In this document: positions 1 through 57,741 of the stretch, piece after piece
How positions within the stretch are numbered: the stretch's first letter is position 1
Layout of the letters: each line of letters starts with the position of its first letter
Source: a virus
Virus record (IMG/VR): IMGVR_UViG_3300007351_000481
Location: 1 to 57,741 of that record
DNA: 57,741 bases
Direction: 5' to 3' (one strand)
Position numbers and translations under genes: made by a program
Notes under the pieces: generated by a model
Told to the model about the DNA's origin: nothing
Databases searched by the model: none
What the model saw: the letters and a program-made list of their open reading frames with translations, nothing else

Positions 1-90
1 ATGCTGGTCGAACTGGCCGCCGAGTACGGCTTGGGCCGGATCGCCCTGGTTAAGACCCGGATCGGCGAGGAGGACTTCGAGCGGTGCTGA
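1..90 (+). CDS. 3' end of the AdoMet decarboxylase-like gene (copy at the contig overlap)
   Basis: These bases are the last 29 codons and stop of the gene that begins at 57313. They appear here because the first 99 bases of the window repeat the last 99. The reading frame ends in TGA at 88-90. It is not a separate gene. See the entry at 57313-57732 for the full protein. Confidence 0.9.
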   Translation: MLVELAAEYGLGRIALVKTRIGEEDFERC

Positions 91-1649
91 TCAACCCTCG
101 AACAAACACGGCCAAGCGTCGGGTGCACGAGACCCTGATCCGGGCCATGTCGCCTCTTGAGACGGTCCTAGCCAAAGACGTCCAGCGCGTTTTGCTGGCC
201 CAGTACCAAGCAGTCGCCGGCGAAATCGCCTCCGGGTCCCGGGACCTCGATGGCCCCCTGGCTCGCTACGACGGCCGCCTTCAAAAGACTCTCGAGGTCC
301 ATTATCGCCGCACGGCCATTGTCTTCGGTAACCTGGTTTTCCAGGCCATGGGCGATGGCCAAAAAACCGCCGCGCCTCCGCCCAGCCTAGCCGGCGACGA
401 ATCCATGCGCGAGCGCTATTGGTCCGAGGTGCACGCCTGGATTCAGAAAGAGGGTGCCGAGGCGGTTAGGCGCATCCACCGCACCACCCGCGATAAGATC
501 AAGACGCTGGTCGATGAGGGGTTAAGCGAAGGCGCCTCGAACCGGGAGATCGCCAAGGACCTGCGCGACACTTCTCGGGCCGTCACCGCCTATCGGTCCA
601 AGGTCATCGCCAAGACCGAGACCCACAACGCCGCCTGTTTCGCCACGGACCGCGCCGTGGCCGCCACCGGCGTCGAAGTCGAACGCGAGTGGTCGGCCGT
701 GCGCGATGCCCGGACCAGGATCACGCACATCTTGGCTAACGGCCAGCGCCGCCGCCAAAACCGGCCCTTCGATGTTGGCGGCGATAAACTGGACCACCCC
801 GGGGATCGCAAGGGCCGCGCCGCCAATGTCGTGCATTGCCGCTGTGTGCTGCTGTACCATACAGTGGACGCGGACACCGCTGCTCAGCCCGCTTTGCCTC
901 CGCTGTCCGACGTGACCACGTTGGACGAAGCCGAAAAGTGGGCCAAGGATCGCTGGCCGAACGTCGCCTTTGATTTTCCCGGCGCGCATCTGGACACGAT
1001 CAAGCCGACCCTGGCCCAGTTTGAAAGGCTGGCCCGGGATTATCCTGAAGTACCTGCCCGTCTGGGATATATGGGCACCCGCACGGTGTCGGACATAGCC
1101 CAGAATGTTTACGCTCAGGTTACCCAAGACGGCAAAAGGATCGAGATGAATCCTTGGTTTTATGGGGACCCGCGTTTTTTTAAAAACAGTTTAAAGCAAA
1201 GCGTTTCATCCGGGTTTCACCCCCTGGGTTGTCATAAATATGAATCCGTATTAACCCACGAATTTGACCACCTGGTTCGAACGTGGCTCTTGACCGAAAC
1301 GGGCCTGGCTTTTATGCCGGCTGTTCCGGCTAGCGGGGTGGGCCTTTATTCAGAAACAATGTCTCTGTGGGAAAACAGTCACAACGCGACGGAGTTTTTA
1401 TCTATGTACGCCACGGAAAACAAAAGCGAAGGCTGGGCGGAAGGTTCGGCGGCCATCCATCATCATCCTTACCCTCAACGCATTGTTTTCGTTAAAGAAC
1501 AGAAGGCTTTATTGGATATAATCAAAAACCGGCCCAGATATAATCAGGGTCAATGGAAACACTGGCAGGATGCCAACGACCTTGAACGCCAGGAAAGCCT
1601 GATCGTCATCGACCAACTTAAACGAAAAGCGGGAATCAGGGGGATATAG
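84..1649 (+). CDS. MuF-like (SPP1 gp7 family) minor head protein with C-terminal zincin-like metallopeptidase domain
   Basis: 521 residues. The first ~270 resemble the phage Mu gpF / SPP1 gp7 head-morphogenesis family, ending in the typical His-Cys-Arg-Cys signature (HCRCVLLYH) near residue 255. These minor head proteins sit inside the capsid at the portal and can be ejected with DNA. The remaining ~250 residues are an extension carrying HEFDH at residues 392-396 followed by YATENKSEGWAE (glutamates 449 and 453), the pattern of lethal-factor-like zincins (HExxH, then a Tyr-Ala...Glu...Ala-Glu segment). I infer a zinc peptidase or toxin-type cargo domain. The DNA for this extension is more AT-rich than the head domain, as expected of a swapped-in module. 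The start is GTG at 84 with a GAGGAGG ribosome site, overlapping the upstream stop. Head domain: confident; peptidase activity: inferred from motifs. Confidence 0.8.
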   Translation: MLINPRTNTAKRRVHETLIRAMSPLETVLAKDVQRVLLAQYQAVAGEIASGSRDLDGPLARYDGRLQKTLEVHYRRTAIVFGNLVFQAMGDGQKTAAPPPSLAGDESMRERYWSEVHAWIQKEGAEAVRRIHRTTRDKIKTLVDEGLSEGASNREIAKDLRDTSRAVTAYRSKVIAKTETHNAACFATDRAVAATGVEVEREWSAVRDARTRITHILANGQRRRQNRPFDVGGDKLDHPGDRKGRAANVVHCRCVLLYHTVDADTAAQPALPPLSDVTTLDEAEKWAKDRWPNVAFDFPGAHLDTIKPTLAQFERLARDYPEVPARLGYMGTRTVSDIAQNVYAQVTQDGKRIEMNPWFYGDPRFFKNSLKQSVSSGFHPLGCHKYESVLTHEFDHLVRTWLLTETGLAFMPAVPASGVGLYSETMSLWENSHNATEFLSMYATENKSEGWAEGSAAIHHHPYPQRIVFVKEQKALLDIIKNRPRYNQGQWKHWQDANDLERQESLIVIDQLKRKAGIRGI

Positions 1650-1882
1650 TGACCATTGGCGAAGCCCCAATATGCGTATATTGCAAATATTTTACTCGGG
1701 ACAAAAACGCAACCGCTATTACTTGTCGTGCGTTTCCCCTGAAAGTTCCACGCGAAATAGTTATGGGCGAAATTAAACACATCGAAGCGTATCCCGGTCA
1801 AAGCGGCGATTACGTTTTTGAGGTCGACGAGAAGTGGCGAGCCTTATATCAACAATACCTAGAGAATTCAAAGTTGGGGTGA
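1649..1882 (+). CDS. small cysteine-containing protein, possible partner or immunity protein of the MuF-zincin protein
   Basis: 77 residues, GTG start sharing one base with the preceding stop, so the two are translationally coupled. It has a Cys-x2-Cys pair near the N-terminus (CVYCKYF), a third Cys in TCRAFP and a short acidic C-terminus. Proteins of this pattern (CxxC, then C-x-AFP, then a P-G-D segment) are common small hypotheticals next to toxin-like genes, but I do not know a proven function. Composition is AT-rich like the upstream zincin domain, which suggests the two moved together. A role as immunity protein is inference from position only; it could also be a small structural or regulatory protein. 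Confidence 0.6.
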   Translation: MTIGEAPICVYCKYFTRDKNATAITCRAFPLKVPREIVMGEIKHIEAYPGQSGDYVFEVDEKWRALYQQYLENSKLG

Positions 1883-1886
1883 AGCC

Positions 1887-2930
1887 ATGGCCTTGACGCA
1901 CAATAGCAGCGTAGCCGGCGGCGAGCCGAAGTGGAGCGCGGTGGACAAAACCAGGCTGCCCGACAACGCCTTCGCCGATCAGAAAAACCGCAAATACCCG
2001 CACCACTGGGTCAAGAACGGCGAAGTCGGCGACGACGGAGTTTACGTCTCGGGCGACATGTACCTGCATCCAGGCGGACTCGACGCCGCCTGGGCCGCGG
2101 CCAACGGCGCGCGCTCCGGCCAGGAGGCCTCGCCTGAGGTCGTGGCGCATTTGCAGAAGCACCGCCGGGCCCTCGGGCTCGACGACAAGGCCGACGCCGA
2201 TTTCGATGACGGGGAAACCGGCGAAGTCTTTTGTGGCCGCCGCGAAAACAAGGCCTTCCCCTTCGAGCTTAAAGCCGACGGCCTCGACGAAACCGGCACC
2301 TTTTCCGGTTACGCCTCGATGTTCGGCGGCAAGCCCGACACCTACGGCGACATTGTTGACGCCGGCGCCTTTGCCGAGACCCTGGCCAAGGGCGGCCGCA
2401 ACGGCACGGGCGTGGCCATGCTCTGGCAGCATCGGTCAGACGAGCCGCTGGGCGTCTGGGACGAGATCGTCGAGGACAAAAAAGGCCTGAAAGTCAGCGG
2501 CCGCCTGGCCATGGCTACGCAGCGCGGCCGGGAGGCTCACGAATTGATGAAAATGGGCGCCATCCGCGGCCTGTCCATCGGTTATGACGCCCTGGACTTT
2601 TATTACGAAACGCCCAAGGGCAACGATCAAAAGATTCGGCACTTGAAAAAGGTCGAACTGTGGGAGATCAGCCCGGTGACGTTTCCGGCCTTGACCCGGG
2701 CGCAAATCGCCGTGGTCAAGGGGTTGCGCGAGGCCAGGACCGAGCGTGAACTGGAACGAGCCCTGCGGGAGGCCGGGCTCTCCAGGCAGGACGCTTTGTA
2801 CCTGGCCGGGCTTTGCCGGACGTCCTTGAGGGAGTCAGGGGCGGAAGGCGCGCGCGGTCTGGAAGCCGTCGCCGCGGCGTTGCGAGGCGTTAACCTCAGC
2901 CTGGACGTCTATCGCCGGCTGCACGCCTGA
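1887..2930 (+). CDS. HK97-type prohead protease with N-terminal extra domain
   Basis: 347 residues. Residues ~115-285 are a U35/S78-type prohead protease, the serine protease that cleaves the scaffold and capsid N-termini during head maturation. The catalytic His lies in LWQHRSDEPLG and the Ser in GLSIGY. The first ~110 residues form a separate domain (PHHWVKNGEVGDDGVYVSG) seen on some phage proheads and of unknown role. The C-terminal ~60 residues, rich in Arg, Glu and Leu, may form a helical scaffold-like segment, as expected when protease and scaffold share one protein. It lies directly before the capsid gene. Confidence 0.88.
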   Translation: MALTHNSSVAGGEPKWSAVDKTRLPDNAFADQKNRKYPHHWVKNGEVGDDGVYVSGDMYLHPGGLDAAWAAANGARSGQEASPEVVAHLQKHRRALGLDDKADADFDDGETGEVFCGRRENKAFPFELKADGLDETGTFSGYASMFGGKPDTYGDIVDAGAFAETLAKGGRNGTGVAMLWQHRSDEPLGVWDEIVEDKKGLKVSGRLAMATQRGREAHELMKMGAIRGLSIGYDALDFYYETPKGNDQKIRHLKKVELWEISPVTFPALTRAQIAVVKGLREARTERELERALREAGLSRQDALYLAGLCRTSLRESGAEGARGLEAVAAALRGVNLSLDVYRRLHA

Positions 2931-3013
2931 AGGAGAGCGCGACACTCAAGCTGAAGAAATCTTAGCCGGGGTTCCGCCAAGGGTCGGCCAACCCGCCGCG
3001 GACGCAAGAAGCG

Positions 3014-3058
3014 AAAAAGGGCAATTCGGGTGCCCGAATCACTCGAGTTGCCCTTTTT
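3014..3058 (+). terminator. hairpin with T-run upstream of the capsid gene
   Basis: An 11-bp perfect stem (AAAAAGGGCAA at 3014-3024 pairing with TTGCCCTTTTT at 3048-3058) encloses a second hairpin (ATTCGGG-TG-CCCGAAT). It fits an intrinsic terminator or attenuator between the protease and capsid genes and could also protect the capsid message 5' end. Because the downstream head genes need expression, partial termination or RNA processing is more likely than full termination. Confidence 0.65.
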
Positions 3059-3092
3059 GTTTACCCCGTTTTCCCGAAGGAGGAAAGAAAAA

Positions 3093-4484
3093 ATGGGTTA
3101 CGAAATCAAGGACGCGCCCAACTCGGCGCCTCAAGACAGCCCCCACCCCGAGGTGGTGGCCGAGGTCCTGCGCCAGGTCAAGGCGCTGGGCGACAATACC
3201 AAGGCCCTCTACGAAGAGCAGGCCAGGAAGGTCGCCGAAATGAAGGCCTTTCTCGACGCGGCCGATGGCAAGACCAGCGCCGTTATCGAAGAGCGCTTCA
3301 AGAAGTTCGCCGAAGACGTCACCGTCCGCCAGGAGGAGTTGGACAAGAAGATCGCCGCCCGGATCGACCAGATCGAGGTGGCCCTGAAGCGCGTGCCGCG
3401 ATCCACCGGCGGCGGCGGTCAAACCGAAATGGACGAGGCCAAACAGTTCTTTGTGGCTCAACGGGCCTTGTCCCGCAAGGAAATCCCGGCCGGCGGCCTG
3501 CCCGACGACCAGGTCAATCTCGACGAGTTCCAGGCCTACCGGCGGGCCTTTCCGGCCTACCTTCGCCGGTTCGACGAACGGGCCCAGCGGTTGACCGCCG
3601 ACCAGGTCAAGGCCCTGAGCGTGGGCATTGATCCGGACGGAGGCTACCTGGTCACCCCGGCCATGTCCAACCGCATCATCACCAAACTCTGGGAAAACGA
3701 CCCGATTCGCCAACTGGTCGCCGTCGAAACCATTTCCACCGACGCCCTCGAAATGATGGTGGACGTGGACGAGGCCGCCTGCGGCTGGGTCGGTGAAACC
3801 GAGTCGCCCACCGAGACGGCCACGCCGCAGTGGAAGGAACAGCGCATTCCGGTGCACGAAATGTACGCCGAGCCGCGCGCCACCCAGAAGCTGCTCGAGG
3901 ATTCGGCCATCGACGTCGAGGCCTGGCTGGCCAACAAGCTGGGCGACAAGTTCGGTCGGGTCGAAGGCGCGGCCTTTGTCTCCGGCACCGGCGTCAAGAC
4001 CCCGCGCGGCTTCCTGACCTACACCAACGGCACGGCCTGGGGCCAGATCGAACAGGTGGCCATGCTCCACGCCTCGGCCATCACCACCGACGGCCTGATC
4101 AACGTCAAGTACTCGCTCATCGAGCAGTACCTCAACCGCTGCACCTGGCTCATGAACCGCCTGACCGTCCGCGACATTCTCAAGCTCAAGGACGGCGACG
4201 GCCAGTACATTTGGCGCGAAGGTCTGACCGACGCCCAGCCGTCCATGCTCCTCGGCCTGCCCCTGCGTATGGCCACCAGCATGCCGCAAGTGGCGGCCAA
4301 CGCCCTGTCCGTGGCCCTGGCCGACTGGCGCGAAGCCTACACCACCGTCGACCGCCTGGGCATCACCACCATGCGCGATCCGTACACGGCCAAGCCCTGG
4401 ATCAAGTTTTACACGCGCAAGCGGGTCGGCGGCGCGGTGACCAATTTCCAGGCCATCAAAATCGGCAAAGTCGCCGCGGCCTGA
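3093..4484 (+). CDS. major capsid protein, HK97 fold
   Basis: 463 residues from the ATG at 3093, which has a strong AAGGAGG site; a further in-frame start at 3030 lies inside the terminator hairpin and is unlikely. Residues ~10-105 are a charged, helical delta-domain-like segment that is normally removed by the prohead protease. The HK97 capsid fold follows from about residue 165 (VGIDPDGGYLVTPAMSNRI), the family's typical opening of the mature chain, with the P-domain and E-loop after it (IPVHEMYAEPRATQKLLEDS). It forms the icosahedral shell. The region between the two segments is a probable maturation site. Confidence 0.93.
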   Translation: MGYEIKDAPNSAPQDSPHPEVVAEVLRQVKALGDNTKALYEEQARKVAEMKAFLDAADGKTSAVIEERFKKFAEDVTVRQEELDKKIAARIDQIEVALKRVPRSTGGGGQTEMDEAKQFFVAQRALSRKEIPAGGLPDDQVNLDEFQAYRRAFPAYLRRFDERAQRLTADQVKALSVGIDPDGGYLVTPAMSNRIITKLWENDPIRQLVAVETISTDALEMMVDVDEAACGWVGETESPTETATPQWKEQRIPVHEMYAEPRATQKLLEDSAIDVEAWLANKLGDKFGRVEGAAFVSGTGVKTPRGFLTYTNGTAWGQIEQVAMLHASAITTDGLINVKYSLIEQYLNRCTWLMNRLTVRDILKLKDGDGQYIWREGLTDAQPSMLLGLPLRMATSMPQVAANALSVALADWREAYTTVDRLGITTMRDPYTAKPWIKFYTRKRVGGAVTNFQAIKIGKVAAA

Positions 4485-4504
4485 TCGAAGGGAGGTGAAC
4501 GAAT

Positions 4505-4987
4505 ATGTACCGTGACGGTTACAGTAATTTCGGCTTTTTCAACGCGGTCCAGCCTCGGGACGTGACCGCCGGCGCCGTCAACATCGCCGGCGACACCATC
4601 GACGCCCGCGGCTATGACAGCCTGGTTTTCATCGTCGCCCTGGGCCTGGTCAGCTACGTTTCCACGGCCTCCTACATCCTGTTCCGGATGCAGCACGCCT
4701 CGGAAAGCGCCGCCGGCATCGACGCCTGGGCCGACGTGCCCCTGGAAAACATGATCTTCAGCGGCGTTTCGGCCTACACCTCGAATTCCGGGGCCTTCCT
4801 GTCCATCTGTCCGGCCGCGGCCGCCCTGTCGGCCTCGCAAGGCTCGACCCAGCACGCCGTCGGCTACCGCGGCAACAAACGCTACGTCCGGCTGTACGTC
4901 AGCTCGGTTTCCACGCCGGGCTCGTGGGCCTTCGGCGCCGTAGCCGTGCTCGGCCAGCCGCCCTTGTGGCCGGTCAACGCCACCTGA
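4505..4987 (+). CDS. putative capsid decoration or head-associated protein
   Basis: 160 residues, GGGAGGTG ribosome site, 20 bases after the capsid gene. The sequence is rich in Ala, Ser, Val and Tyr with alternating hydrophobic residues, consistent with an all-beta fold; no catalytic motif is visible. Position directly after the capsid gene suggests a head decoration or cement protein, but no specific family is recognised with certainty. Confidence 0.6.
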   Translation: MYRDGYSNFGFFNAVQPRDVTAGAVNIAGDTIDARGYDSLVFIVALGLVSYVSTASYILFRMQHASESAAGIDAWADVPLENMIFSGVSAYTSNSGAFLSICPAAAALSASQGSTQHAVGYRGNKRYVRLYVSSVSTPGSWAFGAVAVLGQPPLWPVNAT

Positions 4988-5041
4988 ACTGATTGACTGG
5001 GCCGGGGGACAATCTCTCCCCCGGCTCGTGGAGGAAAACGC

Positions 5042-5575
5042 ATGGCGGAAATAAGTTCAAGCTATCAACCCAAGGTCGGGCTCGAGCAGGGCGGCGGCCG
5101 CTTCTTCATGAAGCAGGACGGCGAGTTCAAGTTCTGGGACCAGGATTTCACCGGCGAGCGCCTGCGCAACCTGATCCTGTCCCTGACCACCAACCACCTG
5201 ATCGCCTCGGCCGTGACCTCGGGCGGCGCGGTCAGCGTCCTGTCCGTGGCCTACGGCTTCGTCGCCTTTTCCCTCGGCGCCGGGTGTTCCATCGGCTCGC
5301 ACTTCGCCAAGTACCCCGTGCCCCTGGGTTCTGGCGCGGCCCTGGTCATCACCGGCTACGGCCAGAACGCCGACGCCGTGGTCACGTTGTCCGACAATTC
5401 GGCCGCCGTGGCCGGCGCCGGCCTGACCTGCCAGGTCTTCGGCCTCGGCGGGATCAAGGACTTTTCCTCGATCTTGATCTCGGCCAACGGCTACTGTCGC
5501 CTGGTCTTTTACAACAACAACGCCTGGGCCGTGGTCGAGCACAACGCCAACTGCACCCCGCGCGTGGCGGCCTAA
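5042..5575 (+). CDS. putative head structural protein
   Basis: 177 residues with a GGAGG site. Beta-rich, Gly/Ala/Ser-rich composition, no membrane segment that looks convincing despite a hydrophobic stretch around residues 65-85. Located between the capsid gene and the connector genes, so a virion surface or head-completion role is inferred. The family is not recognised. Confidence 0.55.
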   Translation: MAEISSSYQPKVGLEQGGGRFFMKQDGEFKFWDQDFTGERLRNLILSLTTNHLIASAVTSGGAVSVLSVAYGFVAFSLGAGCSIGSHFAKYPVPLGSGAALVITGYGQNADAVVTLSDNSAAVAGAGLTCQVFGLGGIKDFSSILISANGYCRLVFYNNNAWAVVEHNANCTPRVAA

Positions 5576-5591
5576 GCCGGGGGGTGATGAC

Positions 5592-5885
5592 ATGGCCAGG
5601 ATCAAAATGACCAAGACGGTTCAGGGCAGCAGCGACGGCGTGTCCGTGCGCACCTTCCGAGCCGGCGAGGAATACGAGGTCGGGTTCGGTATTTCCGAAG
5701 ACCTGGCCTCCGTCTTTGTCCAGCGGATGGGCGCGGCCAACGTCGTGCCCGACGAACCCAAGGACGCCGGCCCCGCCCCGGACGACAAGGACGCCGGCCC
5801 CGCCCCGGACGACAAGGACGCCGGCCCCGCCCCGGACGACAAGGACGCGCGCCGGCCGCCGCTGAACAAGGCCGCGCGGAGGTAA
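5592..5885 (+). CDS. small head-region protein with a tandem acidic repeat tail
   Basis: 97 residues. The first ~55 residues (TKTVQGSSDGVSVRTFRAGEEYEV) look like a short phage head protein domain. The rest contains three copies of DAGPAPDDK, an extended acidic, proline-rich linker, then a basic tail RRPPLNKAARR. The repeats come from a 27-bp direct repeat, so copy number could vary between isolates. The head-region position suggests a virion protein; function unknown. Confidence 0.65.
   Translation: MARIKMTKTVQGSSDGVSVRTFRAGEEYEVGFGISEDLASVFVQRMGAANVVPDEPKDAGPAPDDKDAGPAPDDKDAGPAPDDKDARRPPLNKAARR
5763..5843 (+). repeat. 27-bp tandem repeat, three copies
   Basis: Three adjacent identical 27-base units (5763-5789, 5790-5816, 5817-5843) encode DAGPAPDDK three times in frame. 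Such in-frame repeats expand or contract by slippage without breaking the gene. Confidence 0.9.
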
Positions 5886-5888
5886 TCG

Positions 5889-6491
5889 GTGGCGATCCTT
5901 TCGTCCAATCCGTCCTGGCGAGCCAACCGAGTCTGGCGGGTGACTACGCCGCCGGCCGTCGAACCTGTCTCGGTCGATGAGCTTAAGACCTTTTTGCGCC
6001 TGGACGGCACGTCCGAAGACGACCTTTTGACCACCTTCATCAAGGCGGCGCGGGAGTCGGCCGAGCCCTGGCTGGGCCGGGCCTTGATTCAGCAGTCTCT
6101 CGAATTCTCGATGGACTGGTGGCCCGGTCAGGTCGTGCGCCTGCCCCGGCCGCCTCTGTTGTCCGTGGCCGGCGTCTTTACCGTGGACGAGGACGGGACC
6201 GAAACCGAGTACTCCGCCGACAACTACTACCTCCGGCCCGGCGTGATCCCGGCCGAACTGGTCATCCGCGACGGCTACACTCAGCCGTCCGGCGCCGGGC
6301 GGCAAAGCGGCGGCTACGTCGTGCGTTACACCGCCGGTTACGGTTCGGCCGCCGGCGACGTGCCCGCGGCCATCCGCACCGGCCTGATGTTCTGGGCGGC
6401 CAAAATTTACGAAGACCGCGTGCCATACAAAGACCCGCCGCCCGAGGCCCGGGCGGCCATCGGCAACTTCGTAGTGATGGATCGGATATGA
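5889..6491 (+). CDS. head-tail connector, gp6/phiE125 gp8 family
   Basis: 200 residues, GTG start. The family pattern is visible: VSVDELKTFLRLD, then a helical AARESAEPWLGRALI segment, then a beta region ending FWAAKIYEDR. HK97 gp6-like proteins form the ring between the portal and the head closure protein. The stop overlaps the next start in an ATGA. Confidence 0.85.
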   Translation: MAILSSNPSWRANRVWRVTTPPAVEPVSVDELKTFLRLDGTSEDDLLTTFIKAARESAEPWLGRALIQQSLEFSMDWWPGQVVRLPRPPLLSVAGVFTVDEDGTETEYSADNYYLRPGVIPAELVIRDGYTQPSGAGRQSGGYVVRYTAGYGSAAGDVPAAIRTGLMFWAAKIYEDRVPYKDPPPEARAAIGNFVVMDRI

Positions 6492-7000
6492 CCTGGCTGG
6501 CCCCCAAGCTGCGCGAGCGTGTGCAGGTCCTGCAAGCCGAGCAGGCCCCCAACGAGGCCGGCGGATTCGACCAGACCTACACCGATTTGCTCACGGCCTG
6601 GGCAGGATTCAAACCCTTGAGCCTCGCCGCCTCGCCGCCGGGCTATGTTCGCCAGACGCAAATTTACACGGACGGCAAGCAGTCCACGCACGAGTTCGTT
6701 CTCCGCCGGGCGGCCGTGGCCGATCTTGGGCCGTCCTTTTCGCCGGCCTACGGCCTGGGCGCCAAATCCACGGGCGACCTGGCCCCGATCAAGTCCGAGT
6801 ACTTCCTGTTCGTGCAGCGCGGCGCCGAAAACCTGGGCCGGGAATTCGACCGGGGCTTTTCCCGCGATCTCGAGGCCGGCCGCATGCCCGTCGGCCGCCT
6901 CTTCCGGGTGGACCGCATCGTAGACGCGGACGAGCGGCGGGAATATCTCAAGGTTCTGGCCACGGAAATCGAGGAACAGGGCACAGGGTTGGCGGCATGA
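6488..7000 (+). CDS. head-tail adaptor/closure protein (SPP1 gp16-like)
   Basis: 170 residues starting at the ATG of the ATGA overlap. It begins LRERVQVLQAEQAPNEAGGF, the usual start of head-tail adaptor proteins (LR-x-R-V-x-h), followed by a beta-rich body containing FLFVQRG and GRLFRVDRI. It would seal the connector after packaging. The spacing and order (gp6-like, adaptor, gp10-like) match other HK97-type modules. Confidence 0.78.
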   Translation: MTWLAPKLRERVQVLQAEQAPNEAGGFDQTYTDLLTAWAGFKPLSLAASPPGYVRQTQIYTDGKQSTHEFVLRRAAVADLGPSFSPAYGLGAKSTGDLAPIKSEYFLFVQRGAENLGREFDRGFSRDLEAGRMPVGRLFRVDRIVDADERREYLKVLATEIEEQGTGLAA

Positions 7001-7470
7001 TGGAAGTGAAAATCGAGGTTCGAAACGCCTCGACCGTAGCAGCCAAACTAAACGATTTCGCCGGAAATTTATCCGGCGGCGAAGGCCGGGTCATGAAGGC
7101 TTTGGTCCTGTTGGCTCTCGATCTCCGCAACGAGATGATTCACTCCATGCAGCACTCGCTCCGGACCGGCCGCCATTACCGTCGCCGCAAAGGTGACCGG
7201 CGCGGCAAGTTCGATCACATCGCCTCGTCCCCGGGTAACCCACCCCGGCCGGACACGGGCGAGCTGCTGCGGTCCATCATCATGGAAGCCCGCCCCTCCG
7301 ACCTGGCCGTTGAAGTCGGCTCGAATATCACCAAGCCGCCTTATCCGGCTTACCTCGAAGAAGGCACTGGCCGCGTGGCGCCTCGCCCGTTCCTGGCCCC
7401 GGCCATGGACAAGCTGCGGTCGAAAATCGAGCGCCGCATTTTGGACGCGGTCGCGGGTGCGATCAGGTGA
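6997..7470 (+). CDS. HK97 gp10-like head-tail joining protein
   Basis: 157 residues. Family signs: an N-terminal beta segment, a basic stretch with two HYRRRKGDRRG-like patches, and the classic end YPAYLEEGTGRVAPRPFLAP with a helical C-terminus. This protein joins heads and tails. The four-base overlap with the previous gene shows coupling. Confidence 0.85.
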   Translation: MMEVKIEVRNASTVAAKLNDFAGNLSGGEGRVMKALVLLALDLRNEMIHSMQHSLRTGRHYRRRKGDRRGKFDHIASSPGNPPRPDTGELLRSIIMEARPSDLAVEVGSNITKPPYPAYLEEGTGRVAPRPFLAPAMDKLRSKIERRILDAVAGAIR

Positions 7471-7474
7471 CGCC

Positions 7475-8134
7475 GTGAAGCTTCAACCCATCGTCCTGAA
7501 GTTGCGCCTGGCCGAAACCCGGTTCGCCAACCGCGTCGCCGGCGCGGCCGAATTCGAGGCGGCCCAGCGGGCCACGCTCAAGGAAGAGGCGGCCTTTGTC
7601 CTGCAACTGGCCGAAACCGCCTCGCCCAACCGCTACGACAGCGGCGTGGACCAGGTCATCACCGAAGTCGTGGCCGTGGTCGCGGCCCTGCGCAACGACC
7701 TTGGCTCGCGGGACAAGACCGGCCTGACCGCCTACGACGCCCTGTACGCGGTCCGGACCGAGATGTTCCGCGCCCTGCTGGGCTGGCAGCCGCCCGGCGC
7801 CGAAAGCCTCATGTATTACCGTGGCGGCCGGCTTCTGGATCTGACTCCGGCCTGGCTTTGGTACCAGTTCGAGTTTGAGGTGCGGACGCGGATCACCGAC
7901 GCCGACGGGGTCCGGCCGACCTCGGTTGACGACTTTCTGCGTCTCTTTGCCCAGTGGGAACTGACGCCCAGCGAAAACATTCCCATGCGGGCCATGGACG
8001 GCCTGCCGGTTACGGCCTGGGCCCCGGACCTCGAGGAGCTCATTGATTTTACCGCCGACCCCAACGCCGGAGATTTCAACGCCAGGGCCTTCGGCCGCGG
8101 GTTCGAACGCTACGGTTTCAATCCACGCCCATAG
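7475..8134 (+). CDS. putative tail terminator/completion protein
   Basis: 219 residues from GTG at 7475. A helical N-terminal part is followed by WLWYQFEFEVRTRITD, the kind of beta strand seen in tail terminators. Position between the gp10-like protein and the DUF2635/sheath pair supports a role in ending the tail tube. The last codons and stop are supplied by a CRISPR-like repeat unit (8115-8141), so the natural end may have been replaced. Confidence 0.6.
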   Translation: MKLQPIVLKLRLAETRFANRVAGAAEFEAAQRATLKEEAAFVLQLAETASPNRYDSGVDQVITEVVAVVAALRNDLGSRDKTGLTAYDALYAVRTEMFRALLGWQPPGAESLMYYRGGRLLDLTPAWLWYQFEFEVRTRITDADGVRPTSVDDFLRLFAQWELTPSENIPMRAMDGLPVTAWAPDLEELIDFTADPNAGDFNARAFGRGFERYGFNPRP

Positions 8135-8141
8135 AGGCGAC
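8115..8141 (-). repeat. CRISPR-repeat-like unit 1
   Basis: GTTTCAATCCACGCC, then six bases, then GGCGAC: read on the minus strand this is GTCGCC...GGCGTGGATTGAAAC, the shape of a type I-C CRISPR repeat with a shortened hairpin. It overlaps the end of the tail terminator gene and supplies its stop codon (TAG in the loop). There is no second repeat beside it. One of seven such units in this genome. Confidence 0.75.
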
Positions 8142-8153
8142 AAGGGGAAGAAA

Positions 8154-8384
8154 ATGAATGTAACTCAATGGTGGCTCGTGCCCCGGCCCGGACTGATCGT
8201 CAGGTTCCCGGGCAACAAGGTCGCCCTGCCGGCCGACGGCGCCTGGTGCTCGAAGGTCGGTCCCGAGGGGCGCTACTGGAGACGCAGACTGGCCGTGGGC
8301 GACGTGACCCTCGGCTCGCCGCCGCCTGACCCGGCCCCGGAGATCCAGAGCAGCCGGGCGGCGGAACAAAAAGAGGAGGACTAA
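8154..8384 (+). CDS. DUF2635 family protein (Mu gp38-like)
   Basis: 76 residues. The DUF2635 pattern is clear: a start like VPRPGLIVRFP, a central ALPADG, then YWRRRLAVGDV. In Mu-like phages this small protein always sits just before the sheath gene, and its function is unknown. It lies 12 bases downstream of CRISPR-like unit 1. Confidence 0.8.
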   Translation: MNVTQWWLVPRPGLIVRFPGNKVALPADGAWCSKVGPEGRYWRRRLAVGDVTLGSPPPDPAPEIQSSRAAEQKEED

Positions 8385-8387
8385 ACC

Positions 8388-9899
8388 ATGGCCATTACCT
8401 TTGCCAACATCCCGGACACCATCCGCACGCCCAACGTCTACGCCGAGATCGACAGTTCGCGGGCCTTGCAGGGTCTGGTCCAGAACCCGCACCTGGCCCT
8501 GATCGTCGGCCAGCGCACCTCGGCCGGCAAGATTCCCGTGGACACCCTGGTCCAGATTTCCCGCGAGGGCCTGGCCGACGGCTACTTCGGCCCGGGCTCG
8601 ATCCTGTCTCGCATGTGCAGCGTCTTCAAGGACAACAATCCCAACACCGAGTTGTGGGCCTTGGCCCTGGCCGACGGCGGCGCGGCCGTGGCCGCCTCCG
8701 CCACCCTCCACGTCTCGGTCGGGCTGTCGGCCAACGGCAATTCCTGCAAGGGCGGAGGCACCTTCTACCTGATGATCAACGGCCAGAAGGTCTACGTGGC
8801 CTTGACTTCCGGCTGGTCGGCCAAGGACGTGAACTCGGCCATCCAAACCACGGTCAACGGCTCGGCCTACTCGCATCTGCCGGTCAAGGCCTCAACCAAC
8901 GCCACGTCGGCCCTCAACCTCATCGCCGTCTGTCCGGGCGAGGCTGGCAACTACCTGGACGTGCGCTACAACTACTACACCGGCCAGTCCCTGCCTTCAG
9001 CCTTTTACGGCGATTCGGTCCTGATCAGCGGCTTTGCCGGCGGCACGGTCAACCCGGACCTGGCCTCGGCCTGGGCCGTCATCGGCGACAAACGCTTTCA
9101 TCACATCATTCAGCCGTACATCGATTCGTCCAACTTGACCGACCTCGAGGACGAACTCGAGGACCGCTTCGGGCCGCTGGTGGATCAGCAAGGCCACGGC
9201 TACGCGGCCGTGCGCGGCACCCAGGCCAGTTGCACCACCCTGGGCAACTCGCGCAACAGCCCCCACAACACCATCATCGGCGTCTACGATTCTCCCACTG
9301 ATCCGGCCGAATGGGCCGCGGCCCTGGGCGCTGTCGGCGCCTGGAACCTCAACGGCGACCCGGCCCGGCCCCTCCAGTTCCTCAAGCTCAAGGAAGTCCT
9401 GCCGCCGCCGGTGGAAAGCCGCTTCACCCGGGCCGAACGCGACATCCTGCTTTACGACGGCATCTCGACCTTTATCGTGGATACCGGCGGCAGCGTCCTG
9501 ACCGAGCGGATCATCACCACCTACCAGGCCAACGCCCTGGGTCTGCCCGATCCGGCCTACCTGGACATTGAAACCCTGTTTACCTTGGGCGAAATCCGCG
9601 ACCAGTTCCGCATCCGCATGACCAACCGTTACCTCGAGCCGCGCTACAAGCTGGCCGACGACACCTTCCCGACCCTGCCGGGAAGCTATGTGGTCCGACC
9701 CAAGGACGTCAAGGCTGAGTGCATCGCCCTGTTCACGCTGCTGCGCGACAAGGGCCTGATCGAAAACCTCGAGGACTTCGTCAAAAACATCGTCGTCGAG
9801 CGGGACGAGACCGACCGCAACCGGGTCAACGTCTTATTGCCGCCCGACCTGATCAACCAGTTCCGCATCCTGGCGGGACTCATCCAGTTCATTCTTTAG
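8388..9899 (+). CDS. tail sheath protein (Mu gpL-like)
   Basis: 503 residues, the normal size. It opens ITFANIPDTIRTPNVYAEID, typical of Mu/P2-type sheaths, and its C-terminal part contains DIETLFTLGEIRDQFRIR and an FKNIVVERDE-like strand used for sheath subunit linking. It forms the contractile outer tube, which makes this a myovirus. It starts three bases after the DUF2635 gene with a GGAGG site. Confidence 0.93.
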   Translation: MAITFANIPDTIRTPNVYAEIDSSRALQGLVQNPHLALIVGQRTSAGKIPVDTLVQISREGLADGYFGPGSILSRMCSVFKDNNPNTELWALALADGGAAVAASATLHVSVGLSANGNSCKGGGTFYLMINGQKVYVALTSGWSAKDVNSAIQTTVNGSAYSHLPVKASTNATSALNLIAVCPGEAGNYLDVRYNYYTGQSLPSAFYGDSVLISGFAGGTVNPDLASAWAVIGDKRFHHIIQPYIDSSNLTDLEDELEDRFGPLVDQQGHGYAAVRGTQASCTTLGNSRNSPHNTIIGVYDSPTDPAEWAAALGAVGAWNLNGDPARPLQFLKLKEVLPPPVESRFTRAERDILLYDGISTFIVDTGGSVLTERIITTYQANALGLPDPAYLDIETLFTLGEIRDQFRIRMTNRYLEPRYKLADDTFPTLPGSYVVRPKDVKAECIALFTLLRDKGLIENLEDFVKNIVVERDETDRNRVNVLLPPDLINQFRILAGLIQFIL

Positions 9900-9910
9900 G
9901 GGGTGACTAA

Positions 9911-10312
9911 ATGGCCAAAATCACCGGTCGCGTCGAGATTCTGGTTAACGGCCAGCTTCTCCTGAACAAGGAAGGCGCCGTGCTCTCCGGCCTGGGCGCC
10001 GGCGACGGGTCCTACGCCGTCGAGCGCGAAACCGTCATCGGCGACTCCGGGCCCCACGGGATCAAGGAAAAAGTCGTCCCGGCCAAGGTCGAAGTAACCA
10101 TCACCGACCGGGACGACGTCTCCCTGGGCGCCCTGTACCGCGTCAACGGCAACGGCACGGTCATCTTCCGGACCGCCAACGGCGGCAAGGTCTACGTCAT
10201 GGACGGGGCCACCTGCATGACCCCGCCTTCGATCACCGCCGGCGAAGGCGAAGTCAAACTGACCTTCGAGTCCCAGTCGTCCGGCTGGTACGAATCGACC
10301 AGCCTGGTTTAA
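9911..10312 (+). CDS. tail tube protein (Mu gpM-like)
   Basis: 133 residues, the usual length for the inner tube of Mu-type tails. It is beta-rich, with family segments GRVEILVNGQLLLNKEGA and AKVEVTITDRDDVSLG. It follows the sheath as expected. GGGGG ribosome site upstream. Confidence 0.88.
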   Translation: MAKITGRVEILVNGQLLLNKEGAVLSGLGAGDGSYAVERETVIGDSGPHGIKEKVVPAKVEVTITDRDDVSLGALYRVNGNGTVIFRTANGGKVYVMDGATCMTPPSITAGEGEVKLTFESQSSGWYESTSLV

Positions 10313-10322
10313 GGAGGAGCGA

Positions 10323-10643
10323 ATGGGTGACCAACAGGTTGTAACGTTGTCTTACCCGATTATCGTAACGAGGGAGGGTAAAACAACCGAAGTAACCGAA
10401 CTACACTTGGGCCGGATTAAGCTTAAACACCTAGCTATGCTGCCGGATTCTTTCTTGGAAAACAAGGGAGAGATCAAAAAGCCCGGCGATATTGTTCCGG
10501 TTCTTGCTGCTCTCGCCGATATTTCAATTGAAGAAGCAGGCCAGATAGACCTGGATGATTTGCTGGGCCTAGTGGAAAAGGTGTCCCATTTTTTATCCGA
10601 AACGCAACTCCCGCCTGTGATCGGGGGGGGTGGGAAAAGCTGA
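10323..10643 (+). CDS. tail assembly chaperone, short form (Mu gp41-like)
   Basis: 106 residues. It has the common tail chaperone start, TLSYPIIV, and a LGRIKLKHL segment. It ends in GGGGKS, encoded across a run of eight G bases just before the stop. That run is a slippery site for a longer product (next entry). From this gene on, GC content drops sharply compared with the sheath and tube genes. Confidence 0.85.
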   Translation: MGDQQVVTLSYPIIVTREGKTTEVTELHLGRIKLKHLAMLPDSFLENKGEIKKPGDIVPVLAALADISIEEAGQIDLDDLLGLVEKVSHFLSETQLPPVIGGGGKS

Positions 10644-10765
10644 TTTGGTGCCTGGCTTTTATTTATCGGTTTCCGCCATCGGAAATTTGGGCAATGACGC
10701 TACAGGAAGCCGCCTTCTGGGATAAGGGCATGGAATGGCTGGATCGCAATTTAGTCTCTCGATAA
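10323..10765 (+). CDS. tail assembly chaperone, long form made by -1 frameshift
   Basis: A -1 shift on the G run at about 10623-10630 skips the stop at 10641 and continues WEKLIWCLAFIYRFPPSEIW, then MTLQEAAFWDKGMEWLDRN, to TAA at 10763. That C-terminal pattern (LIW-x-LA, PPSE-x-W, AFW) is the classic second half of tail chaperones in this family. The product is about 147 residues. The frame overlaps the tape measure start at 10735. The shift itself is inferred from the slippery run and the conserved second-frame protein. Confidence 0.8.
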
Positions 10766-12861
10766 TCTTTGAGGCTATCGACAAGGCCTCCACGCCAGTG
10801 CGCGCCGTGGGACAAGCCTTACACGGCCTTGCCAGTGGGCCAGTTAAAAAGGCCTCAGAAAGTTTGCGGGCATTAGGCGAAAAGGCGAAAGCGGCCGCGG
10901 AGAAGCTTCGAGGGTTAGGCACTGAAGTTTCGTTAAAACTGGGCATCCCCGCCGCTGTGGCTTTTGGGTTGGCTTCAAATGCAGCCATGGACTTCGAGGA
11001 GTCCATGGCTCAGGTCCGAAAGGTCGTCAACTTCGCAAATGATAGGGAGTTCGCCGAATTTAATCGCCTCATCATGGAGATGGCCAAGAAGATACCCATA
11101 GCCCAGACAGGTTTAGCTGACATTGCCGCCGCTGGCGGCCAATTGGGAGTAGCCAAGGCGGATCTGCCTGAGTTCATTAAATTGACGGCCAAGATGGCGG
11201 TTGCCTTCGACATGACGGCCGACAGGGCGGGAGAGTCCATGGCTATGTTGGCCAATGTTTTTCGTATACCCATCACAAATCTTTGGGAACTTGGAGACGC
11301 CATCAATCACCTCTCCGATAATACTGCCGCCAAAGCGTCTACGATAACCGAGGCCCTTGGCCGCATGGGCGGAGTGTCCAAGCAGTTCGGCCTGACGGCC
11401 GTACAAACGGCGGCCTTAGCAGGCGCCATGATTTCTCTGGGCAAACCCCCGGAAGTGGCCGCTCGGGGCCTGAATTATGTCATGCAGGCCCTTCAGACAG
11501 CGGACAAACGGACGGGAAAGTTCCAGAAGGCGTTGGCCGAACTGGGCGTTTCCGCGAAGGGATTAAAGACGGCCATTGAACAGGACGCCCAGGGAGCTCT
11601 TTTAAAGTTCCTGGAAAGAATCGAAGCAAAAAAGCCATCGGAGCGGGCGGGCATCCTGGCTGATTTGTTCGGCACGGAATGGTCCGATGACATAGCCGTG
11701 CTGGTTGGGTCTTTAGGTGAATATCGCAAGGCTATTGGGCTGGTTTCAGAAAAGACCCAATTTGCCGGTTCTATGACTCGAGAATTCGACGTACGCAGCC
11801 GAACGGCTAGAAATCAGATAACGTTATTTATAAATAACCTCCGCAGCTTTGGTATCGAATTGGGAAATTCGGTCATAAAGCCGATCGGCTTTGTCTTGGA
11901 AATACTTAATCCCCTTATCGACAAGTTTCGCCAACTTAGTCCTACGACAAAAGCCGTCATTATGGCCGTTCTTGGTCTTGGCGCTATTGCCGGACCCGTT
12001 ATTTTGGCTATGGCTGGAATTTCCTGGGCTGTTGGTGTTCTCGGGACCACTTTTGCTGGTGCATTGCTATGGATCGGCGGGGTCGCCGCAGCACTGGTGC
12101 CGATGGCGGTCGGACTGGGAGTCGCTTCTATTGGGTGGGACAACCTTGGGTCGAAAATCGATTCTTTTTTAGTGGACTTCCCTAAGTTGCGGGGCTTTTT
12201 TTGGGGCGTCTGGACGGCCCTAAAAGACGTTGGCGGAGTAATCGCCGATTTGCTTGGGCCGCAGTTGGCCGTTTTCAAGGAGTCTTTTTCTGCAATTGCC
12301 AAGATGATGTCTTCGGCCATGAATGACACGACTGTTAGTCAGTGGAACACTTTTGGCAAGGTGATCGGGCACATCGTTGGTGGACCATTGACGTTTTTAG
12401 CTTCGGCCCTGAAGGTCGTACTCTTTGTGCTCCAAAAAATTGGTGAATGGATTGGTAAGATAGCCGGCTGGTTTTCCATGCTTCCCGAATGGATGTCTAC
12501 GGCCAGGGCCCACGCTAAGGTTCAAGGATTGAATTGGGGCGAGTGGGGAGATGTTGCCGATCCCCTGGCCGGCCTCAAAGGGCTTTCTGCCGGCGAAGGC
12601 ATTCCCGAGCCTGAAGGACGCCAGCGCGGCGGGCCCGTTTGGCCCCGCCGGCCTTACCTTGTCGGCGAACGCGGCCCGGAATTGTTTGTCCCCACCATGT
12701 TCGGCAGCATCATACCGGCCCTGACCGGCGCCCACAGCCAGACCGACGTCAACATCCGCGTGACCGCCGAGCACGGCACCTCGGCCACCGTGGAAAAGAT
12801 GCAGTCCACCGGCCCGGCCAAGGTCCGCGTCGCCACGGCCGCCGAAGTCGGAGTCTACTGA
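10735..12861 (+). CDS. tail tape measure protein, TP901-type core
   Basis: 708 residues. Residues ~70-360 carry the TP901 tape-measure core (FEESMAQVRKVVNF, TAAVQTAALAGAMISLGKPP-type repeats). Hydrophobic segments follow at ~405-465, typical of the part that inserts into the host membrane. The last ~90 residues (PYLVGERGPELFVP) are a common phage tape-measure end. It sets tail length and guides DNA. DNA from about 10.33 to 12.59 kb is clearly lower in GC than the flanks, and GC returns abruptly near codon 620, pointing to a recombination joint within the gene. Confidence 0.88.
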   Translation: MAGSQFSLSIIFEAIDKASTPVRAVGQALHGLASGPVKKASESLRALGEKAKAAAEKLRGLGTEVSLKLGIPAAVAFGLASNAAMDFEESMAQVRKVVNFANDREFAEFNRLIMEMAKKIPIAQTGLADIAAAGGQLGVAKADLPEFIKLTAKMAVAFDMTADRAGESMAMLANVFRIPITNLWELGDAINHLSDNTAAKASTITEALGRMGGVSKQFGLTAVQTAALAGAMISLGKPPEVAARGLNYVMQALQTADKRTGKFQKALAELGVSAKGLKTAIEQDAQGALLKFLERIEAKKPSERAGILADLFGTEWSDDIAVLVGSLGEYRKAIGLVSEKTQFAGSMTREFDVRSRTARNQITLFINNLRSFGIELGNSVIKPIGFVLEILNPLIDKFRQLSPTTKAVIMAVLGLGAIAGPVILAMAGISWAVGVLGTTFAGALLWIGGVAAALVPMAVGLGVASIGWDNLGSKIDSFLVDFPKLRGFFWGVWTALKDVGGVIADLLGPQLAVFKESFSAIAKMMSSAMNDTTVSQWNTFGKVIGHIVGGPLTFLASALKVVLFVLQKIGEWIGKIAGWFSMLPEWMSTARAHAKVQGLNWGEWGDVADPLAGLKGLSAGEGIPEPEGRQRGGPVWPRRPYLVGERGPELFVPTMFGSIIPALTGAHSQTDVNIRVTAEHGTSATVEKMQSTGPAKVRVATAAEVGVY

Positions 12862-13961
12862 TGGCCTGGCGCGACAATCTCCAGAAAGCCAGCTTCCGGG
12901 GCGTGCCCTTCAAGGTCTTTGGCGCTGACACCTCCGTGGGCCGCCGCAGTGTACTCCACGAATACCCCTTCAGGGACGAACCTTACGTCGAAGACCTGGG
13001 CCAGGCCGCCGACGAATTCAACGTCGAGGGCTTTGTCGTCCAGTCCGTGGTCAACGGCTGGGACTATTTCCGCGAACGCAACGCCCTGATCGACGCTTTG
13101 CGCAAAGAAGGTCCGGGCACGCTTATTCACCCCTTCTTTGGCACGCTGACCGTGGCCCTTAAAAGCCCGGCCCGGGTCAGCGAGCGGATCGACAACGACG
13201 GCGGCGTGGCCTGCTTCGCCATGCTCTTTGTCCAGGCGGGTAAAAACCAGTTTCCAGGCCAGTCGCCCAACCCCATCAGCGCCGTGGACGGGGCGGCCGA
13301 CACGGCCCTGGCCGCCGGACTGAAAAACTTCGCCTCGTCTTACCGTGTCTCCGGCTTCCCGGACCCGGTCGCGGCCCGGGCACAGGCTGACGTGTCCGTC
13401 ATGTTCGGCATGATGAAACGCAGCCTGGGCTCGATTCAGGGCGCTCAGACCTCGCTGCTTTCCCAGGCCTACGCCGGCATCAACACCTCGGTGGCCGGGC
13501 TGGGGACCTCGGCCCTGTCGCCGACTTTACTGGGGACCACCATCGCCGGCGGGTTCACCAATTTCCTCAACGTCTCGGGCGCGGCCGTCAACGGGGCACT
13601 GGTTCAGGGCGGCATCAATTCGTCGCTCAATCTGTCTTCGATGCAGATTCCCGGCTCTCTGGGCCGGTACTCCGTGGCCGCGGCCCTGAAGATGTGTTCC
13701 TTCGGGCAATCGACCGGCACGGTCAGCCGCTTCGGCGGCCTGCTCACGCCGATTTCGCCGACCACCCCGCAGGCGATTCAGCAGATCGTCAACCGGACGG
13801 CCATCGTCAACCTGGCCCGCAACACGGCCCTGATGACCGCCGCCCGTATCGCCGTCCGGGTCCAACACGGCAGCTACAACGGCGCCGTCAGCCTGATGAA
13901 ACAGGTCAGCAACCAATTTGACGGGCAGCTCATCACCCTGGGCGGCGTGGTGCAGTCATGA
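12861..13961 (+). CDS. Mu gpN-like DNA circularisation/tail hub protein, N-terminal part
   Basis: 366 residues, ATG overlapping the tape-measure stop. The first ~130 residues (SFRGVPFKVFGAD, RRSVLHEYPFRDEPYVEDLG) match the DNA circularisation N-terminal family of Mu gpN, now seen as a baseplate hub protein. The remainder is Ala/Ser/Gly-rich and helical. The usual C-terminal HPGF motif is missing here and occurs in the next gene. Confidence 0.82.
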   Translation: MAWRDNLQKASFRGVPFKVFGADTSVGRRSVLHEYPFRDEPYVEDLGQAADEFNVEGFVVQSVVNGWDYFRERNALIDALRKEGPGTLIHPFFGTLTVALKSPARVSERIDNDGGVACFAMLFVQAGKNQFPGQSPNPISAVDGAADTALAAGLKNFASSYRVSGFPDPVAARAQADVSVMFGMMKRSLGSIQGAQTSLLSQAYAGINTSVAGLGTSALSPTLLGTTIAGGFTNFLNVSGAAVNGALVQGGINSSLNLSSMQIPGSLGRYSVAAALKMCSFGQSTGTVSRFGGLLTPISPTTPQAIQQIVNRTAIVNLARNTALMTAARIAVRVQHGSYNGAVSLMKQVSNQFDGQLITLGGVVQS

Positions 13962-14260
13962 CCGAACCGTCGCCCTTGACGCTTGACGTGGCCCAGGAAA
14001 TCCTTCCGGCCGACGACTCCTACGAGGCCCTGGACGGGCTGCGACAGGCCTTTGTCGACGCCATGCGCCAGGTCGGCGCGGACCTGGCCCGGGTCGTCTC
14101 CTACCCGGTCCCGGCCGAGGTCAAGACCACCCTGAACCTGGCCTTTGACCTGTACCTCGACCTCGAGCGCGCCGACGAGATCGAAGAGCGCAACCGGCCC
14201 CGGCTCGAGCATCCGGGCTTTCTGCCCGGCGGGGAAACCATCGAGGTCCTCAATGAGTAG
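13958..14260 (+). CDS. gpN C-terminal-like baseplate protein
   Basis: 100 residues in an ATGA overlap with the previous gene. It ends RPRLEHPGFLPGGETIEVL, which is how full-length gpN proteins end. I read this as the C-terminal half of gpN made as a separate, coupled protein. A frameshift splitting one gene is possible, but the neat ATGA overlap argues for a real two-gene form. Confidence 0.72.
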   Translation: MTEPSPLTLDVAQEILPADDSYEALDGLRQAFVDAMRQVGADLARVVSYPVPAEVKTTLNLAFDLYLDLERADEIEERNRPRLEHPGFLPGGETIEVLNE

Positions 14261-15374
14261 CCGCAACCAGATCGAACTCAGGATCAAGGGGCAGTCGTAC
14301 CAGGGCTGGAAATCGGTCGAGATACAGAAGTCCCTCGAGCAGATCGCCGGAACCTTCGGCCTGGCCGTCTCGGACCGATACCCGCAAAAGCCGGCCGATT
14401 GGAAAATTCAAATGGGCGACCAGTGCACCGTCGAAATAGACGGCCAGGTAGTCATCACCGGCTACATCGAAGACTTCCGCATGTCCTTTGACCGCCAGCA
14501 GCATGAAATCCAGGTCAGCGGTCGGGACCTGACCGGCGACTTGGTTGACTGCTCCTACGTCGGATCCAAGAACGAATGGAAAAACCAGACGGTCCGGGCC
14601 GTGGTCGAGGCCCTCTGCGAACCCTTTGACCTGATCGACGTGGTCGTGGACGCCTCGGCCGCGACCCAGGCGGCCAGGAAGGTCGAGGAATTCAAGGCCA
14701 ACGAGGGCGACTCGGTTTCGGAACTGATCGTCAAGGCCTGCAAGACCCGGGGTGTCCTCGTCGTCAGTTACGGCGACGGCGATTTGACCCTAACCCAGGC
14801 CGGGTCCAAACAGGCCGCCGACACCCTCGAAGTCGGCCAAAACATCCTCTCCAGCCAGATGACCCTCAGCGACAAGGACCGCTTTTCCGACTACTACGTC
14901 AAGGGCGTGGGCCGCGGCAAGAAGACCAAGCAGCTCAAGGATTTCGTCCGGCCGAAAGGGCACGCCACCGACGAAGTCATGTCGCGCTACCGGCCGCTGG
15001 TCGTTTTGGGCGAACACGCCATGGACGTCAAAACGGCCGAAGACCGGGCCAAGTGGGAACTGAGTCTCCGGGCCGGCAAGTCCCGTTCCGTCGAATATTC
15101 CGTGCAGGGCTGGACCCAGTCCGACGGTAAGGTCTGGGAAATCAACACCCTGGTCAAGGTTAAAGACAAGGTCCTGGACGTCAACGGCACCCTGCTTATC
15201 GCCGCCCTGCGCTATTCCGTGGACGACAGGTCCGGGACCATTACCCGGCTGACCCTGGTCGATCCCCAGACCTACAAGCTCCTATCCAGCCCGGTCATGA
15301 CCAAGAAGGGCGGCGGCATCGCCAAGCCGGCCTTTGACCTGGACACCGAAGTGGCCCAGGCCAAGAGCAAGTGA
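14253..15374 (+). CDS. baseplate hub protein (Mu gpP/gp44-like, gpD fold)
   Basis: 373 residues from ATG 14253, eight bases inside the preceding gene. Family pieces: ELRIKGQSYQGWKSVEIQKS at the start, GYIEDFRMSFDRQQHEIQVSG, then the beta-barrel region with LVDPQTY at the end. Gp44-type trimers form the hub that carries the spike. Confidence 0.88.
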   Translation: MSSRNQIELRIKGQSYQGWKSVEIQKSLEQIAGTFGLAVSDRYPQKPADWKIQMGDQCTVEIDGQVVITGYIEDFRMSFDRQQHEIQVSGRDLTGDLVDCSYVGSKNEWKNQTVRAVVEALCEPFDLIDVVVDASAATQAARKVEEFKANEGDSVSELIVKACKTRGVLVVSYGDGDLTLTQAGSKQAADTLEVGQNILSSQMTLSDKDRFSDYYVKGVGRGKKTKQLKDFVRPKGHATDEVMSRYRPLVVLGEHAMDVKTAEDRAKWELSLRAGKSRSVEYSVQGWTQSDGKVWEINTLVKVKDKVLDVNGTLLIAALRYSVDDRSGTITRLTLVDPQTYKLLSSPVMTKKGGGIAKPAFDLDTEVAQAKSK

Positions 15375-15381
15375 GGCTTCC

Positions 15382-15834
15382 ATGGAAATCGGCGACTTCA
15401 AACGACTGACCCAGACCATCAAGAACAAGATTTTTCTGATGGTTGGCCGGGCCATTTTGGCCGCGGTCAACAACACCGACAGCACGCAGATGGTCCAGCT
15501 CGAGCTTTTGGACGGCGAAGTCGTGACCGACATCGAGCGGATGCAGGAATACGGTTTTGAGACCTTTCCCGAGCCCGGCGCCGAGGCCGTGCCCCTGTTC
15601 GTCAACGGCAACCGCGATCAGGGCGTGGTTCTGGTCATTCACGACCGGCGCTACCGGCCGACGACCCTGAAAGAGGGCGAGGTCATGATTTACACCAAGT
15701 GGAAAGACATCGGCGCCGGCCACGACGTCCAGTTGCTCGAGGGCCGCAAGATCGTCATCAACGCCGACGAGATCACCATCAACGCGGATACGCAGTTGAC
15801 CATCAACTGTCCGTCCGTGGACTTCAACCCGTAG
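15382..15834 (+). CDS. baseplate spike protein (Mu gp45-like)
   Basis: 150 residues. The OB-like N-terminal part contains QLELLDGEVVTDIERMQEYGF, typical of Mu gp45, and GVVLVIHDRRYRP. A short beta-helix (IVINADEITINADTQLTINC) makes the membrane-piercing needle. It ends early, so the tip is probably completed by the PAAR-like protein downstream. Confidence 0.87.
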   Translation: MEIGDFKRLTQTIKNKIFLMVGRAILAAVNNTDSTQMVQLELLDGEVVTDIERMQEYGFETFPEPGAEAVPLFVNGNRDQGVVLVIHDRRYRPTTLKEGEVMIYTKWKDIGAGHDVQLLEGRKIVINADEITINADTQLTINCPSVDFNP

Positions 15835-15844
15835 GAGGTAAAAC

Positions 15845-15982
15845 ATGTCCGGCCTGGTTGGTTTACCCGAAGGCCCCGGTTGGCGGATCGCCTTCTGGGT
15901 GATTTTGGTGTCTCTCTGCCTGGTCTGTCTCTGGGGCCTCTGGTGCGTGGCCCTGAATTTCCAGGAATGGTTCGTCGGGTGA
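15845..15982 (+). CDS. small single-pass membrane protein
   Basis: 45 residues, with a strong TAGGAGG site six bases before ATG. Residues 14-37 form one hydrophobic helix rich in Trp, Leu and Cys. It lies between the spike and the PAAR-like tip. The function is unknown; it could be a lysis-related or assembly peptide. Confidence 0.6.
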   Translation: MSGLVGLPEGPGWRIAFWVILVSLCLVCLWGLWCVALNFQEWFVG

Positions 15983-15985
15983 CCC

Positions 15986-16258
15986 ATGCCTGAAGCCTGT
16001 CGTCAGGGCAACGCCGCCACCTGTGGCCACACGGCCACGGGCCAGGCCTGGATTCGCGCCGGCGGCCTGGGGGCCTCGCGTACCGGCGACGACACGGCCG
16101 GCGGGATCATCGAGCCGCTCCAGGCCTACGTCCGGCTCAACGGCAACCCCTGGGCCGTCATCGGCAGCCCGGTTGATCCACACGCGCCTTGCCCGGCCGT
16201 ACCTATTCACTGCGCCGCGACCATGGCCGAAGGCTGCGGCTTCATAAGGATCAGCTGA
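15986..16258 (+). CDS. PAAR-like spike tip protein
   Basis: 90 residues with paired Cys and His residues (CRQGNAATCGHTATG, HAPCPAVPIHC) and a YVRLNGNPWAVIGSPVDPH segment that fits the PAAR-like repeat pattern. Such proteins cap the needle of contractile tails and bind a metal ion. The position directly after the gp45 spike supports this. Confidence 0.65.
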   Translation: MPEACRQGNAATCGHTATGQAWIRAGGLGASRTGDDTAGGIIEPLQAYVRLNGNPWAVIGSPVDPHAPCPAVPIHCAATMAEGCGFIRIS

Positions 16259-16259
16259 C

Positions 16260-16736
16260 GTGGACGTCCAGATCAACTGGGGTTCACTGCTGATCGAAGG
16301 CGACTTCCTTTTCGCCGGCAACGACCTGGCCTCGGACATGGGCCTGACCACGGCCGTGATCGTCAGCCTGTTCACCGACCGCCGGGCCGAAGACGACGAC
16401 GTCCTGCCCGACTCGGCCAACGGCGACAAGCGCGGCTGGTGGGGCGACCTGGTCAGCCCGGAAGTGGAAGGCGATCGGATCGGCTCCCGGCTGTGGCTGC
16501 TCGAACGCGAAAAAACCACGCCGGAAACCCTGATCCGCGCCAGGGAATACATCGAACAGGCCCTCGAGTGGCTGGTTGACGACGGCGTGGCGGCCAAGGT
16601 CGAGATTGAAGTCGAACGGACCGGCGCCGTGGAAACACCCATCCTGGCCTTCCGGGCCAGGATATTCAGGTCCGACGGCACGGTCACCGCCTACAAATTC
16701 GATTCGCTGTGGGAGGGACAGTTCAATGGCCTTTGA
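16260..16736 (+). CDS. baseplate wedge protein, Mu gp46 family
   Basis: 158 residues, GTG start one base after the previous stop. Family features: an early D-x-G-D-F motif (EGDFLFAGNDLASDMGL), then VIVSLFTDRRA and RGWWGDL, which are conserved in gp46/gp25-like proteins. The protein belongs to the baseplate wedge. Confidence 0.9.
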   Translation: MDVQINWGSLLIEGDFLFAGNDLASDMGLTTAVIVSLFTDRRAEDDDVLPDSANGDKRGWWGDLVSPEVEGDRIGSRLWLLEREKTTPETLIRAREYIEQALEWLVDDGVAAKVEIEVERTGAVETPILAFRARIFRSDGTVTAYKFDSLWEGQFNGL

Positions 16737-17823
16737 GCGCCCCACGCTCCAGGAAATCGTTGACCGCATCGCCGCCGACTTCCAGGCCCGCATTGACGGC
16801 GCCGAATCGCTGCTCCGGCGGGCCGTGCTCAAGGTCATGGCCAGGGTCTACGGCGGGGCCGTGCATCTGCTTTATGGCTTCCTGGATTTCATGGCCGATC
16901 AGCTTTTCGCCTCCTCGGCCGAGGTTGATTACCTGGAAACCATCGGCGGCGAGTACGGCCTGGCCCGGACCGCCGCGACCAAGGCTTCCGGCACGGGTAC
17001 GGCTACGGGCACGGCCGGCCTAGTCATCCCGGCCGACTCCGAACTCGAATCCGTGGCCGGCGTCCGTTACGCCACGGACCAGGACAACACCCTCGGCGGG
17101 GGCGGCAGCGTCACCGTGTCTTTCACCGCCGTGGACGCCGGCGCCGCCGGCAACGACGATCCGGGCATCAGCCTGACCTTTATCTCGCCCATTGCCGGCG
17201 TAGACACCACTGTCACCGTCGGTGCGGACGGCATTACCGGCGGCGCCGACGAGGAAGATGACGACAGTTACCGCGAGCGCGTCCTTTTCCGCAAACGTCA
17301 ACCGCCCCACGGCGGCTGCGAATACGACTACGAGGCCTGGGCACTCGAGGTAGGCGGCGTGACCCGGGTCTGGACCTTTCCCGAATACATGGGCGTGGGC
17401 ACCATTGGCGTGGCCTTCATGCGCGACAACGACCTTGACCCATTCCCCAACGCCGCCCAGCGGGAAATCGTCCGGGCTTATCTTGTTTCCCACACCGATC
17501 AGGAAACCGGCGAAACCGTGGGCATCCCGGTCACGGCTGAACCGGGCCTGTTTATGATCGCCCTGACGCCCCTGGCCGTGAATTTTTCAATCAACATCGC
17601 TCCCAACACCGCGGCCGTGCGGGCCGCCGTCGAACAGCAGTTGGCCGACCTGATCGCCACCGAGGGCGGCCCCGGCCAGACGCTTTATCTTTCCCGGATC
17701 AGCGAGGCTGTTTCGCAAGCCGGCGGTGAGGAACATCACACCCTGGTCGGCCCGGCGGCCAACGTGACCGCGGCCGTGGACGAAATCCACGTCTTGGGCG
17801 CGAACACCTTTGGAGACGATTGA
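16726..17823 (+). CDS. baseplate J-like protein (Mu gp47)
   Basis: 365 residues from ATG 16726, overlapping gp46 by 11 bases. It begins FERPTLQEIVDRIAADF as baseplate J proteins do, with QLFASSAEVDYLE and the ADEEDDDSYRERVLFRKRQP segment typical of the family. It links wedges to the tail fibres. Confidence 0.9.
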   Translation: MAFERPTLQEIVDRIAADFQARIDGAESLLRRAVLKVMARVYGGAVHLLYGFLDFMADQLFASSAEVDYLETIGGEYGLARTAATKASGTGTATGTAGLVIPADSELESVAGVRYATDQDNTLGGGGSVTVSFTAVDAGAAGNDDPGISLTFISPIAGVDTTVTVGADGITGGADEEDDDSYRERVLFRKRQPPHGGCEYDYEAWALEVGGVTRVWTFPEYMGVGTIGVAFMRDNDLDPFPNAAQREIVRAYLVSHTDQETGETVGIPVTAEPGLFMIALTPLAVNFSINIAPNTAAVRAAVEQQLADLIATEGGPGQTLYLSRISEAVSQAGGEEHHTLVGPAANVTAAVDEIHVLGANTFGDD

Positions 17824-17826
17824 TTA

Positions 17827-18591
17827 ATGGTCCGGACCGTCGCCGACTACCTGAAAATGCTCTGGGCCTTGATGCCGCGCGGCCGGGCCTGGTCCCGCGA
17901 CCAGTCCTCGGTCATGAACCAGGTCCTGCACGCCCTGGCCGAGGAACTGGCCAGGGTGGACTCGCGCGCCGCCGAGCTTTTTTCCGAACGCGACACCCGG
18001 CAAGCCTTCGAGCTGCTGCCCGAGCACGAATACGATTTGGGCCTGCCTGACGAGTGCTCCGGTGAAGCTGAAACCATCACCGAACGCCGCCGGCGGGCTC
18101 ACGCCAAGCTCATCGCCCTGGGCGGCCTGCACAAGCAGTACTACATCGATTTGGCCTCGGCCCTGGGCTACACCATCGCCATCGAGGAATTCACGCCGTT
18201 CTGGTCCGGCGTCGGCCTCAGCGGCGACCCGGCCGGCGACCAGTGGGTCATCTTCTGCTGGAAGGTCAAGGTCTATTATCTCAGCGGCCAGATCATCTGG
18301 CTCCAGTCCGGCGCCGGCGAATCCGGCGACCCGATTTGCTACGTTCCGGCCGCGGACAGCCTGGTCTGCGTGCTCCAAAAATACAAACCGGCCCACACCC
18401 GCATTTTGTGGGAATACGTCGGCCCGGCCCTTGATCGTTCATTCAGCCGGGCCTTTGACGCCATCCCGGCCGACGAAGAATGGTGGCTGGACGGGGCCTT
18501 TGACCGGGCCTTTGCCACGGCCTTTGACGTTTACTTTGGAGGCGCCTTTACCCGGGACGCCTTCGACGACGCCTTTAACCATCCCGGTTAA
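17827..18591 (+). CDS. DUF2313 baseplate protein (Mu gp48-like) with repeat C-terminus
   Basis: 254 residues. Its start, DYLKMLWALMPRGRAWSRD, is the DUF2313/YmfQ signature, and LLPEHEYDLGLPDECS and ERRRRAHAKL fit the family. The last ~60 residues repeat short units such as FDRAFATAFDVYFGGAFTRDAF, probably a fibre-attachment or trimerisation extension not found in Mu gp48. Confidence 0.85.
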   Translation: MVRTVADYLKMLWALMPRGRAWSRDQSSVMNQVLHALAEELARVDSRAAELFSERDTRQAFELLPEHEYDLGLPDECSGEAETITERRRRAHAKLIALGGLHKQYYIDLASALGYTIAIEEFTPFWSGVGLSGDPAGDQWVIFCWKVKVYYLSGQIIWLQSGAGESGDPICYVPAADSLVCVLQKYKPAHTRILWEYVGPALDRSFSRAFDAIPADEEWWLDGAFDRAFATAFDVYFGGAFTRDAFDDAFNHPG

Positions 18592-18609
18592 TGAAAGGAG
18601 GCAAGCATA

Positions 18610-19170
18610 ATGGCTGACACCCAAAGAACCAGGGCCGCTATTCTGGCCCTGTTCGCCGACAACACCACCGGCCAGATCAGCGCCCAGGACCTGCGCGACT
18701 TTGTCGTCACGGTCATGGAGTCCGAATTCGCCAACCCCGGTGACTTCTGGAAACAGCCGGACAAGGCTAACCTAGCCACCGGCGACACGGCCAAGGGCTG
18801 GATTGACTACTCGTGCCTGATCGACTCCGGCTGCTCCTTCGGCAACGCCCTGGCCCTGACCCCGTCCAACACCTGGCGGCCGGCCAACGCCTCGCAAAGC
18901 GTCTGCCAGCCGTGCCTGGGCCTGGCCCTGGGCTCCTACGCCAGCGGAGAATCTCAAGCCCAGGTCCTAAGGCGAGGCCTGATCTACCACAGCGCCTTCT
19001 CGGCCTCGTTCGCCGGCAAAATCGGCCGCCCGGTCTACCTGGCCAGCGCCAACTCGGTCGGTTCGATCACGGCCAGCGTGCCGACCAATTCCGTTGTGCT
19101 CGGCGTGATCGCGGACGATACCAAGGGTAAATGGTTTTTCGACCCGGAATGGTCGGTTAGGGGTTCGTGA
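18610..19170 (+). CDS. tail fibre-region virion protein
   Basis: 186 residues. The N-terminal ~35 residues (TRAAILALFADNTTGQISAQ) form a helix common at the start of phage tail fibre and appendage proteins. The rest is beta-rich, with VYLASANSVGSITAS near the end. An AAAGGAGG site lies upstream. Located after the baseplate, so probably part of the adsorption apparatus. Confidence 0.55.
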   Translation: MADTQRTRAAILALFADNTTGQISAQDLRDFVVTVMESEFANPGDFWKQPDKANLATGDTAKGWIDYSCLIDSGCSFGNALALTPSNTWRPANASQSVCQPCLGLALGSYASGESQAQVLRRGLIYHSAFSASFAGKIGRPVYLASANSVGSITASVPTNSVVLGVIADDTKGKWFFDPEWSVRGS

Positions 19171-19185
19171 CCCGGGAGGTGAAGC

Positions 19186-19824
19186 ATGCACCGCACTGAA
19201 GGCGCCAATTTCGCGGCCGGCAACCTGTTTTCCGACGGGCCGCCTGGCACCACCGTCGAAGAGGATTGGCTTAACGCCGTCCAGGAGGAATTGGCCTACG
19301 TCATCGAACAGGCCGGCCTGACCCTGAAGACCGCCGCCACCGAGTCCCGCACGCAGCTCAACAGCGCCTTGAGAGCCCTGTTTATACAGGGGACGCGAGG
19401 GGCTTTGGTCTACCGGACGGCGTCTCAGTTGCTGTCGGACGCCGTCAATACGGCCTTGATCTGGTCCGTGGCTTCTTATGACACGGACACGTGCTGGGCC
19501 GTCGCCAATCCGACGCGGTTGACTGTCCCCTCGGGGGTGACCAGGGTCCAACTGTTTGGGAACGTTCAGTTCAACCAGAACGCCACGAATTTTCGCTTCA
19601 TTGGGTTTTACAAAGGAGGGGCAGCCGGTTACGGGTTCTCGGGTCTCCAGGTCCAAGCAGCCAACGGGGTTGGTACGTACCCTACCGTCTTGAGTGTTGT
19701 GTCTTCTCCACTAACGGTCGCCGCTGGAGAATATTTTGAGCTGTACGCACAGCAGAACAGCACGGGCAATCTCGGCGTTGCCGCTACGACCGGGACCTGG
19801 TTCGCCATGCGTATCTTGCAGTGA
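19186..19824 (+). CDS. tail fibre protein with C-terminal jelly-roll-like domain
   Basis: 212 residues. The first ~80 residues (GPPGTTVEEDWLNAVQEELA) are a fibre-attachment segment widespread in phage fibres. Residues ~85-212 resemble a C1q/TNF-type jelly roll: TRLTVPSGVTRVQLFGNVQF, then NFRFIGFYKGG, then a final TGTWFAMRILQ strand. This is the best candidate for the receptor-binding part of the virion. GC is lower toward its end, as often seen for host-range genes. Confidence 0.7.
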   Translation: MHRTEGANFAAGNLFSDGPPGTTVEEDWLNAVQEELAYVIEQAGLTLKTAATESRTQLNSALRALFIQGTRGALVYRTASQLLSDAVNTALIWSVASYDTDTCWAVANPTRLTVPSGVTRVQLFGNVQFNQNATNFRFIGFYKGGAAGYGFSGLQVQAANGVGTYPTVLSVVSSPLTVAAGEYFELYAQQNSTGNLGVAATTGTWFAMRILQ

Positions 19825-19836
19825 GGGGGTGATTTC

Positions 19837-20199
19837 GTGACTGCTTCGATCAATGTCGCCGGTCGGTCTTACGATACCGGCTACTTGGCGCACCGGTGCG
19901 GGGCCGAGCCTGGTCATCCTGAAACCAGGATCGCCGACGGTGTTTTGTATATCGGGGGCGTTACCCAGGACGTTCTCGATCAAGTCTGGGCGTCTTATGA
20001 TCCGGAGGCGGCCGTTACCTGGCGTGAGCAAGAAAAGGCCAAGCTCGATCTGGCCGCTTCGGATACCGGAACGGTCCGCGTCGTTGAAGACCTGGTGGAC
20101 GCTCTGGTGGCTAAGGGCGTCATTTCCCTGGACGACCTGCCGGCCGTGGCCGCGGCTAAACTGTCCACCCGGAAGGCTTTGAGGGATCGGTTGGTGTAG
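19837..20199 (+). CDS. tail fibre-associated protein
   Basis: 120 residues, GTG start with a GGGGG site. The C-terminal half (VRVVEDLVDALVAKGVISLDD) matches a short helix common in proteins encoded after phage tail fibres. A fibre accessory or assembly role is inferred from position. Confidence 0.55.
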   Translation: MTASINVAGRSYDTGYLAHRCGAEPGHPETRIADGVLYIGGVTQDVLDQVWASYDPEAAVTWREQEKAKLDLAASDTGTVRVVEDLVDALVAKGVISLDDLPAVAAAKLSTRKALRDRLV

Positions 20200-20201
20200 T
20201 C

Positions 20202-20447
20202 GTGGAAGCCCTGGTGCTGGGCGTCTTGAAGTATTTCGGGCCGCAGGTCTTCGTCGGCTTCGTGATCTACATCTTGCTGGCCGGGCGGATCAATGTGGTG
20301 AGAGACGCCGTGGAAGAAATCAAGGCCGCCATCCCTGAATGCAAAAAGGAACGCCGGGAAACCGAGGCCTGCCTGCATGACCGGGTGACCGAAGTCTCGG
20401 ACCGGGTGGCCCGTATCGAGGGGTGGAAAAATGGCCGGGCCGTCTAG
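20202..20447 (+). CDS. membrane-anchored coiled-coil protein, possible spanin or holin-type lysis protein
   Basis: 81 residues, GTG start. Residues 10-28 form one transmembrane helix and the remainder is a charged coiled coil. This layout fits an inner-membrane spanin or an accessory lysis protein, and it sits just before the endolysin. No signature distinguishes the options. Confidence 0.5.
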   Translation: MEALVLGVLKYFGPQVFVGFVIYILLAGRINVVRDAVEEIKAAIPECKKERRETEACLHDRVTEVSDRVARIEGWKNGRAV

Positions 20448-20502
20448 CATGATTCATCTCTTTCACCGGCCCGGTTGAAGCAAGTGCTCCGGGGTCCTGG
20501 AT

Positions 20503-20712
20503 TTGGGCCTCAAGCTGCGGCAGGCCGGCCAACTGACCTTCGAGCACGACCTATCCACGCCTGAGGGCCTGGCTGAAGCCGCCTATTACCAGGTTTTGGA
20601 CAGGCCGCTGCCCGTGGTCGTGGTTGACCTGTACGGCCGGCTGGACGACGGTTGCCTGTGGTCGGGCGAGTTGCCCGAGATCGGAGAAATACTGTTTCAA
20701 TCCTCGCCATAA
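20503..20712 (+). CDS. small hypothetical protein
   Basis: 69 residues from a TTG start; the start is uncertain and the ribosome site is weak. It has no recognisable domain. Its last residues (FQSSP) and stop codon are supplied by CRISPR-like unit 2, so the coding end may be foreign. It may be a gene remnant. Confidence 0.35.
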   Translation: MGLKLRQAGQLTFEHDLSTPEGLAEAAYYQVLDRPLPVVVVDLYGRLDDGCLWSGELPEIGEILFQSSP

Positions 20713-20721
20713 AAAGGCGAC
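20694..20721 (-). repeat. CRISPR-repeat-like unit 2
   Basis: GTTTCAATCC at the left, TCGCC-ATAAAAA-GGCGA hairpin and GGCGAC at the right, 28 bases. The stop codon TAA of the preceding reading frame lies in the loop. The downstream bases (AGAAAGGAATATAACACA) resemble those after units 4 and 6, so conservation extends past the repeat. The endolysin ATG follows 17 bases later. Confidence 0.7.
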
Positions 20722-20738
20722 AGAAAGGAATATAACAC

Positions 20739-21227
20739 ATGGACGAACGTCTAAAGAACCTTTGGCCGTTAATCCAGGCCGCGGCCGCCAAGTACGACCT
20801 TGATCCTTTCCTTGTCGGGGCCATGGTCCTGACCGAGTCGGGCGGCGATCCCTGGGCCGCCCGCTATGAGCCGGCCTGGAGGGGGATAGTTCAGACCAAG
20901 GGCCTGAAACCGTCCACCTGCTCGGACGAGACCGAACAGCGCCTGCAAATGACCAGCTTCGGTCTCATGCAAGTCATGGGCGCCGTGGCCCGCGAGCATA
21001 AATTTCAGGGCTGGCTGACCCGCGTCTGTGATCCTGAAGCAGGCCTGGACCTCGGTTGCCGCCACCTGCGCCAAAAAATCGACCGCTTCGGCTCCATCGA
21101 CGCCGGCATCGCCGCCTACAACCAGGGCAACGACCGCCGCGGTCCGGACGGGCGCTTCGCCAATCAGCCTTACGTGGATAAAGTCAAGGGGCGCATGCAG
21201 GCCCTGAAAAGCGAGGTGCAAGGATGA
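20739..21227 (+). CDS. endolysin, lytic transglycosylase (SLT-like)
   Basis: 162 residues. A lysozyme-like fold is indicated by YDLDPFLVGAMVLTESGGDP with the catalytic Glu in TESGG, then SFGLMQVMG, then DAGIAAYNQG. These are the three conserved blocks of soluble transglycosylases. There is no signal peptide, so release needs the holin encoded next. Some of the loop between blocks one and two is longer than usual. Confidence 0.85.
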   Translation: MDERLKNLWPLIQAAAAKYDLDPFLVGAMVLTESGGDPWAARYEPAWRGIVQTKGLKPSTCSDETEQRLQMTSFGLMQVMGAVAREHKFQGWLTRVCDPEAGLDLGCRHLRQKIDRFGSIDAGIAAYNQGNDRRGPDGRFANQPYVDKVKGRMQALKSEVQG

Positions 21228-21736
21228 GCAACGGAGGCTCTTTACTGACAAACGTGGCTTCAGCGGCGGCCGGCGTCGCTACCGGCGGAGTGTCAACGCT
21301 GTTGACGACGGCCCTGGACTTCGCCAAGGGCATCGTCGATCATTACTTCCCGCCGCAGATGACCGATGCGGATAAGGCCGCGGCGACCATGGAGATTCAA
21401 AAGATGACCATGGCCCGCGATGCCGTTCTGACCGAGGCCAGCAAATCGATTATCGTGGCGGAGATGGCCCAGGGCGACAATTACACGAAACGGGCCCGGC
21501 CGACTTTGATCTATGGAGGCCTCTTCTTCATTTTTCTCAACTATGTGCTCCTCCCCGCCTTCGCCTTTTTCACCAGCAAGGCTTTCCCCAAGTTGGAGCT
21601 CCCGACCGAATTTTGGTGGGCCTGGACCGGAGCGTGCGGCGCCTGGATAGTCGGTCGCACCTATGAGCGAGCCGTGGCCACGAACAGAGTCTCTCAACTC
21701 TTGACCGGGACCAAGAGCCTCACGTGGGAGCAGTAG
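21224..21736 (+). CDS. holin, 3TM type
   Basis: 170 residues in an ATGA overlap with the endolysin. The middle part (YTKRARPTLIYGGLFFIFLN) is the hallmark of 3TM holins found in phages and gene transfer agents, followed by two hydrophobic helices at ~95-115 and ~130-145. It would release the endolysin to the periplasm. Confidence 0.85.
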   Translation: MSNGGSLLTNVASAAAGVATGGVSTLLTTALDFAKGIVDHYFPPQMTDADKAAATMEIQKMTMARDAVLTEASKSIIVAEMAQGDNYTKRARPTLIYGGLFFIFLNYVLLPAFAFFTSKAFPKLELPTEFWWAWTGACGAWIVGRTYERAVATNRVSQLLTGTKSLTWEQ

Positions 21737-21960
21737 GGTTAAATGGGCAATCCGGAAGCTGTTATAAATTAATTTTTCAATATTTATAATTTGTTAGCCC
21801 CATAAGACCGTCAAGGTCTCGTCCCGTATCTCCTGCCGTATCTGCTATTGGTAGGCTTGTTTAGCCTCCGCGTCTTTCCCGCTCAGCCACCGCTACCAGG
21901 CCGTGTTTGAATGTAAACGCTAAAATTTCGGCTTGACATCGGATATTTCCGTGAATTATC
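21737..21960. other. intergenic region after the lysis genes
   Basis: No gene seen. It holds an AT-rich inverted repeat (TTATAAAT at 21762 with ATTTATAA ending 21789), a small AGACC/GGTCT hairpin at 21805-21819, and near its end TTGACA at about 21933, a possible -35 box for the next gene with only a weak -10 17 bases on. This is where base composition changes from GC-rich late genes to the AT-richer accessory genes. Confidence 0.5.
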
Positions 21961-22638
21961 GTGGCCTTTAGAGATGCGATGCGGAAGCGAACTCCCACTG
22001 AAATTGAGACAACCGTACTGTTAAAGGCGCGCAGGCGCTGTTGCGTATGCTTCGGGCTTAAGCGGGACTACTCAATGAAACACGGGCAAATAGTTCACAT
22101 AGATGGGCGACATGACAATAATAGCGTGGACAATCTCGCTTTTATGTGTTTAGAGCACCACGACCAGTACGATAGTCGCACAAGTCAAAGCAAAGGACTC
22201 ACTACCAACGAGGTACGCCACTTCCGCAAGGAATTATATGAGGTAATTGATTTGAACTGGAAACAACCCATCATTATAGGTGATGCTCAGACCCCTCTGG
22301 ATAAATCGACCGACGATTTTTCGGAATACTATGAGCGTGAGGGGGAATTCGAAAGCGCTGAACTACAGGTTCAGCGCCTCCCGAATGGAAACGTTAAGGT
22401 GACAGGCTTGGCACTATGGGGTAAGACTCTCCCGCGCGGACCGAATATAGGGGAGCTCGATTTCGAGGCGGAGATTAAGGGTAATAGGGTTACCTTCTCG
22501 GACGGGAGCCTTGGGGACGAAGAGTATAGGCTGGAATTACTCTTTAAGAAGGACCGCCTCATTGCCACCGAGAAATTAGTTGGCGGATACTTCGGCATGA
22601 ATGTATCCTTTGGTGGCGAGTACACCCGCATCAAATAA
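21961..22638 (+). CDS. HNH endonuclease-domain protein
   Basis: 225 residues; the start may instead be ATG at 21976. The HNH core is visible at residues ~28-75: CCVCFG for metal binding, IVHIDGRHDNNSVDNLA, then CLEHHDQYDS. The second half (~125-225) is a beta-rich domain of unknown role. Single HNH proteins with an extra domain occur as defence or phage-exclusion genes in prophages. GC is lower than the neighbours, so recent gain is likely. Defence function is inferred. Confidence 0.75.
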   Translation: MAFRDAMRKRTPTEIETTVLLKARRRCCVCFGLKRDYSMKHGQIVHIDGRHDNNSVDNLAFMCLEHHDQYDSRTSQSKGLTTNEVRHFRKELYEVIDLNWKQPIIIGDAQTPLDKSTDDFSEYYEREGEFESAELQVQRLPNGNVKVTGLALWGKTLPRGPNIGELDFEAEIKGNRVTFSDGSLGDEEYRLELLFKKDRLIATEKLVGGYFGMNVSFGGEYTRIK

Positions 22639-22650
22639 GGCAGGCAAACA

Positions 22651-23223
22651 ATGATGATAGTTCGCCAAACGAGGATATTTGCACCGCATGAAGGCTTGTT
22701 TGCGCATAGTCTTTGGGCGGAAACTGTTATCGGGCTTATTATCAAACCGGTCGTGATCGATTTTAGGACCAAATTGGAATGGTTTTGGTTTACGCGATAT
22801 TTCCAGGGGTCGAATGGAGATATAGACGATTGTGTTTTCTTTAACATACCAGCAAAATTCATATGCCCTTCGACTAGGTGTCATAAAAGCATCCGCTTTC
22901 GATACGCGATTGACGATAATACCCGTGAAGGCTTTGAGGGTAATTGTAGGGAGTTGATCAGTAAGGCCGGCTGTGCCATATCCGACTTCCGTGACTATCC
23001 AATTTTAGCTGATTTAGGTGGAAATAGGCATATTGAGGAGCCAAGGTCGCAAGAGCGTCGAGAGAGACGATCCCTTCTAGTTGTCAAGAACTATCATTCA
23101 ATCGCAGAGCTAATTCTCGACGCCCTAATCGGTCCTGACAATCAAGGGCGTTTTTCAATTGAAAAAACACCATTTTACACCTTTCGTCACATTTTATGTA
23201 ATGCGGTCGGAATTCAGGATTGA
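22651..23223 (+). CDS. unknown low-GC accessory protein
   Basis: 190 residues, 12 bases after the HNH gene and of similar low GC. It contains several Cys residues (KFICPSTRCHKSIRFRYA) and no domain I recognise. Proximity suggests co-transcription with the HNH gene and perhaps a paired function. The ribosome site is weak and the start is uncertain. Confidence 0.5.
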   Translation: MMIVRQTRIFAPHEGLFAHSLWAETVIGLIIKPVVIDFRTKLEWFWFTRYFQGSNGDIDDCVFFNIPAKFICPSTRCHKSIRFRYAIDDNTREGFEGNCRELISKAGCAISDFRDYPILADLGGNRHIEEPRSQERRERRSLLVVKNYHSIAELILDALIGPDNQGRFSIEKTPFYTFRHILCNAVGIQD

Positions 23224-23246
23224 GTTCCAAATTCCGGGACCCATTA

Positions 23247-25994
23247 CTAACTTACTGCCTTTAAATTCACAGTCGGCTTAATCGCCCTCGCCTTTCTCAT
23301 GGCCGCGCCCGCGTCATTTTCCCTCCCCACCTTTTTTAACCAGTCCCCGTAAGCGGCCCAGGCTTGGTAATCTGCCGGGTTGGCGGCCAGGTAGATTACG
23401 TAGGCCTTCAGCCCTTCCTCGATCCGGCCCAGGCCGGCTTTGAGGTCGCCTAGGCGCGGCAGGAAATGATCGTACTGGTCGGTCTTCGCCATAGCCGCGC
23501 CGATCTCGGTCAAGCCGCCCTCGACGTCGCCGGTTTTGAGCAGCACCAGGCCCAGTTCATAGCGGAAGGCGTGCGCCTCCGGATTTACCTCAACCAGCCG
23601 CCTGTATTCAACCGCTGACTCCTCGTTGCGCTCGACGTATTGCAGGGCCGTAGCTAGACCCCAGCGGGCCTCAATCCGCTCGGGATACAGGCCGACCGCC
23701 TCCTGGAGTTTTTTCAGGGCCGCCGCGAAATCCTTTTCGTCCCGTCCCAATCGTTGCGCCTCCTCGATTAGTTCGTTGTACCGAATCTTTTTGATCGTCT
23801 CGGGCGATTCTTCTTTTTCTCGGCGCAGGGCCTCGTCAATGGCCCGGTCCCGGGCCTCGGTCGCCTTGGCCAGAACCTCGGCCGCCCTCTGGTCCTCCGG
23901 ATTTTCCCTCAAGGCCCGTTGAGCGTCCAAAAGCGGGTGAGCGAAGTTGCCGCGTTCGAGATACTTTTCCGCGTCGGACAGGTCCACCGGCGCTTGATTC
24001 GGCGGCGCCAGGGCTTCCACCCCGCGCGCCCGGTAATCTTTGAGCAGACCCAGCGACGTCTCGTAATCGCCGCGCAGGGTCTCGACCGCGGTCTTGGCCG
24101 CGCTCAAGGCCACCCGGCACCGGGTTGTCCGGGTCAACAGGTCGTCCTGGTTGCGGACGATTTCAGCCGTGGAAAACTTGCCCCTGGTCTTAAAGGCCCT
24201 CGAGGCAATGGCCCGGTTGGCCCCCACCATGGATACGTTGATCAAGGGCATCCTGGCCGCGGCCTGCTGGGCGGCCATGGCGAACTGGTAGTTTTTGTCC
24301 AGCAGCGTTTTCAAGCCGGGCCGTCCGGCTTGCCGCGCCTGTCTTTCCAGCCCCCGGCAGGTGGCCAGGCCCAGCCGGGCGTTTTTCCGGATTTCCTCCA
24401 GGGTCTTCAATTCCCGCTCGAGGACCTCGACGGCCCGCTTCGCCAACTGGTCGCCGTCCGGCGCCGGCGTCAGCAACGGCTCCAGCTGGTCGCGGTCTAT
24501 AGGCCGCTGGCAGTATTTTTCTACGGCCTGCCTCAAGGTCATTTGCTTGGCGCCCCGAATTTTGGCCCCGCCTTCCGTGGCGTTGAAGATCGTGGCCCGG
24601 GTGTTGGCGATCATGGTCTCGAAAACGGTCAAAAACGAAGCCAGCCCGACATTGGTTAACACCGGCTCGCCGAAATAGCCCGGCGTCCTGACCACATGAC
24701 CCATTGAATGTCCGTCGGGATATGCGGTCAGGTGGCTCCGGGGATCATCCACCCGCCACCTGATCTCACCGTCCGGCCGGACCTCGACGCTCCCGGCCGT
24801 GTCGGCCTGGTCAAAATGGCTGCGGTCGGTCAGGGCCAGGTCCTGGCCGATCATGATGATCGGGTCACAGCCCAGGTGCCGGGCCAGGGCCAAGGCCGTG
24901 TGCGCCACTGAGCCGCCTTGTTCCAAAAAACCCTTGCCGGCCAGGAGTCCCGAGACCGAATCTTCCAGGCCGGGCACGGGCGTGGCCACGATGAATTTGG
25001 GGCCGCGATATTCTTTGAGCAGCCGGGTGTAGGTGCGGTTGAGGCAGACCAGGGGGACGTCTCCGTCGGTCAGCCCGTCCAAGTGACTCCAGTTGACCTC
25101 GCCGAAATCCACGGTGCAGATGAAGTCAGGTTTGACGCCGTAGGCCAGGAGCGGCCGCAGGGCCTGGGCCACGGCCACGATCACCGCCCGGCCCTGGACC
25201 TCCCGCAGCACGTGGATGTTTTTAGCCAGGGACGGCCCGGTGCTGACCGTGATGGCCGGCGCGTGAGCGAACAGCCCTTCGAGCTCGGCCACGCCCCGGT
25301 GCCGGATGACGTAGGGCAGGCCCTGCACGTCGTTCTTGGCCAGTTGCAGCCCGGCCCCGACCACCGTACCGGTGTTGCAAGCCATCTGGTTCAAGGCCTC
25401 AGTGGTGTACCTGGTTAATTCTTCGTAAACGCCGCGCTTGGCCTTGGTGTAACCCTCGATGATCAGGTTCCACTGGTTGACCACGTTCAGCGTCTCGGCC
25501 AGACCCAGGTGGTAAGCGATCTCCTCTTTGCCCGGCGCAGAGATCATCAGGGACCAGTCCAGCAAATGCCGGCGGTAATCGTATTGCGCCAGGGCCCGGC
25601 GGATGATCTCGGCCGCGGGCTCGATGACGATGACCCGGTGGCCGCGTTCCATTTTTCGGAGTACGATCCGGACCAGGTAGCCCAGGCCAAACCCCACGGC
25701 AATGGTCGCCGCGTCTTGCGGCGTCGGGTGAGCCTCGGCCTCGGCCTTGGGCTTGATCCACGGGTCTTCCAGGTCGTAGGCCGCCGTCTTGCGGCTGCCG
25801 TCATGGATCAGCAGGTTGGGCGAACCGTTGTTTGACCGGATGGACTCGACCCAGTCCGCGCCTGGCTCGCTTTGAATCCAGGCGGCCAGGTTGGGGTTGA
25901 CCTTGGCCAGGGCGGCCAAATTCCGCGCCAGCATCTTTTGCCCCCGGCGCTCCGGCCCGGAGTTTTTGCTTGCTTTGTTGCGTCCTTTTCTCAT
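23247..25994 (-). CDS. Maf-like glycosyltransferase (DUF115/MptE-like) with C-terminal repeats
   Basis: 915 residues. The centre (about 240-480) is the DUF115/MAF core: VSTGPSLAKNIHVL, VIVAVAQALRPLLAYGVKPDF, FICTVDFGEVNWSH, and IMIGQDLALTD. Maf proteins transfer nonulosonic acids such as pseudaminic or legionaminic acid to flagellin Ser/Thr. The last ~250 residues contain TPR-like helical repeats (ARWGLATALQYVERNEESAV) that may bind the acceptor. It is the final gene of a sugar operon and is placed one base after the GNAT gene stop. Acceptor could be host flagellin or a virion protein; the sequence does not decide. Confidence 0.85.
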   Translation of the reverse strand: MRKGRNKASKNSGPERRGQKMLARNLAALAKVNPNLAAWIQSEPGADWVESIRSNNGSPNLLIHDGSRKTAAYDLEDPWIKPKAEAEAHPTPQDAATIAVGFGLGYLVRIVLRKMERGHRVIVIEPAAEIIRRALAQYDYRRHLLDWSLMISAPGKEEIAYHLGLAETLNVVNQWNLIIEGYTKAKRGVYEELTRYTTEALNQMACNTGTVVGAGLQLAKNDVQGLPYVIRHRGVAELEGLFAHAPAITVSTGPSLAKNIHVLREVQGRAVIVAVAQALRPLLAYGVKPDFICTVDFGEVNWSHLDGLTDGDVPLVCLNRTYTRLLKEYRGPKFIVATPVPGLEDSVSGLLAGKGFLEQGGSVAHTALALARHLGCDPIIMIGQDLALTDRSHFDQADTAGSVEVRPDGEIRWRVDDPRSHLTAYPDGHSMGHVVRTPGYFGEPVLTNVGLASFLTVFETMIANTRATIFNATEGGAKIRGAKQMTLRQAVEKYCQRPIDRDQLEPLLTPAPDGDQLAKRAVEVLERELKTLEEIRKNARLGLATCRGLERQARQAGRPGLKTLLDKNYQFAMAAQQAAARMPLINVSMVGANRAIASRAFKTRGKFSTAEIVRNQDDLLTRTTRCRVALSAAKTAVETLRGDYETSLGLLKDYRARGVEALAPPNQAPVDLSDAEKYLERGNFAHPLLDAQRALRENPEDQRAAEVLAKATEARDRAIDEALRREKEESPETIKKIRYNELIEEAQRLGRDEKDFAAALKKLQEAVGLYPERIEARWGLATALQYVERNEESAVEYRRLVEVNPEAHAFRYELGLVLLKTGDVEGGLTEIGAAMAKTDQYDHFLPRLGDLKAGLGRIEEGLKAYVIYLAANPADYQAWAAYGDWLKKVGRENDAGAAMRKARAIKPTVNLKAVS

Positions 25995-25995
25995 T

Positions 25996-26580
25996 TTATT
26001 TCTCTTTCCTGGCCCAATCCGCCCGGAGCAGTCCGTAGGCGATGATGCTCACGTATTCGCCGTCCAGAAACATGCCCTGCCTGAAAACCCCTTCCTCTTT
26101 GAAGCCTAGTTTCAAGGCCAGGTTGCGCATGCCGGCGTTGGTCGCGGCCGTGCCGGTCCAGATGCGGTTGAGATTAAGCCGCCGGAAGCCGTGCTTGATC
26201 AACAATCGCCCGGCTTCGTACCCGATTCCTTGACCCCAGTACTTGCTTTCGCCGATGATCACGGCGAACTCGGCCGACCGGTAAATCCAGTTGATGGATT
26301 GGAGTGAGATGTTGCCGATGTGGCGGGTTGCGTTCATCGGCTGACCGTCGGGCCGGACCTTGGCCTCAATGGCCAGCACCAGCCGGTCGTCCGCTTCCAG
26401 GCCGGCCAGGAAGGCCCCGAGTTTGGCCTCGGTGTACGGAAAAAGCCCGTGGCTGTTGAATTTGGTTACCTGGGCGTCGTGAAACCAGCGCTGGTAATTG
26501 CCGTCCGGATTCAGGGCGTCTTCCCGCGTGAACGGCCGGAGAATGATCCTTTCGGTTTCATACATGGCTGCCCCGTTCAT
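25996..26580 (-). CDS. GNAT N-acetyltransferase (RimJ/L-like), probable sugar N-acetyltransferase
   Basis: 194 residues. GNAT features: ERIILRPFTREDA, then VIIGESKYWGQGIGYEAGRL (acetyl-CoA loop Q-G-x-G-x-E), then NAGMRNLALKLGFKEEG. In nonulosonate clusters such an enzyme (PseH or LegH type) acetylates the 4-amino sugar. ATGA overlap with the dehydratase gene upstream. Confidence 0.83.
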   Translation of the reverse strand: MNGAAMYETERIILRPFTREDALNPDGNYQRWFHDAQVTKFNSHGLFPYTEAKLGAFLAGLEADDRLVLAIEAKVRPDGQPMNATRHIGNISLQSINWIYRSAEFAVIIGESKYWGQGIGYEAGRLLIKHGFRRLNLNRIWTGTAATNAGMRNLALKLGFKEEGVFRQGMFLDGEYVSIIAYGLLRADWARKEK

Positions 26581-27560
26581 TGCGGCGCCTCCTCGAGCAT
26601 TTCGCGCAACTCCTCCACGGTCAGATACGGCCCGTTGCGGTCGCTGGTGTAGGACCAGTCCAAATCCGGATTACGCCTGGCCGGCTCCCGGCTCGGCCGG
26701 ATGACGTAGGCCTCGCCCTCGTCGGTCGTGTCGCGGCTTTCCTCGGCCAGGATCAGGCACTCGGCCAGCTTTTCCCCCGGCCGGATGCCGATGATTTCCA
26801 TTTCCGCGCCCGGCGCCACGGCCGCGACCAGGTCAACCACCCTCATGCTGCGCATTTTCGGGACAAAGATTTCCCCGCCCTCCATGCGTTTTACGCAGCG
26901 CAACAAAAAGGCGACCACTTGCGGGAGGGTGATCCAGAACCGGGTCATGCGGACGTCCGTGACCTGGACCCGGCCCGTCTCCCTGGCCTGCTTCTGGAAT
27001 AGGGGCGCCACCGACCCCCGGCTGCCGACCACGTTACCGTAGCGGCAGCAGGAAAACCTCGGAAATCGATGCAAGCCAAGGCCTTTGCTGTAGATGTTGC
27101 CGTGAATGAACAGCTTTTCGGCGCAAAGCTTGGTCGCCCCGTACAAATTGACCGGCGCCACGGCCTTGTCCGTGGTCACGTTGAGCACCCGCTTGACCCC
27201 GCAGTCCACGGCCGCGTTGATGACGTTCTGCGCGCCCAGGACGTTGGTCTTACAGGCCTCCTCGGGGTCGTTTTCACAGGCCGGCACGTGCTTCATGGCC
27301 GCGGCGTGAAAGACCACGTCCACGCCCTCCATGGCCCGTTTCAGCCGTGGCCCGTCCCGCACGTCGCCGATGAGAAAGGCCACGTCCGTCCGTGGTGCGG
27401 CGGGCAGGTCCTGCTTCATCTGCCACTGCTTGAGTTCGTCCCGTGAATAGATGCGCAGGCCTCGGGGCGGATGAGGCATAGCCAGCAGCTTGTTCGTCAA
27501 GGCCTTGCCCAGTGATCCCGTGCCGCCGGTGATCAAAATTTCGGTTTCGTCCCAGTCCAT
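26577..27560 (-). CDS. PseB/LegB-type UDP-sugar 4,6-dehydratase (SDR family)
   Basis: 327 residues. Rossmann motif TGGTGSLGKAL, SRDELKQWQM, HAAAMKHVPACENDP, the catalytic YGATK and GNVVGSRGSVAPLF are all typical of PseB-like UDP-GlcNAc 4,6-dehydratases. It catalyses the first step of bacillosamine, pseudaminate or legionaminate synthesis. Start and stop overlap neighbours (TAATG upstream, ATGA downstream), so it belongs to the operon. Confidence 0.88.
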   Translation of the reverse strand: MDWDETEILITGGTGSLGKALTNKLLAMPHPPRGLRIYSRDELKQWQMKQDLPAAPRTDVAFLIGDVRDGPRLKRAMEGVDVVFHAAAMKHVPACENDPEEACKTNVLGAQNVINAAVDCGVKRVLNVTTDKAVAPVNLYGATKLCAEKLFIHGNIYSKGLGLHRFPRFSCCRYGNVVGSRGSVAPLFQKQARETGRVQVTDVRMTRFWITLPQVVAFLLRCVKRMEGGEIFVPKMRSMRVVDLVAAVAPGAEMEIIGIRPGEKLAECLILAEESRDTTDEGEAYVIRPSREPARRNPDLDWSYTSDRNGPYLTVEELREMLEEAPQ

Positions 27561-27754
27561 TACGGTCTGCCCTCGCTAAGTTTTTCGGTCCTCTCGTTTA
27601 TTTGCCGGTCGCAGTCCTTGATTTTCTTCAGGATGGCCCGGGCTTCCTCGGGTTTTTCCCGGAAGGCCAGTCGCACCAGGTCCATCCAGTGTTTATTGTT
27701 TTGCTCCCGGATGGCCTGGATGTCGTCAATCAGGCGAGCGTCCGCCGGATTCAC
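27560..27754 (-). CDS. small conserved protein of nonulosonate clusters
   Basis: 64 residues from a GTG at 27754 in a GTGA overlap with the synthase. Helical: QNNKHWMDLVRLAFREKPEE then ILKKIKDCDRQINERTEKL. Short proteins of this pattern occur beside NeuB-type synthases in flagellar glycosylation loci, but no activity is known to me. A longer frame start exists upstream inside the synthase gene and is unlikely. Confidence 0.65.
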   Translation of the reverse strand: MNPADARLIDDIQAIREQNNKHWMDLVRLAFREKPEEARAILKKIKDCDRQINERTEKLSEGRP

Positions 27755-28590
27755 GGCTTTACCGTCGGTCGCCGGCCCGTGAGCGGATCGGTCCGCAGGT
27801 GCGCCAGGTCCCGGTCGGTCGGCGCGCACGATCTGTCCGGGCCTTTATCCGCCGCCCTGAAATCTTTTACCGCCCGGATCGCCCTTTGAAGTTCGCTGGC
27901 GGGCCAGCAATGCCCGTGCCCGATTTCCCGCCCCTGGCCGTCGTCCAGGTCCAAATGCACCTCGATCATCCGCGCGCCCAGGCTCGCCGCGCCGCAAAGC
28001 ACGCCGATCGAGGCCGTGTGATCGGACCAGCCGGCCGGCACGGGACGAAAGGCGCTCTGCAAATAGGCTATCCGCCACAGGTTGGCCTCTTCCGGCTTGG
28101 CCGGGTACCTGGACAGGCAATGCAGGATAAAGGTTTTTTCATGTCGGATACGTTCCGGCAAAAGGTCCAGCGCCGTTTTGATTTCATCGTTCGTGGCCAT
28201 GCCGGTGGACAGGATCAACGGCTTTTCCCTGGCCGCGCAGGCCAAGATCAAATCGTCCCAGAGAAGCTCATAGGAACCGATCTTGAAAAAATCCACGTGC
28301 GGGGTCAGCCGGTTCACCGCCTCGAGGTCAAAAGGCGTGCAGCCAAAGGTCAGGCCAGAGGCATGCGCAGCTCGCGCCAATTTCGGCAGCCATTCCGGCG
28401 GCAGTTCCCGTTCGTGCATTTTGTTTTGGGTTTCCTGGTCGCCCCATAGCCGGTCCGCCTTGAACAGCTGGAACTTGACCCCCCAGCAGCCGATCTCGGC
28501 CGCGGCCGCGATTAAACGCCGAGCCCGGTCCAGGGACTGGTTGTGGTTGGCCCCGATGTCCGCGATGAACTTGATGTCCCCGACCGTCAT
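27751..28590 (-). CDS. NeuB-type N-acylneuraminate/nonulosonate synthase, short form
   Basis: 279 residues. The NeuB TIM barrel is clear: IADIGANHNQSLDRARRLI, AEIGCWGVKFQLFKAD, then FFKIGSYEL, LSTGMATNDEI, LHCLSRYPAKPEEANL and WSDHTASIGVL. It joins phosphoenolpyruvate to a six-carbon amino sugar. The usual C-terminal SAF (antifreeze-like) domain of ~60 residues is absent, which is unusual. ATG at 28590 in an ATGA overlap with the aminotransferase. Confidence 0.87.
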   Translation of the reverse strand: MTVGDIKFIADIGANHNQSLDRARRLIAAAAEIGCWGVKFQLFKADRLWGDQETQNKMHERELPPEWLPKLARAAHASGLTFGCTPFDLEAVNRLTPHVDFFKIGSYELLWDDLILACAAREKPLILSTGMATNDEIKTALDLLPERIRHEKTFILHCLSRYPAKPEEANLWRIAYLQSAFRPVPAGWSDHTASIGVLCGAASLGARMIEVHLDLDDGQGREIGHGHCWPASELQRAIRAVKDFRAADKGPDRSCAPTDRDLAHLRTDPLTGRRPTVKP

Positions 28591-29903
28591 CGCAGTTCCC
28601 TCCGGTTTTCCCAGGCCTTGATAAAGGCGTTGGTCAAGTCGTCGATCTCGGACTTCTTTATCCCCGGCGCGATCAGGCGGTGCAGAAACAGTTTGTCCCG
28701 CCACAGCCACTCGGCCGTCGGGCACAGGCCTTCCTGATAAAAATCTTCCTTGCCTTTTAGGGCCGGATGCTCGCAGGCGCGGAACAAAGGCATCAGGTAA
28801 ATCGGCTTGATATAGCCACAGCTCAGCGATCGGCCGCCGCCCAGTTCGGCCTTGACCGCCGCGATGAAGCGGTCCCGATGCAGGCCGTCGGCCTCTTCGG
28901 CCCGCCATTTCATGGCCTGGACGTAAAATGTGTGGCGGCACCACTCCCGGACGTTCGTGAGTTCAATGGCCGGCAGTCCAGCCAGGGCGCGCTCGATCCG
29001 CCTGACGTTTTCGGTCCGTTGATAAATGAGTTCGGTGATGCGTTCGAGTTGCGAACCGATGATGGCCGCCTGGATTTCCGTCATTCTCAGGTTGTAACCG
29101 ACCAGGCCGACCAGAAAGGGATCGCCGGGCCACTGGGCCGCGTCGTCCATGCCGTTGTAGACCGCCTCAGCGTGGTTGGCCAGCAGGCGGCAGCGCAGGG
29201 CCAGTTTTGTATCATTGGTCGCCAGCAGGCCGCCTTCGCCGCAGGTTAGGTGCTTGCCCTGGTTGAAGGAAAAGACGCCGATGTCTCCCAGCGCGCCGGC
29301 GTAGTAGTTTTTCAGGTTTCGCACCTGGCCGTCTTCGGGCGGCGGGGACCAAAACGAACCGACAGCCTGGGCCGCGTCCTCGATGACGTACAGGCCGTAC
29401 TGTTCAGCCAGGGCGCGGACGGCCGGCCAGTCATGCGGCTGGCCGAACAGGTCAACCACCAGGATGGCCTTGGTCCTGGGCGTGATCTTCTTTTCGATTG
29501 CCTTCGGGTCCAGGCAGAAACAGTCCGGCTCGATGTCGGCGAAGACCGGCGTCGCCCCCCAGATCAGCGGCGCCGTGGCCGAGCAGGTCATGGACCAGGG
29601 CGAAACGATGACCTCGTCGCCGGGCGAAAGGCCAATCGCCCCGCAGGCCACGATCAGCCCGCTGGTGGCGCTGTTCAAAGCCAGGACGTGCCTAACCCCG
29701 ATTTTTCCCGCCCAGGTTTGTTCCAGGGCCTGGACCTCGGGGCCACCGTAAAACTCGGCCACCCAGTTGCCCCGGTACCCGGATAAAAGGCCGCGCTCCA
29801 GCACCCGCAGGGCTGCTTGTGCATCCGCGCCGCTGATCGGGTTGGGTTCCGGGATGTCCTTGTCTCGAATCGGCCGGCCGCCGTTGATCGCCAGTTTACC
29901 CAT
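28587..29903 (-). CDS. DegT/DnrJ/EryC1 sugar aminotransferase
   Basis: 438 residues from ATG 29903 with a GGAGG site. PLP enzyme features: NSATSGLIVACGAIGLSPGD, VEDAAQ-type IEDAAQAVGSFW, and the lysine in FSFNQGKHLTCGEGG. It would aminate the keto-sugar made by the dehydratase (PseC or LegC type). Its start shares a base with the stop of the upstream oxidoreductase (TAATG). Confidence 0.9.
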   Translation of the reverse strand: MGKLAINGGRPIRDKDIPEPNPISGADAQAALRVLERGLLSGYRGNWVAEFYGGPEVQALEQTWAGKIGVRHVLALNSATSGLIVACGAIGLSPGDEVIVSPWSMTCSATAPLIWGATPVFADIEPDCFCLDPKAIEKKITPRTKAILVVDLFGQPHDWPAVRALAEQYGLYVIEDAAQAVGSFWSPPPEDGQVRNLKNYYAGALGDIGVFSFNQGKHLTCGEGGLLATNDTKLALRCRLLANHAEAVYNGMDDAAQWPGDPFLVGLVGYNLRMTEIQAAIIGSQLERITELIYQRTENVRRIERALAGLPAIELTNVREWCRHTFYVQAMKWRAEEADGLHRDRFIAAVKAELGGGRSLSCGYIKPIYLMPLFRACEHPALKGKEDFYQEGLCPTAEWLWRDKLFLHRLIAPGIKKSEIDDLTNAFIKAWENRRELR

Positions 29904-30889
29904 TATTTTCCTCCCTTTAAATTTTCCAGGATTTGATGAACCGCCGCGGCGTCTTCGCCGGTGCACCAGAGCGGCGCGCCGCGCTCGATATGGTCAAGAC
30001 CGTTTTGCAGCAGGTTAAGCAGGGCCGTGCCGAGCTCGGTCGGCCGGGTTGATCCGTGCCCGGGCAAGGTCAAGTAGTCGCCGTAGACCGGCTCCGGCTC
30101 GGGCTGGTATGTCGTCACTTGCAGGCCGTGGTCGCGAAACACCACGCGACCCCTTTCCGCTAAAATGTCTATTTCAAAGACCGAATATTTCCGGCCGTCC
30201 GCCGGCGTCAGGAAGACGTGCGGGCAAAGGTCAAAGGCGGCGTGAACCGCCCAGGTCGGGTCTTCCCGGGCGCGATCTTTCTGAAAGTAAGCCAAGGGCG
30301 AAAGGACCTGCCCGCCTTTAAATTCCCCGAACAGAAACCTCGTCAGGTCGAAAGCGTGGCAGCCTTCGTGGACTAGGCCCCGCGTGTAGATGACCCGGCA
30401 TTGCCAGACCCGGCCCAGTGCCCCGTCGTCGCCCGCGGAGATGTCCTTCCGCAGCCGCTGGACCTCGGGGTCGAACCGGCGGATGTAGTCCACCAGCAGC
30501 GGAATATTTTCCTGCCTGAACATCCGGGCGATGATTTGGGCCTCGCCGGCCGACTCGCCCAAAGGCTTTTCCGTGATGATCAGCTTGGGGCTGTGCTCGT
30601 TGGTCGCCCGCATCAAGACGTCCAAATGCGTGTTGGTGGGCGTGGCCACGATCAGGATGTCGGCCCGGGCCGCTTCCTCCAGGTCGCAAGCATGGCCGCC
30701 CCACCTGGCCGCGGCCGCCCTGGCCTTGGCCGGATCAACGTCCACGAAAAAGATCGGCCCGATTCGCGGGTGCGCGTACAGGGCGTGGGCGTGGGTCAGG
30801 ATTTTGGGTGACTCCGGGCTGTCGTACTTAAGCGGCTTCAAGGCGCCGATGGACCCGCACCCGATGACCGCGGCCGAATAGCTGGTCAT
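29903..30889 (-). CDS. Gfo/Idh/MocA-family oxidoreductase
   Basis: 328 residues. NAD-binding start AAVIGCGSIGA, ILIVATPTNTH, and ITEKPLGES (the EKP motif with catalytic Lys). A HEGCHAFDLTRFLFGE segment carries the second active-site His. Genes of this family, such as ptmF in Campylobacter, are found in flagellin nonulosonate loci and may modify the sugar or its substituents. Confidence 0.87.
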   Translation of the reverse strand: MTSYSAAVIGCGSIGALKPLKYDSPESPKILTHAHALYAHPRIGPIFFVDVDPAKARAAAARWGGHACDLEEAARADILIVATPTNTHLDVLMRATNEHSPKLIITEKPLGESAGEAQIIARMFRQENIPLLVDYIRRFDPEVQRLRKDISAGDDGALGRVWQCRVIYTRGLVHEGCHAFDLTRFLFGEFKGGQVLSPLAYFQKDRAREDPTWAVHAAFDLCPHVFLTPADGRKYSVFEIDILAERGRVVFRDHGLQVTTYQPEPEPVYGDYLTLPGHGSTRPTELGTALLNLLQNGLDHIERGAPLWCTGEDAAAVHQILENLKGGK

Positions 30890-30890
30890 G

Positions 30891-31703
30891 TCAACCCTCT
30901 CCCGGCGTCTTGCGCCGTATGAATTTGTTGATCGCCGCCAGGTGCGGCTTTCGACGCAGCAGGGCGATGACCTGCTCGGCCGAGGCGTCCCATGGGAAAA
31001 TTTCGCGAAAAATTCTGTCCAGCAGAGTCAGGTCCGCCGGCTCGTCCAGAGTCAAGCCCAGGTCGGGCCAAAACATTTCCGGCGGCGCGCTCCAGTTGAC
31101 CAGGAGCCAGGGTCCGCGTTCAGGGTGCTGGGTGATGTTCCAGCCGACGTGGGACCGGTGCGGCCCCCGCACCACGGCGTCGATGCGTTCCAGGGCCGCG
31201 CGGTCGTAGACCTGGAGGTCGAACCCGTCCGGCCAGGTCCGCGTCAGGACGTTGGAAACGTAGACTTGTGCTTGGGCTTGGCCGGCGTTGAGGCGGTAGA
31301 GCCTGATCAGGTGGTCGATGTGGGCGGGATCGATCAGCGGGCAGTCGGCCGTGACCTCGACTATGGTTTCAATCTCATGGGCCCGGGCCGCCTCAAGCAC
31401 GCGGCTGAAGACGTCTTCCGGCTCAGGCCGGCGACAAACCAGGCAGCCCAGGCGCTCGGCCGATTCCTCAATGGCCTGGTCCTCGGTCTCGGTGGTCGTG
31501 GCCACGATGACCTGGTCAACCAGGTTGGCCCACTTGACGCGCTCGATCAGCCGCTCCAGGGCCGGCTTCCCGGCCAAGGGCAGCAAGACCTTGCCCGGCA
31601 GACGGGTCGACCCTATCCGGGCCTGGATAATGACGGCCGTCGATCCTGACGGCTCTGCCTCGTTTTTTGTGGTGGGATTATTCGCGATGTCTGCGCCTGT
31701 CAT
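30891..31703 (-). CDS. SpsF/KdsB-type cytidylyltransferase
   Basis: 270 residues from ATG 31703 (a TTG at 31727 is the longer option). Sugar nucleotidyltransferase start: VIIQARIGSTRLPGKVLLPL, then VIVATTTETEDQAI and EVTADCPLIDP. The family charges nonulosonic acids or KDO with CMP. First gene of the operon, about 46 bases from its predicted transcription start, with one base between its stop and the next start. Confidence 0.85.
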   Translation of the reverse strand: MTGADIANNPTTKNEAEPSGSTAVIIQARIGSTRLPGKVLLPLAGKPALERLIERVKWANLVDQVIVATTTETEDQAIEESAERLGCLVCRRPEPEDVFSRVLEAARAHEIETIVEVTADCPLIDPAHIDHLIRLYRLNAGQAQAQVYVSNVLTRTWPDGFDLQVYDRAALERIDAVVRGPHRSHVGWNITQHPERGPWLLVNWSAPPEMFWPDLGLTLDEPADLTLLDRIFREIFPWDASAEQVIALLRRKPHLAAINKFIRRKTPGEG

Positions 31704-31755
31704 GGTCTCCGCCACAACAAGCGACAAAGGGCCTGCGCCCCGGCTGGACGTAAGA

Positions 31756-31785
31756 ACACTACCCGAAATTATGCCTGGCTGTCAA
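31756..31785 (-). promoter_or_regulatory. promoter of the glycosylation operon
   Basis: On the minus strand TTGACA (31785-31780) is followed after 18 bases by TAGTGT (31761-31756). A perfect -35 with a moderate -10, well placed for the cytidylyltransferase gene. It would allow expression from the integrated prophage independent of the late genes. Confidence 0.55.
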
Positions 31786-31823
31786 CCCTTAAATTAAGCA
31801 CAATTATACTATAATTAAAACCG

Positions 31824-31847
31824 TGTAGTCCCCAAATGCAGTCCCCA
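31824..31847 (+). repeat. integrase arm-type repeat, copy 1
   Basis: Two TGYAGTCCCCA units in 24 bases. The same 24 bases, with one change, occur at 32033-32056 on the other side of the core. Paired direct repeats flanking an attP core are the usual arm-type binding sites of tyrosine integrases. Confidence 0.7.
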
Positions 31848-31855
31848 ATATAAAA

Positions 31856-31886
31856 AGCGAGACAAGACCTATTGCCCTATCTCGCT
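31856..31886 (-). terminator. terminator downstream of the tRNA end
   Basis: On the minus strand AGCGAGA (31886-31880) pairs with TCTCGCT (31862-31856) and is followed by a run of T. After integration it would sit just after the restored tRNA-Pro gene, giving it a terminator. It also ends leftward integrase transcripts. Confidence 0.65.
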
Positions 31887-31894
31887 GAATTTAC

Positions 31895-31944
31895 TGGTCG
31901 GGGCGGTCAGATTTGAACTGACGGCCTCCTGCTCCCAAAGCAGG
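31895..31944 (-). other. attP core, 3' half of tRNA-Pro(UGG)
   Basis: On the minus strand this is the anticodon arm (CCTGC-TTTGGGA-GCAGG, anticodon UGG), variable loop, T arm (with GTTCAAATC-type loop) and acceptor end with CCA of a bacterial tRNA-Pro. The 5' half is absent, so it is not a functional tRNA. Phages that integrate in tRNA genes carry such a copy to restore the gene. The integrase lies beside it. Confidence 0.9.
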
Positions 31945-32032
31945 GATCTGGCATAAGAAATGCCTTAAATATGTGATATTTCTTGAGTGGACGTTTTCCA
32001 ATTATAGGTATATGATATATAGTTATATGGCA

Positions 32033-32056
32033 TGTAGTCCCCAAATGTAGTCCCCA
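32033..32056 (+). repeat. integrase arm-type repeat, copy 2
   Basis: Same double TGTAGTCCCCA motif as 31824-31847, one mismatch, same orientation. It lies 47 bases beyond the integrase stop. Confidence 0.7.
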
Positions 32057-32102
32057 GGATTAACTCTTGGCTTCTTTCCCTTTTAAAAGGAGGCTTTCCT
32101 TT

Positions 32103-33152
32103 TTATTTCTCTAACGCAAGCGGTTGGGGTAATTTTTCCAAGGCTTGGCGTTTTTGTTCGTCGAGGAGGTGGTAGTAGACCTCCAAGGTCATGCGCGGGG
32201 AGGAGTGGCCCATGAGTTCGGAGACGGCCTTGAGGTCGGCGCCGGCGCGCAACATCGAAGTGGCGTAGAGGTGGCGGAGGCTGTAAAGGGGCAGCTTGCG
32301 GGTAATGCCGGCCGCCTTCTTGGCGTGGGCCCAGGCCCGGCGGATTTGCTGCACGGGCTGACCGCGGTATTCGATGAGCCAGGTCCGGCCCGTGTGGGCG
32401 GCCTGGAGGCTTTTGACGCCTTCCAGGAAGGAAGGCAGGACCGGCTGCAAGACCCGCTGGCCGTGGGTCTTGGAACGTTGCACCCAGACGCCGCACTGAT
32501 CGAAGTCAACGTCGGCGATCCGGACGGCGAAGAGTTCGGTCGGCCCGGGCCGCAGACCGAGATGAGCAATGGCCCACAAGGCCACCTTGAGGTGCGGCGC
32601 GGCGCGGGCCCAGATGGCCCTGAGTTCGTCTTCAGATGGGGGCGGGGCGGCCTTGGCTTCCCTCTTCTTTTCGGAACGGTATTTTTCAAAGGGATTAAAT
32701 TTAAGACGATCGTGCCGGACGCCCCAGGAGCAAATGCCTTTGCAATAGTCGCGGTAGCGGTTGCGGGTGGCCATGGAGCGGCCCTGTTCCTGGAGCCTGG
32801 AGTCCAGGGCATCGAGGTCCTGCATGGTCAAAGCGGTCACGGGCTTGCGGCCAAAAGCCGGGACCACGTGGGCGTTGAGAAAGTACTCGATGGATTTGCC
32901 GTTCTTCAGGGAAAGCGGCCGGGAATTAAGATAGTGCTGGGCCAGGGCTAGGAAGGTCAAGCCGGCTGCTTGATCGGGATCGGGCGGGGACCAGCCTCGT
33001 CTCTTAGCCTTTTTGCGCTCAAGGTCCCACTGCTCGGCGGACAATTTAGCCTCGGGGCCGCGGCCGAAGTATTTTTTCCTGGGCCGGGTGCGCTGGCCGG
33101 GCAAGTAATATTTAACGTACCAGCGGCCGTCGGCGGTGCGATGGGCGGACAT
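32103..33152 (-). CDS. int: tyrosine recombinase integrase
   Basis: 349 residues, AAGGAG site upstream. N-terminal DNA-binding part with RKKYFGRGPEAKLS, a SAM-like core (~65-165), then the catalytic domain: Arg in LGLRPGPTEL, Lys in RSKTHGQR, His/Arg in YSLRHLYATSML, His in MGHSSPRMT and the Tyr nucleophile in LEVYYH. It inserts the phage at tRNA-Pro. Its stop is about 160 bases from the attP core. Confidence 0.93.
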   Translation of the reverse strand: MSAHRTADGRWYVKYYLPGQRTRPRKKYFGRGPEAKLSAEQWDLERKKAKRRGWSPPDPDQAAGLTFLALAQHYLNSRPLSLKNGKSIEYFLNAHVVPAFGRKPVTALTMQDLDALDSRLQEQGRSMATRNRYRDYCKGICSWGVRHDRLKFNPFEKYRSEKKREAKAAPPPSEDELRAIWARAAPHLKVALWAIAHLGLRPGPTELFAVRIADVDFDQCGVWVQRSKTHGQRVLQPVLPSFLEGVKSLQAAHTGRTWLIEYRGQPVQQIRRAWAHAKKAAGITRKLPLYSLRHLYATSMLRAGADLKAVSELMGHSSPRMTLEVYYHLLDEQKRQALEKLPQPLALEK

Positions 33153-33190
33153 GGGTCGATTTTTCTGTTTCTCCTTGACAATTAATTGAA

Positions 33191-33219
33191 TTTATATATT
33201 GTTTATTGAAGAGACTCAA
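33191..33219 (-). promoter_or_regulatory. integrase promoter
   Basis: Minus strand TTGAGT (33219-33214), 17 bases, TATAAA (33196-33191). Placed about 40 bases before the integrase ATG. A divergent gene starts at 33263. Confidence 0.5.
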
Positions 33220-33262
33220 GGGTTTCGTCGCTTTTTCCGTGGCGCGGATTAAAGTATAGATC

Positions 33263-33514
33263 ATGAAGCATGCAAACAAGTCACAGCAGGTCGTGTTTAA
33301 TGGCAAAAAGTTTATTGACGGGATGTCTACAGCCTTGGACCTAGGGGCCACCCGTCACAGAGGGTCTATCCTTACGACAACCATTAGAACGGGTTATGCT
33401 GATCCCGTAAAAGCCGACGGCAGGGCAACCCTCTCGGACTGGATTATTGTCGGAGAATGCCTCGTAGAGGCTGCCCAGAAATTTGCGGCCACCGAGACAG
33501 ATGGCCAAAAATAG
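33263..33514 (+). CDS. small unknown protein upstream of DUF2335 gene
   Basis: 83 residues, AT-rich DNA. No domain recognised; it has a hydrophilic N-terminus and a C-terminal helix (LSDWIIVGECLVEAAQKF). Its stop lies inside the next gene (14-base overlap), so the two are co-expressed. It could be a regulator or partner of the membrane protein. Confidence 0.6.
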   Translation: MKHANKSQQVVFNGKKFIDGMSTALDLGATRHRGSILTTTIRTGYADPVKADGRATLSDWIIVGECLVEAAQKFAATETDGQK

Positions 33515-33950
33515 AAACCAACCCCCAGCCAAAGCCCCCGCGTCTCAACAGCAACAGTCTTCTAAAAACAGTATGGTAACAGCAGAGCTACTGGCCCACC
33601 AGTTTTCTGGACCAATACCTCACCCTGCCCTTCTTGAAGGATATAATATAGTTGTTCCCGGCGCCGCCGAGCGAATACTGGCCATGGCTGAACGTCAAGC
33701 CGCACACCGCCAGGAAATGGAAAAAAAGCAGTTGCAAAGCGAGATTACCGATAGCCGGTTAGGTGTTATTTTCGCCTTTATTCTTTGTCTGGCAACGATC
33801 GCCAGCGGAACATACTGTATTCTCAATGGTTTTTCTATTTCGGGCACGTTAATTGCCGGAACGGGATTGACGGGGTTAGTCGGTGTCTTTATTTATGGCA
33901 CGCGCCAAAATCGCAAGGAAAAAGAAAAAAGGGTCCCAAACAAAGAATAA
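33501..33950 (+). CDS. DUF2335 membrane protein
   Basis: 149 residues. The family pattern is plain: FSGPIPHPALLEGYNIVVPG, AERILAMAERQAAHRQEME, and two hydrophobic helices (~95-115 and 122-137) ending GVFIYGTRQNRKEKE. DUF2335 proteins are small membrane proteins of unknown role frequently found on prophages and other mobile elements; a superinfection-exclusion role is only a guess. Confidence 0.83.
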   Translation: MAKNRNQPPAKAPASQQQQSSKNSMVTAELLAHQFSGPIPHPALLEGYNIVVPGAAERILAMAERQAAHRQEMEKKQLQSEITDSRLGVIFAFILCLATIASGTYCILNGFSISGTLIAGTGLTGLVGVFIYGTRQNRKEKEKRVPNKE

Positions 33951-33953
33951 CTT

Positions 33954-34472
33954 TCAGCTTGAACCTGTTTCGTCTAAAGGTATTGTTGATAAATAAGACT
34001 TTCTGTAAATCCAGGGCGGAACCCGGCCGTCATCCGACCAAAGGTTGATTTTTTCAGATTTGGCTTTTGCTTCTAATTCTTTTAATTCCTGATCATTAAC
34101 GGCATATCTTTTATACCACCAGGCCAGGCCGGCCCGAAGGAGTTCGTGGCCAAGGTTGCGGCCGTCGGGCAGGATGATCTCGGCCACGGTCCGGCCGTAG
34201 CGGTCCCAGGTGTTGACCTTGACCGTGACCCGTTTGTCCAGGGCCAGGCCGGCGGTGAAATTTTTGGCTTCCGGACCGAAGGGCTGTTTCATTTCAGGGG
34301 CGTCCACGCCGTAAAGTCTGATGGTCACCGGCTGATGATGTCGCATGACGATCAGGCTGTCGCCGTCCAGCACGGCCACGCAGCGGCCTTTCCAGGAGGC
34401 GGCCTCGGACAAGGCCGGGATTAAAAGGATCAAGGCGGCGATAACAGTTAAGCGCAAAGCGGCCTTGAGCAT
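33954..34472 (-). CDS. secreted thermonuclease (SNase-like)
   Basis: 172 residues. A signal peptide is visible (LKAALRLTVIAALILLIPAL, cleavage near SEAAS). The SNase fold follows: VAVLDGDSLIV, RLYGVDAPEMKQP (catalytic Arg and Glu), DRYGRTVAEI (second Arg), and LLRAGLAWWYKRY. It would cut DNA or RNA in the periplasm or outside. On a prophage it may degrade incoming DNA or help the host take up nucleotides; both are inferences. Confidence 0.87.
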   Translation of the reverse strand: MLKAALRLTVIAALILLIPALSEAASWKGRCVAVLDGDSLIVMRHHQPVTIRLYGVDAPEMKQPFGPEAKNFTAGLALDKRVTVKVNTWDRYGRTVAEIILPDGRNLGHELLRAGLAWWYKRYAVNDQELKELEAKAKSEKINLWSDDGRVPPWIYRKSYLSTIPLDETGSS

Positions 34473-34636
34473 GGCGACCCTCCCCGGGGCAAGATAAGCT
34501 TTCGGGGACCCGCCTTTGAACCGATAAGCGAAACGGACGGGCCTTATTGTAGATAACGCCCGAGGGGACAGCGGGGGTCTTAGGGTTCATGCCTGCTCCT
34601 GGCGGTCAATCGAAAGCCGTAGCTTGCTCATTCCGA

Positions 34637-35389
34637 TCATCTGGGCCGGAGAAACCGGCCGCAAAAAAGATTAGAAAGCTCGGCGTTGTTTTTCTTGCCA
34701 CAGTAGGCGGCTGCGATTTGTCGACCAAAAGGCTTTAATTCGGCATCGTCCACTAGGTTAAGCAAGTCTTGATAGACCTGCATGTGTTCCCAATTGGCCT
34801 TTTTTAGATCAGACATATTGAAATAAAGCTTCATGGCCAAGGCGGTGTCTTCCTTGCCGTATTTATCCACGACCGGGCCATGCAGGAAAAAGATAACGCG
34901 GCGGACTTGATTTGGCCACTTTTGAGCTAAGAGTTGGCAGGATTTAACCAGAGCGGAATCCATTTCCAGGAAAAAAGTTTCCTCGCTCCACATGGATTTC
35001 AGAGTAATAAAAATATCGACATTAATAAGCCCGCTGATATTAATCGTTTCAACGTTGTTTACTCGCAGCTTTTCACGTCTCGACGCTTTATTTATCGCCT
35101 TAATGACTTCTTGTTTTAAAAGCGTTTCATTGTCGGATATTTGTTGGGGTGGTGCGGCTGGAGTCGGTTTGGGCATCGGGGCAGCAAGAGTAGAAGGAGG
35201 CGAAAGGGACGTTTGTTGCGGTAAATCTGCTTGTCTGATTATCATCTGTATCGCGACAACAATCATTAATCCCACCGCAAAAAAACCCCACAAATTGGAA
35301 ATGGTTGGCCGCCCTGTCCCGCAATTCGGACAAATCCAGGCTTGCTTGCTATATCGGGTTCCACACTGCTTACATTTAACCAGGCCCAC
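34637..35389 (-). CDS. zinc-ribbon membrane protein 1
   Basis: 250 residues. The N-terminal zinc ribbon has CKQC and CPNC pairs (residues 6-9 and 20-23), then a transmembrane helix at ~32-50, a Pro-rich linker and a ~165-residue C-terminal domain of unknown type. DNA is AT-rich. It is one of three zinc-ribbon proteins in a row on this strand. Confidence 0.7.
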   Translation of the reverse strand: MGLVKCKQCGTRYSKQAWICPNCGTGRPTISNLWGFFAVGLMIVVAIQMIIRQADLPQQTSLSPPSTLAAPMPKPTPAAPPQQISDNETLLKQEVIKAINKASRREKLRVNNVETINISGLINVDIFITLKSMWSEETFFLEMDSALVKSCQLLAQKWPNQVRRVIFFLHGPVVDKYGKEDTALAMKLYFNMSDLKKANWEHMQVYQDLLNLVDDAELKPFGRQIAAAYCGKKNNAELSNLFCGRFLRPR

Positions 35390-35550
35390 AACGTCCTCCG
35401 TTTAACCGCTATTTCAGTGGCCCAGAGCAGATATTTTTCGGTCTCGGCGTACATGCCCGCGTCCAGGCAGCGTCGGCCCTGGCGCGTCCAATGGCGGCAC
35501 CAGCCTTCAGGGGTGGCGTCGCGGTCAATGTCGTAATTGATAAAAACCAC
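35266..35550 (-). CDS. possible small TPR-like protein or gene remnant
   Basis: 94 residues from GTG at 35548-35550. The first ~57 residues (WCRHWTRQGRRCLDAGMYAE, then a helix YLLWATEIAVKRRTLWAW) look like a real helical protein, but the rest overlaps the start of zinc-ribbon protein 1 by 124 bases in another frame. A truncated gene overrun by its neighbour seems more likely than an intact one. Confidence 0.35.
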   Translation of the reverse strand: MVFINYDIDRDATPEGWCRHWTRQGRRCLDAGMYAETEKYLLWATEIAVKRRTLWAWLNVSSVEPDIASKPGFVRIAGQGGQPFPICGVFLRWD

Positions 35551-35559
35551 GACGAATAA

Positions 35560-36309
35560 TTATGGTTTTTTTATTTCGCTGAAACGTATAATAAATTTAG
35601 GATTCAGCATTGAACCGGCCTCGGTTAAGCTTGCCTCCCTAATAAAATCATTTTCCGACGACAAAAATGATCCGTTAAAAATGACCCTGTCTCCAACTTT
35701 CATATCAGAGACTTTTTTATAAAGGGAAGCACTCTCGGGAATGAGCGTTAAGTCCTGTATGTCAGAAAGCGCATTATTCCAAGTCGCTATATCTATTTTC
35801 CCGCCTTCAAGCCGTATGGTAATATAAGCTTTTTGGTCCGAGGTTGTCCCCATGTGAGCCAAGACTCCAACCCAATTGTTTATACTTCGCTTACCATTTA
35901 ATGTTTCCTTAATGTTTTTTTTCCGCTCTGATCGAACCGAGGATTTCTTTAGTTCATTTGGCGCCTCATTATATTTATTTATCAGTGAAGTAATTCCACG
36001 AACAAAAGCTTGTTGATCTTGTGGAACGGGAATAGCTGGCGGAACTGGCGTTGAAGTTGTTTTTGATTTTTCTCTCTCGGCATCAGCTTGTTGAACGGGT
36101 GGAGACATCTCGTTGGTAACAAGGGTTTTAATAAAGGAAATAATAAATATGCCGGCTAAAAATATTAAAACCCATTTTCCTATACCCATCTTTTTCTTTT
36201 TTGGTTTTTCAGAGACAATTCCTGTTTTCACCGGCGATCCGCATTGTGGGCAAGCCCCGGCCTTATCGCTGATTTCTTTGCCGCATTCCGTACATTTAAT
36301 TAAGGCCAT
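35560..36309 (-). CDS. zinc-ribbon membrane protein 2
   Basis: 249 residues. Zinc ribbon CTEC...CPQC at residues 6-24, Lys-rich KPKKKK then a transmembrane helix (~42-64), a linker, and a C-terminal domain ending VIFNGSFLSSENDF. The C-terminal part resembles a beta-barrel-like small domain. Low GC. Same architecture as protein 1, but their C-terminal domains differ. Confidence 0.7.
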   Translation of the reverse strand: MALIKCTECGKEISDKAGACPQCGSPVKTGIVSEKPKKKKMGIGKWVLIFLAGIFIISFIKTLVTNEMSPPVQQADAEREKSKTTSTPVPPAIPVPQDQQAFVRGITSLINKYNEAPNELKKSSVRSERKKNIKETLNGKRSINNWVGVLAHMGTTSDQKAYITIRLEGGKIDIATWNNALSDIQDLTLIPESASLYKKVSDMKVGDRVIFNGSFLSSENDFIREASLTEAGSMLNPKFIIRFSEIKKP

Positions 36310-36330
36310 AATTATCCCCCTTTGTGGCTT

Positions 36331-36525
36331 TTATTTGCTTAAACCAATAATAAAAAAGAAAAAGAGTATACCCAACCCCAATATAGTCAGGGCGCAGCCA
36401 CAGCCACTCACCCCTTGACCAAAGTCGCCCAGTTTTTTGGCCGTGGAGGGCGCGCCGCAGTGCGGGCAGACCTCGGCCTTGTTGCTGATCTGCCGTCCGC
36501 ATTCCTTGCAGTTGATCAAGGCCAC
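36331..36525 (-). CDS. zinc-ribbon membrane protein 3, small
   Basis: 64 residues, GTG start. The ribbon CKEC...CPHC matches proteins 1 and 2 (all begin with ALI or GLV, then K/N-C-x2-C), and a single transmembrane helix at ~45-61 follows. There is no further domain. It may be a stand-alone member of the family or a stub. Confidence 0.65.
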   Translation of the reverse strand: MALINCKECGRQISNKAEVCPHCGAPSTAKKLGDFGQGVSGCGCALTILGLGILFFFFIIGLSK

Positions 36526-36548
36526 GCCGAGCCCCCCTTTCGGCTCGT

Positions 36549-36584
36549 AGGCGACCTTCCCGGCCCCTTCCGGGGTGGTCGCCT
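36549..36584. repeat. GC-rich hairpin between zinc-ribbon gene and methyltransferase fragment
   Basis: AGGCGACC at 36549-36556 pairs with GGTCGCCT at 36577-36584, and CCCGG with CCGGG inside. There is no T-run, so a plain terminator is unlikely. The outer stem shares GGCGAC/GTCGCC with the CRISPR-like units but lacks GTTTCAATCC, so I do not count it as one. Confidence 0.5.
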
Positions 36585-36596
36585 AAAATGCTTAGG

Positions 36597-37118
36597 TTAA
36601 AATTGAAGCCTTTCGTTCTCCTGCGTCTTACCCGTATCCTTTAAACGAAACGAATAATCCCAAACGACCTCATTGCGAAAGTTTTTTGCACCGAAAACGG
36701 CGTCCTGGAGCAGCTTCAAGTAATGGCTGGCCGTGGGGTCGCAGTGCAGGTAGAGGCCGCCGGTGGATTTGAGGACCCGTTTGAGTTCGACCAGGCGCGG
36801 GGCCATCATGGACAGGTAGGCCAGCATGTCGCTGTGACCGAGCAATTTCCAGTTCGCCTCCATGGCCTGGGCCACGCGGCCCCCCGAGGCCAGGACCTCG
36901 TCGAAGGCTTGGGCCGCGGCCTGGTCCCAGCGCCAGGTATCTTCAAAGGCGCGGATTTGCGCGGCCGACCGAGCGCCGTTGACCTCGGCGAAAAGGACGT
37001 TGTAGTCCTGGTTGCTCTTGAAGGGCGGGTCGAGATAAACCAGATCGACGGACTCATCCGCGATGTAGCGCCGCAGGATGTCCAGGTTGTCGCCGTAGTA
37101 AAGTCGGTTGTCAGTCAT
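36597..37118 (-). pseudogene. truncated DNA methyltransferase (N-terminal part)
   Basis: 173 residues. Start LYYGDNLDILRRYIADESVD and VYLDPPFKSNQDYNVLF show the DPPF catalytic motif of beta-class (N4-cytosine or N6-adenine) methyltransferases, and GGLYLHCDPTASHYLKLL fits. Full proteins run on for 200 or more residues and carry the SAM-binding FxGxG motif in that missing part. The frame stops shortly after NEVVWDY. So this is a broken gene, unlikely to methylate DNA. Confidence 0.75.
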
Positions 37119-37124
37119 GAATTC

Positions 37125-37688
37125 TTATGGCAGCAAGCACCTAGAAAGCAAATTTGGAGTGATTAAGCTTCTGGCATCGCAAACGTCCCAAAGATTTTGA
37201 GAATACTTAGAGACATCTGAGTAGTAAAGATGTACTTGAACGCCAAAATTTTTAACAAATTGGATCGCTGGCACAAAATCGCCATCACCAGTTATAATAA
37301 AAGCCTTATCAATCATTTTTTGGTGTGTGAGCTGAATAAGATCAACAACTAAAAGTACATCTGCGCCTTTTTGCTCAAAAATCGGCGTTCCTTGTTGGTC
37401 GTAGCCCCTGAATATTAAATAACCAAGACGAACTTCAAAGTAGCCATATTTTTTTAGGGCGGTGTAAAATCTTTGAGTTTTTGCAAATCGTTGCGATTCA
37501 TCTCTTGTTGGAGGAGAAGATTGATAAGGCGGACAATCATAATAATATGACCTAAGGAGACTGAAACCAGAAACGATTTCTTTTACAAGCGCCCCATAGC
37601 TAACTTGCATAATATTCAATTTTTTAAATACTTTTCGGGCATAACCACCATCGATAAAGACAGCTGCCTTGCCAGCCTGATTAGACAT
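37125..37688 (-). CDS. NYN-domain (LabA/DUF88-like) putative ribonuclease
   Basis: 187 residues. The PIN-like NYN fold shows three acidic sites: AVFIDGGYARK, KGADVLLVVDLI, and FIITGDGDFVPAIQ. NYN proteins are predicted metal-dependent RNases and some serve in phage defence. It is low in GC and has its own promoter, hallmarks of a moron expressed in the lysogen. A defence role is inferred. Confidence 0.82.
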   Translation of the reverse strand: MSNQAGKAAVFIDGGYARKVFKKLNIMQVSYGALVKEIVSGFSLLRSYYYDCPPYQSSPPTRDESQRFAKTQRFYTALKKYGYFEVRLGYLIFRGYDQQGTPIFEQKGADVLLVVDLIQLTHQKMIDKAFIITGDGDFVPAIQFVKNFGVQVHLYYSDVSKYSQNLWDVCDARSLITPNLLSRCLLP

Positions 37689-37783
37689 AGTTCACCTCAG
37701 ACAAAATAAAAACCCATCGTCAGAACCCCGGAATCCGAAGACCCGGACCAACAATGGGCAGGATAGACTTGTTTGTTATTGTT

Positions 37784-37812
37784 ATTATCGGCACGAACCC
37801 GGTTCCTGTCAA
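37784..37812 (-). promoter_or_regulatory. promoter of the NYN gene
   Basis: Minus strand TTGACA (37812-37807), 17-base spacer, GATAAT (37789-37784). The spacer contains the near-perfect dyad GAACCCGGTTC, a possible operator. Strong match to the sigma-70 consensus. Confidence 0.65.
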
Positions 37813-37814
37813 GC

Positions 37815-37840
37815 AAAATTTTGCACTTGGTGCAATTTTT
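37815..37840. terminator. terminator between repressor and NYN genes
   Basis: TTGCAC-TTG-GTGCAA (37821-37835) is flanked by A-rich and T-rich tracts, so it can end transcripts on either strand. On the minus strand it would stop repressor transcription. Confidence 0.6.
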
Positions 37841-37860
37841 CACGTTTTTGCTCTGTGCCA

Positions 37861-37960
37861 CCCGTCCCTGCGCCCCCTACGGCACTATCGCCACCACCCG
37901 CTCCATCAAGATAACCTCTTCCGGCGCTGTTTCAATCCGCGCCCCCAACAGGAAAGGCGA
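37861..37960 (-). pseudogene. remnant of a second S24-type repressor C-terminus
   Basis: Minus strand translation gives GARIETAPEEVILMERVVAI then VP and stop. The intact repressor upstream ends DPGDVILMERVIAIRF. So a second, diverged copy of the repressor C-terminal strand lies directly downstream, with CRISPR-like unit 3 covering its first part. It suggests that the repressor gene end was swapped by recombination here. Confidence 0.65.
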
Positions 37961-37961
37961 C
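37929..37961 (-). repeat. CRISPR-repeat-like unit 3 (longest)
   Basis: 33 bases, the full length of a typical type I-C repeat: minus strand GTCGCC, then a 12-base middle, then GGCGCGGATTGAAAC. It touches the repressor stop codon and lies between the intact repressor end and the remnant end. In this orientation it would be part of the repressor transcript 3' region, in the same sense as a crRNA repeat. Confidence 0.75.
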
Positions 37962-38671
37962 TAAAACCTTATCGCGATGACCCTCTCCATGAGGATGACG
38001 TCGCCGGGGTCTTCGGTGATGTCCGGGTAGTCCGGGTTCATGCTCTTAAATATGATTTTGTCCTTGGTGAACCAGACCATCTTGACCCAGGCGTTGTAAT
38101 CCTTGTCCTTCCAAATAACATAGTCGCCGTGGCGGATGTATTCCCTAGATTCGGGTTTGACAAAAAGGATAGCGCCGTCTTTTAGATACGGAAACATCGA
38201 TTTGCCGCGGATGCGCACAGCATAAAGGTTGCGGCCAAGAACCGGCGGGACACCCAAAGGATAATCTATCATTTCAAACCCTTCTCCGGCCCCATACCCC
38301 CCGTCCGTCCATTGGAACGGCTCCCCAGCCGAAACGTAGGCGATAAGAGGAACCTTGGTTTGAGATAGATTTTCAGCTTCCCATTCAGCCCTGGCCTTGA
38401 CCCAACTTGGATCGTTTTCACAACCAAGATATTTTTTGGGAAAATAAGGATCAATCCAAGGGGGCCGGGGGATGAAATCCGGACGAGCGCGGTGTAGGAT
38501 TTCCCAAGTTTCCGCCCTGGCCGTGGTTTTGCTAGCGGCGGTCCGGCCAATAGTGGCGGCGCTGATCTTTTGACCGACCTTAGCCGTATCCCTTTCCAAT
38601 TCAGCCCACAACCCCCCGGCTGCCTGAAAGGCTTGCAATGCGTCAACTAACGGCTTGGTATCCAGACCCAT
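37961..38671 (-). CDS. phage repressor, HTH plus S24 peptidase-like domain
   Basis: 236 residues from ATG 38671 (a longer frame to 38734 would run into the divergent promoter). The N-terminal ~65 residues are a helical DNA-binding region. The C-terminal LexA-like domain has the Ser in IRGKSMFPYLKDGAILFV and Lys in AWVKMVWFTKDK, needed for RecA-stimulated self-cleavage. It keeps the prophage silent and would be inactivated by DNA damage. Confidence 0.85.
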   Translation of the reverse strand: MGLDTKPLVDALQAFQAAGGLWAELERDTAKVGQKISAATIGRTAASKTTARAETWEILHRARPDFIPRPPWIDPYFPKKYLGCENDPSWVKARAEWEAENLSQTKVPLIAYVSAGEPFQWTDGGYGAGEGFEMIDYPLGVPPVLGRNLYAVRIRGKSMFPYLKDGAILFVKPESREYIRHGDYVIWKDKDYNAWVKMVWFTKDKIIFKSMNPDYPDITEDPGDVILMERVIAIRF

Positions 38672-38727
38672 AAGTACCTTTGGTGCCTGAAAAATACAAC
38701 AAAATAAAAAAAGACGCAAAATTTTTC

Positions 38728-38756
38728 TTGACAATTATCTAAGGTGCGTGTATGCT
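38728..38756 (+). promoter_or_regulatory. rightward early promoter (PR-like)
   Basis: TTGACA at 38728-38733, 17 bases, TATGCT at 38751-38756. It lies between the divergent repressor and Cro-like genes. The -10 overlaps TGCGTGTATGCTT (38745-38757), repeated as TGCGTACATGCTT at 38994-39006, a candidate operator. Confidence 0.75.
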
Positions 38757-38776
38757 TGATGCCAGAGAGGTTGGAA

Positions 38777-39031
38777 ATGGGTGATTTGATTTTTGACTCT
38801 AACTCGATCCTGGCCCTGAGAAGGCGACACGGCCTTTCAATGCAAGGCTTTGGCGACAAGATTGGCGTACACAGAAACCTAGTAAATGATTGGGAAAAAG
38901 GGAGGGTGAAGCCCTCAATGGCCACGATTGAAAAAATTATCCGCGCCTTTGATCTCAAGGACGTCAACTATTTTTTTTGCCAACAAACTAACATGCGTAC
39001 ATGCTTAGAGAAACTCGCTGCCACAGAATAA
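38777..39031 (+). CDS. Cro-like HTH regulator
   Basis: 84 residues from ATG 38777 with an AGAGAGG site. An HTH_3 fold covers residues ~10-65 (ALRRRHGLSMQGFGDKIGVH, NLVNDWEKGRVKPSM). First gene of the rightward early transcript, opposite the repressor, as Cro normally is. The C-terminus with two Cys is longer than minimal Cro. Confidence 0.82.
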   Translation: MGDLIFDSNSILALRRRHGLSMQGFGDKIGVHRNLVNDWEKGRVKPSMATIEKIIRAFDLKDVNYFFCQQTNMRTCLEKLAATE

Positions 39032-39056
39032 TTTTAAGAATATCCCGGAGGTCGCA

Positions 39057-39095
39057 ATGAATAAACCCAATTTTCAGCAAGGAAGTTACGTCTGA
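39057..39095 (+). pseudogene. 12-codon reading frame with strong ribosome site, probable gene stub
   Basis: CCCGGAGG precedes ATG at 39057 and encodes only 12 residues (MNKPNFQQGSYV) before TGA, followed four bases later by CRISPR-like unit 4. It looks like the start of a gene whose remainder was lost at the repeat. It could alternatively be a leader peptide. Confidence 0.4.
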
Positions 39096-39099
39096 TGCA

Positions 39100-39126
39100 G
39101 TTTCAATCCACGCCTCGAAAGGCGAC
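39100..39126 (-). repeat. CRISPR-repeat-like unit 4
   Basis: GTTTCAATCCACGCC-TCGAAA-GGCGAC, 27 bases with a CGCCT/AGGCG stem. Similarity with unit 7 continues for about 40 bases downstream (CAGTA, CACAAA, GGTTCC, GTGT blocks). It separates the 12-codon stub from the CII-like gene. Confidence 0.75.
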
Positions 39127-39186
39127 GGGAAGCAGTACATCACAAACACGGTTCCTGTGTAAAGGGATCAAAAAGGAATCCGTTTA

Positions 39187-39726
39187 ATGCATACGAACAA
39201 ATTGGGCGGGGGCGTGCAGGCCCTGCTTTACACCATGGTTCATCACGAACGGCTGATCACGGTCGAGGAAATCGCGCGGGCCGTGGGCTGCGAGCCACCG
39301 ACCATTTACGAGTACCTCAACGCCAAGCCGATCATCCCCGTGGCCGTGCTCAAGGCCGTGTTCGAGCGCACGGCCGACCCGCGGCTGAAGCGGGCTTTGG
39401 AGCCGGCCGGCTGGCGGCTGGTCCCGGACGACCAGGTCGTCGAAACGGCGCATGACATCGAGGCCGATCTGGGCGACGTGCACATCGCCGCCGGCGCCCT
39501 GCACCAGGCCGTCAGGGAGGCGCGGGCCGCGAATTCCGACGGCGGCGGGGAAATCACAATCAGGGAGTTGGACGGCCTGGAAAAGCAGGCCAACGAGGTC
39601 GAGCGTCAGTTAGCCGACGTGCGGGCGCACCTCAAGGAATTGAGGGCCGAGACTGAATCCAGGCAAACGGCGCGGTTGGCGGTCCCAGGAAAACAGGCGG
39701 TCGCCTCGATAAGAGGCGTGGATTGA
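39187..39726 (+). CDS. CII-like phage regulator (CP76 type)
   Basis: 179 residues. The N-terminal HTH is TVEEIARAVGCEPPTIYEYL, followed by a segment of the CII/CP76 family type (DPRLKRALEPAGWRLVPDDQ), and a C-terminal coiled coil (~120-160) for oligomerisation. It probably activates lysogeny genes. Its last codons and stop (GATTGA) are provided by CRISPR-like unit 5. Confidence 0.72.
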   Translation: MHTNKLGGGVQALLYTMVHHERLITVEEIARAVGCEPPTIYEYLNAKPIIPVAVLKAVFERTADPRLKRALEPAGWRLVPDDQVVETAHDIEADLGDVHIAAGALHQAVREARAANSDGGGEITIRELDGLEKQANEVERQLADVRAHLKELRAETESRQTARLAVPGKQAVASIRGVD

Positions 39727-39729
39727 AAT
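39700..39729 (+). repeat. CRISPR-repeat-like unit 5, forward orientation
   Basis: GTCGCCTC-GATAA-GAGGCGTGGATTGAAAT on the plus strand: a perfect GCCTC/GAGGC stem and a type I-C-like 3' end. It is the only unit in crRNA sense relative to the early transcript. It is followed by two further GATTGAAA copies. Confidence 0.75.
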
Positions 39730-39747
39730 GATTGAAACGATTGAAAA
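39721..39747 (+). repeat. triple 9-base GATTGAAAN repeat
   Basis: GATTGAAAT, GATTGAAAC and GATTGAAAA occur head to tail. The first is the tail of CRISPR-like unit 5. It may result from slippage at the repeat end. Confidence 0.75.
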
Positions 39748-39855
39748 AAACAACCTCTAACTACGGGCGGCGGAGGGCCGGCGTCCCGGCTGGACACCTG
39801 GAAACCTCGCCCCTCCAAAGCCGCGACAGATGGACGCTTTAAAGGAATTTAACGG

Positions 39856-40164
39856 ATGAAACAGCCCCGACTGATCACCCTCAAAGAAGCGGCCGAACTA
39901 GCGGCCATGAGTCCGCAGACGCTGATGCGGCGAATTCACGAAGGCCTTGTGCGGGCCTACCAGATGGGCACGCACAGTCAGGTCCTACTGGACCCTTATG
40001 AGTTGGTCGAGGACATCAAGCGGCACCCGATCCTTACGGCCGACAACCAGCCGGCCCAGGCGCCGGGGCGGCCGATCGAGGACGTGCCCTTCGTGGTTTT
40101 TCGCGGCGGCCAGTCCGCTGGAGCAAGGAGACCGTATGAAAGGCGAACCAGACAGGGTCGTTGA
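39856..40164 (+). CDS. excisionase-like HTH protein
   Basis: 102 residues. A MerR/Xis-type winged helix occupies residues ~5-60 (LITLKEAAELAAMSPQTLMR, then RIHEGLVRAYQMG). Such proteins direct prophage excision or regulate early genes. It lies in the early operon rather than beside the integrase. Confidence 0.65.
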   Translation: MKQPRLITLKEAAELAAMSPQTLMRRIHEGLVRAYQMGTHSQVLLDPYELVEDIKRHPILTADNQPAQAPGRPIEDVPFVVFRGGQSAGARRPYERRTRQGR

Positions 40165-40288
40165 CGCCCTGGACCAGGCCAACGACTGGATCGACAAAAA
40201 CAAGTGGAAGCTGGTCGGGCCGGTCTTGGCGGCCCTGGCCTTGCTCGTGGCCTTCCACGCCGGGCGGCTGTTCGAGAGACTGCCGTGA
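40136..40288 (+). CDS. small membrane protein
   Basis: 50 residues, AAGGAG site, start inside the preceding gene. Charged N-terminal helix then one transmembrane segment (LVGPVLAALALLVAFHAG). The next gene overlaps in GTGA. Function unknown. Confidence 0.55.
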   Translation: MKGEPDRVVDALDQANDWIDKNKWKLVGPVLAALALLVAFHAGRLFERLP

Positions 40289-40398
40289 GGAGCGCCGCCA
40301 AAACTCTGGGCCGCATTTCGCCCCTGGGCTGGTGCGAACTGGCCCTCCTGGGGTTCTGGGCGGTCGTGCTGGCGGTCGTGTTGAAGCTGGTTTTTTAG
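40285..40398 (+). CDS. very small membrane protein
   Basis: 37 residues from GTG at 40285. One transmembrane helix (LALLGFWAVVLAVVLKLVF). Coupled to the preceding membrane gene, so they may work together, for instance in exclusion or host membrane modulation. This is a guess. Confidence 0.45.
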   Translation: MRSAAKTLGRISPLGWCELALLGFWAVVLAVVLKLVF

Positions 40399-40433
40399 CG
40401 ACGCTCCAAGCGGAGCGGACAAGGAGGTTTTTC

Positions 40434-41459
40434 ATGGAACGTTTTGGAGGCAATTTCCACCAGTCGGACATCAAGCAATATCTCAAGTGCCCGCGGTCGT
40501 TTTATTACAACCGCGTCCTGGAACTGGACAAGGAAAAGGTTTCTCTAGGCAATCTGGCCGGCCGGGCCGGGCACCGGGCGGTCGAGTACGCTCACCGGGA
40601 AAAGGAATGGTCGCCCGACAAGCTCTTCCAGGTGTTCATCTCAGCCCTGGAGGCGGAAAAGGTCAAGGCCCTGGACAAAAGCCAGGAACTGCACGGGGCC
40701 GTGGACGTCGAGCGCTACCGGACCATGCTGGCTCTCTACGCCGGCAAGCCTTACAACCGCGAGGCCCAGGTCATGGCGGCCGAGTCGGCCTTTTACTCCG
40801 AGATCAAGCCGGCCAAGACCGTTTATTCCTTTGCCGGCCGTATCGACCAGTTGCTGTCCGTGCCGACCGAGACCCTGCGGACCGACTTCCCCCGGCTATT
40901 CAGCAACAGCGCCAAGTTCGCCGACCGCGTTCTGATCCACCGCGATCTGAAGTTCGGCCGCCGCAAGGAAACCAGCGCCTTTGAGCTGGCCCTCAACCCG
41001 CAGATCGACGTCTACGCCTTTGCCCTGAAGTACGGGGTTTTTTATCTGCCCGACCAGGCCGCGCCGGTGACCTTAGACCTGATCCCGGACCTGCACGCCA
41101 TCTATTACCTTGAAGACCTCATCCCCTACGAGTCCGACGCCGGGACTTACCTCAAGGACCCGGACACCGGCGGCCGGGTGCCCTGCGACCTGGTCCCCGA
41201 ACCGTGCCGGGTGGGCAAGACGGGCAAGGCCTGCGAAGGCAAGCGGGCCTGGTGCACCAAGCAAAAGCGCGGCGAGGGCATGTATTTCACCACGCGGCCG
41301 GCGGCCCGGCTCGAGGTCATCCCGCGTGAACTGATGAACGTCTGCGCCTCGATCCGTATGGGTCATTATCCGCGCCAACTCGGCGAACTGTGCTTCAGCT
41401 ACTGCCAGTTCCGGTCCACTTGCGAGGCCGAGGTCCTGGCCGGACTCGAAGCGGCGTAA
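40434..41459 (+). CDS. PD-(D/E)XK nuclease of Cas4/AddB-RecB type
   Basis: 341 residues, AAGGAGG site. N-terminal Cys in YLKCPRSFYYN, His in GRAGHRAVEYAH, Asp in FAGRIDQLL, DLK in HRDLKFG and Gln-x3-Tyr in PQIDVYAFAL form the RecB nuclease core. The C-terminal cysteines in CFSYCQFRSTC would complete an iron-sulphur cluster with the N-terminal Cys, as in Cas4 and AddB. It probably processes DNA ends together with the helicase pair downstream. Confidence 0.83.
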   Translation: MERFGGNFHQSDIKQYLKCPRSFYYNRVLELDKEKVSLGNLAGRAGHRAVEYAHREKEWSPDKLFQVFISALEAEKVKALDKSQELHGAVDVERYRTMLALYAGKPYNREAQVMAAESAFYSEIKPAKTVYSFAGRIDQLLSVPTETLRTDFPRLFSNSAKFADRVLIHRDLKFGRRKETSAFELALNPQIDVYAFALKYGVFYLPDQAAPVTLDLIPDLHAIYYLEDLIPYESDAGTYLKDPDTGGRVPCDLVPEPCRVGKTGKACEGKRAWCTKQKRGEGMYFTTRPAARLEVIPRELMNVCASIRMGHYPRQLGELCFSYCQFRSTCEAEVLAGLEAA

Positions 41460-41740
41460 TGTGGGGTCCGGGCAACGGGCACTACATGCCGGGCTGGTTG
41501 TTACGCATGGACCAGCCCCGGCCGGGAGAACGAGACATGATCGGTCAAGACCCCTGCTTCGATGACGCGATGAAGCCTTGCCCGCACCTGCTGGTCAAGA
41601 ACCATCAGTCGTTCTGCCTTTATGACGGCTTTCCCCGGCGCCGGACCAGCCTGGCCTGCCCGCTGCGGGACGGACAAAAACTTCAGGCGATGGAACCCGA
41701 AAAGGCTTCCAAACCTGACAATCAAGGAACACTTTTTTAA
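41459..41740 (+). CDS. small Cys-rich unknown protein
   Basis: 93 residues; TAATG overlap with the nuclease. Four Cys residues in the middle (PCFDD, PCPHLL, FCLYDG, ACPL) may bind a metal. No recognised family. The stop is two bases before CRISPR-like unit 6. Confidence 0.55.
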   Translation: MWGPGNGHYMPGWLLRMDQPRPGERDMIGQDPCFDDAMKPCPHLLVKNHQSFCLYDGFPRRRTSLACPLRDGQKLQAMEPEKASKPDNQGTLF

Positions 41741-41742
41741 TC

Positions 41743-41769
41743 GTTTCAATCCACGCCAATAAAGGCGAC
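41743..41769 (-). repeat. CRISPR-repeat-like unit 6
   Basis: GTTTCAATCCACGCC-AATAAA-GGCGAC, 27 bases, directly after the Cys-rich gene stop. Following bases GAAACCAGAGAATAACACAA resemble those after units 2 and 4. The next gene starts 56 bases downstream. Confidence 0.75.
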
Positions 41770-41825
41770 GAAACCAGAGAATAACACAAGCTTTTTAAAT
41801 CGACCGTTTAGAGGAGGGTTTGATC

Positions 41826-42656
41826 ATGGCCAAGAAAGGACTTGCCCCCGTAAAAACCGAAGCGGAGTGCCTGGCGGAAATCGACGCCGCCCCTGACCCC
41901 TTCGCCGAAACCGAAACCAAACCCGAGCCGGAATTTCAACCGCCGGCCGTCGAGACTCCCGGCCTGCCGGGCGGCCTCGAGGACATGGACAAAAGCGACA
42001 TCGTCATCCCGCGCCTGCGCGTCGTTCAACCCACGAGCAAGGAAGGCACGCCGGGCAAGCTGCGCCTGAACCTGACCGGCGACGAATTCGACCAGCTTAC
42101 GGTCGTATTTATCAAGGCGACCAAGGGCCGGGTGCTTTTTGACCGGGAAAATTTGGGCTCGCCGCCCCTGTGCGGGTCCCTGGACCGGGTCCGGCCGTCA
42201 AACTTTTTCGAGTCGCCCATCAGCGATCGGTGCGGCCAGTGCCCCATGGCCGGGTGGACCAAGGACAACGGCCGGAACGCCCCGCCCGAGTGCAACGAAA
42301 GTTATACCCTGCTCGGCCTGGACGTGGACAACCGCATTCCCTTCTTTTTCCAGACCAGGTCCACGGGCATCCGTCCGACCAAGCTGTTTCTTTCCGCCGT
42401 GTTTTTCCAGGCCAAGCGCCGCAACGCCGATCTGGTGGATTTCCAGGTCACTCTGAAGACTAAGGAAACCGTAGGCGAAAAGGGGAAGTTCTACGTGCCG
42501 GTCTTTGAAAAGCCGGTCTATCTCAAGGACCGGCCGTACCGTGAGGAAGCCGCGGCCTACGCCCGGGAAGAGGCCGGCTTCGAGCCGGAGGAATCTCAAT
42601 CCCTTGTTGATCAGGGCGCAAGCGCAGCCGCGCCCGGCAACTGCGGGCCGTTCTAA
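41826..42656 (+). CDS. early-region protein, possible ssDNA-binding or annealing factor
   Basis: 276 residues, GAGGAGGG site. The first ~45 residues are acidic and disordered. A folded core contains DIVIPRLRVVQPTS, TVVFIKATKGRVLFD, a Cys set (CGQCPMAGW, PPEC) and FQTRSTGIRPTKLF. I do not recognise a named family. Its position between a Cas4/AddB-like nuclease and a RecD2-like helicase suggests a role in recombination. Confidence 0.6.
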   Translation: MAKKGLAPVKTEAECLAEIDAAPDPFAETETKPEPEFQPPAVETPGLPGGLEDMDKSDIVIPRLRVVQPTSKEGTPGKLRLNLTGDEFDQLTVVFIKATKGRVLFDRENLGSPPLCGSLDRVRPSNFFESPISDRCGQCPMAGWTKDNGRNAPPECNESYTLLGLDVDNRIPFFFQTRSTGIRPTKLFLSAVFFQAKRRNADLVDFQVTLKTKETVGEKGKFYVPVFEKPVYLKDRPYREEAAAYAREEAGFEPEESQSLVDQGASAAAPGNCGPF

Positions 42657-42676
42657 AAGCCGGGCGGTCAGGGGAG

Positions 42677-42703
42677 GTTTCAACCCGCGCCTCGGGAGGC
42701 GAC
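42677..42703 (-). repeat. CRISPR-repeat-like unit 7
   Basis: GTTTCAACCCGCGCC-TCGGGA-GGCGAC, 27 bases, the GCGCCTC/GAGGCG stem is partly compensated relative to unit 4. The 45 bases downstream also match unit 4. It sits 20 bases after the previous stop. Confidence 0.7.
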
Positions 42704-42748
42704 GGAAATCAGTAAAGCACAAATACTGGTTCCGTGTGAAGAGGTTTT

Positions 42749-43630
42749 ATGGAGTCCTTACAAGGCCGTTTCAGCGAATTTCTGTACCAGTCCGGCGACG
42801 CCTGGGGCGTGGGCGTGCTCGAGGACGACCAGGGCGACCGGCACAAGATCGTCGGCCACATCCTGGCCTCGCCCGGCGACGAAATACGGGTCGAGGGCGA
42901 ATTCATCGAGCACCCCCGGTTCGGCCGCCAGTTCAAGATCAGGCATTTTCATCTCGGCCAGGCCCGGGGCCAGGCCGGCGTGATGCGCTATCTCGAACGC
43001 CTGCCCAACGTCGGCCCGGTCCGGGCGGCGTGTTTATACCGGGAGTTTGGCGAGCAAATCTTTGAAGTCCTTGAGAATGACCCTCAGAGCCTTTGCCGGA
43101 CCCCGGGCATCACCGGCCGCATGGTCGAAGACATCCGAGCGGCTTACCTGGCCGAGAAAAACCAGCGCGATCTGATCGTCTTTTTAAAACAATTCGACCT
43201 GACCGACGGCAAGATCGCCAAGATTCTGGCCGCCTACGGTCCGGACCTGACCAGGGTCCTAAAGGAAGAACCCTACCGCATGATCGCGGACATTGACGGC
43301 TTTGGCTTCAAGACCGTGGATCAGATCGCTCAGGCCTCGGGCGTGGCCAAGGACAGCCCGGCGCGGATCGCCGCCGGCCTGCTGTGGACCCTGCAAGGCG
43401 CCCAGGACGAAGGCCACACCTATCTGCCGCGGGACGTGGTCTTGTCCCTGGCCTGCAAGGCCTTGCGGGTCCCAGCGGCCAAAATCGTCGATGCCCTGAA
43501 AAATCTGGAAAAGTCCAAAACCCTGGTCGTCGAGGCCGGCGGCGTGTTTTTGCCACATTTATTCAAGGCCGAGACGGCCGCGGCTCACGGGCTGGCCGCC
43601 CTGGTCCAGAACGCGGAGGCGCGGCCATGA
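42749..43630 (+). CDS. RecD2-like helicase, N-terminal subunit
   Basis: 293 residues. It begins with an OB-like domain (GVLEDDQGDRHKIVGHILAS) followed by helix-hairpin-helix regions (YLERLPNVGPVRAACLYREF, MIADIDGFGFKTVDQIA) and a winged domain. These are the N-terminal parts of RecD2/YrrC helicases. The ATP-binding part is in the next gene, which starts in an ATGA overlap. Confidence 0.83.
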   Translation: MESLQGRFSEFLYQSGDAWGVGVLEDDQGDRHKIVGHILASPGDEIRVEGEFIEHPRFGRQFKIRHFHLGQARGQAGVMRYLERLPNVGPVRAACLYREFGEQIFEVLENDPQSLCRTPGITGRMVEDIRAAYLAEKNQRDLIVFLKQFDLTDGKIAKILAAYGPDLTRVLKEEPYRMIADIDGFGFKTVDQIAQASGVAKDSPARIAAGLLWTLQGAQDEGHTYLPRDVVLSLACKALRVPAAKIVDALKNLEKSKTLVVEAGGVFLPHLFKAETAAAHGLAALVQNAEARP

Positions 43631-44853
43631 ACGTTCTCAACGGATTGGACAAAGACCAGCAGCGGGCCTTGAGCCTGGCCCTCGAGCAGAAGGTGCTCGT
43701 CCTGACCGGGGGCCCGGGCACGGGCAAGACCTTCACCGTCAACCACATCCTGGCCGCGGCCGGCTTTGAACCTCATGACGTGGCCCTGGCCGCGCCCACG
43801 GGCAAGGCGGCCCGGCGCATGTCCGAAACTTGCTTCGGCCGGCAGGCCTCGACCATTCACCGGCTGCTGGAATATTCCCGCACCTTGCGGGACTTTCAGC
43901 GCAACCAGCGCTTTCCCTTGGATCAAAAACTGATCATCATCGACGAGGCCTCGATGATTGACGCGCCGCTCCTGGCCGGCCTGCTGGCGGCCGTCCGGCC
44001 CGAGGCCCGGCTGATCCTTGTCGGCGATAAAGATCAGCTGCCCTCGGTCGGCCCGGGCAACGTCTTCCGGGACCTGATCGCCAGCCGCTGCCTGCCCGTG
44101 GCCGAACTGACCCAGATACACCGCCAGAGCGAGCATTCCTGGATTCCGGTCAACGCCCGGCGGATCAATGCCGGCCAAGCCTTGGTCCAGGACCCGGCCA
44201 GCGAAGACTTCTTTGTCGAGTTTTGCGACACGGCCGAGGAGGCCAGGGCCGCGGTCATCCGCCTGGCCGTCGAAACCATCCCGCAAAAATTCGGACTGAG
44301 CCCGGCCGACGTGCAACTGCTCTGCCCGCAGAAAAAGGGGCCGCTGGGGGTCTTCGAGCTCAATGATGAGCTCCAGAGCCTGCTCAACCCGCCGGCGCCG
44401 GGCCAGGAGGCCTTCAAGGGCTTCCGGGCCAACGACAAGGTCATTCATTTGCGGAACAACTACGAGCTCGAGGTCATGAACGGCGAAACCGGGACCGTGG
44501 CCGCCATCGCGGCGAAAAACGGCGGCGCCAAGGCGGTCCGGGTGGACTACGGCGACCGGGTCGTGGATTACCAGGGCGAGGACCTGGACGACCTGGGCCT
44601 GGCCTACGCCCTGACCGTGCACAAGTCTCAGGGGAGTGAATGGCCGGCCGTGATCGTGCCGGTGCATTCCCACAACGCCTTCATGCTCGACCGCAACCTT
44701 TTTTACACGGCCGTGACCAGGGGTAAGCGCCTGGTTTGGGTCGTGGCCAACCAGCGTGGCCTCGAACGGGCCATCAAGAACAACGCGGCCCAAAGGAGAT
44801 ACACCTCATTGGCTCTGAGGTTGAAACAAACCCTGGGAAAAGAGGCGGCGTGA
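43627..44853 (+). CDS. RecD2-like helicase, motor subunit
   Basis: 408 residues. SF1B motifs: Walker A in VLTGGPGTGKTFTVN, APTGKAARRMSE (Ia), IIIDEASMID (II), LVGDKDQLPSVGPG (III), ALTVHKSQGSEWPAVIVP (V) and FYTAVTRGKRLVWVV (VI). It lacks the N-terminal domains, which the preceding gene supplies. I infer a two-polypeptide 5'-3' helicase. Confidence 0.9.
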   Translation: MNVLNGLDKDQQRALSLALEQKVLVLTGGPGTGKTFTVNHILAAAGFEPHDVALAAPTGKAARRMSETCFGRQASTIHRLLEYSRTLRDFQRNQRFPLDQKLIIIDEASMIDAPLLAGLLAAVRPEARLILVGDKDQLPSVGPGNVFRDLIASRCLPVAELTQIHRQSEHSWIPVNARRINAGQALVQDPASEDFFVEFCDTAEEARAAVIRLAVETIPQKFGLSPADVQLLCPQKKGPLGVFELNDELQSLLNPPAPGQEAFKGFRANDKVIHLRNNYELEVMNGETGTVAAIAAKNGGAKAVRVDYGDRVVDYQGEDLDDLGLAYALTVHKSQGSEWPAVIVPVHSHNAFMLDRNLFYTAVTRGKRLVWVVANQRGLERAIKNNAAQRRYTSLALRLKQTLGKEAA

Positions 44854-44876
44854 AAATTTTAAACCCAATTAAGCAC

Positions 44877-44905
44877 TTGACATTGAGCAGAAAAGCGGAT
44901 ATGCT
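44877..44905 (+). promoter_or_regulatory. leader promoter A
   Basis: TTGACA (44877-44882), 17 bases, TATGCT (44900-44905). The same segment recurs as promoter B at 45323. A start near 44912 would give a ~140-base RNA ending at terminator A. Confidence 0.72.
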
Positions 44906-44911
44906 CGATCT

Positions 44912-45053
44912 TGGTAAAACTCAAAGATCGAGAGGCCGCTCGTTAAATGGCTGTTTTTGTTTCACGTGCAACCGCAACCTTCGCGGAGAGTCCCCTGGTC
45001 GCGAGGCCAGGGGGGGTCTGTCTTTGGGCCCTACCAGCTCTCCGCGTTTTTTT
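44912..45053 (+). ncRNA. structured leader RNA A, terminated before the first BRO-N gene
   Basis: Predicted RNA from promoter A to the T-run at 45047-45053. It contains GTTTCACGTGCAACCGCAAC and a terminal structure of a 9-bp stem (CGCGGAGAG with CTCTCCGCG) enclosing CCCCTGG/CCAGGGG. Copy B has the same layout. It may be an attenuator for the gene downstream or a free small RNA. Confidence 0.6.
44982..45053 (+). terminator. terminator A
   Basis: Stem CGCGGAGAG (44982-44990) and CTCTCCGCG (45038-45046), then seven T. An inner CCCCTGG/CCAGGGG hairpin is present. The ribosome site and ATG of the truncated BRO gene follow 30 bases later. Confidence 0.8.
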
Positions 45054-45322
45054 GTCCCCACGGGAACGAAAGGAGAACGACCATGGTAGAAATCAAAGAC
45101 AAACACCAACTCCTTCCTCTTGAATTTTATTACCAAGACAAGCCTATCCGGGTCGTCCGGAACAACCAGGGCGACATCTGGTTCATCGCCAAGGACGTTT
45201 GCGATGTCCTAGGAATCGAACACCATCATCACGCCCTTGCAAATCTCGACGAAGACGAAAAAGGGGGTGGAGTAAAACTTAACTCCCTTGGTGGTCCTCA
45301 GAGCTTTGCCACCATCGATGCG

Positions 45323-45351
45323 TTGACATTGAGCAGAAAAGCGGATATACT
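45323..45351 (+). promoter_or_regulatory. leader promoter B
   Basis: TTGACA (45323-45328), 17 bases, TATACT (45346-45351), a better -10 than copy A. It drives the leader of the intact antirepressor gene. Confidence 0.75.
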
Positions 45352-45357
45352 CGATCC

Positions 45358-45499
45358 TGACAAACAACAAGGACCGAGAGGCCGCTCGTTAAATGGCTGT
45401 TTTTGTTTCACGTGCAACCGCAACCTTCGCGGAGAGTCCCCTGGTCGCGAGGCCAGGGGGGACCTGTTCTTGGGTTCTGTCAACTCTCCGCGTTTTTTT
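45358..45499 (+). ncRNA. structured leader RNA B, terminated before the intact antirepressor gene
   Basis: Copy of leader A. The 5' part differs most (about ten scattered changes), whereas the block from AGAGGCCGCTCGTTAAATGG through the inner hairpin is nearly identical. Changes in the terminator loop leave the 9-bp stem intact, suggesting the stem is under selection. Confidence 0.6.
45428..45499 (+). terminator. terminator B
   Basis: Stem CGCGGAGAG (45428-45436) and CTCTCCGCG (45484-45492), then seven T. It lies 30 bases before the antirepressor ATG, as in copy A. Confidence 0.8.
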
Positions 45500-45528
45500 G
45501 TCCCCGAAGGGGCCAAAGGAGACCGACC

Positions 45529-46503
45529 ATGACAGAAAACAAGAACAAAAACCTTCCAACCCTTAATTTCTGCTACCAGAATCAAACCGTTCGAGTGGTC
45601 CAAGACTCAAGCGGTGAAGTCTGGTTTGTGGCCAAGGATGTTTGCGACGTACTAAAAATCAGTGACCACCACCAAGCCATTAGCCAACTAGACGAGGATG
45701 AAAGGGGTAGGTGTTTTATACCCACCCCTGGCGGCCATCAAAATTTATCAGCCATTTCCGAATGCGGCCTCTACACGCTCATTCTTCGTTCTAACAAGCC
45801 GGAAGCAAAGGGATTTCGGCGTTGGGTGACCCATGAGGTTTTGTCGGCCTTGAGGCGGACTGGCGGGTACGCCGGCGGTTTTTACCGGTCTACTCCGGAT
45901 ACCGTGAACCCGTTCGGGCCGACCCCTTCCTCGACTCAATCTTCTTCAACCTCAAAGGCTGGGCCAGAGCCGGAGCCGATCCCGCCGGGGATGAGGCGGT
46001 GTTCGACCTGCCGCCGGGTTTTGCCCGTCTCCGAGTTTCGGCCGGACAGGACGCGGCCCAAAACGCCCTGGGCCAGGGCCTGTCGTGACTGCGTTCGCGT
46101 TTACAACAAGAACCGGAATGCCCAGATCAAGCTGGCGGCGTCTTTCGTGCGGGAACTTCCCCCGCCTCCACCCGGGTCGGACCCCGTCCTGTTGGATGCG
46201 GTGAAGAAAAGCAACTACCTGCGGCACCATCTGATCCGGGACATGGCTTACCCGGACAAGTTTTCCCAAATATCCGATTTGCGTCGGGAGGTGGTGGCGG
46301 CCGGGCTGCAGAAGTACGGCGACGAGTCCATGAAGCGGGAGCTTTTGGTCGAGGAATGCCTGCTCATGCTCAACTACGTGGCCTTGCGAGCGCGGGAAGT
46401 CTACGAGGAATTTCTCGAGTTACACCGGGAGGCCCTGGACGGCCGGCGGATGAGGGCTAAGTTAAGCGACATGATTAAGAATTCAACGCAACCACTGAAT
46501 TAA
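45529..46503 (+). CDS. BRO-N antirepressor with C-terminal zinc-ribbon domain
   Basis: 324 residues from ATG 45529, AAAGGAG site. The BRO-N fold covers residues ~10-110 (VRVVQDSSGEVWFVAKDVCD, FRRWVTHEVLSALRRTGGY). A Pro/Ser linker is followed by RRCSTCRRVLPVSEF and RACRDCVRVYNKN (a zinc-ribbon-like pair), then a helical C-terminus. BRO-N proteins are phage antirepressors or early regulators. Expression probably depends on read-through of terminator B. Confidence 0.8.
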   Translation: MTENKNKNLPTLNFCYQNQTVRVVQDSSGEVWFVAKDVCDVLKISDHHQAISQLDEDERGRCFIPTPGGHQNLSAISECGLYTLILRSNKPEAKGFRRWVTHEVLSALRRTGGYAGGFYRSTPDTVNPFGPTPSSTQSSSTSKAGPEPEPIPPGMRRCSTCRRVLPVSEFRPDRTRPKTPWARACRDCVRVYNKNRNAQIKLAASFVRELPPPPPGSDPVLLDAVKKSNYLRHHLIRDMAYPDKFSQISDLRREVVAAGLQKYGDESMKRELLVEECLLMLNYVALRAREVYEEFLELHREALDGRRMRAKLSDMIKNSTQPLN

Positions 46504-46515
46504 CAGGGGTGATTT

Positions 46516-46731
46516 ATGGTGTACTCCTGCGCGATAACCGTGGCGGAAGTCCAGACTTTCACCGACCTGAACCCTTACGAGGCGAGCGACCTGGCCAGGC
46601 TGCTCAACCGCCTGGCTTCGCGGCATGGGCGGAGCGGCCTGGCTTTGATGCTTAGGAACCTGGCCGCGGTGGCCGACGTCAAATTCGAGGAAACCGACGA
46701 GGCCGGGCCGGAGTCCCGGGAAGCGGCGTAG
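46516..46731 (+). CDS. small unknown helical protein
   Basis: 71 residues after a GGGGTGA site. Helical (ASDLARLLNRLASRHGRSGL, ALMLRNLAAV) with no recognised domain. It stops two bases before the next GTG start, in the early operon. Confidence 0.5.
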   Translation: MVYSCAITVAEVQTFTDLNPYEASDLARLLNRLASRHGRSGLALMLRNLAAVADVKFEETDEAGPESREAA

Positions 46732-46732
46732 C

Positions 46733-47206
46733 GTGGACCTGATTGAATGCCGGCGTTATCACGCCAGGCTGACGCAACAAGCCTGCCTGGATTACCGGGC
46801 GAGCCACCCGGACGCCTGCGTGGGATGCGAGGGAGGAACAAAAAGCCTCACCGCGGTCAAGAAAAGGGAGGGCGACTTGGGAGCAAAAAAAGAAACCAAA
46901 TGTTTGAAGTGCGGCGAAATCAAGCCCAATCACAGACGCGGTCGCTGCGTGAACTGCTACCAGAAAGCCAGAAGGGCCGGCGAATTTACGCCCCGACCGC
47001 GCCGACTGGACAAGCCCGGCCACAAAGACGAGCCTTTGAACCGACCGCGCCGGCTGGCCGGACTGGACGTACACCTGGTGTTCACCCCAAAAGACGCCGA
47101 CCTTTTCGGTCGGCTGAAGGCCTTGGCTGAACGCGAACGTCGGAGCCTCGAGCAACAAGTTTTTTGGTTCCTGGACAGGCAATTGCCTGCCGAAATGCAA
47201 CAATGA
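46733..47206 (+). CDS. Cys-rich protein with ribbon-helix-helix-like C-terminus
   Basis: 157 residues, GTG start. It has two Cys sets (residues ~6-33; CLKCGEIKPNHRRGRCVNC at ~58-76), so probably one or two zinc sites, then a basic region. The end (DVHLVFTPKDADLFGRLKAL, AERERRSLEQQVFWFL) looks like an Arc/MetJ-type RHH domain. Probably a DNA-binding regulator; target unknown. Confidence 0.6.
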   Translation: MDLIECRRYHARLTQQACLDYRASHPDACVGCEGGTKSLTAVKKREGDLGAKKETKCLKCGEIKPNHRRGRCVNCYQKARRAGEFTPRPRRLDKPGHKDEPLNRPRRLAGLDVHLVFTPKDADLFGRLKALAERERRSLEQQVFWFLDRQLPAEMQQ

Positions 47207-47534
47207 GCACGCTTTCAAAGCCGATTTCGTTGCCCGAGTTTTGAGTCGGGTCAACGGCGGACCTGGGGTGACAACTACCGCTTTTGACCCCTCGCCCCCG
47301 GATCGGCCGGGGGAGTGAGTTTCCACCACAAAGACACAAAGGACACAGGGATTAATATTTTTGTCTTTCCCCGTGCTCTCTATGTCTCGGTGGCGAGTTA
47401 ATCAATTCCGGCGCGCCCGGCTCCGAGGCGCTCAATATCGGGCCATGACGACCTCCTTGCTGCCCGGCCGCCCCGACGGGAAAAGTAGCGTCGCGCCTTC
47501 CACGCGACTGCCAACGGGGCTTGAATAGCAATTC
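47207..47534. other. intergenic region with a hairpin and an imperfect palindrome
   Basis: No gene seen. A CCCCCGG/CCGGGGG hairpin lies at 47295-47313. An imperfect inverted repeat spans 47323-47393, with a CCACCACAAAGACACAAAGG left arm and a right arm ending TCTCGGTGG. CACAAAGACACAAAG-type palindromes are dispersed repeats in many bacterial genomes, so this may be a host-derived element. A GTCGCG/CGCGAC dyad occurs near 47493. Confidence 0.55.
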
Positions 47535-49382
47535 GTGTCATCAAGCTGCGCTCAATGCGAATTTCACAAGGGCATGGCCAACCCGAAGCGCGGGGTGAAA
47601 ATACCCGGCGGCACGGGTAAATGTATTCGGCCGGGAGGCCACTGCAACCCCGAAAAGGCTTGCGGGAAAATCGGTGAACCGCCCGCAACAAAAAAGGAGA
47701 GGACCTCCATGATTCAATCATACAGGGAAATAGAGTTAAGCCAGATCAAGCCCAGCCCGTTCAACCCCAGGAAAAGCTTTTCTGGACCCAAGTTCGACGA
47801 ATTGGTGGCTTCGATCAAGGAAAAGGGCGTCATCGAACCGATCGTGGTCCGGTCGAAAAACGGGGCTTTCGAGATCGTGGCCGGCGAACGACGTTTCAGA
47901 GCATTGTCACAAATCAGCCGGGAAAACGGTAATGGCGATTCGTTGATTCCGGCCGTGATCCGGGAACTGGACGACGACCAGGCCTTCGAGGTCCAAACCA
48001 TCGAAAACCTGGTCCGCGAGGATCTGACCGAGCTCGAGGAAGCCCGCTGCTTCCAGGCCTACCTTGAGCGGCGCAAGGGTGTGGTGGCCCTGGAGGGTCT
48101 GGCCGAACGCACCGGCGTCAACCCGCGTTACATCCGCCGGCGCGTGGCGGTGCTGGCCTTGCCGGAAAGCGTGCTCGAGGCCTGGGAAACCGGAGCTGTT
48201 GTTTACGGGCATTTAGAGCAACTGTTAAGACTCAACGACGATAAAGAAAAAACGTCTCTATTTGAGATGGTCAGAGATCGCAACTTAACCGTCAAGCATT
48301 TAAGGGAAGAAATCAATGAAATGTCGCCGGAACTAAGCACCGCCTTGTTCGACCTGTCTGAATGTCTGACCTGCGTAGAAAACTCGGATGTACAGAAAAA
48401 TCTGTTCGGCGATCTAGGCGGTGAAAAGCTTTGCCTTAACCGAAAGTGTTTCAAGCAAAAACAAAACAATTGGCTCCTGGCCAACTGGAAGAAATACGGG
48501 AAAAAGTATGGCACCAATGGATTCCGGTTCATGGAAGATGTTTGGAACGAATATAATTACATCTGGAGCAAGGCCGGCTCTGAATGTAAGGTCTGCAATA
48601 ATTTTGTCAGTTTGGTTGAGCTTAATGGCAAGCCTCGAGTAAAAACGGCCTGCATCGGCGACAATAAATGCTTTAATAAACAAAGCCGCACCGAGAAGGC
48701 ATCCAGGAACAACAATCATAGCCAGGGCGCGGCCTCCCAGCCCGACGAACCCGCCTCGCCGGACTGGCACGGCACGTATTTCCGCGAGCGGTTCTTCCGT
48801 GAACGGATTCCGGTCGGCTTTGAAAGCACAGACCTGGACGGCCTTGAAGTCAAAAAGTTAATCCTGGCCGCATTGTTGAAATCAAACCGGGAACTATTTG
48901 AATGGTTCAGCCGTAATTACGCCAAGCGCGAAGAAAAAGTTGAAAGAGGCCTCTGTTGTTTTCTTTCAGCGGAGGAAATGCTTGAATTTGTCCTGTCCAT
49001 GAAGCCGGATCAACTGCGCGCGACTCTCAAGGACGCGGCCGTGCAGGTGGTTTTACAGCGCGACTTTTCACCGATTGGCCGGCGCATCGTCGGCGAAAAA
49101 CTTCTGGGCTTGAACCTGGCAAAGGAGTGGGTTTTAGACGAGGAATACCTGAACAAGAAAACCAAGGCGGAAATCCTGAAGCTGGGCGAGGAATTCGGCG
49201 TCTTCGCCGACAAAAAAGCCAAGGTCTTTTTGTTCGAGAAGCTTCTGAAAAAGCGCGGCGAATTCAAGACCTGTAAAAAAAGCGAGCTGGTCCGGGTTTT
49301 CATCGAGTCCGGCGTGGACCTGGCCGGCAAGGTTCCGGCCGAAATACTCAGTCAAAAATGGTCCTGGCATGGGGCGATTTAG
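47535..49382 (+). CDS. ParB-like protein with N-terminal Cys-rich domain
   Basis: 615 residues if started at GTG 47535; an ATG at 47709 with an AAAAGGAGAGG site gives a 557-residue form. Residues 1-50 hold four or more Cys (CAQCEFHKGMANPKRG, KCIRPGGHCNPEKAC). The ParB core begins at ~65: ELSQIKPSPFNPRKSF, IEPIVVRSKNG, VAGERRFRAL, QTIENLVREDLTELEEA, then an HTH region. A second Cys set is near residues 355-380. ParB-like proteins serve in partition, gene regulation or replication. Since an integrase is present, a regulatory or replication role is more likely. Confidence 0.78.
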   Translation: MSSSCAQCEFHKGMANPKRGVKIPGGTGKCIRPGGHCNPEKACGKIGEPPATKKERTSMIQSYREIELSQIKPSPFNPRKSFSGPKFDELVASIKEKGVIEPIVVRSKNGAFEIVAGERRFRALSQISRENGNGDSLIPAVIRELDDDQAFEVQTIENLVREDLTELEEARCFQAYLERRKGVVALEGLAERTGVNPRYIRRRVAVLALPESVLEAWETGAVVYGHLEQLLRLNDDKEKTSLFEMVRDRNLTVKHLREEINEMSPELSTALFDLSECLTCVENSDVQKNLFGDLGGEKLCLNRKCFKQKQNNWLLANWKKYGKKYGTNGFRFMEDVWNEYNYIWSKAGSECKVCNNFVSLVELNGKPRVKTACIGDNKCFNKQSRTEKASRNNNHSQGAASQPDEPASPDWHGTYFRERFFRERIPVGFESTDLDGLEVKKLILAALLKSNRELFEWFSRNYAKREEKVERGLCCFLSAEEMLEFVLSMKPDQLRATLKDAAVQVVLQRDFSPIGRRIVGEKLLGLNLAKEWVLDEEYLNKKTKAEILKLGEEFGVFADKKAKVFLFEKLLKKRGEFKTCKKSELVRVFIESGVDLAGKVPAEILSQKWSWHGAI

Positions 49383-49398
49383 GTAGGCGTACCACCCA

Positions 49399-52125
49399 AT
49401 GAGACCCCAGTGGCAGGAACAGAACCGGGAGCGGGTCCGGGCTGCGGTCGACTACCGAGGCTACTTCCGGGAGCGCGTCCGGGAAATCAAGCCGGCCGGC
49501 CAGGACCAGGTCGTCGGGCTGTGCCCGTTTCACGGCGACACCAAGCACAGCCTGTCCGTCAACACGACTTCGGGCCTATGGAACTGCAAGGGCTGCGGCG
49601 AATCCGGCGACATCTTCAGCTTCCACGCCAAGTTCCACAGCCTGGGCGGGTTCAAGGAAGCCATGCTCGACCTGGCCCGGCTGTACGGCGTGACCCTCGA
49701 GCGGGGCCCGGCCGGCGGGCAGGGAAAAAAACCGGGCGTCGATTCCTCAGGGCCAAAGCAGGAGCCCAAGCGCCAGGCCGAACTCGATCCGGGCCTGGTC
49801 GAAAAATATCACCAGGCTCTACTGGCCAATCAGGCCGGGCTGGACTGGCTGGCCAAGGAGCGCCTCATCAGCCTAGACTCGGTCAAACGATTCAGGCTGG
49901 GCAACAAGCTCGACGAAAAGCGCCTGATCATCCCCGTTTTCGACGCCGGCGGCCGGCTGCTCAACCTCCGGCGCTACAGCCCGCACGCAGAGCAAAAAAT
50001 GCTCAATTGGCCCGGCTTCGGTGGCGCGGCCATTTACGGCCTGCCTGAACTGGCCGCGCTGCCTCTCGACGAGGAAGTCATCATCTGCGAAGGCGAGCTC
50101 GACCGGCTGGTCCTGGTCCAGGCCGGGTTTAACGCCATGACCCACACCAACGGCGCCCTGTCTTTCCAGAAGGATTGGGCCGAGCTATTCAAGGGCCGCC
50201 GGGTTGTCCTGGTTTACGACGCGGACAAGGGCGGGCTCCAGGGCGCGGAAAAAACCGCCGCCATCCTGGGCCCGGTGGTCGAGTCCCTAAAAGTAGTGGA
50301 CCTCAAGGCCGCCGGCCTGGTCGAGGGAACGCCGCAGTCGAAGGATATTACAAATTTGGCGCGCAAGGCCCCTGGCTGGCCCCAGGCGTTGCGATCGGCC
50401 ATCGAGGCTGCCCCAACATTCAGTCCCGGCTTTAACGCCTTTGTGCGGGTCGTGGAGAAGGGAGGCGTCTATTGGAAGATCAAGAAAGACGGACTGGAAG
50501 AACCTATCAGCAACTTTACCCTGGCCCCGACCCGGCGGATCAAGGTCGAGCGCCAGGAGGTTCTCGAGGCCCTGGTCTGCATGAACGGCCACGGCCGGTC
50601 CGAGGTGACCCTCTGGCCGCACCATTGGGCCTCGAAGGTCGCCTTCAAAAAGGCCCTGGGCGATTTGGGCGCGGGCTGGGTCGGCGCCGAAGACGAAATC
50701 CAGCAGATCAAGGTTTTGACCGCGGAAAAGCCCTGCCCGAAATACCGGGGCGAATCCAAGCTGGGCCTGCACCTGCGCGACGGCCGGTGGGTCCTGGTGG
50801 CCAGCAACCGGACCCTGACGGCGACCGGCGAGATCGAAGACCTGATCTTCTGGTCCGAGAATTCGACCCGGATCGGGTACGAACCGGACAAGATCAAGCC
50901 GGCCGACGCCGGCGAAACCAAGCAGGTCGTCGAGGCCTTGCTGGATTTCAATGAACCTTCGGTGGTCGCGCCGATCCTGGGCTGGATGGGCGCCGTGCCC
51001 TTCAAGGCCAGGCTGGTCGAAGCCGTGCCGCAGCTCCGCCGGCAATTCCCCATCCTGCTGCTCTGGGGCGAACGCGGGGCGGGCAAGACCAAAACCGTGG
51101 AAATGGTCTTGCTGCCGTTTTTCGGCGACCACGAAGGCCCGCGCAAGGTGGACGAAATGACCCGCTTCACCTTCATGCTTAACGCCCACAGTACCAACCT
51201 GGTGCCCCTGGCCTTTGACGAATACAAACCGTCCAAGCTGAACCCGAGGCAAATATCGGAAGTCAGCGGCTTCTGCCGGTCCTGCTACAACGCCCTGACC
51301 GGCGAACGCGGCCAGGCCGGCCCCGAAGGCCTGACCTCGAAAGTCTACACCTACACCGCGCCGGTCATCCTGCTGGGCGAGCAGACCCTGTTTGAGCCGG
51401 CGCTCAAGGAACGGATCATCGAGGTCATCTGCACCAGAACCGGCCGCGAAGGCCGGCGGCACATCCAGGAGTTCATGCTGCTCAACCTGGCCGGCGCCGG
51501 ACTCAAGTATCTCCGCTGGAGCCTGGGCCTGCCCGACCAGGAAATCGCCGCGATCTGGAAGGACGAGTTCAAGGCCGCGGATGCCGCCTTCGAGGACCGC
51601 ATCCGACAGAACGTGGCCACGGTGCGCATGGGCCTCCGGCTCTGGCAGCGACACCTCATCGCCGAGGGTGTCGAAATTAACATTGACCCGCTCCTGGCCG
51701 CGGTGGACCAAGGCCAGAAGGCGGCCCTCATCGGCGAAGGGCCGCGTCCCAAGTCGGACATCGACCTGATCATCGAAGGGATCGGCGCCATGGCCGCCAT
51801 GGCCGGCAAGGAACTGGTCAAGCAGGACGAGGACTTCCGGGTCGTGGACGACCGGCTGCTGCTGCGGCTCCAGACGCTTTATCCCAAGTTTCGCAAGTGG
51901 GCCCGCGAGTACAGCTTCGACGGCGAAGTGCTGGACGAAAGCAGCCTGAAAAGGCGGCTCAAGGGCGAACCCTATTTCATCGGCAAGACGACCATGAACG
52001 TCTTTGAGGGGTCACAGTACGGCGCCCCTAAAAAGACGGTCAAGGTCTACGCCCTGGACGTGGGCAAGCTAGACGCGGCCGGCGTGGACCTGACCGGGTT
52101 TGGCCTCGAGGAGACGCCATTTTGA
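49399..52125 (+). CDS. primase-helicase, CHC2-TOPRIM-ATPase
   Basis: 908 residues. Residues ~36-85 form the CHC2 zinc finger (GLCPFHGDTKHSLSV, GLWNCKGCGESGDIFSF). A TOPRIM domain at ~230-290 has VIICEGELDRLVL and VVLVYDADKGGLQGA. The second half has an ATPase with Walker A LLLWGERGAGKTKTVE near 555 and VPLAFDEYKP as Walker B. It would prime and unwind DNA at the nearby origin. This large fusion is typical of phage replicases. Confidence 0.87.
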   Translation: MRPQWQEQNRERVRAAVDYRGYFRERVREIKPAGQDQVVGLCPFHGDTKHSLSVNTTSGLWNCKGCGESGDIFSFHAKFHSLGGFKEAMLDLARLYGVTLERGPAGGQGKKPGVDSSGPKQEPKRQAELDPGLVEKYHQALLANQAGLDWLAKERLISLDSVKRFRLGNKLDEKRLIIPVFDAGGRLLNLRRYSPHAEQKMLNWPGFGGAAIYGLPELAALPLDEEVIICEGELDRLVLVQAGFNAMTHTNGALSFQKDWAELFKGRRVVLVYDADKGGLQGAEKTAAILGPVVESLKVVDLKAAGLVEGTPQSKDITNLARKAPGWPQALRSAIEAAPTFSPGFNAFVRVVEKGGVYWKIKKDGLEEPISNFTLAPTRRIKVERQEVLEALVCMNGHGRSEVTLWPHHWASKVAFKKALGDLGAGWVGAEDEIQQIKVLTAEKPCPKYRGESKLGLHLRDGRWVLVASNRTLTATGEIEDLIFWSENSTRIGYEPDKIKPADAGETKQVVEALLDFNEPSVVAPILGWMGAVPFKARLVEAVPQLRRQFPILLLWGERGAGKTKTVEMVLLPFFGDHEGPRKVDEMTRFTFMLNAHSTNLVPLAFDEYKPSKLNPRQISEVSGFCRSCYNALTGERGQAGPEGLTSKVYTYTAPVILLGEQTLFEPALKERIIEVICTRTGREGRRHIQEFMLLNLAGAGLKYLRWSLGLPDQEIAAIWKDEFKAADAAFEDRIRQNVATVRMGLRLWQRHLIAEGVEINIDPLLAAVDQGQKAALIGEGPRPKSDIDLIIEGIGAMAAMAGKELVKQDEDFRVVDDRLLLRLQTLYPKFRKWAREYSFDGEVLDESSLKRRLKGEPYFIGKTTMNVFEGSQYGAPKKTVKVYALDVGKLDAAGVDLTGFGLEETPF

Positions 52126-52231
52126 TGACCGGATCGGCCTTGAGCCTGAATGCCGCCCCGCATCGGAGCGCGGCCGACGTAAACCGAATATCCCGATTTT
52201 CGGAGACCACCCCGGGCTCGCGGAATGGCGC

Positions 52232-52357
52232 CAAACCGGATAAACCGCGTTTGAGAGACTACCATCAAAAGCGAAAGCAGTTTACTAAACCGGCCCCAAA
52301 CCGGCCCTAAACCAGTCTTTATGTAATGGTTTCAATGAATAAACCAGTTAAACCAGT
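52232..52357 (+). repeat. left iteron array
   Basis: Seven copies of YAAACCRG-type 9-mers: 52232 CAAACCGGA, 52241 TAAACCGCG, 52286 TAAACCGGC, 52297 CAAACCGGC, 52308, 52340 and 52349 TAAACCAGT. All face the same way, toward the central palindrome. They look like binding sites for an initiator. Confidence 0.78.
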
Positions 52358-52370
52358 TTTTAAAGAGACC

Positions 52371-52452
52371 TACCCCTTGTGCGCGCGCGCACGCGCGGGA
52401 GTATTATATATATCTAGTACTAGAATGTAAACGCGCGCGCGCACAAGGGGTA
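52371..52452. repeat. central inverted repeat with GC-alternating arms and AT-rich loop
   Basis: Perfect 20-bp arms (52371-52390 and 52433-52452, TACCCCTTGTGCGCGCGCGC and its complement). The 42-base middle is AT-rich and contains the 12-bp palindrome TCTAGTACTAGA at 52413-52424. Alternating CG arms could extrude a cruciform or form Z-DNA, and the AT centre could melt. Confidence 0.85.
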
Positions 52453-52466
52453 TATGGCCTCGAAAA

Positions 52467-52558
52467 TCGGTTTAACCGGTTTAACCGGCGATATTATTAG
52501 AAAAAGACCGGTTTAGGATCGGTTTAGGCCGGTTTAAGAAAAGGGAAAAGCGGTTTAT
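52467..52558 (-). repeat. right iteron array
   Basis: Six copies of the complement motif NCGGTTTAN at 52467, 52476, 52508, 52519, 52529 and 52550. They face opposite to the left array, giving the region overall dyad symmetry about the central inverted repeat. Confidence 0.78.
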
Positions 52559-52560
52559 GT

Positions 52561-52842
52561 ATGGAAATCATTAAAGAAAAAGACATGACCCTCAAGGGGA
52601 TCGTTCAGGCCCTGGCCGCCGACGACCTGATCAACGAATACCTGGGCCGGGCCAAGGTCCTGCTCGACGGCGGCGCCTGGTGGAAAAGGGTCAAGGCCTA
52701 CCTGGGCGTCCTCAACACGGCTTACGCCGACCAAGAAGTCAGCCCGGCCGAGTTCAAGGCCAAGCTCGACGCCTTGCTCACCGGCCTGCGTAAAGGCTGC
52801 CGCCGGGTCCAGGCCGGCCTGGAAAAGAAAAAGGCGGCGTAA
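52561..52842 (+). CDS. small unknown protein after the origin
   Basis: 93 residues, ATG directly after the last iteron. Helical (MTLKGIVQALAADDLINEYL, GVLNTAYADQEVSPAEFKAK) with a basic C-terminus. No recognised family. It starts the packaging/head transcription unit and could bind DNA. Confidence 0.55.
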   Translation: MEIIKEKDMTLKGIVQALAADDLINEYLGRAKVLLDGGAWWKRVKAYLGVLNTAYADQEVSPAEFKAKLDALLTGLRKGCRRVQAGLEKKKAA

Positions 52843-52853
52843 AAGGAACGCTA

Positions 52854-53063
52854 ATGAACGACAAGGAAATCGTGGAAATCGACGTCGAGATCATCTGGGA
52901 AACCAGCGACGCAGTCTGGGTCACCGACGGCTTCACCCGGGCCTGGCTGCCCAAGTCGCAGATCAAGCTTCCGGACGACGTCAACGAAGCGGCGATCGAG
53001 CCGGGCCAAACCCTCACCGTCGAATTGCCCGCCTGGCTGGCCGAAGATCGGGGGCTCGGCTAA
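52854..53063 (+). CDS. small phage protein of unknown function
   Basis: 69 residues, AAAGGAACG site. Beta-rich with WVTDGFTRAWLPKSQIKLPD, a pattern common in short phage hypotheticals near VRR-NUC or replication genes. Its stop overlaps the next start (TAATG). Confidence 0.55.
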   Translation: MNDKEIVEIDVEIIWETSDAVWVTDGFTRAWLPKSQIKLPDDVNEAAIEPGQTLTVELPAWLAEDRGLG

Positions 53064-53452
53064 TGCCCTTGAAAGGAAAAGCGCCGGCTCTCGAACACCG
53101 GGAGCAGCGCGCGCTCATGGCCTGGGCCGGGTGGCACGAATACGGCCGGCCCGAACTGCGGCTGCTTTTCGCCATCCCCAACGGCGGCCACCGTCATCCG
53201 GCCGTGGCCGGCAAGCTTAAAGCCGAAGGCGTCAAGGCCGGCGTGCCCGACCTTTGCCTGCCCGTGCCGAAAAACGGCTATCACGGGCTGTTTATTGAGA
53301 TGAAGGCCCCGGACGGCCGCGCTACGCCTTCACAGAAGGCCTGGCAGCGCCTCCTGACCGCGTACGGCTACCGCGCCGAGGTCTGCCACGGCTTCGAGGC
53401 GGCGCGCAAAGTCATCGAGGATTACCTTGGTTATCATCCAGTTTCAGGTTGA
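53063..53452 (+). CDS. VRR-NUC nuclease
   Basis: 129 residues. PD-(D/E)XK elements: an N-terminal EHREQRALMAWAG, FAIPNGGHRHPAV, GVPDLCLPVP with the Asp, and GLFIEMKAPDGRATPSQ with Glu-x-Lys. Stand-alone VRR-NUC proteins in phages act as structure-specific nucleases, often near packaging or recombination genes. Confidence 0.88.
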   Translation: MPLKGKAPALEHREQRALMAWAGWHEYGRPELRLLFAIPNGGHRHPAVAGKLKAEGVKAGVPDLCLPVPKNGYHGLFIEMKAPDGRATPSQKAWQRLLTAYGYRAEVCHGFEAARKVIEDYLGYHPVSG

Positions 53453-53687
53453 AGTCGCCCGCGGCTGGAAGGCCATCGCCCGGCTTATCGGCGCCGACAG
53501 CCCTAACACGGCCAAGGTGGTTTTTCGCCGGGAAGGCCTGCCGGTGACCTACGAGATCGGCACCCCGACTTTAACCAACGTCGAATACCTCGCCTGGCGG
53601 TTCCAACGGGGTCAAACCGGGCTTTCAGGCCTGGCTAGTTCAATTTTGACTCCAGAATATGCAATTTTGACGTCCGCGGCCGCTTGA
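53427..53687 (+). CDS. small HTH-like protein before the terminase
   Basis: 86 residues from TTG at 53427, overlapping VRR-NUC by 26 bases. GWKAIARLIGADSPNTAKVV followed by FRREGLPVTYEIGTPTLT fits a small helix-turn-helix. The start is uncertain. It may regulate late genes or be related to DNA recognition by the terminase. Confidence 0.5.
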   Translation: MVIIQFQVEVARGWKAIARLIGADSPNTAKVVFRREGLPVTYEIGTPTLTNVEYLAWRFQRGQTGLSGLASSILTPEYAILTSAAA

Positions 53688-53740
53688 CCTTTAAATTTTT
53701 TCCGCTCAAACTTATTAGGCAACACTGGAAAGGGGCGCCG

Positions 53741-54235
53741 ATGGCCAAGAGAAAGCCGACTAAACAGAACGCCTGGTTAAAGCACTTCCTCAACGAAGGC
53801 TGCTCGACCACCTTTCTCAACGCCACCGAGAGCGCCAAGCGTGCCGGGTACCTGGCCTCCAGCGACGAGTCCTTCCGGTCTATCGGTTACCAGAACTTTA
53901 CTAAACTAGCTGACAAAATCAATACTTGGCTCGACGAGCACGGCCTGTCCGAAAGCGCCCTCAAGATCAAGCTGGTTTCCCTGCTCAACGCCAGGGAGAC
54001 CAAGTTTTTCGCCCACGAAGGCCGGGTGGTTGACGAACGCGAGGTCGAGGCCATCGAGGTCCAGCGCCGGACCCTGGACCTGGCCTTCAAGCTCAAGGGT
54101 TCATACGCGCCGGAGAAGCACGATCATTCCGGCGAGGTCGCGCTGCCGGTCAAAATTGATTTTTCTGACCTGACCCAGGAAGAGCGGGATGCAATTAGAG
54201 CAATCCTTAGCCGCCGCGCTGCATCGGCCGGTTGA
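53741..54235 (+). CDS. terS: terminase small subunit
   Basis: 164 residues from ATG 53741 with an AAAGGGG site (an upstream in-frame ATG at 53684 is weaker). Features of the Terminase_2 family: WLKHFLNEGCSTTFLNATES (HTH region), AKRAGYLASSDE, and a helical middle ending LKGSYAPEKHDHSGE. It recognises phage DNA and loads TerL. It overlaps the TerL gene by 47 bases. Confidence 0.8.
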   Translation: MAKRKPTKQNAWLKHFLNEGCSTTFLNATESAKRAGYLASSDESFRSIGYQNFTKLADKINTWLDEHGLSESALKIKLVSLLNARETKFFAHEGRVVDEREVEAIEVQRRTLDLAFKLKGSYAPEKHDHSGEVALPVKIDFSDLTQEERDAIRAILSRRAASAG

Positions 54236-55661
54236 CGGCCTCAAGGCCCTGGATCGGGCTGACGCCAAGGCAAGCCTGAAGGATTTTGTCCGTCTGGGCT
54301 GGCCCGTGGTCGAGCCCGTGTCCCCGTTGGTCTGGGGCTGGCACTTGGACGTCATCTGTGAACACCTCGAGGCGGTGTCTCGAGGTCAAATCCGGCGGCT
54401 GATCATCAACGTCCCGCCGCGGCACATGAAGTCCCTGGCCGTCAGCGTGTTCTGGCCGGCTTGGGAGTGGGGTCCGCGCGAGCGGCCGGCCCTGCGCTGG
54501 CTGTTTTCTTCCTACGCTCAATCGCTGTCTATCCGCGATTCGGTCAAGTGCCGCCGGCTTATTCAGTCGGCCTGGTACCAGGAACGCTGGGGCGACGCCT
54601 TCGTCTTAACCTCGGACCAGAACGAAAAACTGCGTTACGACAACGATCACACCGGCGTGCGCCTGGCCACGTCCGTGGACGGGGCCACCACCGGCGAGGG
54701 CGGCGACATCCTGGTGGTGGACGACCCGCATAACGTCAAGAAGGATGTTTTCAGCGAAAAAAGGATGGAGGCCGTGCGCGACTGGTGGGACCAGAGCATG
54801 TCCACGCGGCTTAACGATCCGCAAACCGGCGCCGTAGTCATCATCATGCAGCGGGTTCACGCCAAGGACCTGACCGGCCACATCCTGGCCCAGAACCTGG
54901 GCTATGAGCACCTTTGCCTGCCGTGCCGCTACGAGGTCGAGGAGCGATCCCGGACCAGCCTGGTCGTCAAGGACCCGCGGACGGAGCCTAGGGAGCTGAT
55001 CTGGCCGGAGAGGTTTCCCGAGGACGAGGTGGTCAGGATAGAGCGGTCGCTGGGGTCGTATGGCACGGCCGCGCAGCTCCAGCAGCGCCCGTCGCCTCTG
55101 GGCGGCGGCTTGATCAAGCTCAAGTGGTTTCAGCGCTACGGCGAGCTGCCCATCCCTGGGTTGTGGGTGCGGGTGGCGCAGTTCTGGGATACCGCCCAGA
55201 AGTCGGATGAGTTGCTTAACGCGCCCTGGGTTTGCGGCACGTGGGTCGAGACCAAGACCGGGCTGTACCTGGTGGATGTTTATCGCCGCTGGATGGACTA
55301 TCCGGACGGCAAGCGAGCCGTGGTTTCTTTGGCCAAAAAATGGCATCCGTCGGCCGTGGTCATCGAGGACAAGTCCACCGGCTCGTCGCTGCTCCAGGAA
55401 ATCCCCAAGATCGAGCGGCTGCCCCTGGTGCCCTTCAAGCCCGAGGGCGACAAGATCACGCGCCTGGCCGTGGAAAGCCCGGCCGTCGAGGCCGGCCTGG
55501 TCTGGCTGCCGGCGACCGCGGGCTGGCTGCCCGAGTTTGAGGCCGAAATCGAGGCCTTTCCCAACAGCGCGACCATGGACCAGGCCGACATGCTCAGCAT
55601 GGCCTTAAAATATTTCCGTGAGGGCCCGGGCAAGGTTCCGCCCGGACTTAGGAGGCTGTGA
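54189..55661 (+). CDS. terL: terminase large subunit
   Basis: 490 residues. ATPase: Walker-A-like NVPPRHMKSLAVS (~74-86), Walker B ILVVDDPHN, and the coupling region after it. Nuclease: FWDTAQKSDE, VVIEDKSTGSSLLQ and DQADMLSMALKYF carry the three acidic sites. It cuts concatemers and pumps DNA into heads. Confidence 0.93.
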   Translation: MQLEQSLAAALHRPVDGLKALDRADAKASLKDFVRLGWPVVEPVSPLVWGWHLDVICEHLEAVSRGQIRRLIINVPPRHMKSLAVSVFWPAWEWGPRERPALRWLFSSYAQSLSIRDSVKCRRLIQSAWYQERWGDAFVLTSDQNEKLRYDNDHTGVRLATSVDGATTGEGGDILVVDDPHNVKKDVFSEKRMEAVRDWWDQSMSTRLNDPQTGAVVIIMQRVHAKDLTGHILAQNLGYEHLCLPCRYEVEERSRTSLVVKDPRTEPRELIWPERFPEDEVVRIERSLGSYGTAAQLQQRPSPLGGGLIKLKWFQRYGELPIPGLWVRVAQFWDTAQKSDELLNAPWVCGTWVETKTGLYLVDVYRRWMDYPDGKRAVVSLAKKWHPSAVVIEDKSTGSSLLQEIPKIERLPLVPFKPEGDKITRLAVESPAVEAGLVWLPATAGWLPEFEAEIEAFPNSATMDQADMLSMALKYFREGPGKVPPGLRRL

Positions 55662-55662
55662 A

Positions 55663-56046
55663 ATGTCGTTTACCAAGACGCGGTTGCCGGTCGGCCGGTA
55701 TGAGTTTTTTCAGTTTTTCGCCGAAGGCAGCGCCGCAGCCATGGACGAAAGCCTGGCGCCCGGCTGCGCCTTCGAGCTGGCCGACATCCGGCTGCATCTG
55801 TCCGTTCTGCACGCCAGCGCCGAATATTTCCGGGCCTATGTCTCCGCGGTCCAGGGCTCAGCCTACAACGGCGGCTTTATCAGCCAGCTGATGTCAACGG
55901 TTTCGGACCTGTATTGGTCGCCGTCCGCGCCCATGCTCTTTCAACGCGGCGACCAGGTCCGCTTTACCATGAACCTGTCTTCGGCTAACGTCTGGGGCCT
56001 GACCGTCAGCGGTTGGTCCGTGGCCGAGCCAGTGGACCTGACCTGA
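55663..56046 (+). CDS. unknown protein between TerL and portal
   Basis: 127 residues, TAGGAGG site close to the ATG. Beta-rich with no motif (FFQFFAEGSAAAMDESLAPG, FTMNLSSANVWGLTVSGW). Its stop overlaps the portal start. Presumably a virion or assembly protein. Confidence 0.5.
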   Translation: MSFTKTRLPVGRYEFFQFFAEGSAAAMDESLAPGCAFELADIRLHLSVLHASAEYFRAYVSAVQGSAYNGGFISQLMSTVSDLYWSPSAPMLFQRGDQVRFTMNLSSANVWGLTVSGWSVAEPVDLT

Positions 56047-57341
56047 TGGGTTTCTGGGCGCGACTGTTTCGCCGCGAGGTCAAGGCCAGCAAGGTCCAGG
56101 GGTTGCTGGCCGGCGGGACTTTTGGCGGGGCTACCTGGCCCGAGGCTCGCTATGACGTCTACGCCCGCGAAACCTACCTGACCAACGTCGTGGCCTTCCG
56201 CTGCATCGATGAAGTCAGCAAGGCCGTGGCTTCGGTGCCCTGGCTGTTGTACCGGCGGGCGTCGAACGGCGATCTCGAGGAGGCGCCGGATCACCCTTTA
56301 GTCTCCCTGCTGCGGCGGCCTAACCCTGACGACAGCCTGGCCTTTTTGATCCTGCGGGCCGTGGCCTTCCTGCTCATGGCCGGCAACGTCTATTTCGAGC
56401 GCGTGTCGCCGTCCACGGGCGCCAACGCCGGCGTGCCCAAGGAGCTTTACGTGCTGCGGCCCGATCGGGTTTCGGTGCTCATTCGCGAGGATGGCCCCCT
56501 GGCCGGCTCGGTTAAGGGTTTCGAGTACTTGGTCAACGGTCAAAAGCGCACATGGGAAACAGACCCGGTCACCGGCCGCTGCGACGTCTTGCAACTAAAA
56601 ACCTTTCATCCCCTGGACGACTGGTACGGCGCGGCCGCGACCCAGTCCGGCGCTCGCGAAATCGACACGGCCAACCAGGCCGCCGAGTGGAACAAGGCCC
56701 TGCTCCAAAACCACGGCCGCCCGGGCATGGTCATCCTGTATAAACAGGAACTGACCGACGATCAGTTCGATCAGCTCGAACGCATGCTCCGGGAAAACCA
56801 CGCCGGGCCGGACAATGCCGGCCAGAATCTCATTTTGTGGGGGGAAGGCGTCGAGGTCAAGCCTTACAACTGGTCGCCGGCCGAACTGGACTACGTCGAG
56901 GGCGGCCGGGAAATGGCCCGGCGCATCTGCCTGGCCTACGGCGTGCCGTCCTTGCTGCTCGGGCTGCCCGGCGACAACACCTACGCCAACTACAAGGAAG
57001 CCCGGCAGGCCTTTTGGGAGACCACGGTTTTTTGGTGGTTGAATTTTCTGCGCGGTGAGTGGAACAACTGGTTTTTCGGCGACGGCTGCGACGGCTATTT
57101 CCTGGACTACGTCCTGGACGACGTGCCGGCCCTGTCGCCCAAGCGCGACGCCTTGTGGGAGCGGGCCCGGACGGCCGACTTTCTGACCGTCAACGAACGC
57201 CGCGAAATGGTCGGCTACGAAGCCATAGACGGCGGGGACGTCATCCTGGTCCAGGCCACCCAGGCGCCTTTGTCTTCGGTGGCCGGCGCGGTTGATTTGA
57301 ACGAGGGACAGAATGATGGCGGCGAGTATGCCGATGAATGA
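56046..57341 (+). CDS. portal protein, HK97 gp3 family
   Basis: 431 residues from ATG 56046 (TGATG overlap). Family blocks: VAFRCIDEVSKAVASVPWLL, HPLVSLLRRPNP, LLMAGNVYFER, DVLQLKTFHPLDDWYGAAA, VPSLLLGLPGDNTYANYKEA and ERREMVGYEAIDGGD. It forms the DNA entry ring and binds TerL. Confidence 0.93.
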   Translation: MGFWARLFRREVKASKVQGLLAGGTFGGATWPEARYDVYARETYLTNVVAFRCIDEVSKAVASVPWLLYRRASNGDLEEAPDHPLVSLLRRPNPDDSLAFLILRAVAFLLMAGNVYFERVSPSTGANAGVPKELYVLRPDRVSVLIREDGPLAGSVKGFEYLVNGQKRTWETDPVTGRCDVLQLKTFHPLDDWYGAAATQSGAREIDTANQAAEWNKALLQNHGRPGMVILYKQELTDDQFDQLERMLRENHAGPDNAGQNLILWGEGVEVKPYNWSPAELDYVEGGREMARRICLAYGVPSLLLGLPGDNTYANYKEARQAFWETTVFWWLNFLRGEWNNWFFGDGCDGYFLDYVLDDVPALSPKRDALWERARTADFLTVNERREMVGYEAIDGGDVILVQATQAPLSSVAGAVDLNEGQNDGGEYADE

Positions 57342-57732
57342 AGCCCGAACGATTCCCGATCTGGGCCGGCAAATGCACGTGGCCGTCTTTATCGTCGAGG
57401 GCCTCCTGAGTCAGGTCAAAGCCGCCCGGCTGGTCAAGGCGGTCATGGAGCGAATCAATATGAACGCCGGCGGGCCGCCCGCGGCCTGGACCTTTCCGGT
57501 CAATGGACGGGGCGGCGTCGGCTTTACCTTTGTCCAGCCCATCACCGAGTCGTTCATCGTCGTGGACGCCTGGCGCGACAGGAAAACCTTTTACCTGTTT
57601 ATCGCCTCTTGCCTGGAATTCGATTCGGACCGGGTGCGGACCATGCTGGTCGAACTGGCCGCCGAGTACGGCTTGGGCCGGATCGCCCTGGTTAAGACCC
57701 GGATCGGCGAGGAGGACTTCGAGCGGTGCTGA
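57313..57732 (+). CDS. S-adenosylmethionine decarboxylase-like pyruvoyl enzyme homologue
   Basis: 139 residues, GAGGGA site, overlapping the portal end by 29 bases. Its fold pattern follows bacterial AdoMetDC: GRQMHVAVFIVEG, GGVGFTFVQPITESFIVVDA, then FYLFIASCLEFDSD. The self-cleavage pair Glu79-Ser80 and Cys100 are spaced exactly as in T. maritima (Ser63, Cys83), but the processing Ser55 is Thr72 and His68 is Asp85. Homologues of this family can act as ornithine or arginine decarboxylases. Substrate and even activity are uncertain. Confidence 0.55.
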   Translation: MMAASMPMNEARTIPDLGRQMHVAVFIVEGLLSQVKAARLVKAVMERINMNAGGPPAAWTFPVNGRGGVGFTFVQPITESFIVVDAWRDRKTFYLFIASCLEFDSDRVRTMLVELAAEYGLGRIALVKTRIGEEDFERC

Positions 57733-57741
57733 TCAACCCTC
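57643..57741 (+). repeat. terminal repeat, identical to bases 1-99
   Basis: The last 99 bases equal the first 99. This is the overlap left by assembly of a circular molecule, or a circularly permuted genome, so features at both ends belong together. It is not a biological long terminal repeat as far as the sequence shows. Confidence 0.9.

Follow-up and report, generated by a model that had tools for sequence, protein, structure and literature searches.

A phage cassette combining a nonulosonic acid-type pathway with a Maf-type glycosyltransferase, possibly acting on the phage's own tail

Maf enzymes with known function are flagellin glycosyltransferases, and Maf modifies proteins in the cytoplasm rather than acting on polysaccharides. 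The closest described biosynthetic routes are the pseudaminic pathway PseB-C-H-G-I-F and the legionaminic Sps pathway of Bacillus subtilis, which also needs SpsG and includes no Maf (PMC7439481). In FlmG of Caulobacter, a glycosyltransferase, a TPR domain binds the protein substrate (PMC7591256). Phages are already known to edit the nonulosonic acids of a host and to add sugars to their own particles: epaA-epaB of an Acinetobacter baumannii prophage turn capsular pseudaminic acid into its 8-epimer (PMC12053666), and in mycobacteriophages capsid and tail proteins are glycosylated by the phage itself (Freeman et al., 2023, cited in PMC12619734, without mention of a nonulosonic acid pathway). The literature searched contained no description of a phage with a whole nonulosonic acid pathway joined to a Maf transferase. 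To our knowledge, the genes for virion glycosylation in mycobacteriophages differ from those of the cassette reported here.

We analyzed a viral contig of 57,741 nucleotides (the window). Its ends share an exact overlap of 99 bp, so that it closes as a circle, and its gene set is complete, with terminase, portal, head, sheath, tape measure, baseplate, lysis, primase and integrase. Judged by its sequence, the contig is a complete temperate myovirus with an integrase and a tRNA-Pro attP; terminal overlap and gene set bear out the initial annotation, which had called the locus phage-borne. A CII-like regulator and a methyltransferase are also encoded. Positions 23247–31785 form a tightly packed eight-gene operon on the minus strand in the order (5′ to 3′) CMPT, GFO, DegT, NeuB, a 64-aa protein, PseB-like, GNAT and Maf, with all eight reading frames open and coupled. 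Each gene was located, with its named enzyme type, where the initial annotation had placed it. The genes had been described as overlapping; they are indeed tightly packed, abutting or overlapping by 1–4 bp, but two junctions are 1-bp gaps.

In the domain search, family matches of the operon proteins were far above chance. CMPT (30891–31703, minus strand, as are all genes of the operon; ATG start at 31703, TTG at 31727 possible) encodes an SpsF/KdsB-type cytidylyltransferase (PF02348, 9e-28), for which KdsB-type NCBIfam models scored best, the PseF model reached just 29 bits, and no PHROG match was found. GFO (29903–30889) is a Gfo/Idh/MocA-type oxidoreductase (PF01408, 1e-9) matching inositol-dehydrogenase-like structures (5e-12). 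It is followed by a PseC-like DegT/DnrJ PLP aminotransferase (28587–29903; PF01041, 2e-79), whose best NCBIfam model is PseC (198 bits, below the cut-off of 423.5), and by the NeuB-type synthase of 279 aa (27751–28590; PF03102, 3e-52, 178 bits). The 64-aa accessory protein (27560–27754, GTG start) is conserved adjoining Maf or CMPT; neither a Pfam nor a PHROG family was found for it, and an NCBIfam match to IS110 (5e-4, 19 bits against a cut-off of 140) was taken as chance. The UDP-GlcNAc 4,6-dehydratase of the inverting type (26577–27560; PF02719, 1e-91) retains the TDKA and YGATK motifs and has the UDP-GlcNAc C6 dehydratase 2gn4 as its best solved structure (4e-85). It had been annotated as PseB/LegB-like; the scores, 380 bits for PseB and 66 for LegB, restrict this to PseB-like. 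The last two genes encode a PseH-like GNAT N-acetyltransferase (25996–26580; PF13302, 1e-22), matching the PseH model with 4.6e-8 and under its cut-off, and a Maf-type glycosyltransferase of 915 aa (23247–25994; PF01973, 4e-42, plus TPR).

Thus, the dehydratase, aminotransferase, acetyltransferase, synthase and cytidylyltransferase types of the pseudaminic pathway all occur in the operon, and the SpsC, SpsD, SpsE, SpsF and SpsM types are common to it and the B. subtilis pathway (PMC7439481). It differs from the pseudaminic pathway in the additional Gfo/Idh/MocA oxidoreductase, in a synthase without SAF domain, in the lack of PseG and in its model scores, as PseB, PseC, PseH, PseI and PseF equivalog scores all stay under the curated cut-offs, PseB coming closest (380.5 against 407.75 bits). 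With epaA-epaB it shares nonulosonic acid enzymes on a prophage, but those genes only re-shape a host-made sugar, with neither a de novo pathway nor a Maf (PMC12053666). A PHROG is absent for five of the eight operon proteins. A reading as a defence system was dropped, as a PADLOC search of Maf, the 64-aa protein, NeuB and GFO gave no match.

A UDP-sugar hydrolase PseG/LegG, whose absence the initial annotation had already pointed out, was not found when the operon was searched for domains, and 24 related viral records gave no match either. The synthase is shortened as well. NeuB forms the TIM barrel and conserves the synthase-domain motifs K-F-Q, S-D-H-T and E-x-H, its best solved relative being SpsE (1vli), but the C-terminal antifreeze (SAF) domain is absent and a tail resembling R-DP-DG-RP is left; bacterial NeuB ORFs span 328–405 aa. 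The short form is common to 16 viral orthologues, which conserve G-H-C(-W) and the R-DP-DG-RP tail. A search of 50,697 phage records with NeuB returned three distant matches, none covering 80% of the query. These SAF-less synthases offer a test of the purpose of the antifreeze domain.

The Maf protein consists of an N-terminal Maf/MptE-like catalytic domain (PF01973, 144 bits against a cut-off of 34.6), a helical middle part and a C-terminal TPR solenoid. Its AlphaFold model (pLDDT 89.7) best matches the Magnetospirillum Maf 5mu5 in the PDB (E 1.5e-16), followed by TPRs of the O-GlcNAc-transferase type. Catalytic domain and fold are therefore those of the Maf flagellin glycosyltransferases (PF01973/MptE-like), but at about 915 aa the phage protein has the added helical middle and TPR solenoid, and it belongs to a monophyletic viral clade (support 100/100), homologous to and apparently separate from bacterial Mafs. 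Among bacterial Mafs in 398 genomes (the bin of the contig and 397 other genomes of its phylum), no full-length match was found. No PHROG was assigned and no match was obtained in 50,697 phage records, while a search of 84,980 bacterial and archaeal genomes gave at least two weak matches in Deferribacteraceae among the matches listed. FlmG is likewise a TPR-aimed glycosyltransferase using nonulosonic acid, but it is an unrelated, bacterial GT-B with N-terminal TPR and flagellin as proven acceptor (PMC7591256).

What is new here is the recurrence of the cassette. Lineage A, whose Mafs form the viral clade just described, numbers about 40 IMG/VR contigs of uncultivated phages, alike in Maf type and in basic cassette order; in lineage B, a reduced cassette adjoins terminase/portal in 9 further contigs. 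NeuB or a smaller homologue is present in every recurrence, and a Maf-type transferase is the constant last gene. Of the 26 lineage-A loci whose upstream sequence reaches 8 kb or more, NeuB or a shorter substitute (X3) and GNAT were found in all 26, DegT in 25, PseB in 24, GFO in 23, CMPT in 21 and the 64-aa protein in 19. In the 24 related records, a tyrosine integrase was never found and a serine recombinase only once, in lineage B; the lineage-A records tested, five closed circles included, contain no recognisable integrase. The cassette thus occurs beyond recognisably temperate phages, and lysogenic conversion would be of little use to carriers of that kind, although the missing integrases may mean other lysogeny routes.

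Where a lineage-A contig extends far enough downstream, its cassette is in most cases convergent with the tail genes J-I-orf186-orf212. In the window, this late tail operon on the plus strand comprises baseplate J (16576–17823; phrog_6, 3e-67), baseplate I (17827–18591; phrog_203, 6e-56), orf186 (18610–19170) and the tail fibre orf212 (19186–19824), the latter two being candidate substrates. orf186 has a decoration-protein-like domain with weak likeness to phage capsid decoration proteins (E 4e-3). Relatives of orf212 match tail-fibre PHROGs; a 60-aa anchor is conserved and the C-terminus varies. Among contigs of at least 40 kb, Maf was present in 18/18 with orf186 and in 0/9 with the fibre anchor but without orf186. 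As the cassette-linked gene, orf212 was rejected, since it is frequent in phages that lack the cassette; the gene that tracks the cassette is orf186. Phages lacking orf186 also diverge more in their tail sequences, so this link may be no more than the mark of one phage clade.

Based on these results, we consider it about an even chance (roughly 0.5) that the cassette is a protein-O-glycosylation system acting on the phage's own virion, most likely its tail. Sequence or structure models show the gene content, operon layout, phage origin and conservation, the Maf and TPR folds and the lack of PseG and SAF; the order of reactions, the sugar, the acceptor and the benefit we infer as follows. Dehydratase, aminotransferase and GNAT would convert UDP-GlcNAc to an acylated 4-amino-4,6-dideoxy sugar, from which the NeuB-type enzyme would form a pseudaminic- or legionaminic-like nonulosonic acid with phosphoenolpyruvate; GFO probably alters the sugar, and the cytidylyltransferase would activate the nonulosonic acid with CMP. 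The Maf-type enzyme, aimed by its TPR domain, may then transfer it to Ser/Thr of a virion protein, most likely fibre orf212 or its neighbour orf186, with changed adsorption or particle protection as a putative benefit. Each step has a family or structure match, and the cassette's conservation beside tail genes, its co-occurrence with orf186, its integrase-less carriers and the fibre's conserved anchor with varying C-termini support a virion target. By analogy, FlmG provides a possible precedent for TPR substrate binding (PMC7591256), and the mycobacteriophages one for virion glycosylation (PMC12619734). If the virion is the target, the cassette would be a new phage means of changing adhesion or protecting the particle, and would supply small enzymes for protein O-glycosylation. 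The broader proposal that a widespread and as yet undescribed phage group makes its own sialic-acid-like sugar from UDP-GlcNAc by a short route, SAF-less and PseG-less, and applies it with a TPR-guided, ex-flagellar Maf to its own tail adhesion proteins is tentative and falls somewhat short of even odds.

The initial annotation had taken the flagellum or cell surface of the lysogen as the main target and modification of the phage's own fibres as the alternative. The PseG-less nonulosonic-type pathway with Maf on a phage stands, but the order of the two targets is reversed by the apparently separate TPR-bearing viral Maf clade, the integrase-less relatives, the tail adjacency and the tracking of orf186 in lineage A. 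Lysogenic conversion, in which host flagellin receives a new nonulosonic acid and motility changes or flagellum-binding phages are blocked, appears unlikely, although it accords with the known function of Mafs; it would be a new conversion route. The acceptor on the virion is, after all, predicted, and in five contigs of lineage A and throughout lineage B the cassette lies upstream of terminase/portal, away from the fibres. Further, the vicinity of attP is the usual site of lysogenic-conversion genes, and the cassette of the window stands apart from the late operon, on the opposite strand. It adjoins an attP candidate (31896–31944, plus strand; 3′ half of tRNA-Pro(TGG)) and a tyrosine integrase (32103–33152, minus strand; PF00589, 5e-19), from which it is separated by a terminator-like 13-bp stem with U-tract (31856–31886, minus strand), suggesting transcription of its own. 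The TTGACA hexamer of the annotated promoter is present 5′ of the operon (31780–31785, minus strand), but its −10 is weak: the best partner, TAGTGT at an 18-bp spacer, matches at only 3/6 positions, and the promoter scan did not report the element. The bin of the contig carries two flagellin_N genes, and Maf has no further homologue in it; the flagellin genes lie solely on another contig (C42), and the phage contig has none. The true host is uncertain, as attP mismatches the tRNA-Pro(TGG) of the bin (83% identity). The 40-bp attP core had no match at up to two mismatches in the 397 other genomes of the phylum; viral contigs lacked the exact pattern, and plasmids showed tRNA-level similarity only. 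Searching 150 genomes related to the bin for DNA of the phage returned only the phage itself and two chance-level 30-bp matches, giving neither a spacer nor a prophage connection to a host. Relatives' cassettes, moreover, adjoin tail or terminase genes.

Relatives of baseplate J occur in SfI, SfII and SfIV, Shigella phages that convert the serotype of their host. These relatives, and the capsule change caused by epaA and epaB (PMC12053666), would suit a cassette that, in the lysogen or the infected cell, glycosylates some other protein or surface feature of the host, such as a pilus, an S-layer or an envelope protein, and thereby shuts out competing phages. Neither a flippase nor a lipid-linked transferase is among the eight genes. 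As Maf, moreover, acts on proteins and not on polysaccharides, such a target is rather improbable. Phages also use sugars to hypermodify DNA, and the product here is a predicted one; a free or CMP-linked sugar for non-protein use, for instance to modify DNA or nucleotides or to disturb the sugar metabolism of the host, is nevertheless quite improbable, given the constant Maf-type last gene and a phage in which, besides its methyltransferase, no DNA-sugar enzyme was recognised. Least credible, and very improbable, is decayed cargo without function: the weak promoter and the lack of PseG would fit, but the frames are open and coupled, and divergent phages strongly conserve the cassette, including residues of NeuB and Maf that do not vary.

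The minus-strand cassette at 23247–31785 of the window was confirmed as one compact operon of eight genes, all with real frames, as proposed in the initial annotation. The genes had been described as overlapping, and overlaps of 1–4 bp (ATGA, GTGA or TAATG) are present, but some junctions are 1-bp gaps. According to domain searches, the order of transcription is cytidylyltransferase, Gfo/Idh/MocA oxidoreductase, DegT aminotransferase, NeuB-type synthase, a 64-aa protein for which these searches recognised no family, PseB-like dehydratase, GNAT acetyltransferase and, last, a Maf/MptE-like protein with TPRs. PHROGs contains no family for the Maf, NeuB, oxidoreductase, cytidylyltransferase or small protein. 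The sole weak claim on the operon concerns its promoter: the TTGACA hexamer was found, but its −10 element is poor. The operon converges with the lysis and tail genes as the final module ahead of the attP candidate, and probably has its own transcript.

The cassette is indeed phage-borne, as the window is a complete phage. A 99-bp sequence is repeated exactly at its two ends, as expected from assembly of a circle or a terminally redundant molecule, and it encodes terminase, portal, head-morphogenesis, protease, capsid, sheath, tape-measure and baseplate proteins besides a transglycosylase, holin, primase, ParB-like and CII-like proteins and a tyrosine integrase. Between integrase and operon lie a terminator-like stem and the 3′ half of a tRNA-Pro(TGG), the attP candidate. 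From integrase to early genes (33954–38700), GC is low (44–54%); this stretch, probably recent cargo, encodes a nuclease, zinc-ribbon-like proteins, a NYN-like protein and a short DNA methyltransferase (36597–37118), which matches its families only partially and is possibly truncated. At 42749–44853, the exonuclease V family phrog_4412 is shared between two overlapping frames, one matching its N-terminal and the other its C-terminal part, which may reflect a frameshift, a sequencing error or a broken gene.

Searches of IMG/VR with NeuB and Maf showed that the cassette recurs. About 40 viral contigs carry the same long Maf type as the window (lineage A), with the same gene set in a conserved basic order; nine contigs (lineage B) carry a reduced cassette with a shorter Maf (~610 aa) adjoining terminase and portal genes. 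Gene content was counted in the 26 lineage-A loci whose sequence extends 8 kb or more upstream of Maf: every one has GNAT and a NeuB-type enzyme, 25 have DegT, 24 PseB, 23 the oxidoreductase, 21 the cytidylyltransferase and 19 the small protein. Lineage-A loci without NeuB have a substitute, X3 (212–218 aa), also found in every lineage-B locus and classified by profile comparison and Pfam as a reduced NeuB. Another ORF cluster, X18 (~230 aa; no Pfam match in the one member scanned), lies inside the cassettes of L041, L044, L056 and L062, in the first three alongside the reduced NeuB. Several lineage-A cassettes carry a BNR-repeat, sialidase-like protein (PF13088) between NeuB and PseB (L030:10863–11966; L036:6289–7353; L058:4823–5950; L061:6377–7456; similar in others), and lineage-B cassettes (L066–L074) include a formyltransferase-like gene and an additional GNAT-like one, both upstream of the genes for terminase and portal.

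At 279 aa, the phage NeuB is shorter than bacterial NeuBs (328–405 aa) and has no SAF domain, which those carry; viral NeuBs retain the barrel motifs, and a G-H-C-W motif and an R-DP-DG-RP tail are conserved. The nearest solved structure to the dehydratase is the UDP-GlcNAc C6 dehydratase 2gn4, while the oxidoreductase has general relatives only. A UDP-sugar hydrolase (PseG/LegG), already reported missing, was not detected by domain searches of the operon, nor was PseG in any of 24 viral records. Candidates for release of the UDP sugar are a host hydrolase, a synthase accepting UDP-sugars or an unrecognised gene.

The 915-aa Maf was modelled confidently (pLDDT 89.7); among solved structures it best matches the Maf 5mu5, and TPR proteins, O-GlcNAc transferase among them, rank next. 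In a catalytic-domain tree, the 29 lineage-A proteins all cluster together (support 100/100) and lineage B forms a second group, both separate from 31 bacterial Mafs. The Maf profile matched in 57 of 398 genomes of the phylum of the bin, the draft genome in which the window contig was placed (bin included); bacterial Mafs there cover only the first two thirds of the profile. Since the TPR domain of FlmG selects the protein substrate (PMC7591256), the added TPRs suggest a new acceptor. In L058, L060, L061, L062 and L064, two ORFs (~460 and ~495 aa) take the place of the long Maf, so that catalytic and TPR parts are separate.

The proposed nonulosonic acid pathway with Maf was supported, but flagellin is not the preferred acceptor. 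Three lines favor the virion, and we estimate a probability of about one half that the cassette glycosylates it. Most lineage-A cassettes with sufficient sequence converge on the tail operon of baseplate genes J and I, orf186 (18610–19170, +) and the tail fibre gene orf212 (19186–19824, +), with 2.6–7.3 kb from orf186 to the Maf start, which favors a virion acceptor; five lie upstream of terminase/portal instead. Co-occurrence points the same way: the orf212 fibre family, unlike orf186, often occurs where the cassette is absent, and among contigs of at least 40 kb Maf occurs in 18/18 with orf186 and 0/9 without, although orf186-negative phages are also phylogenetically more distant. The predicted orf186 structure appears decoration-protein-like, at moderate confidence only. 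Lastly, a PF00589 integrase was found in none of 24 related viral records and a serine recombinase in one, of lineage B; five lineage-A records have terminal repeats (82–127 bp) that close them into circles. Without a recognised integrase, such phages would gain little from re-decorating flagellin in a single infection, whereas decorating the particle would pay. Two points speak against a virion acceptor: Mafs of established function act on flagellin, and the window's own layout resembles lysogenic conversion. Flagellin is considered about half as probable as the virion. Another host protein or surface as target seems less probable still.

Phage-encoded protein glycosylation is known; here, it is joined by a whole nonulosonic acid pathway. 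The nearest precedents are the prophage genes epaA/epaB, which epimerise host pseudaminic acid (PMC12053666), mycobacteriophage virion glycosylation (as cited in PMC12619734), the Sps pathway (PMC7439481) and FlmG. No description of a phage nonulosonic acid–Maf cassette was found in the open-access literature searched, which does not prove novelty.

The window is contig C16 of the 3.1-Mb bin, where the attP candidate has a single match, an intact tRNA-Pro on a different contig with 83% identity. Among 397 other genomes of the phylum, the 40-bp attP core was not found within two mismatches, and 150 relatives of the bin yielded no DNA related to the phage. Since the contig may have been binned wrongly, the bin's two flagellin genes are poorly informative about the true host. 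On contig C68 the bin has a NeuC/NeuB/nucleotidyltransferase-type locus of its own, in which NeuB is full-length; hence the bin itself probably makes nonulosonic acid.
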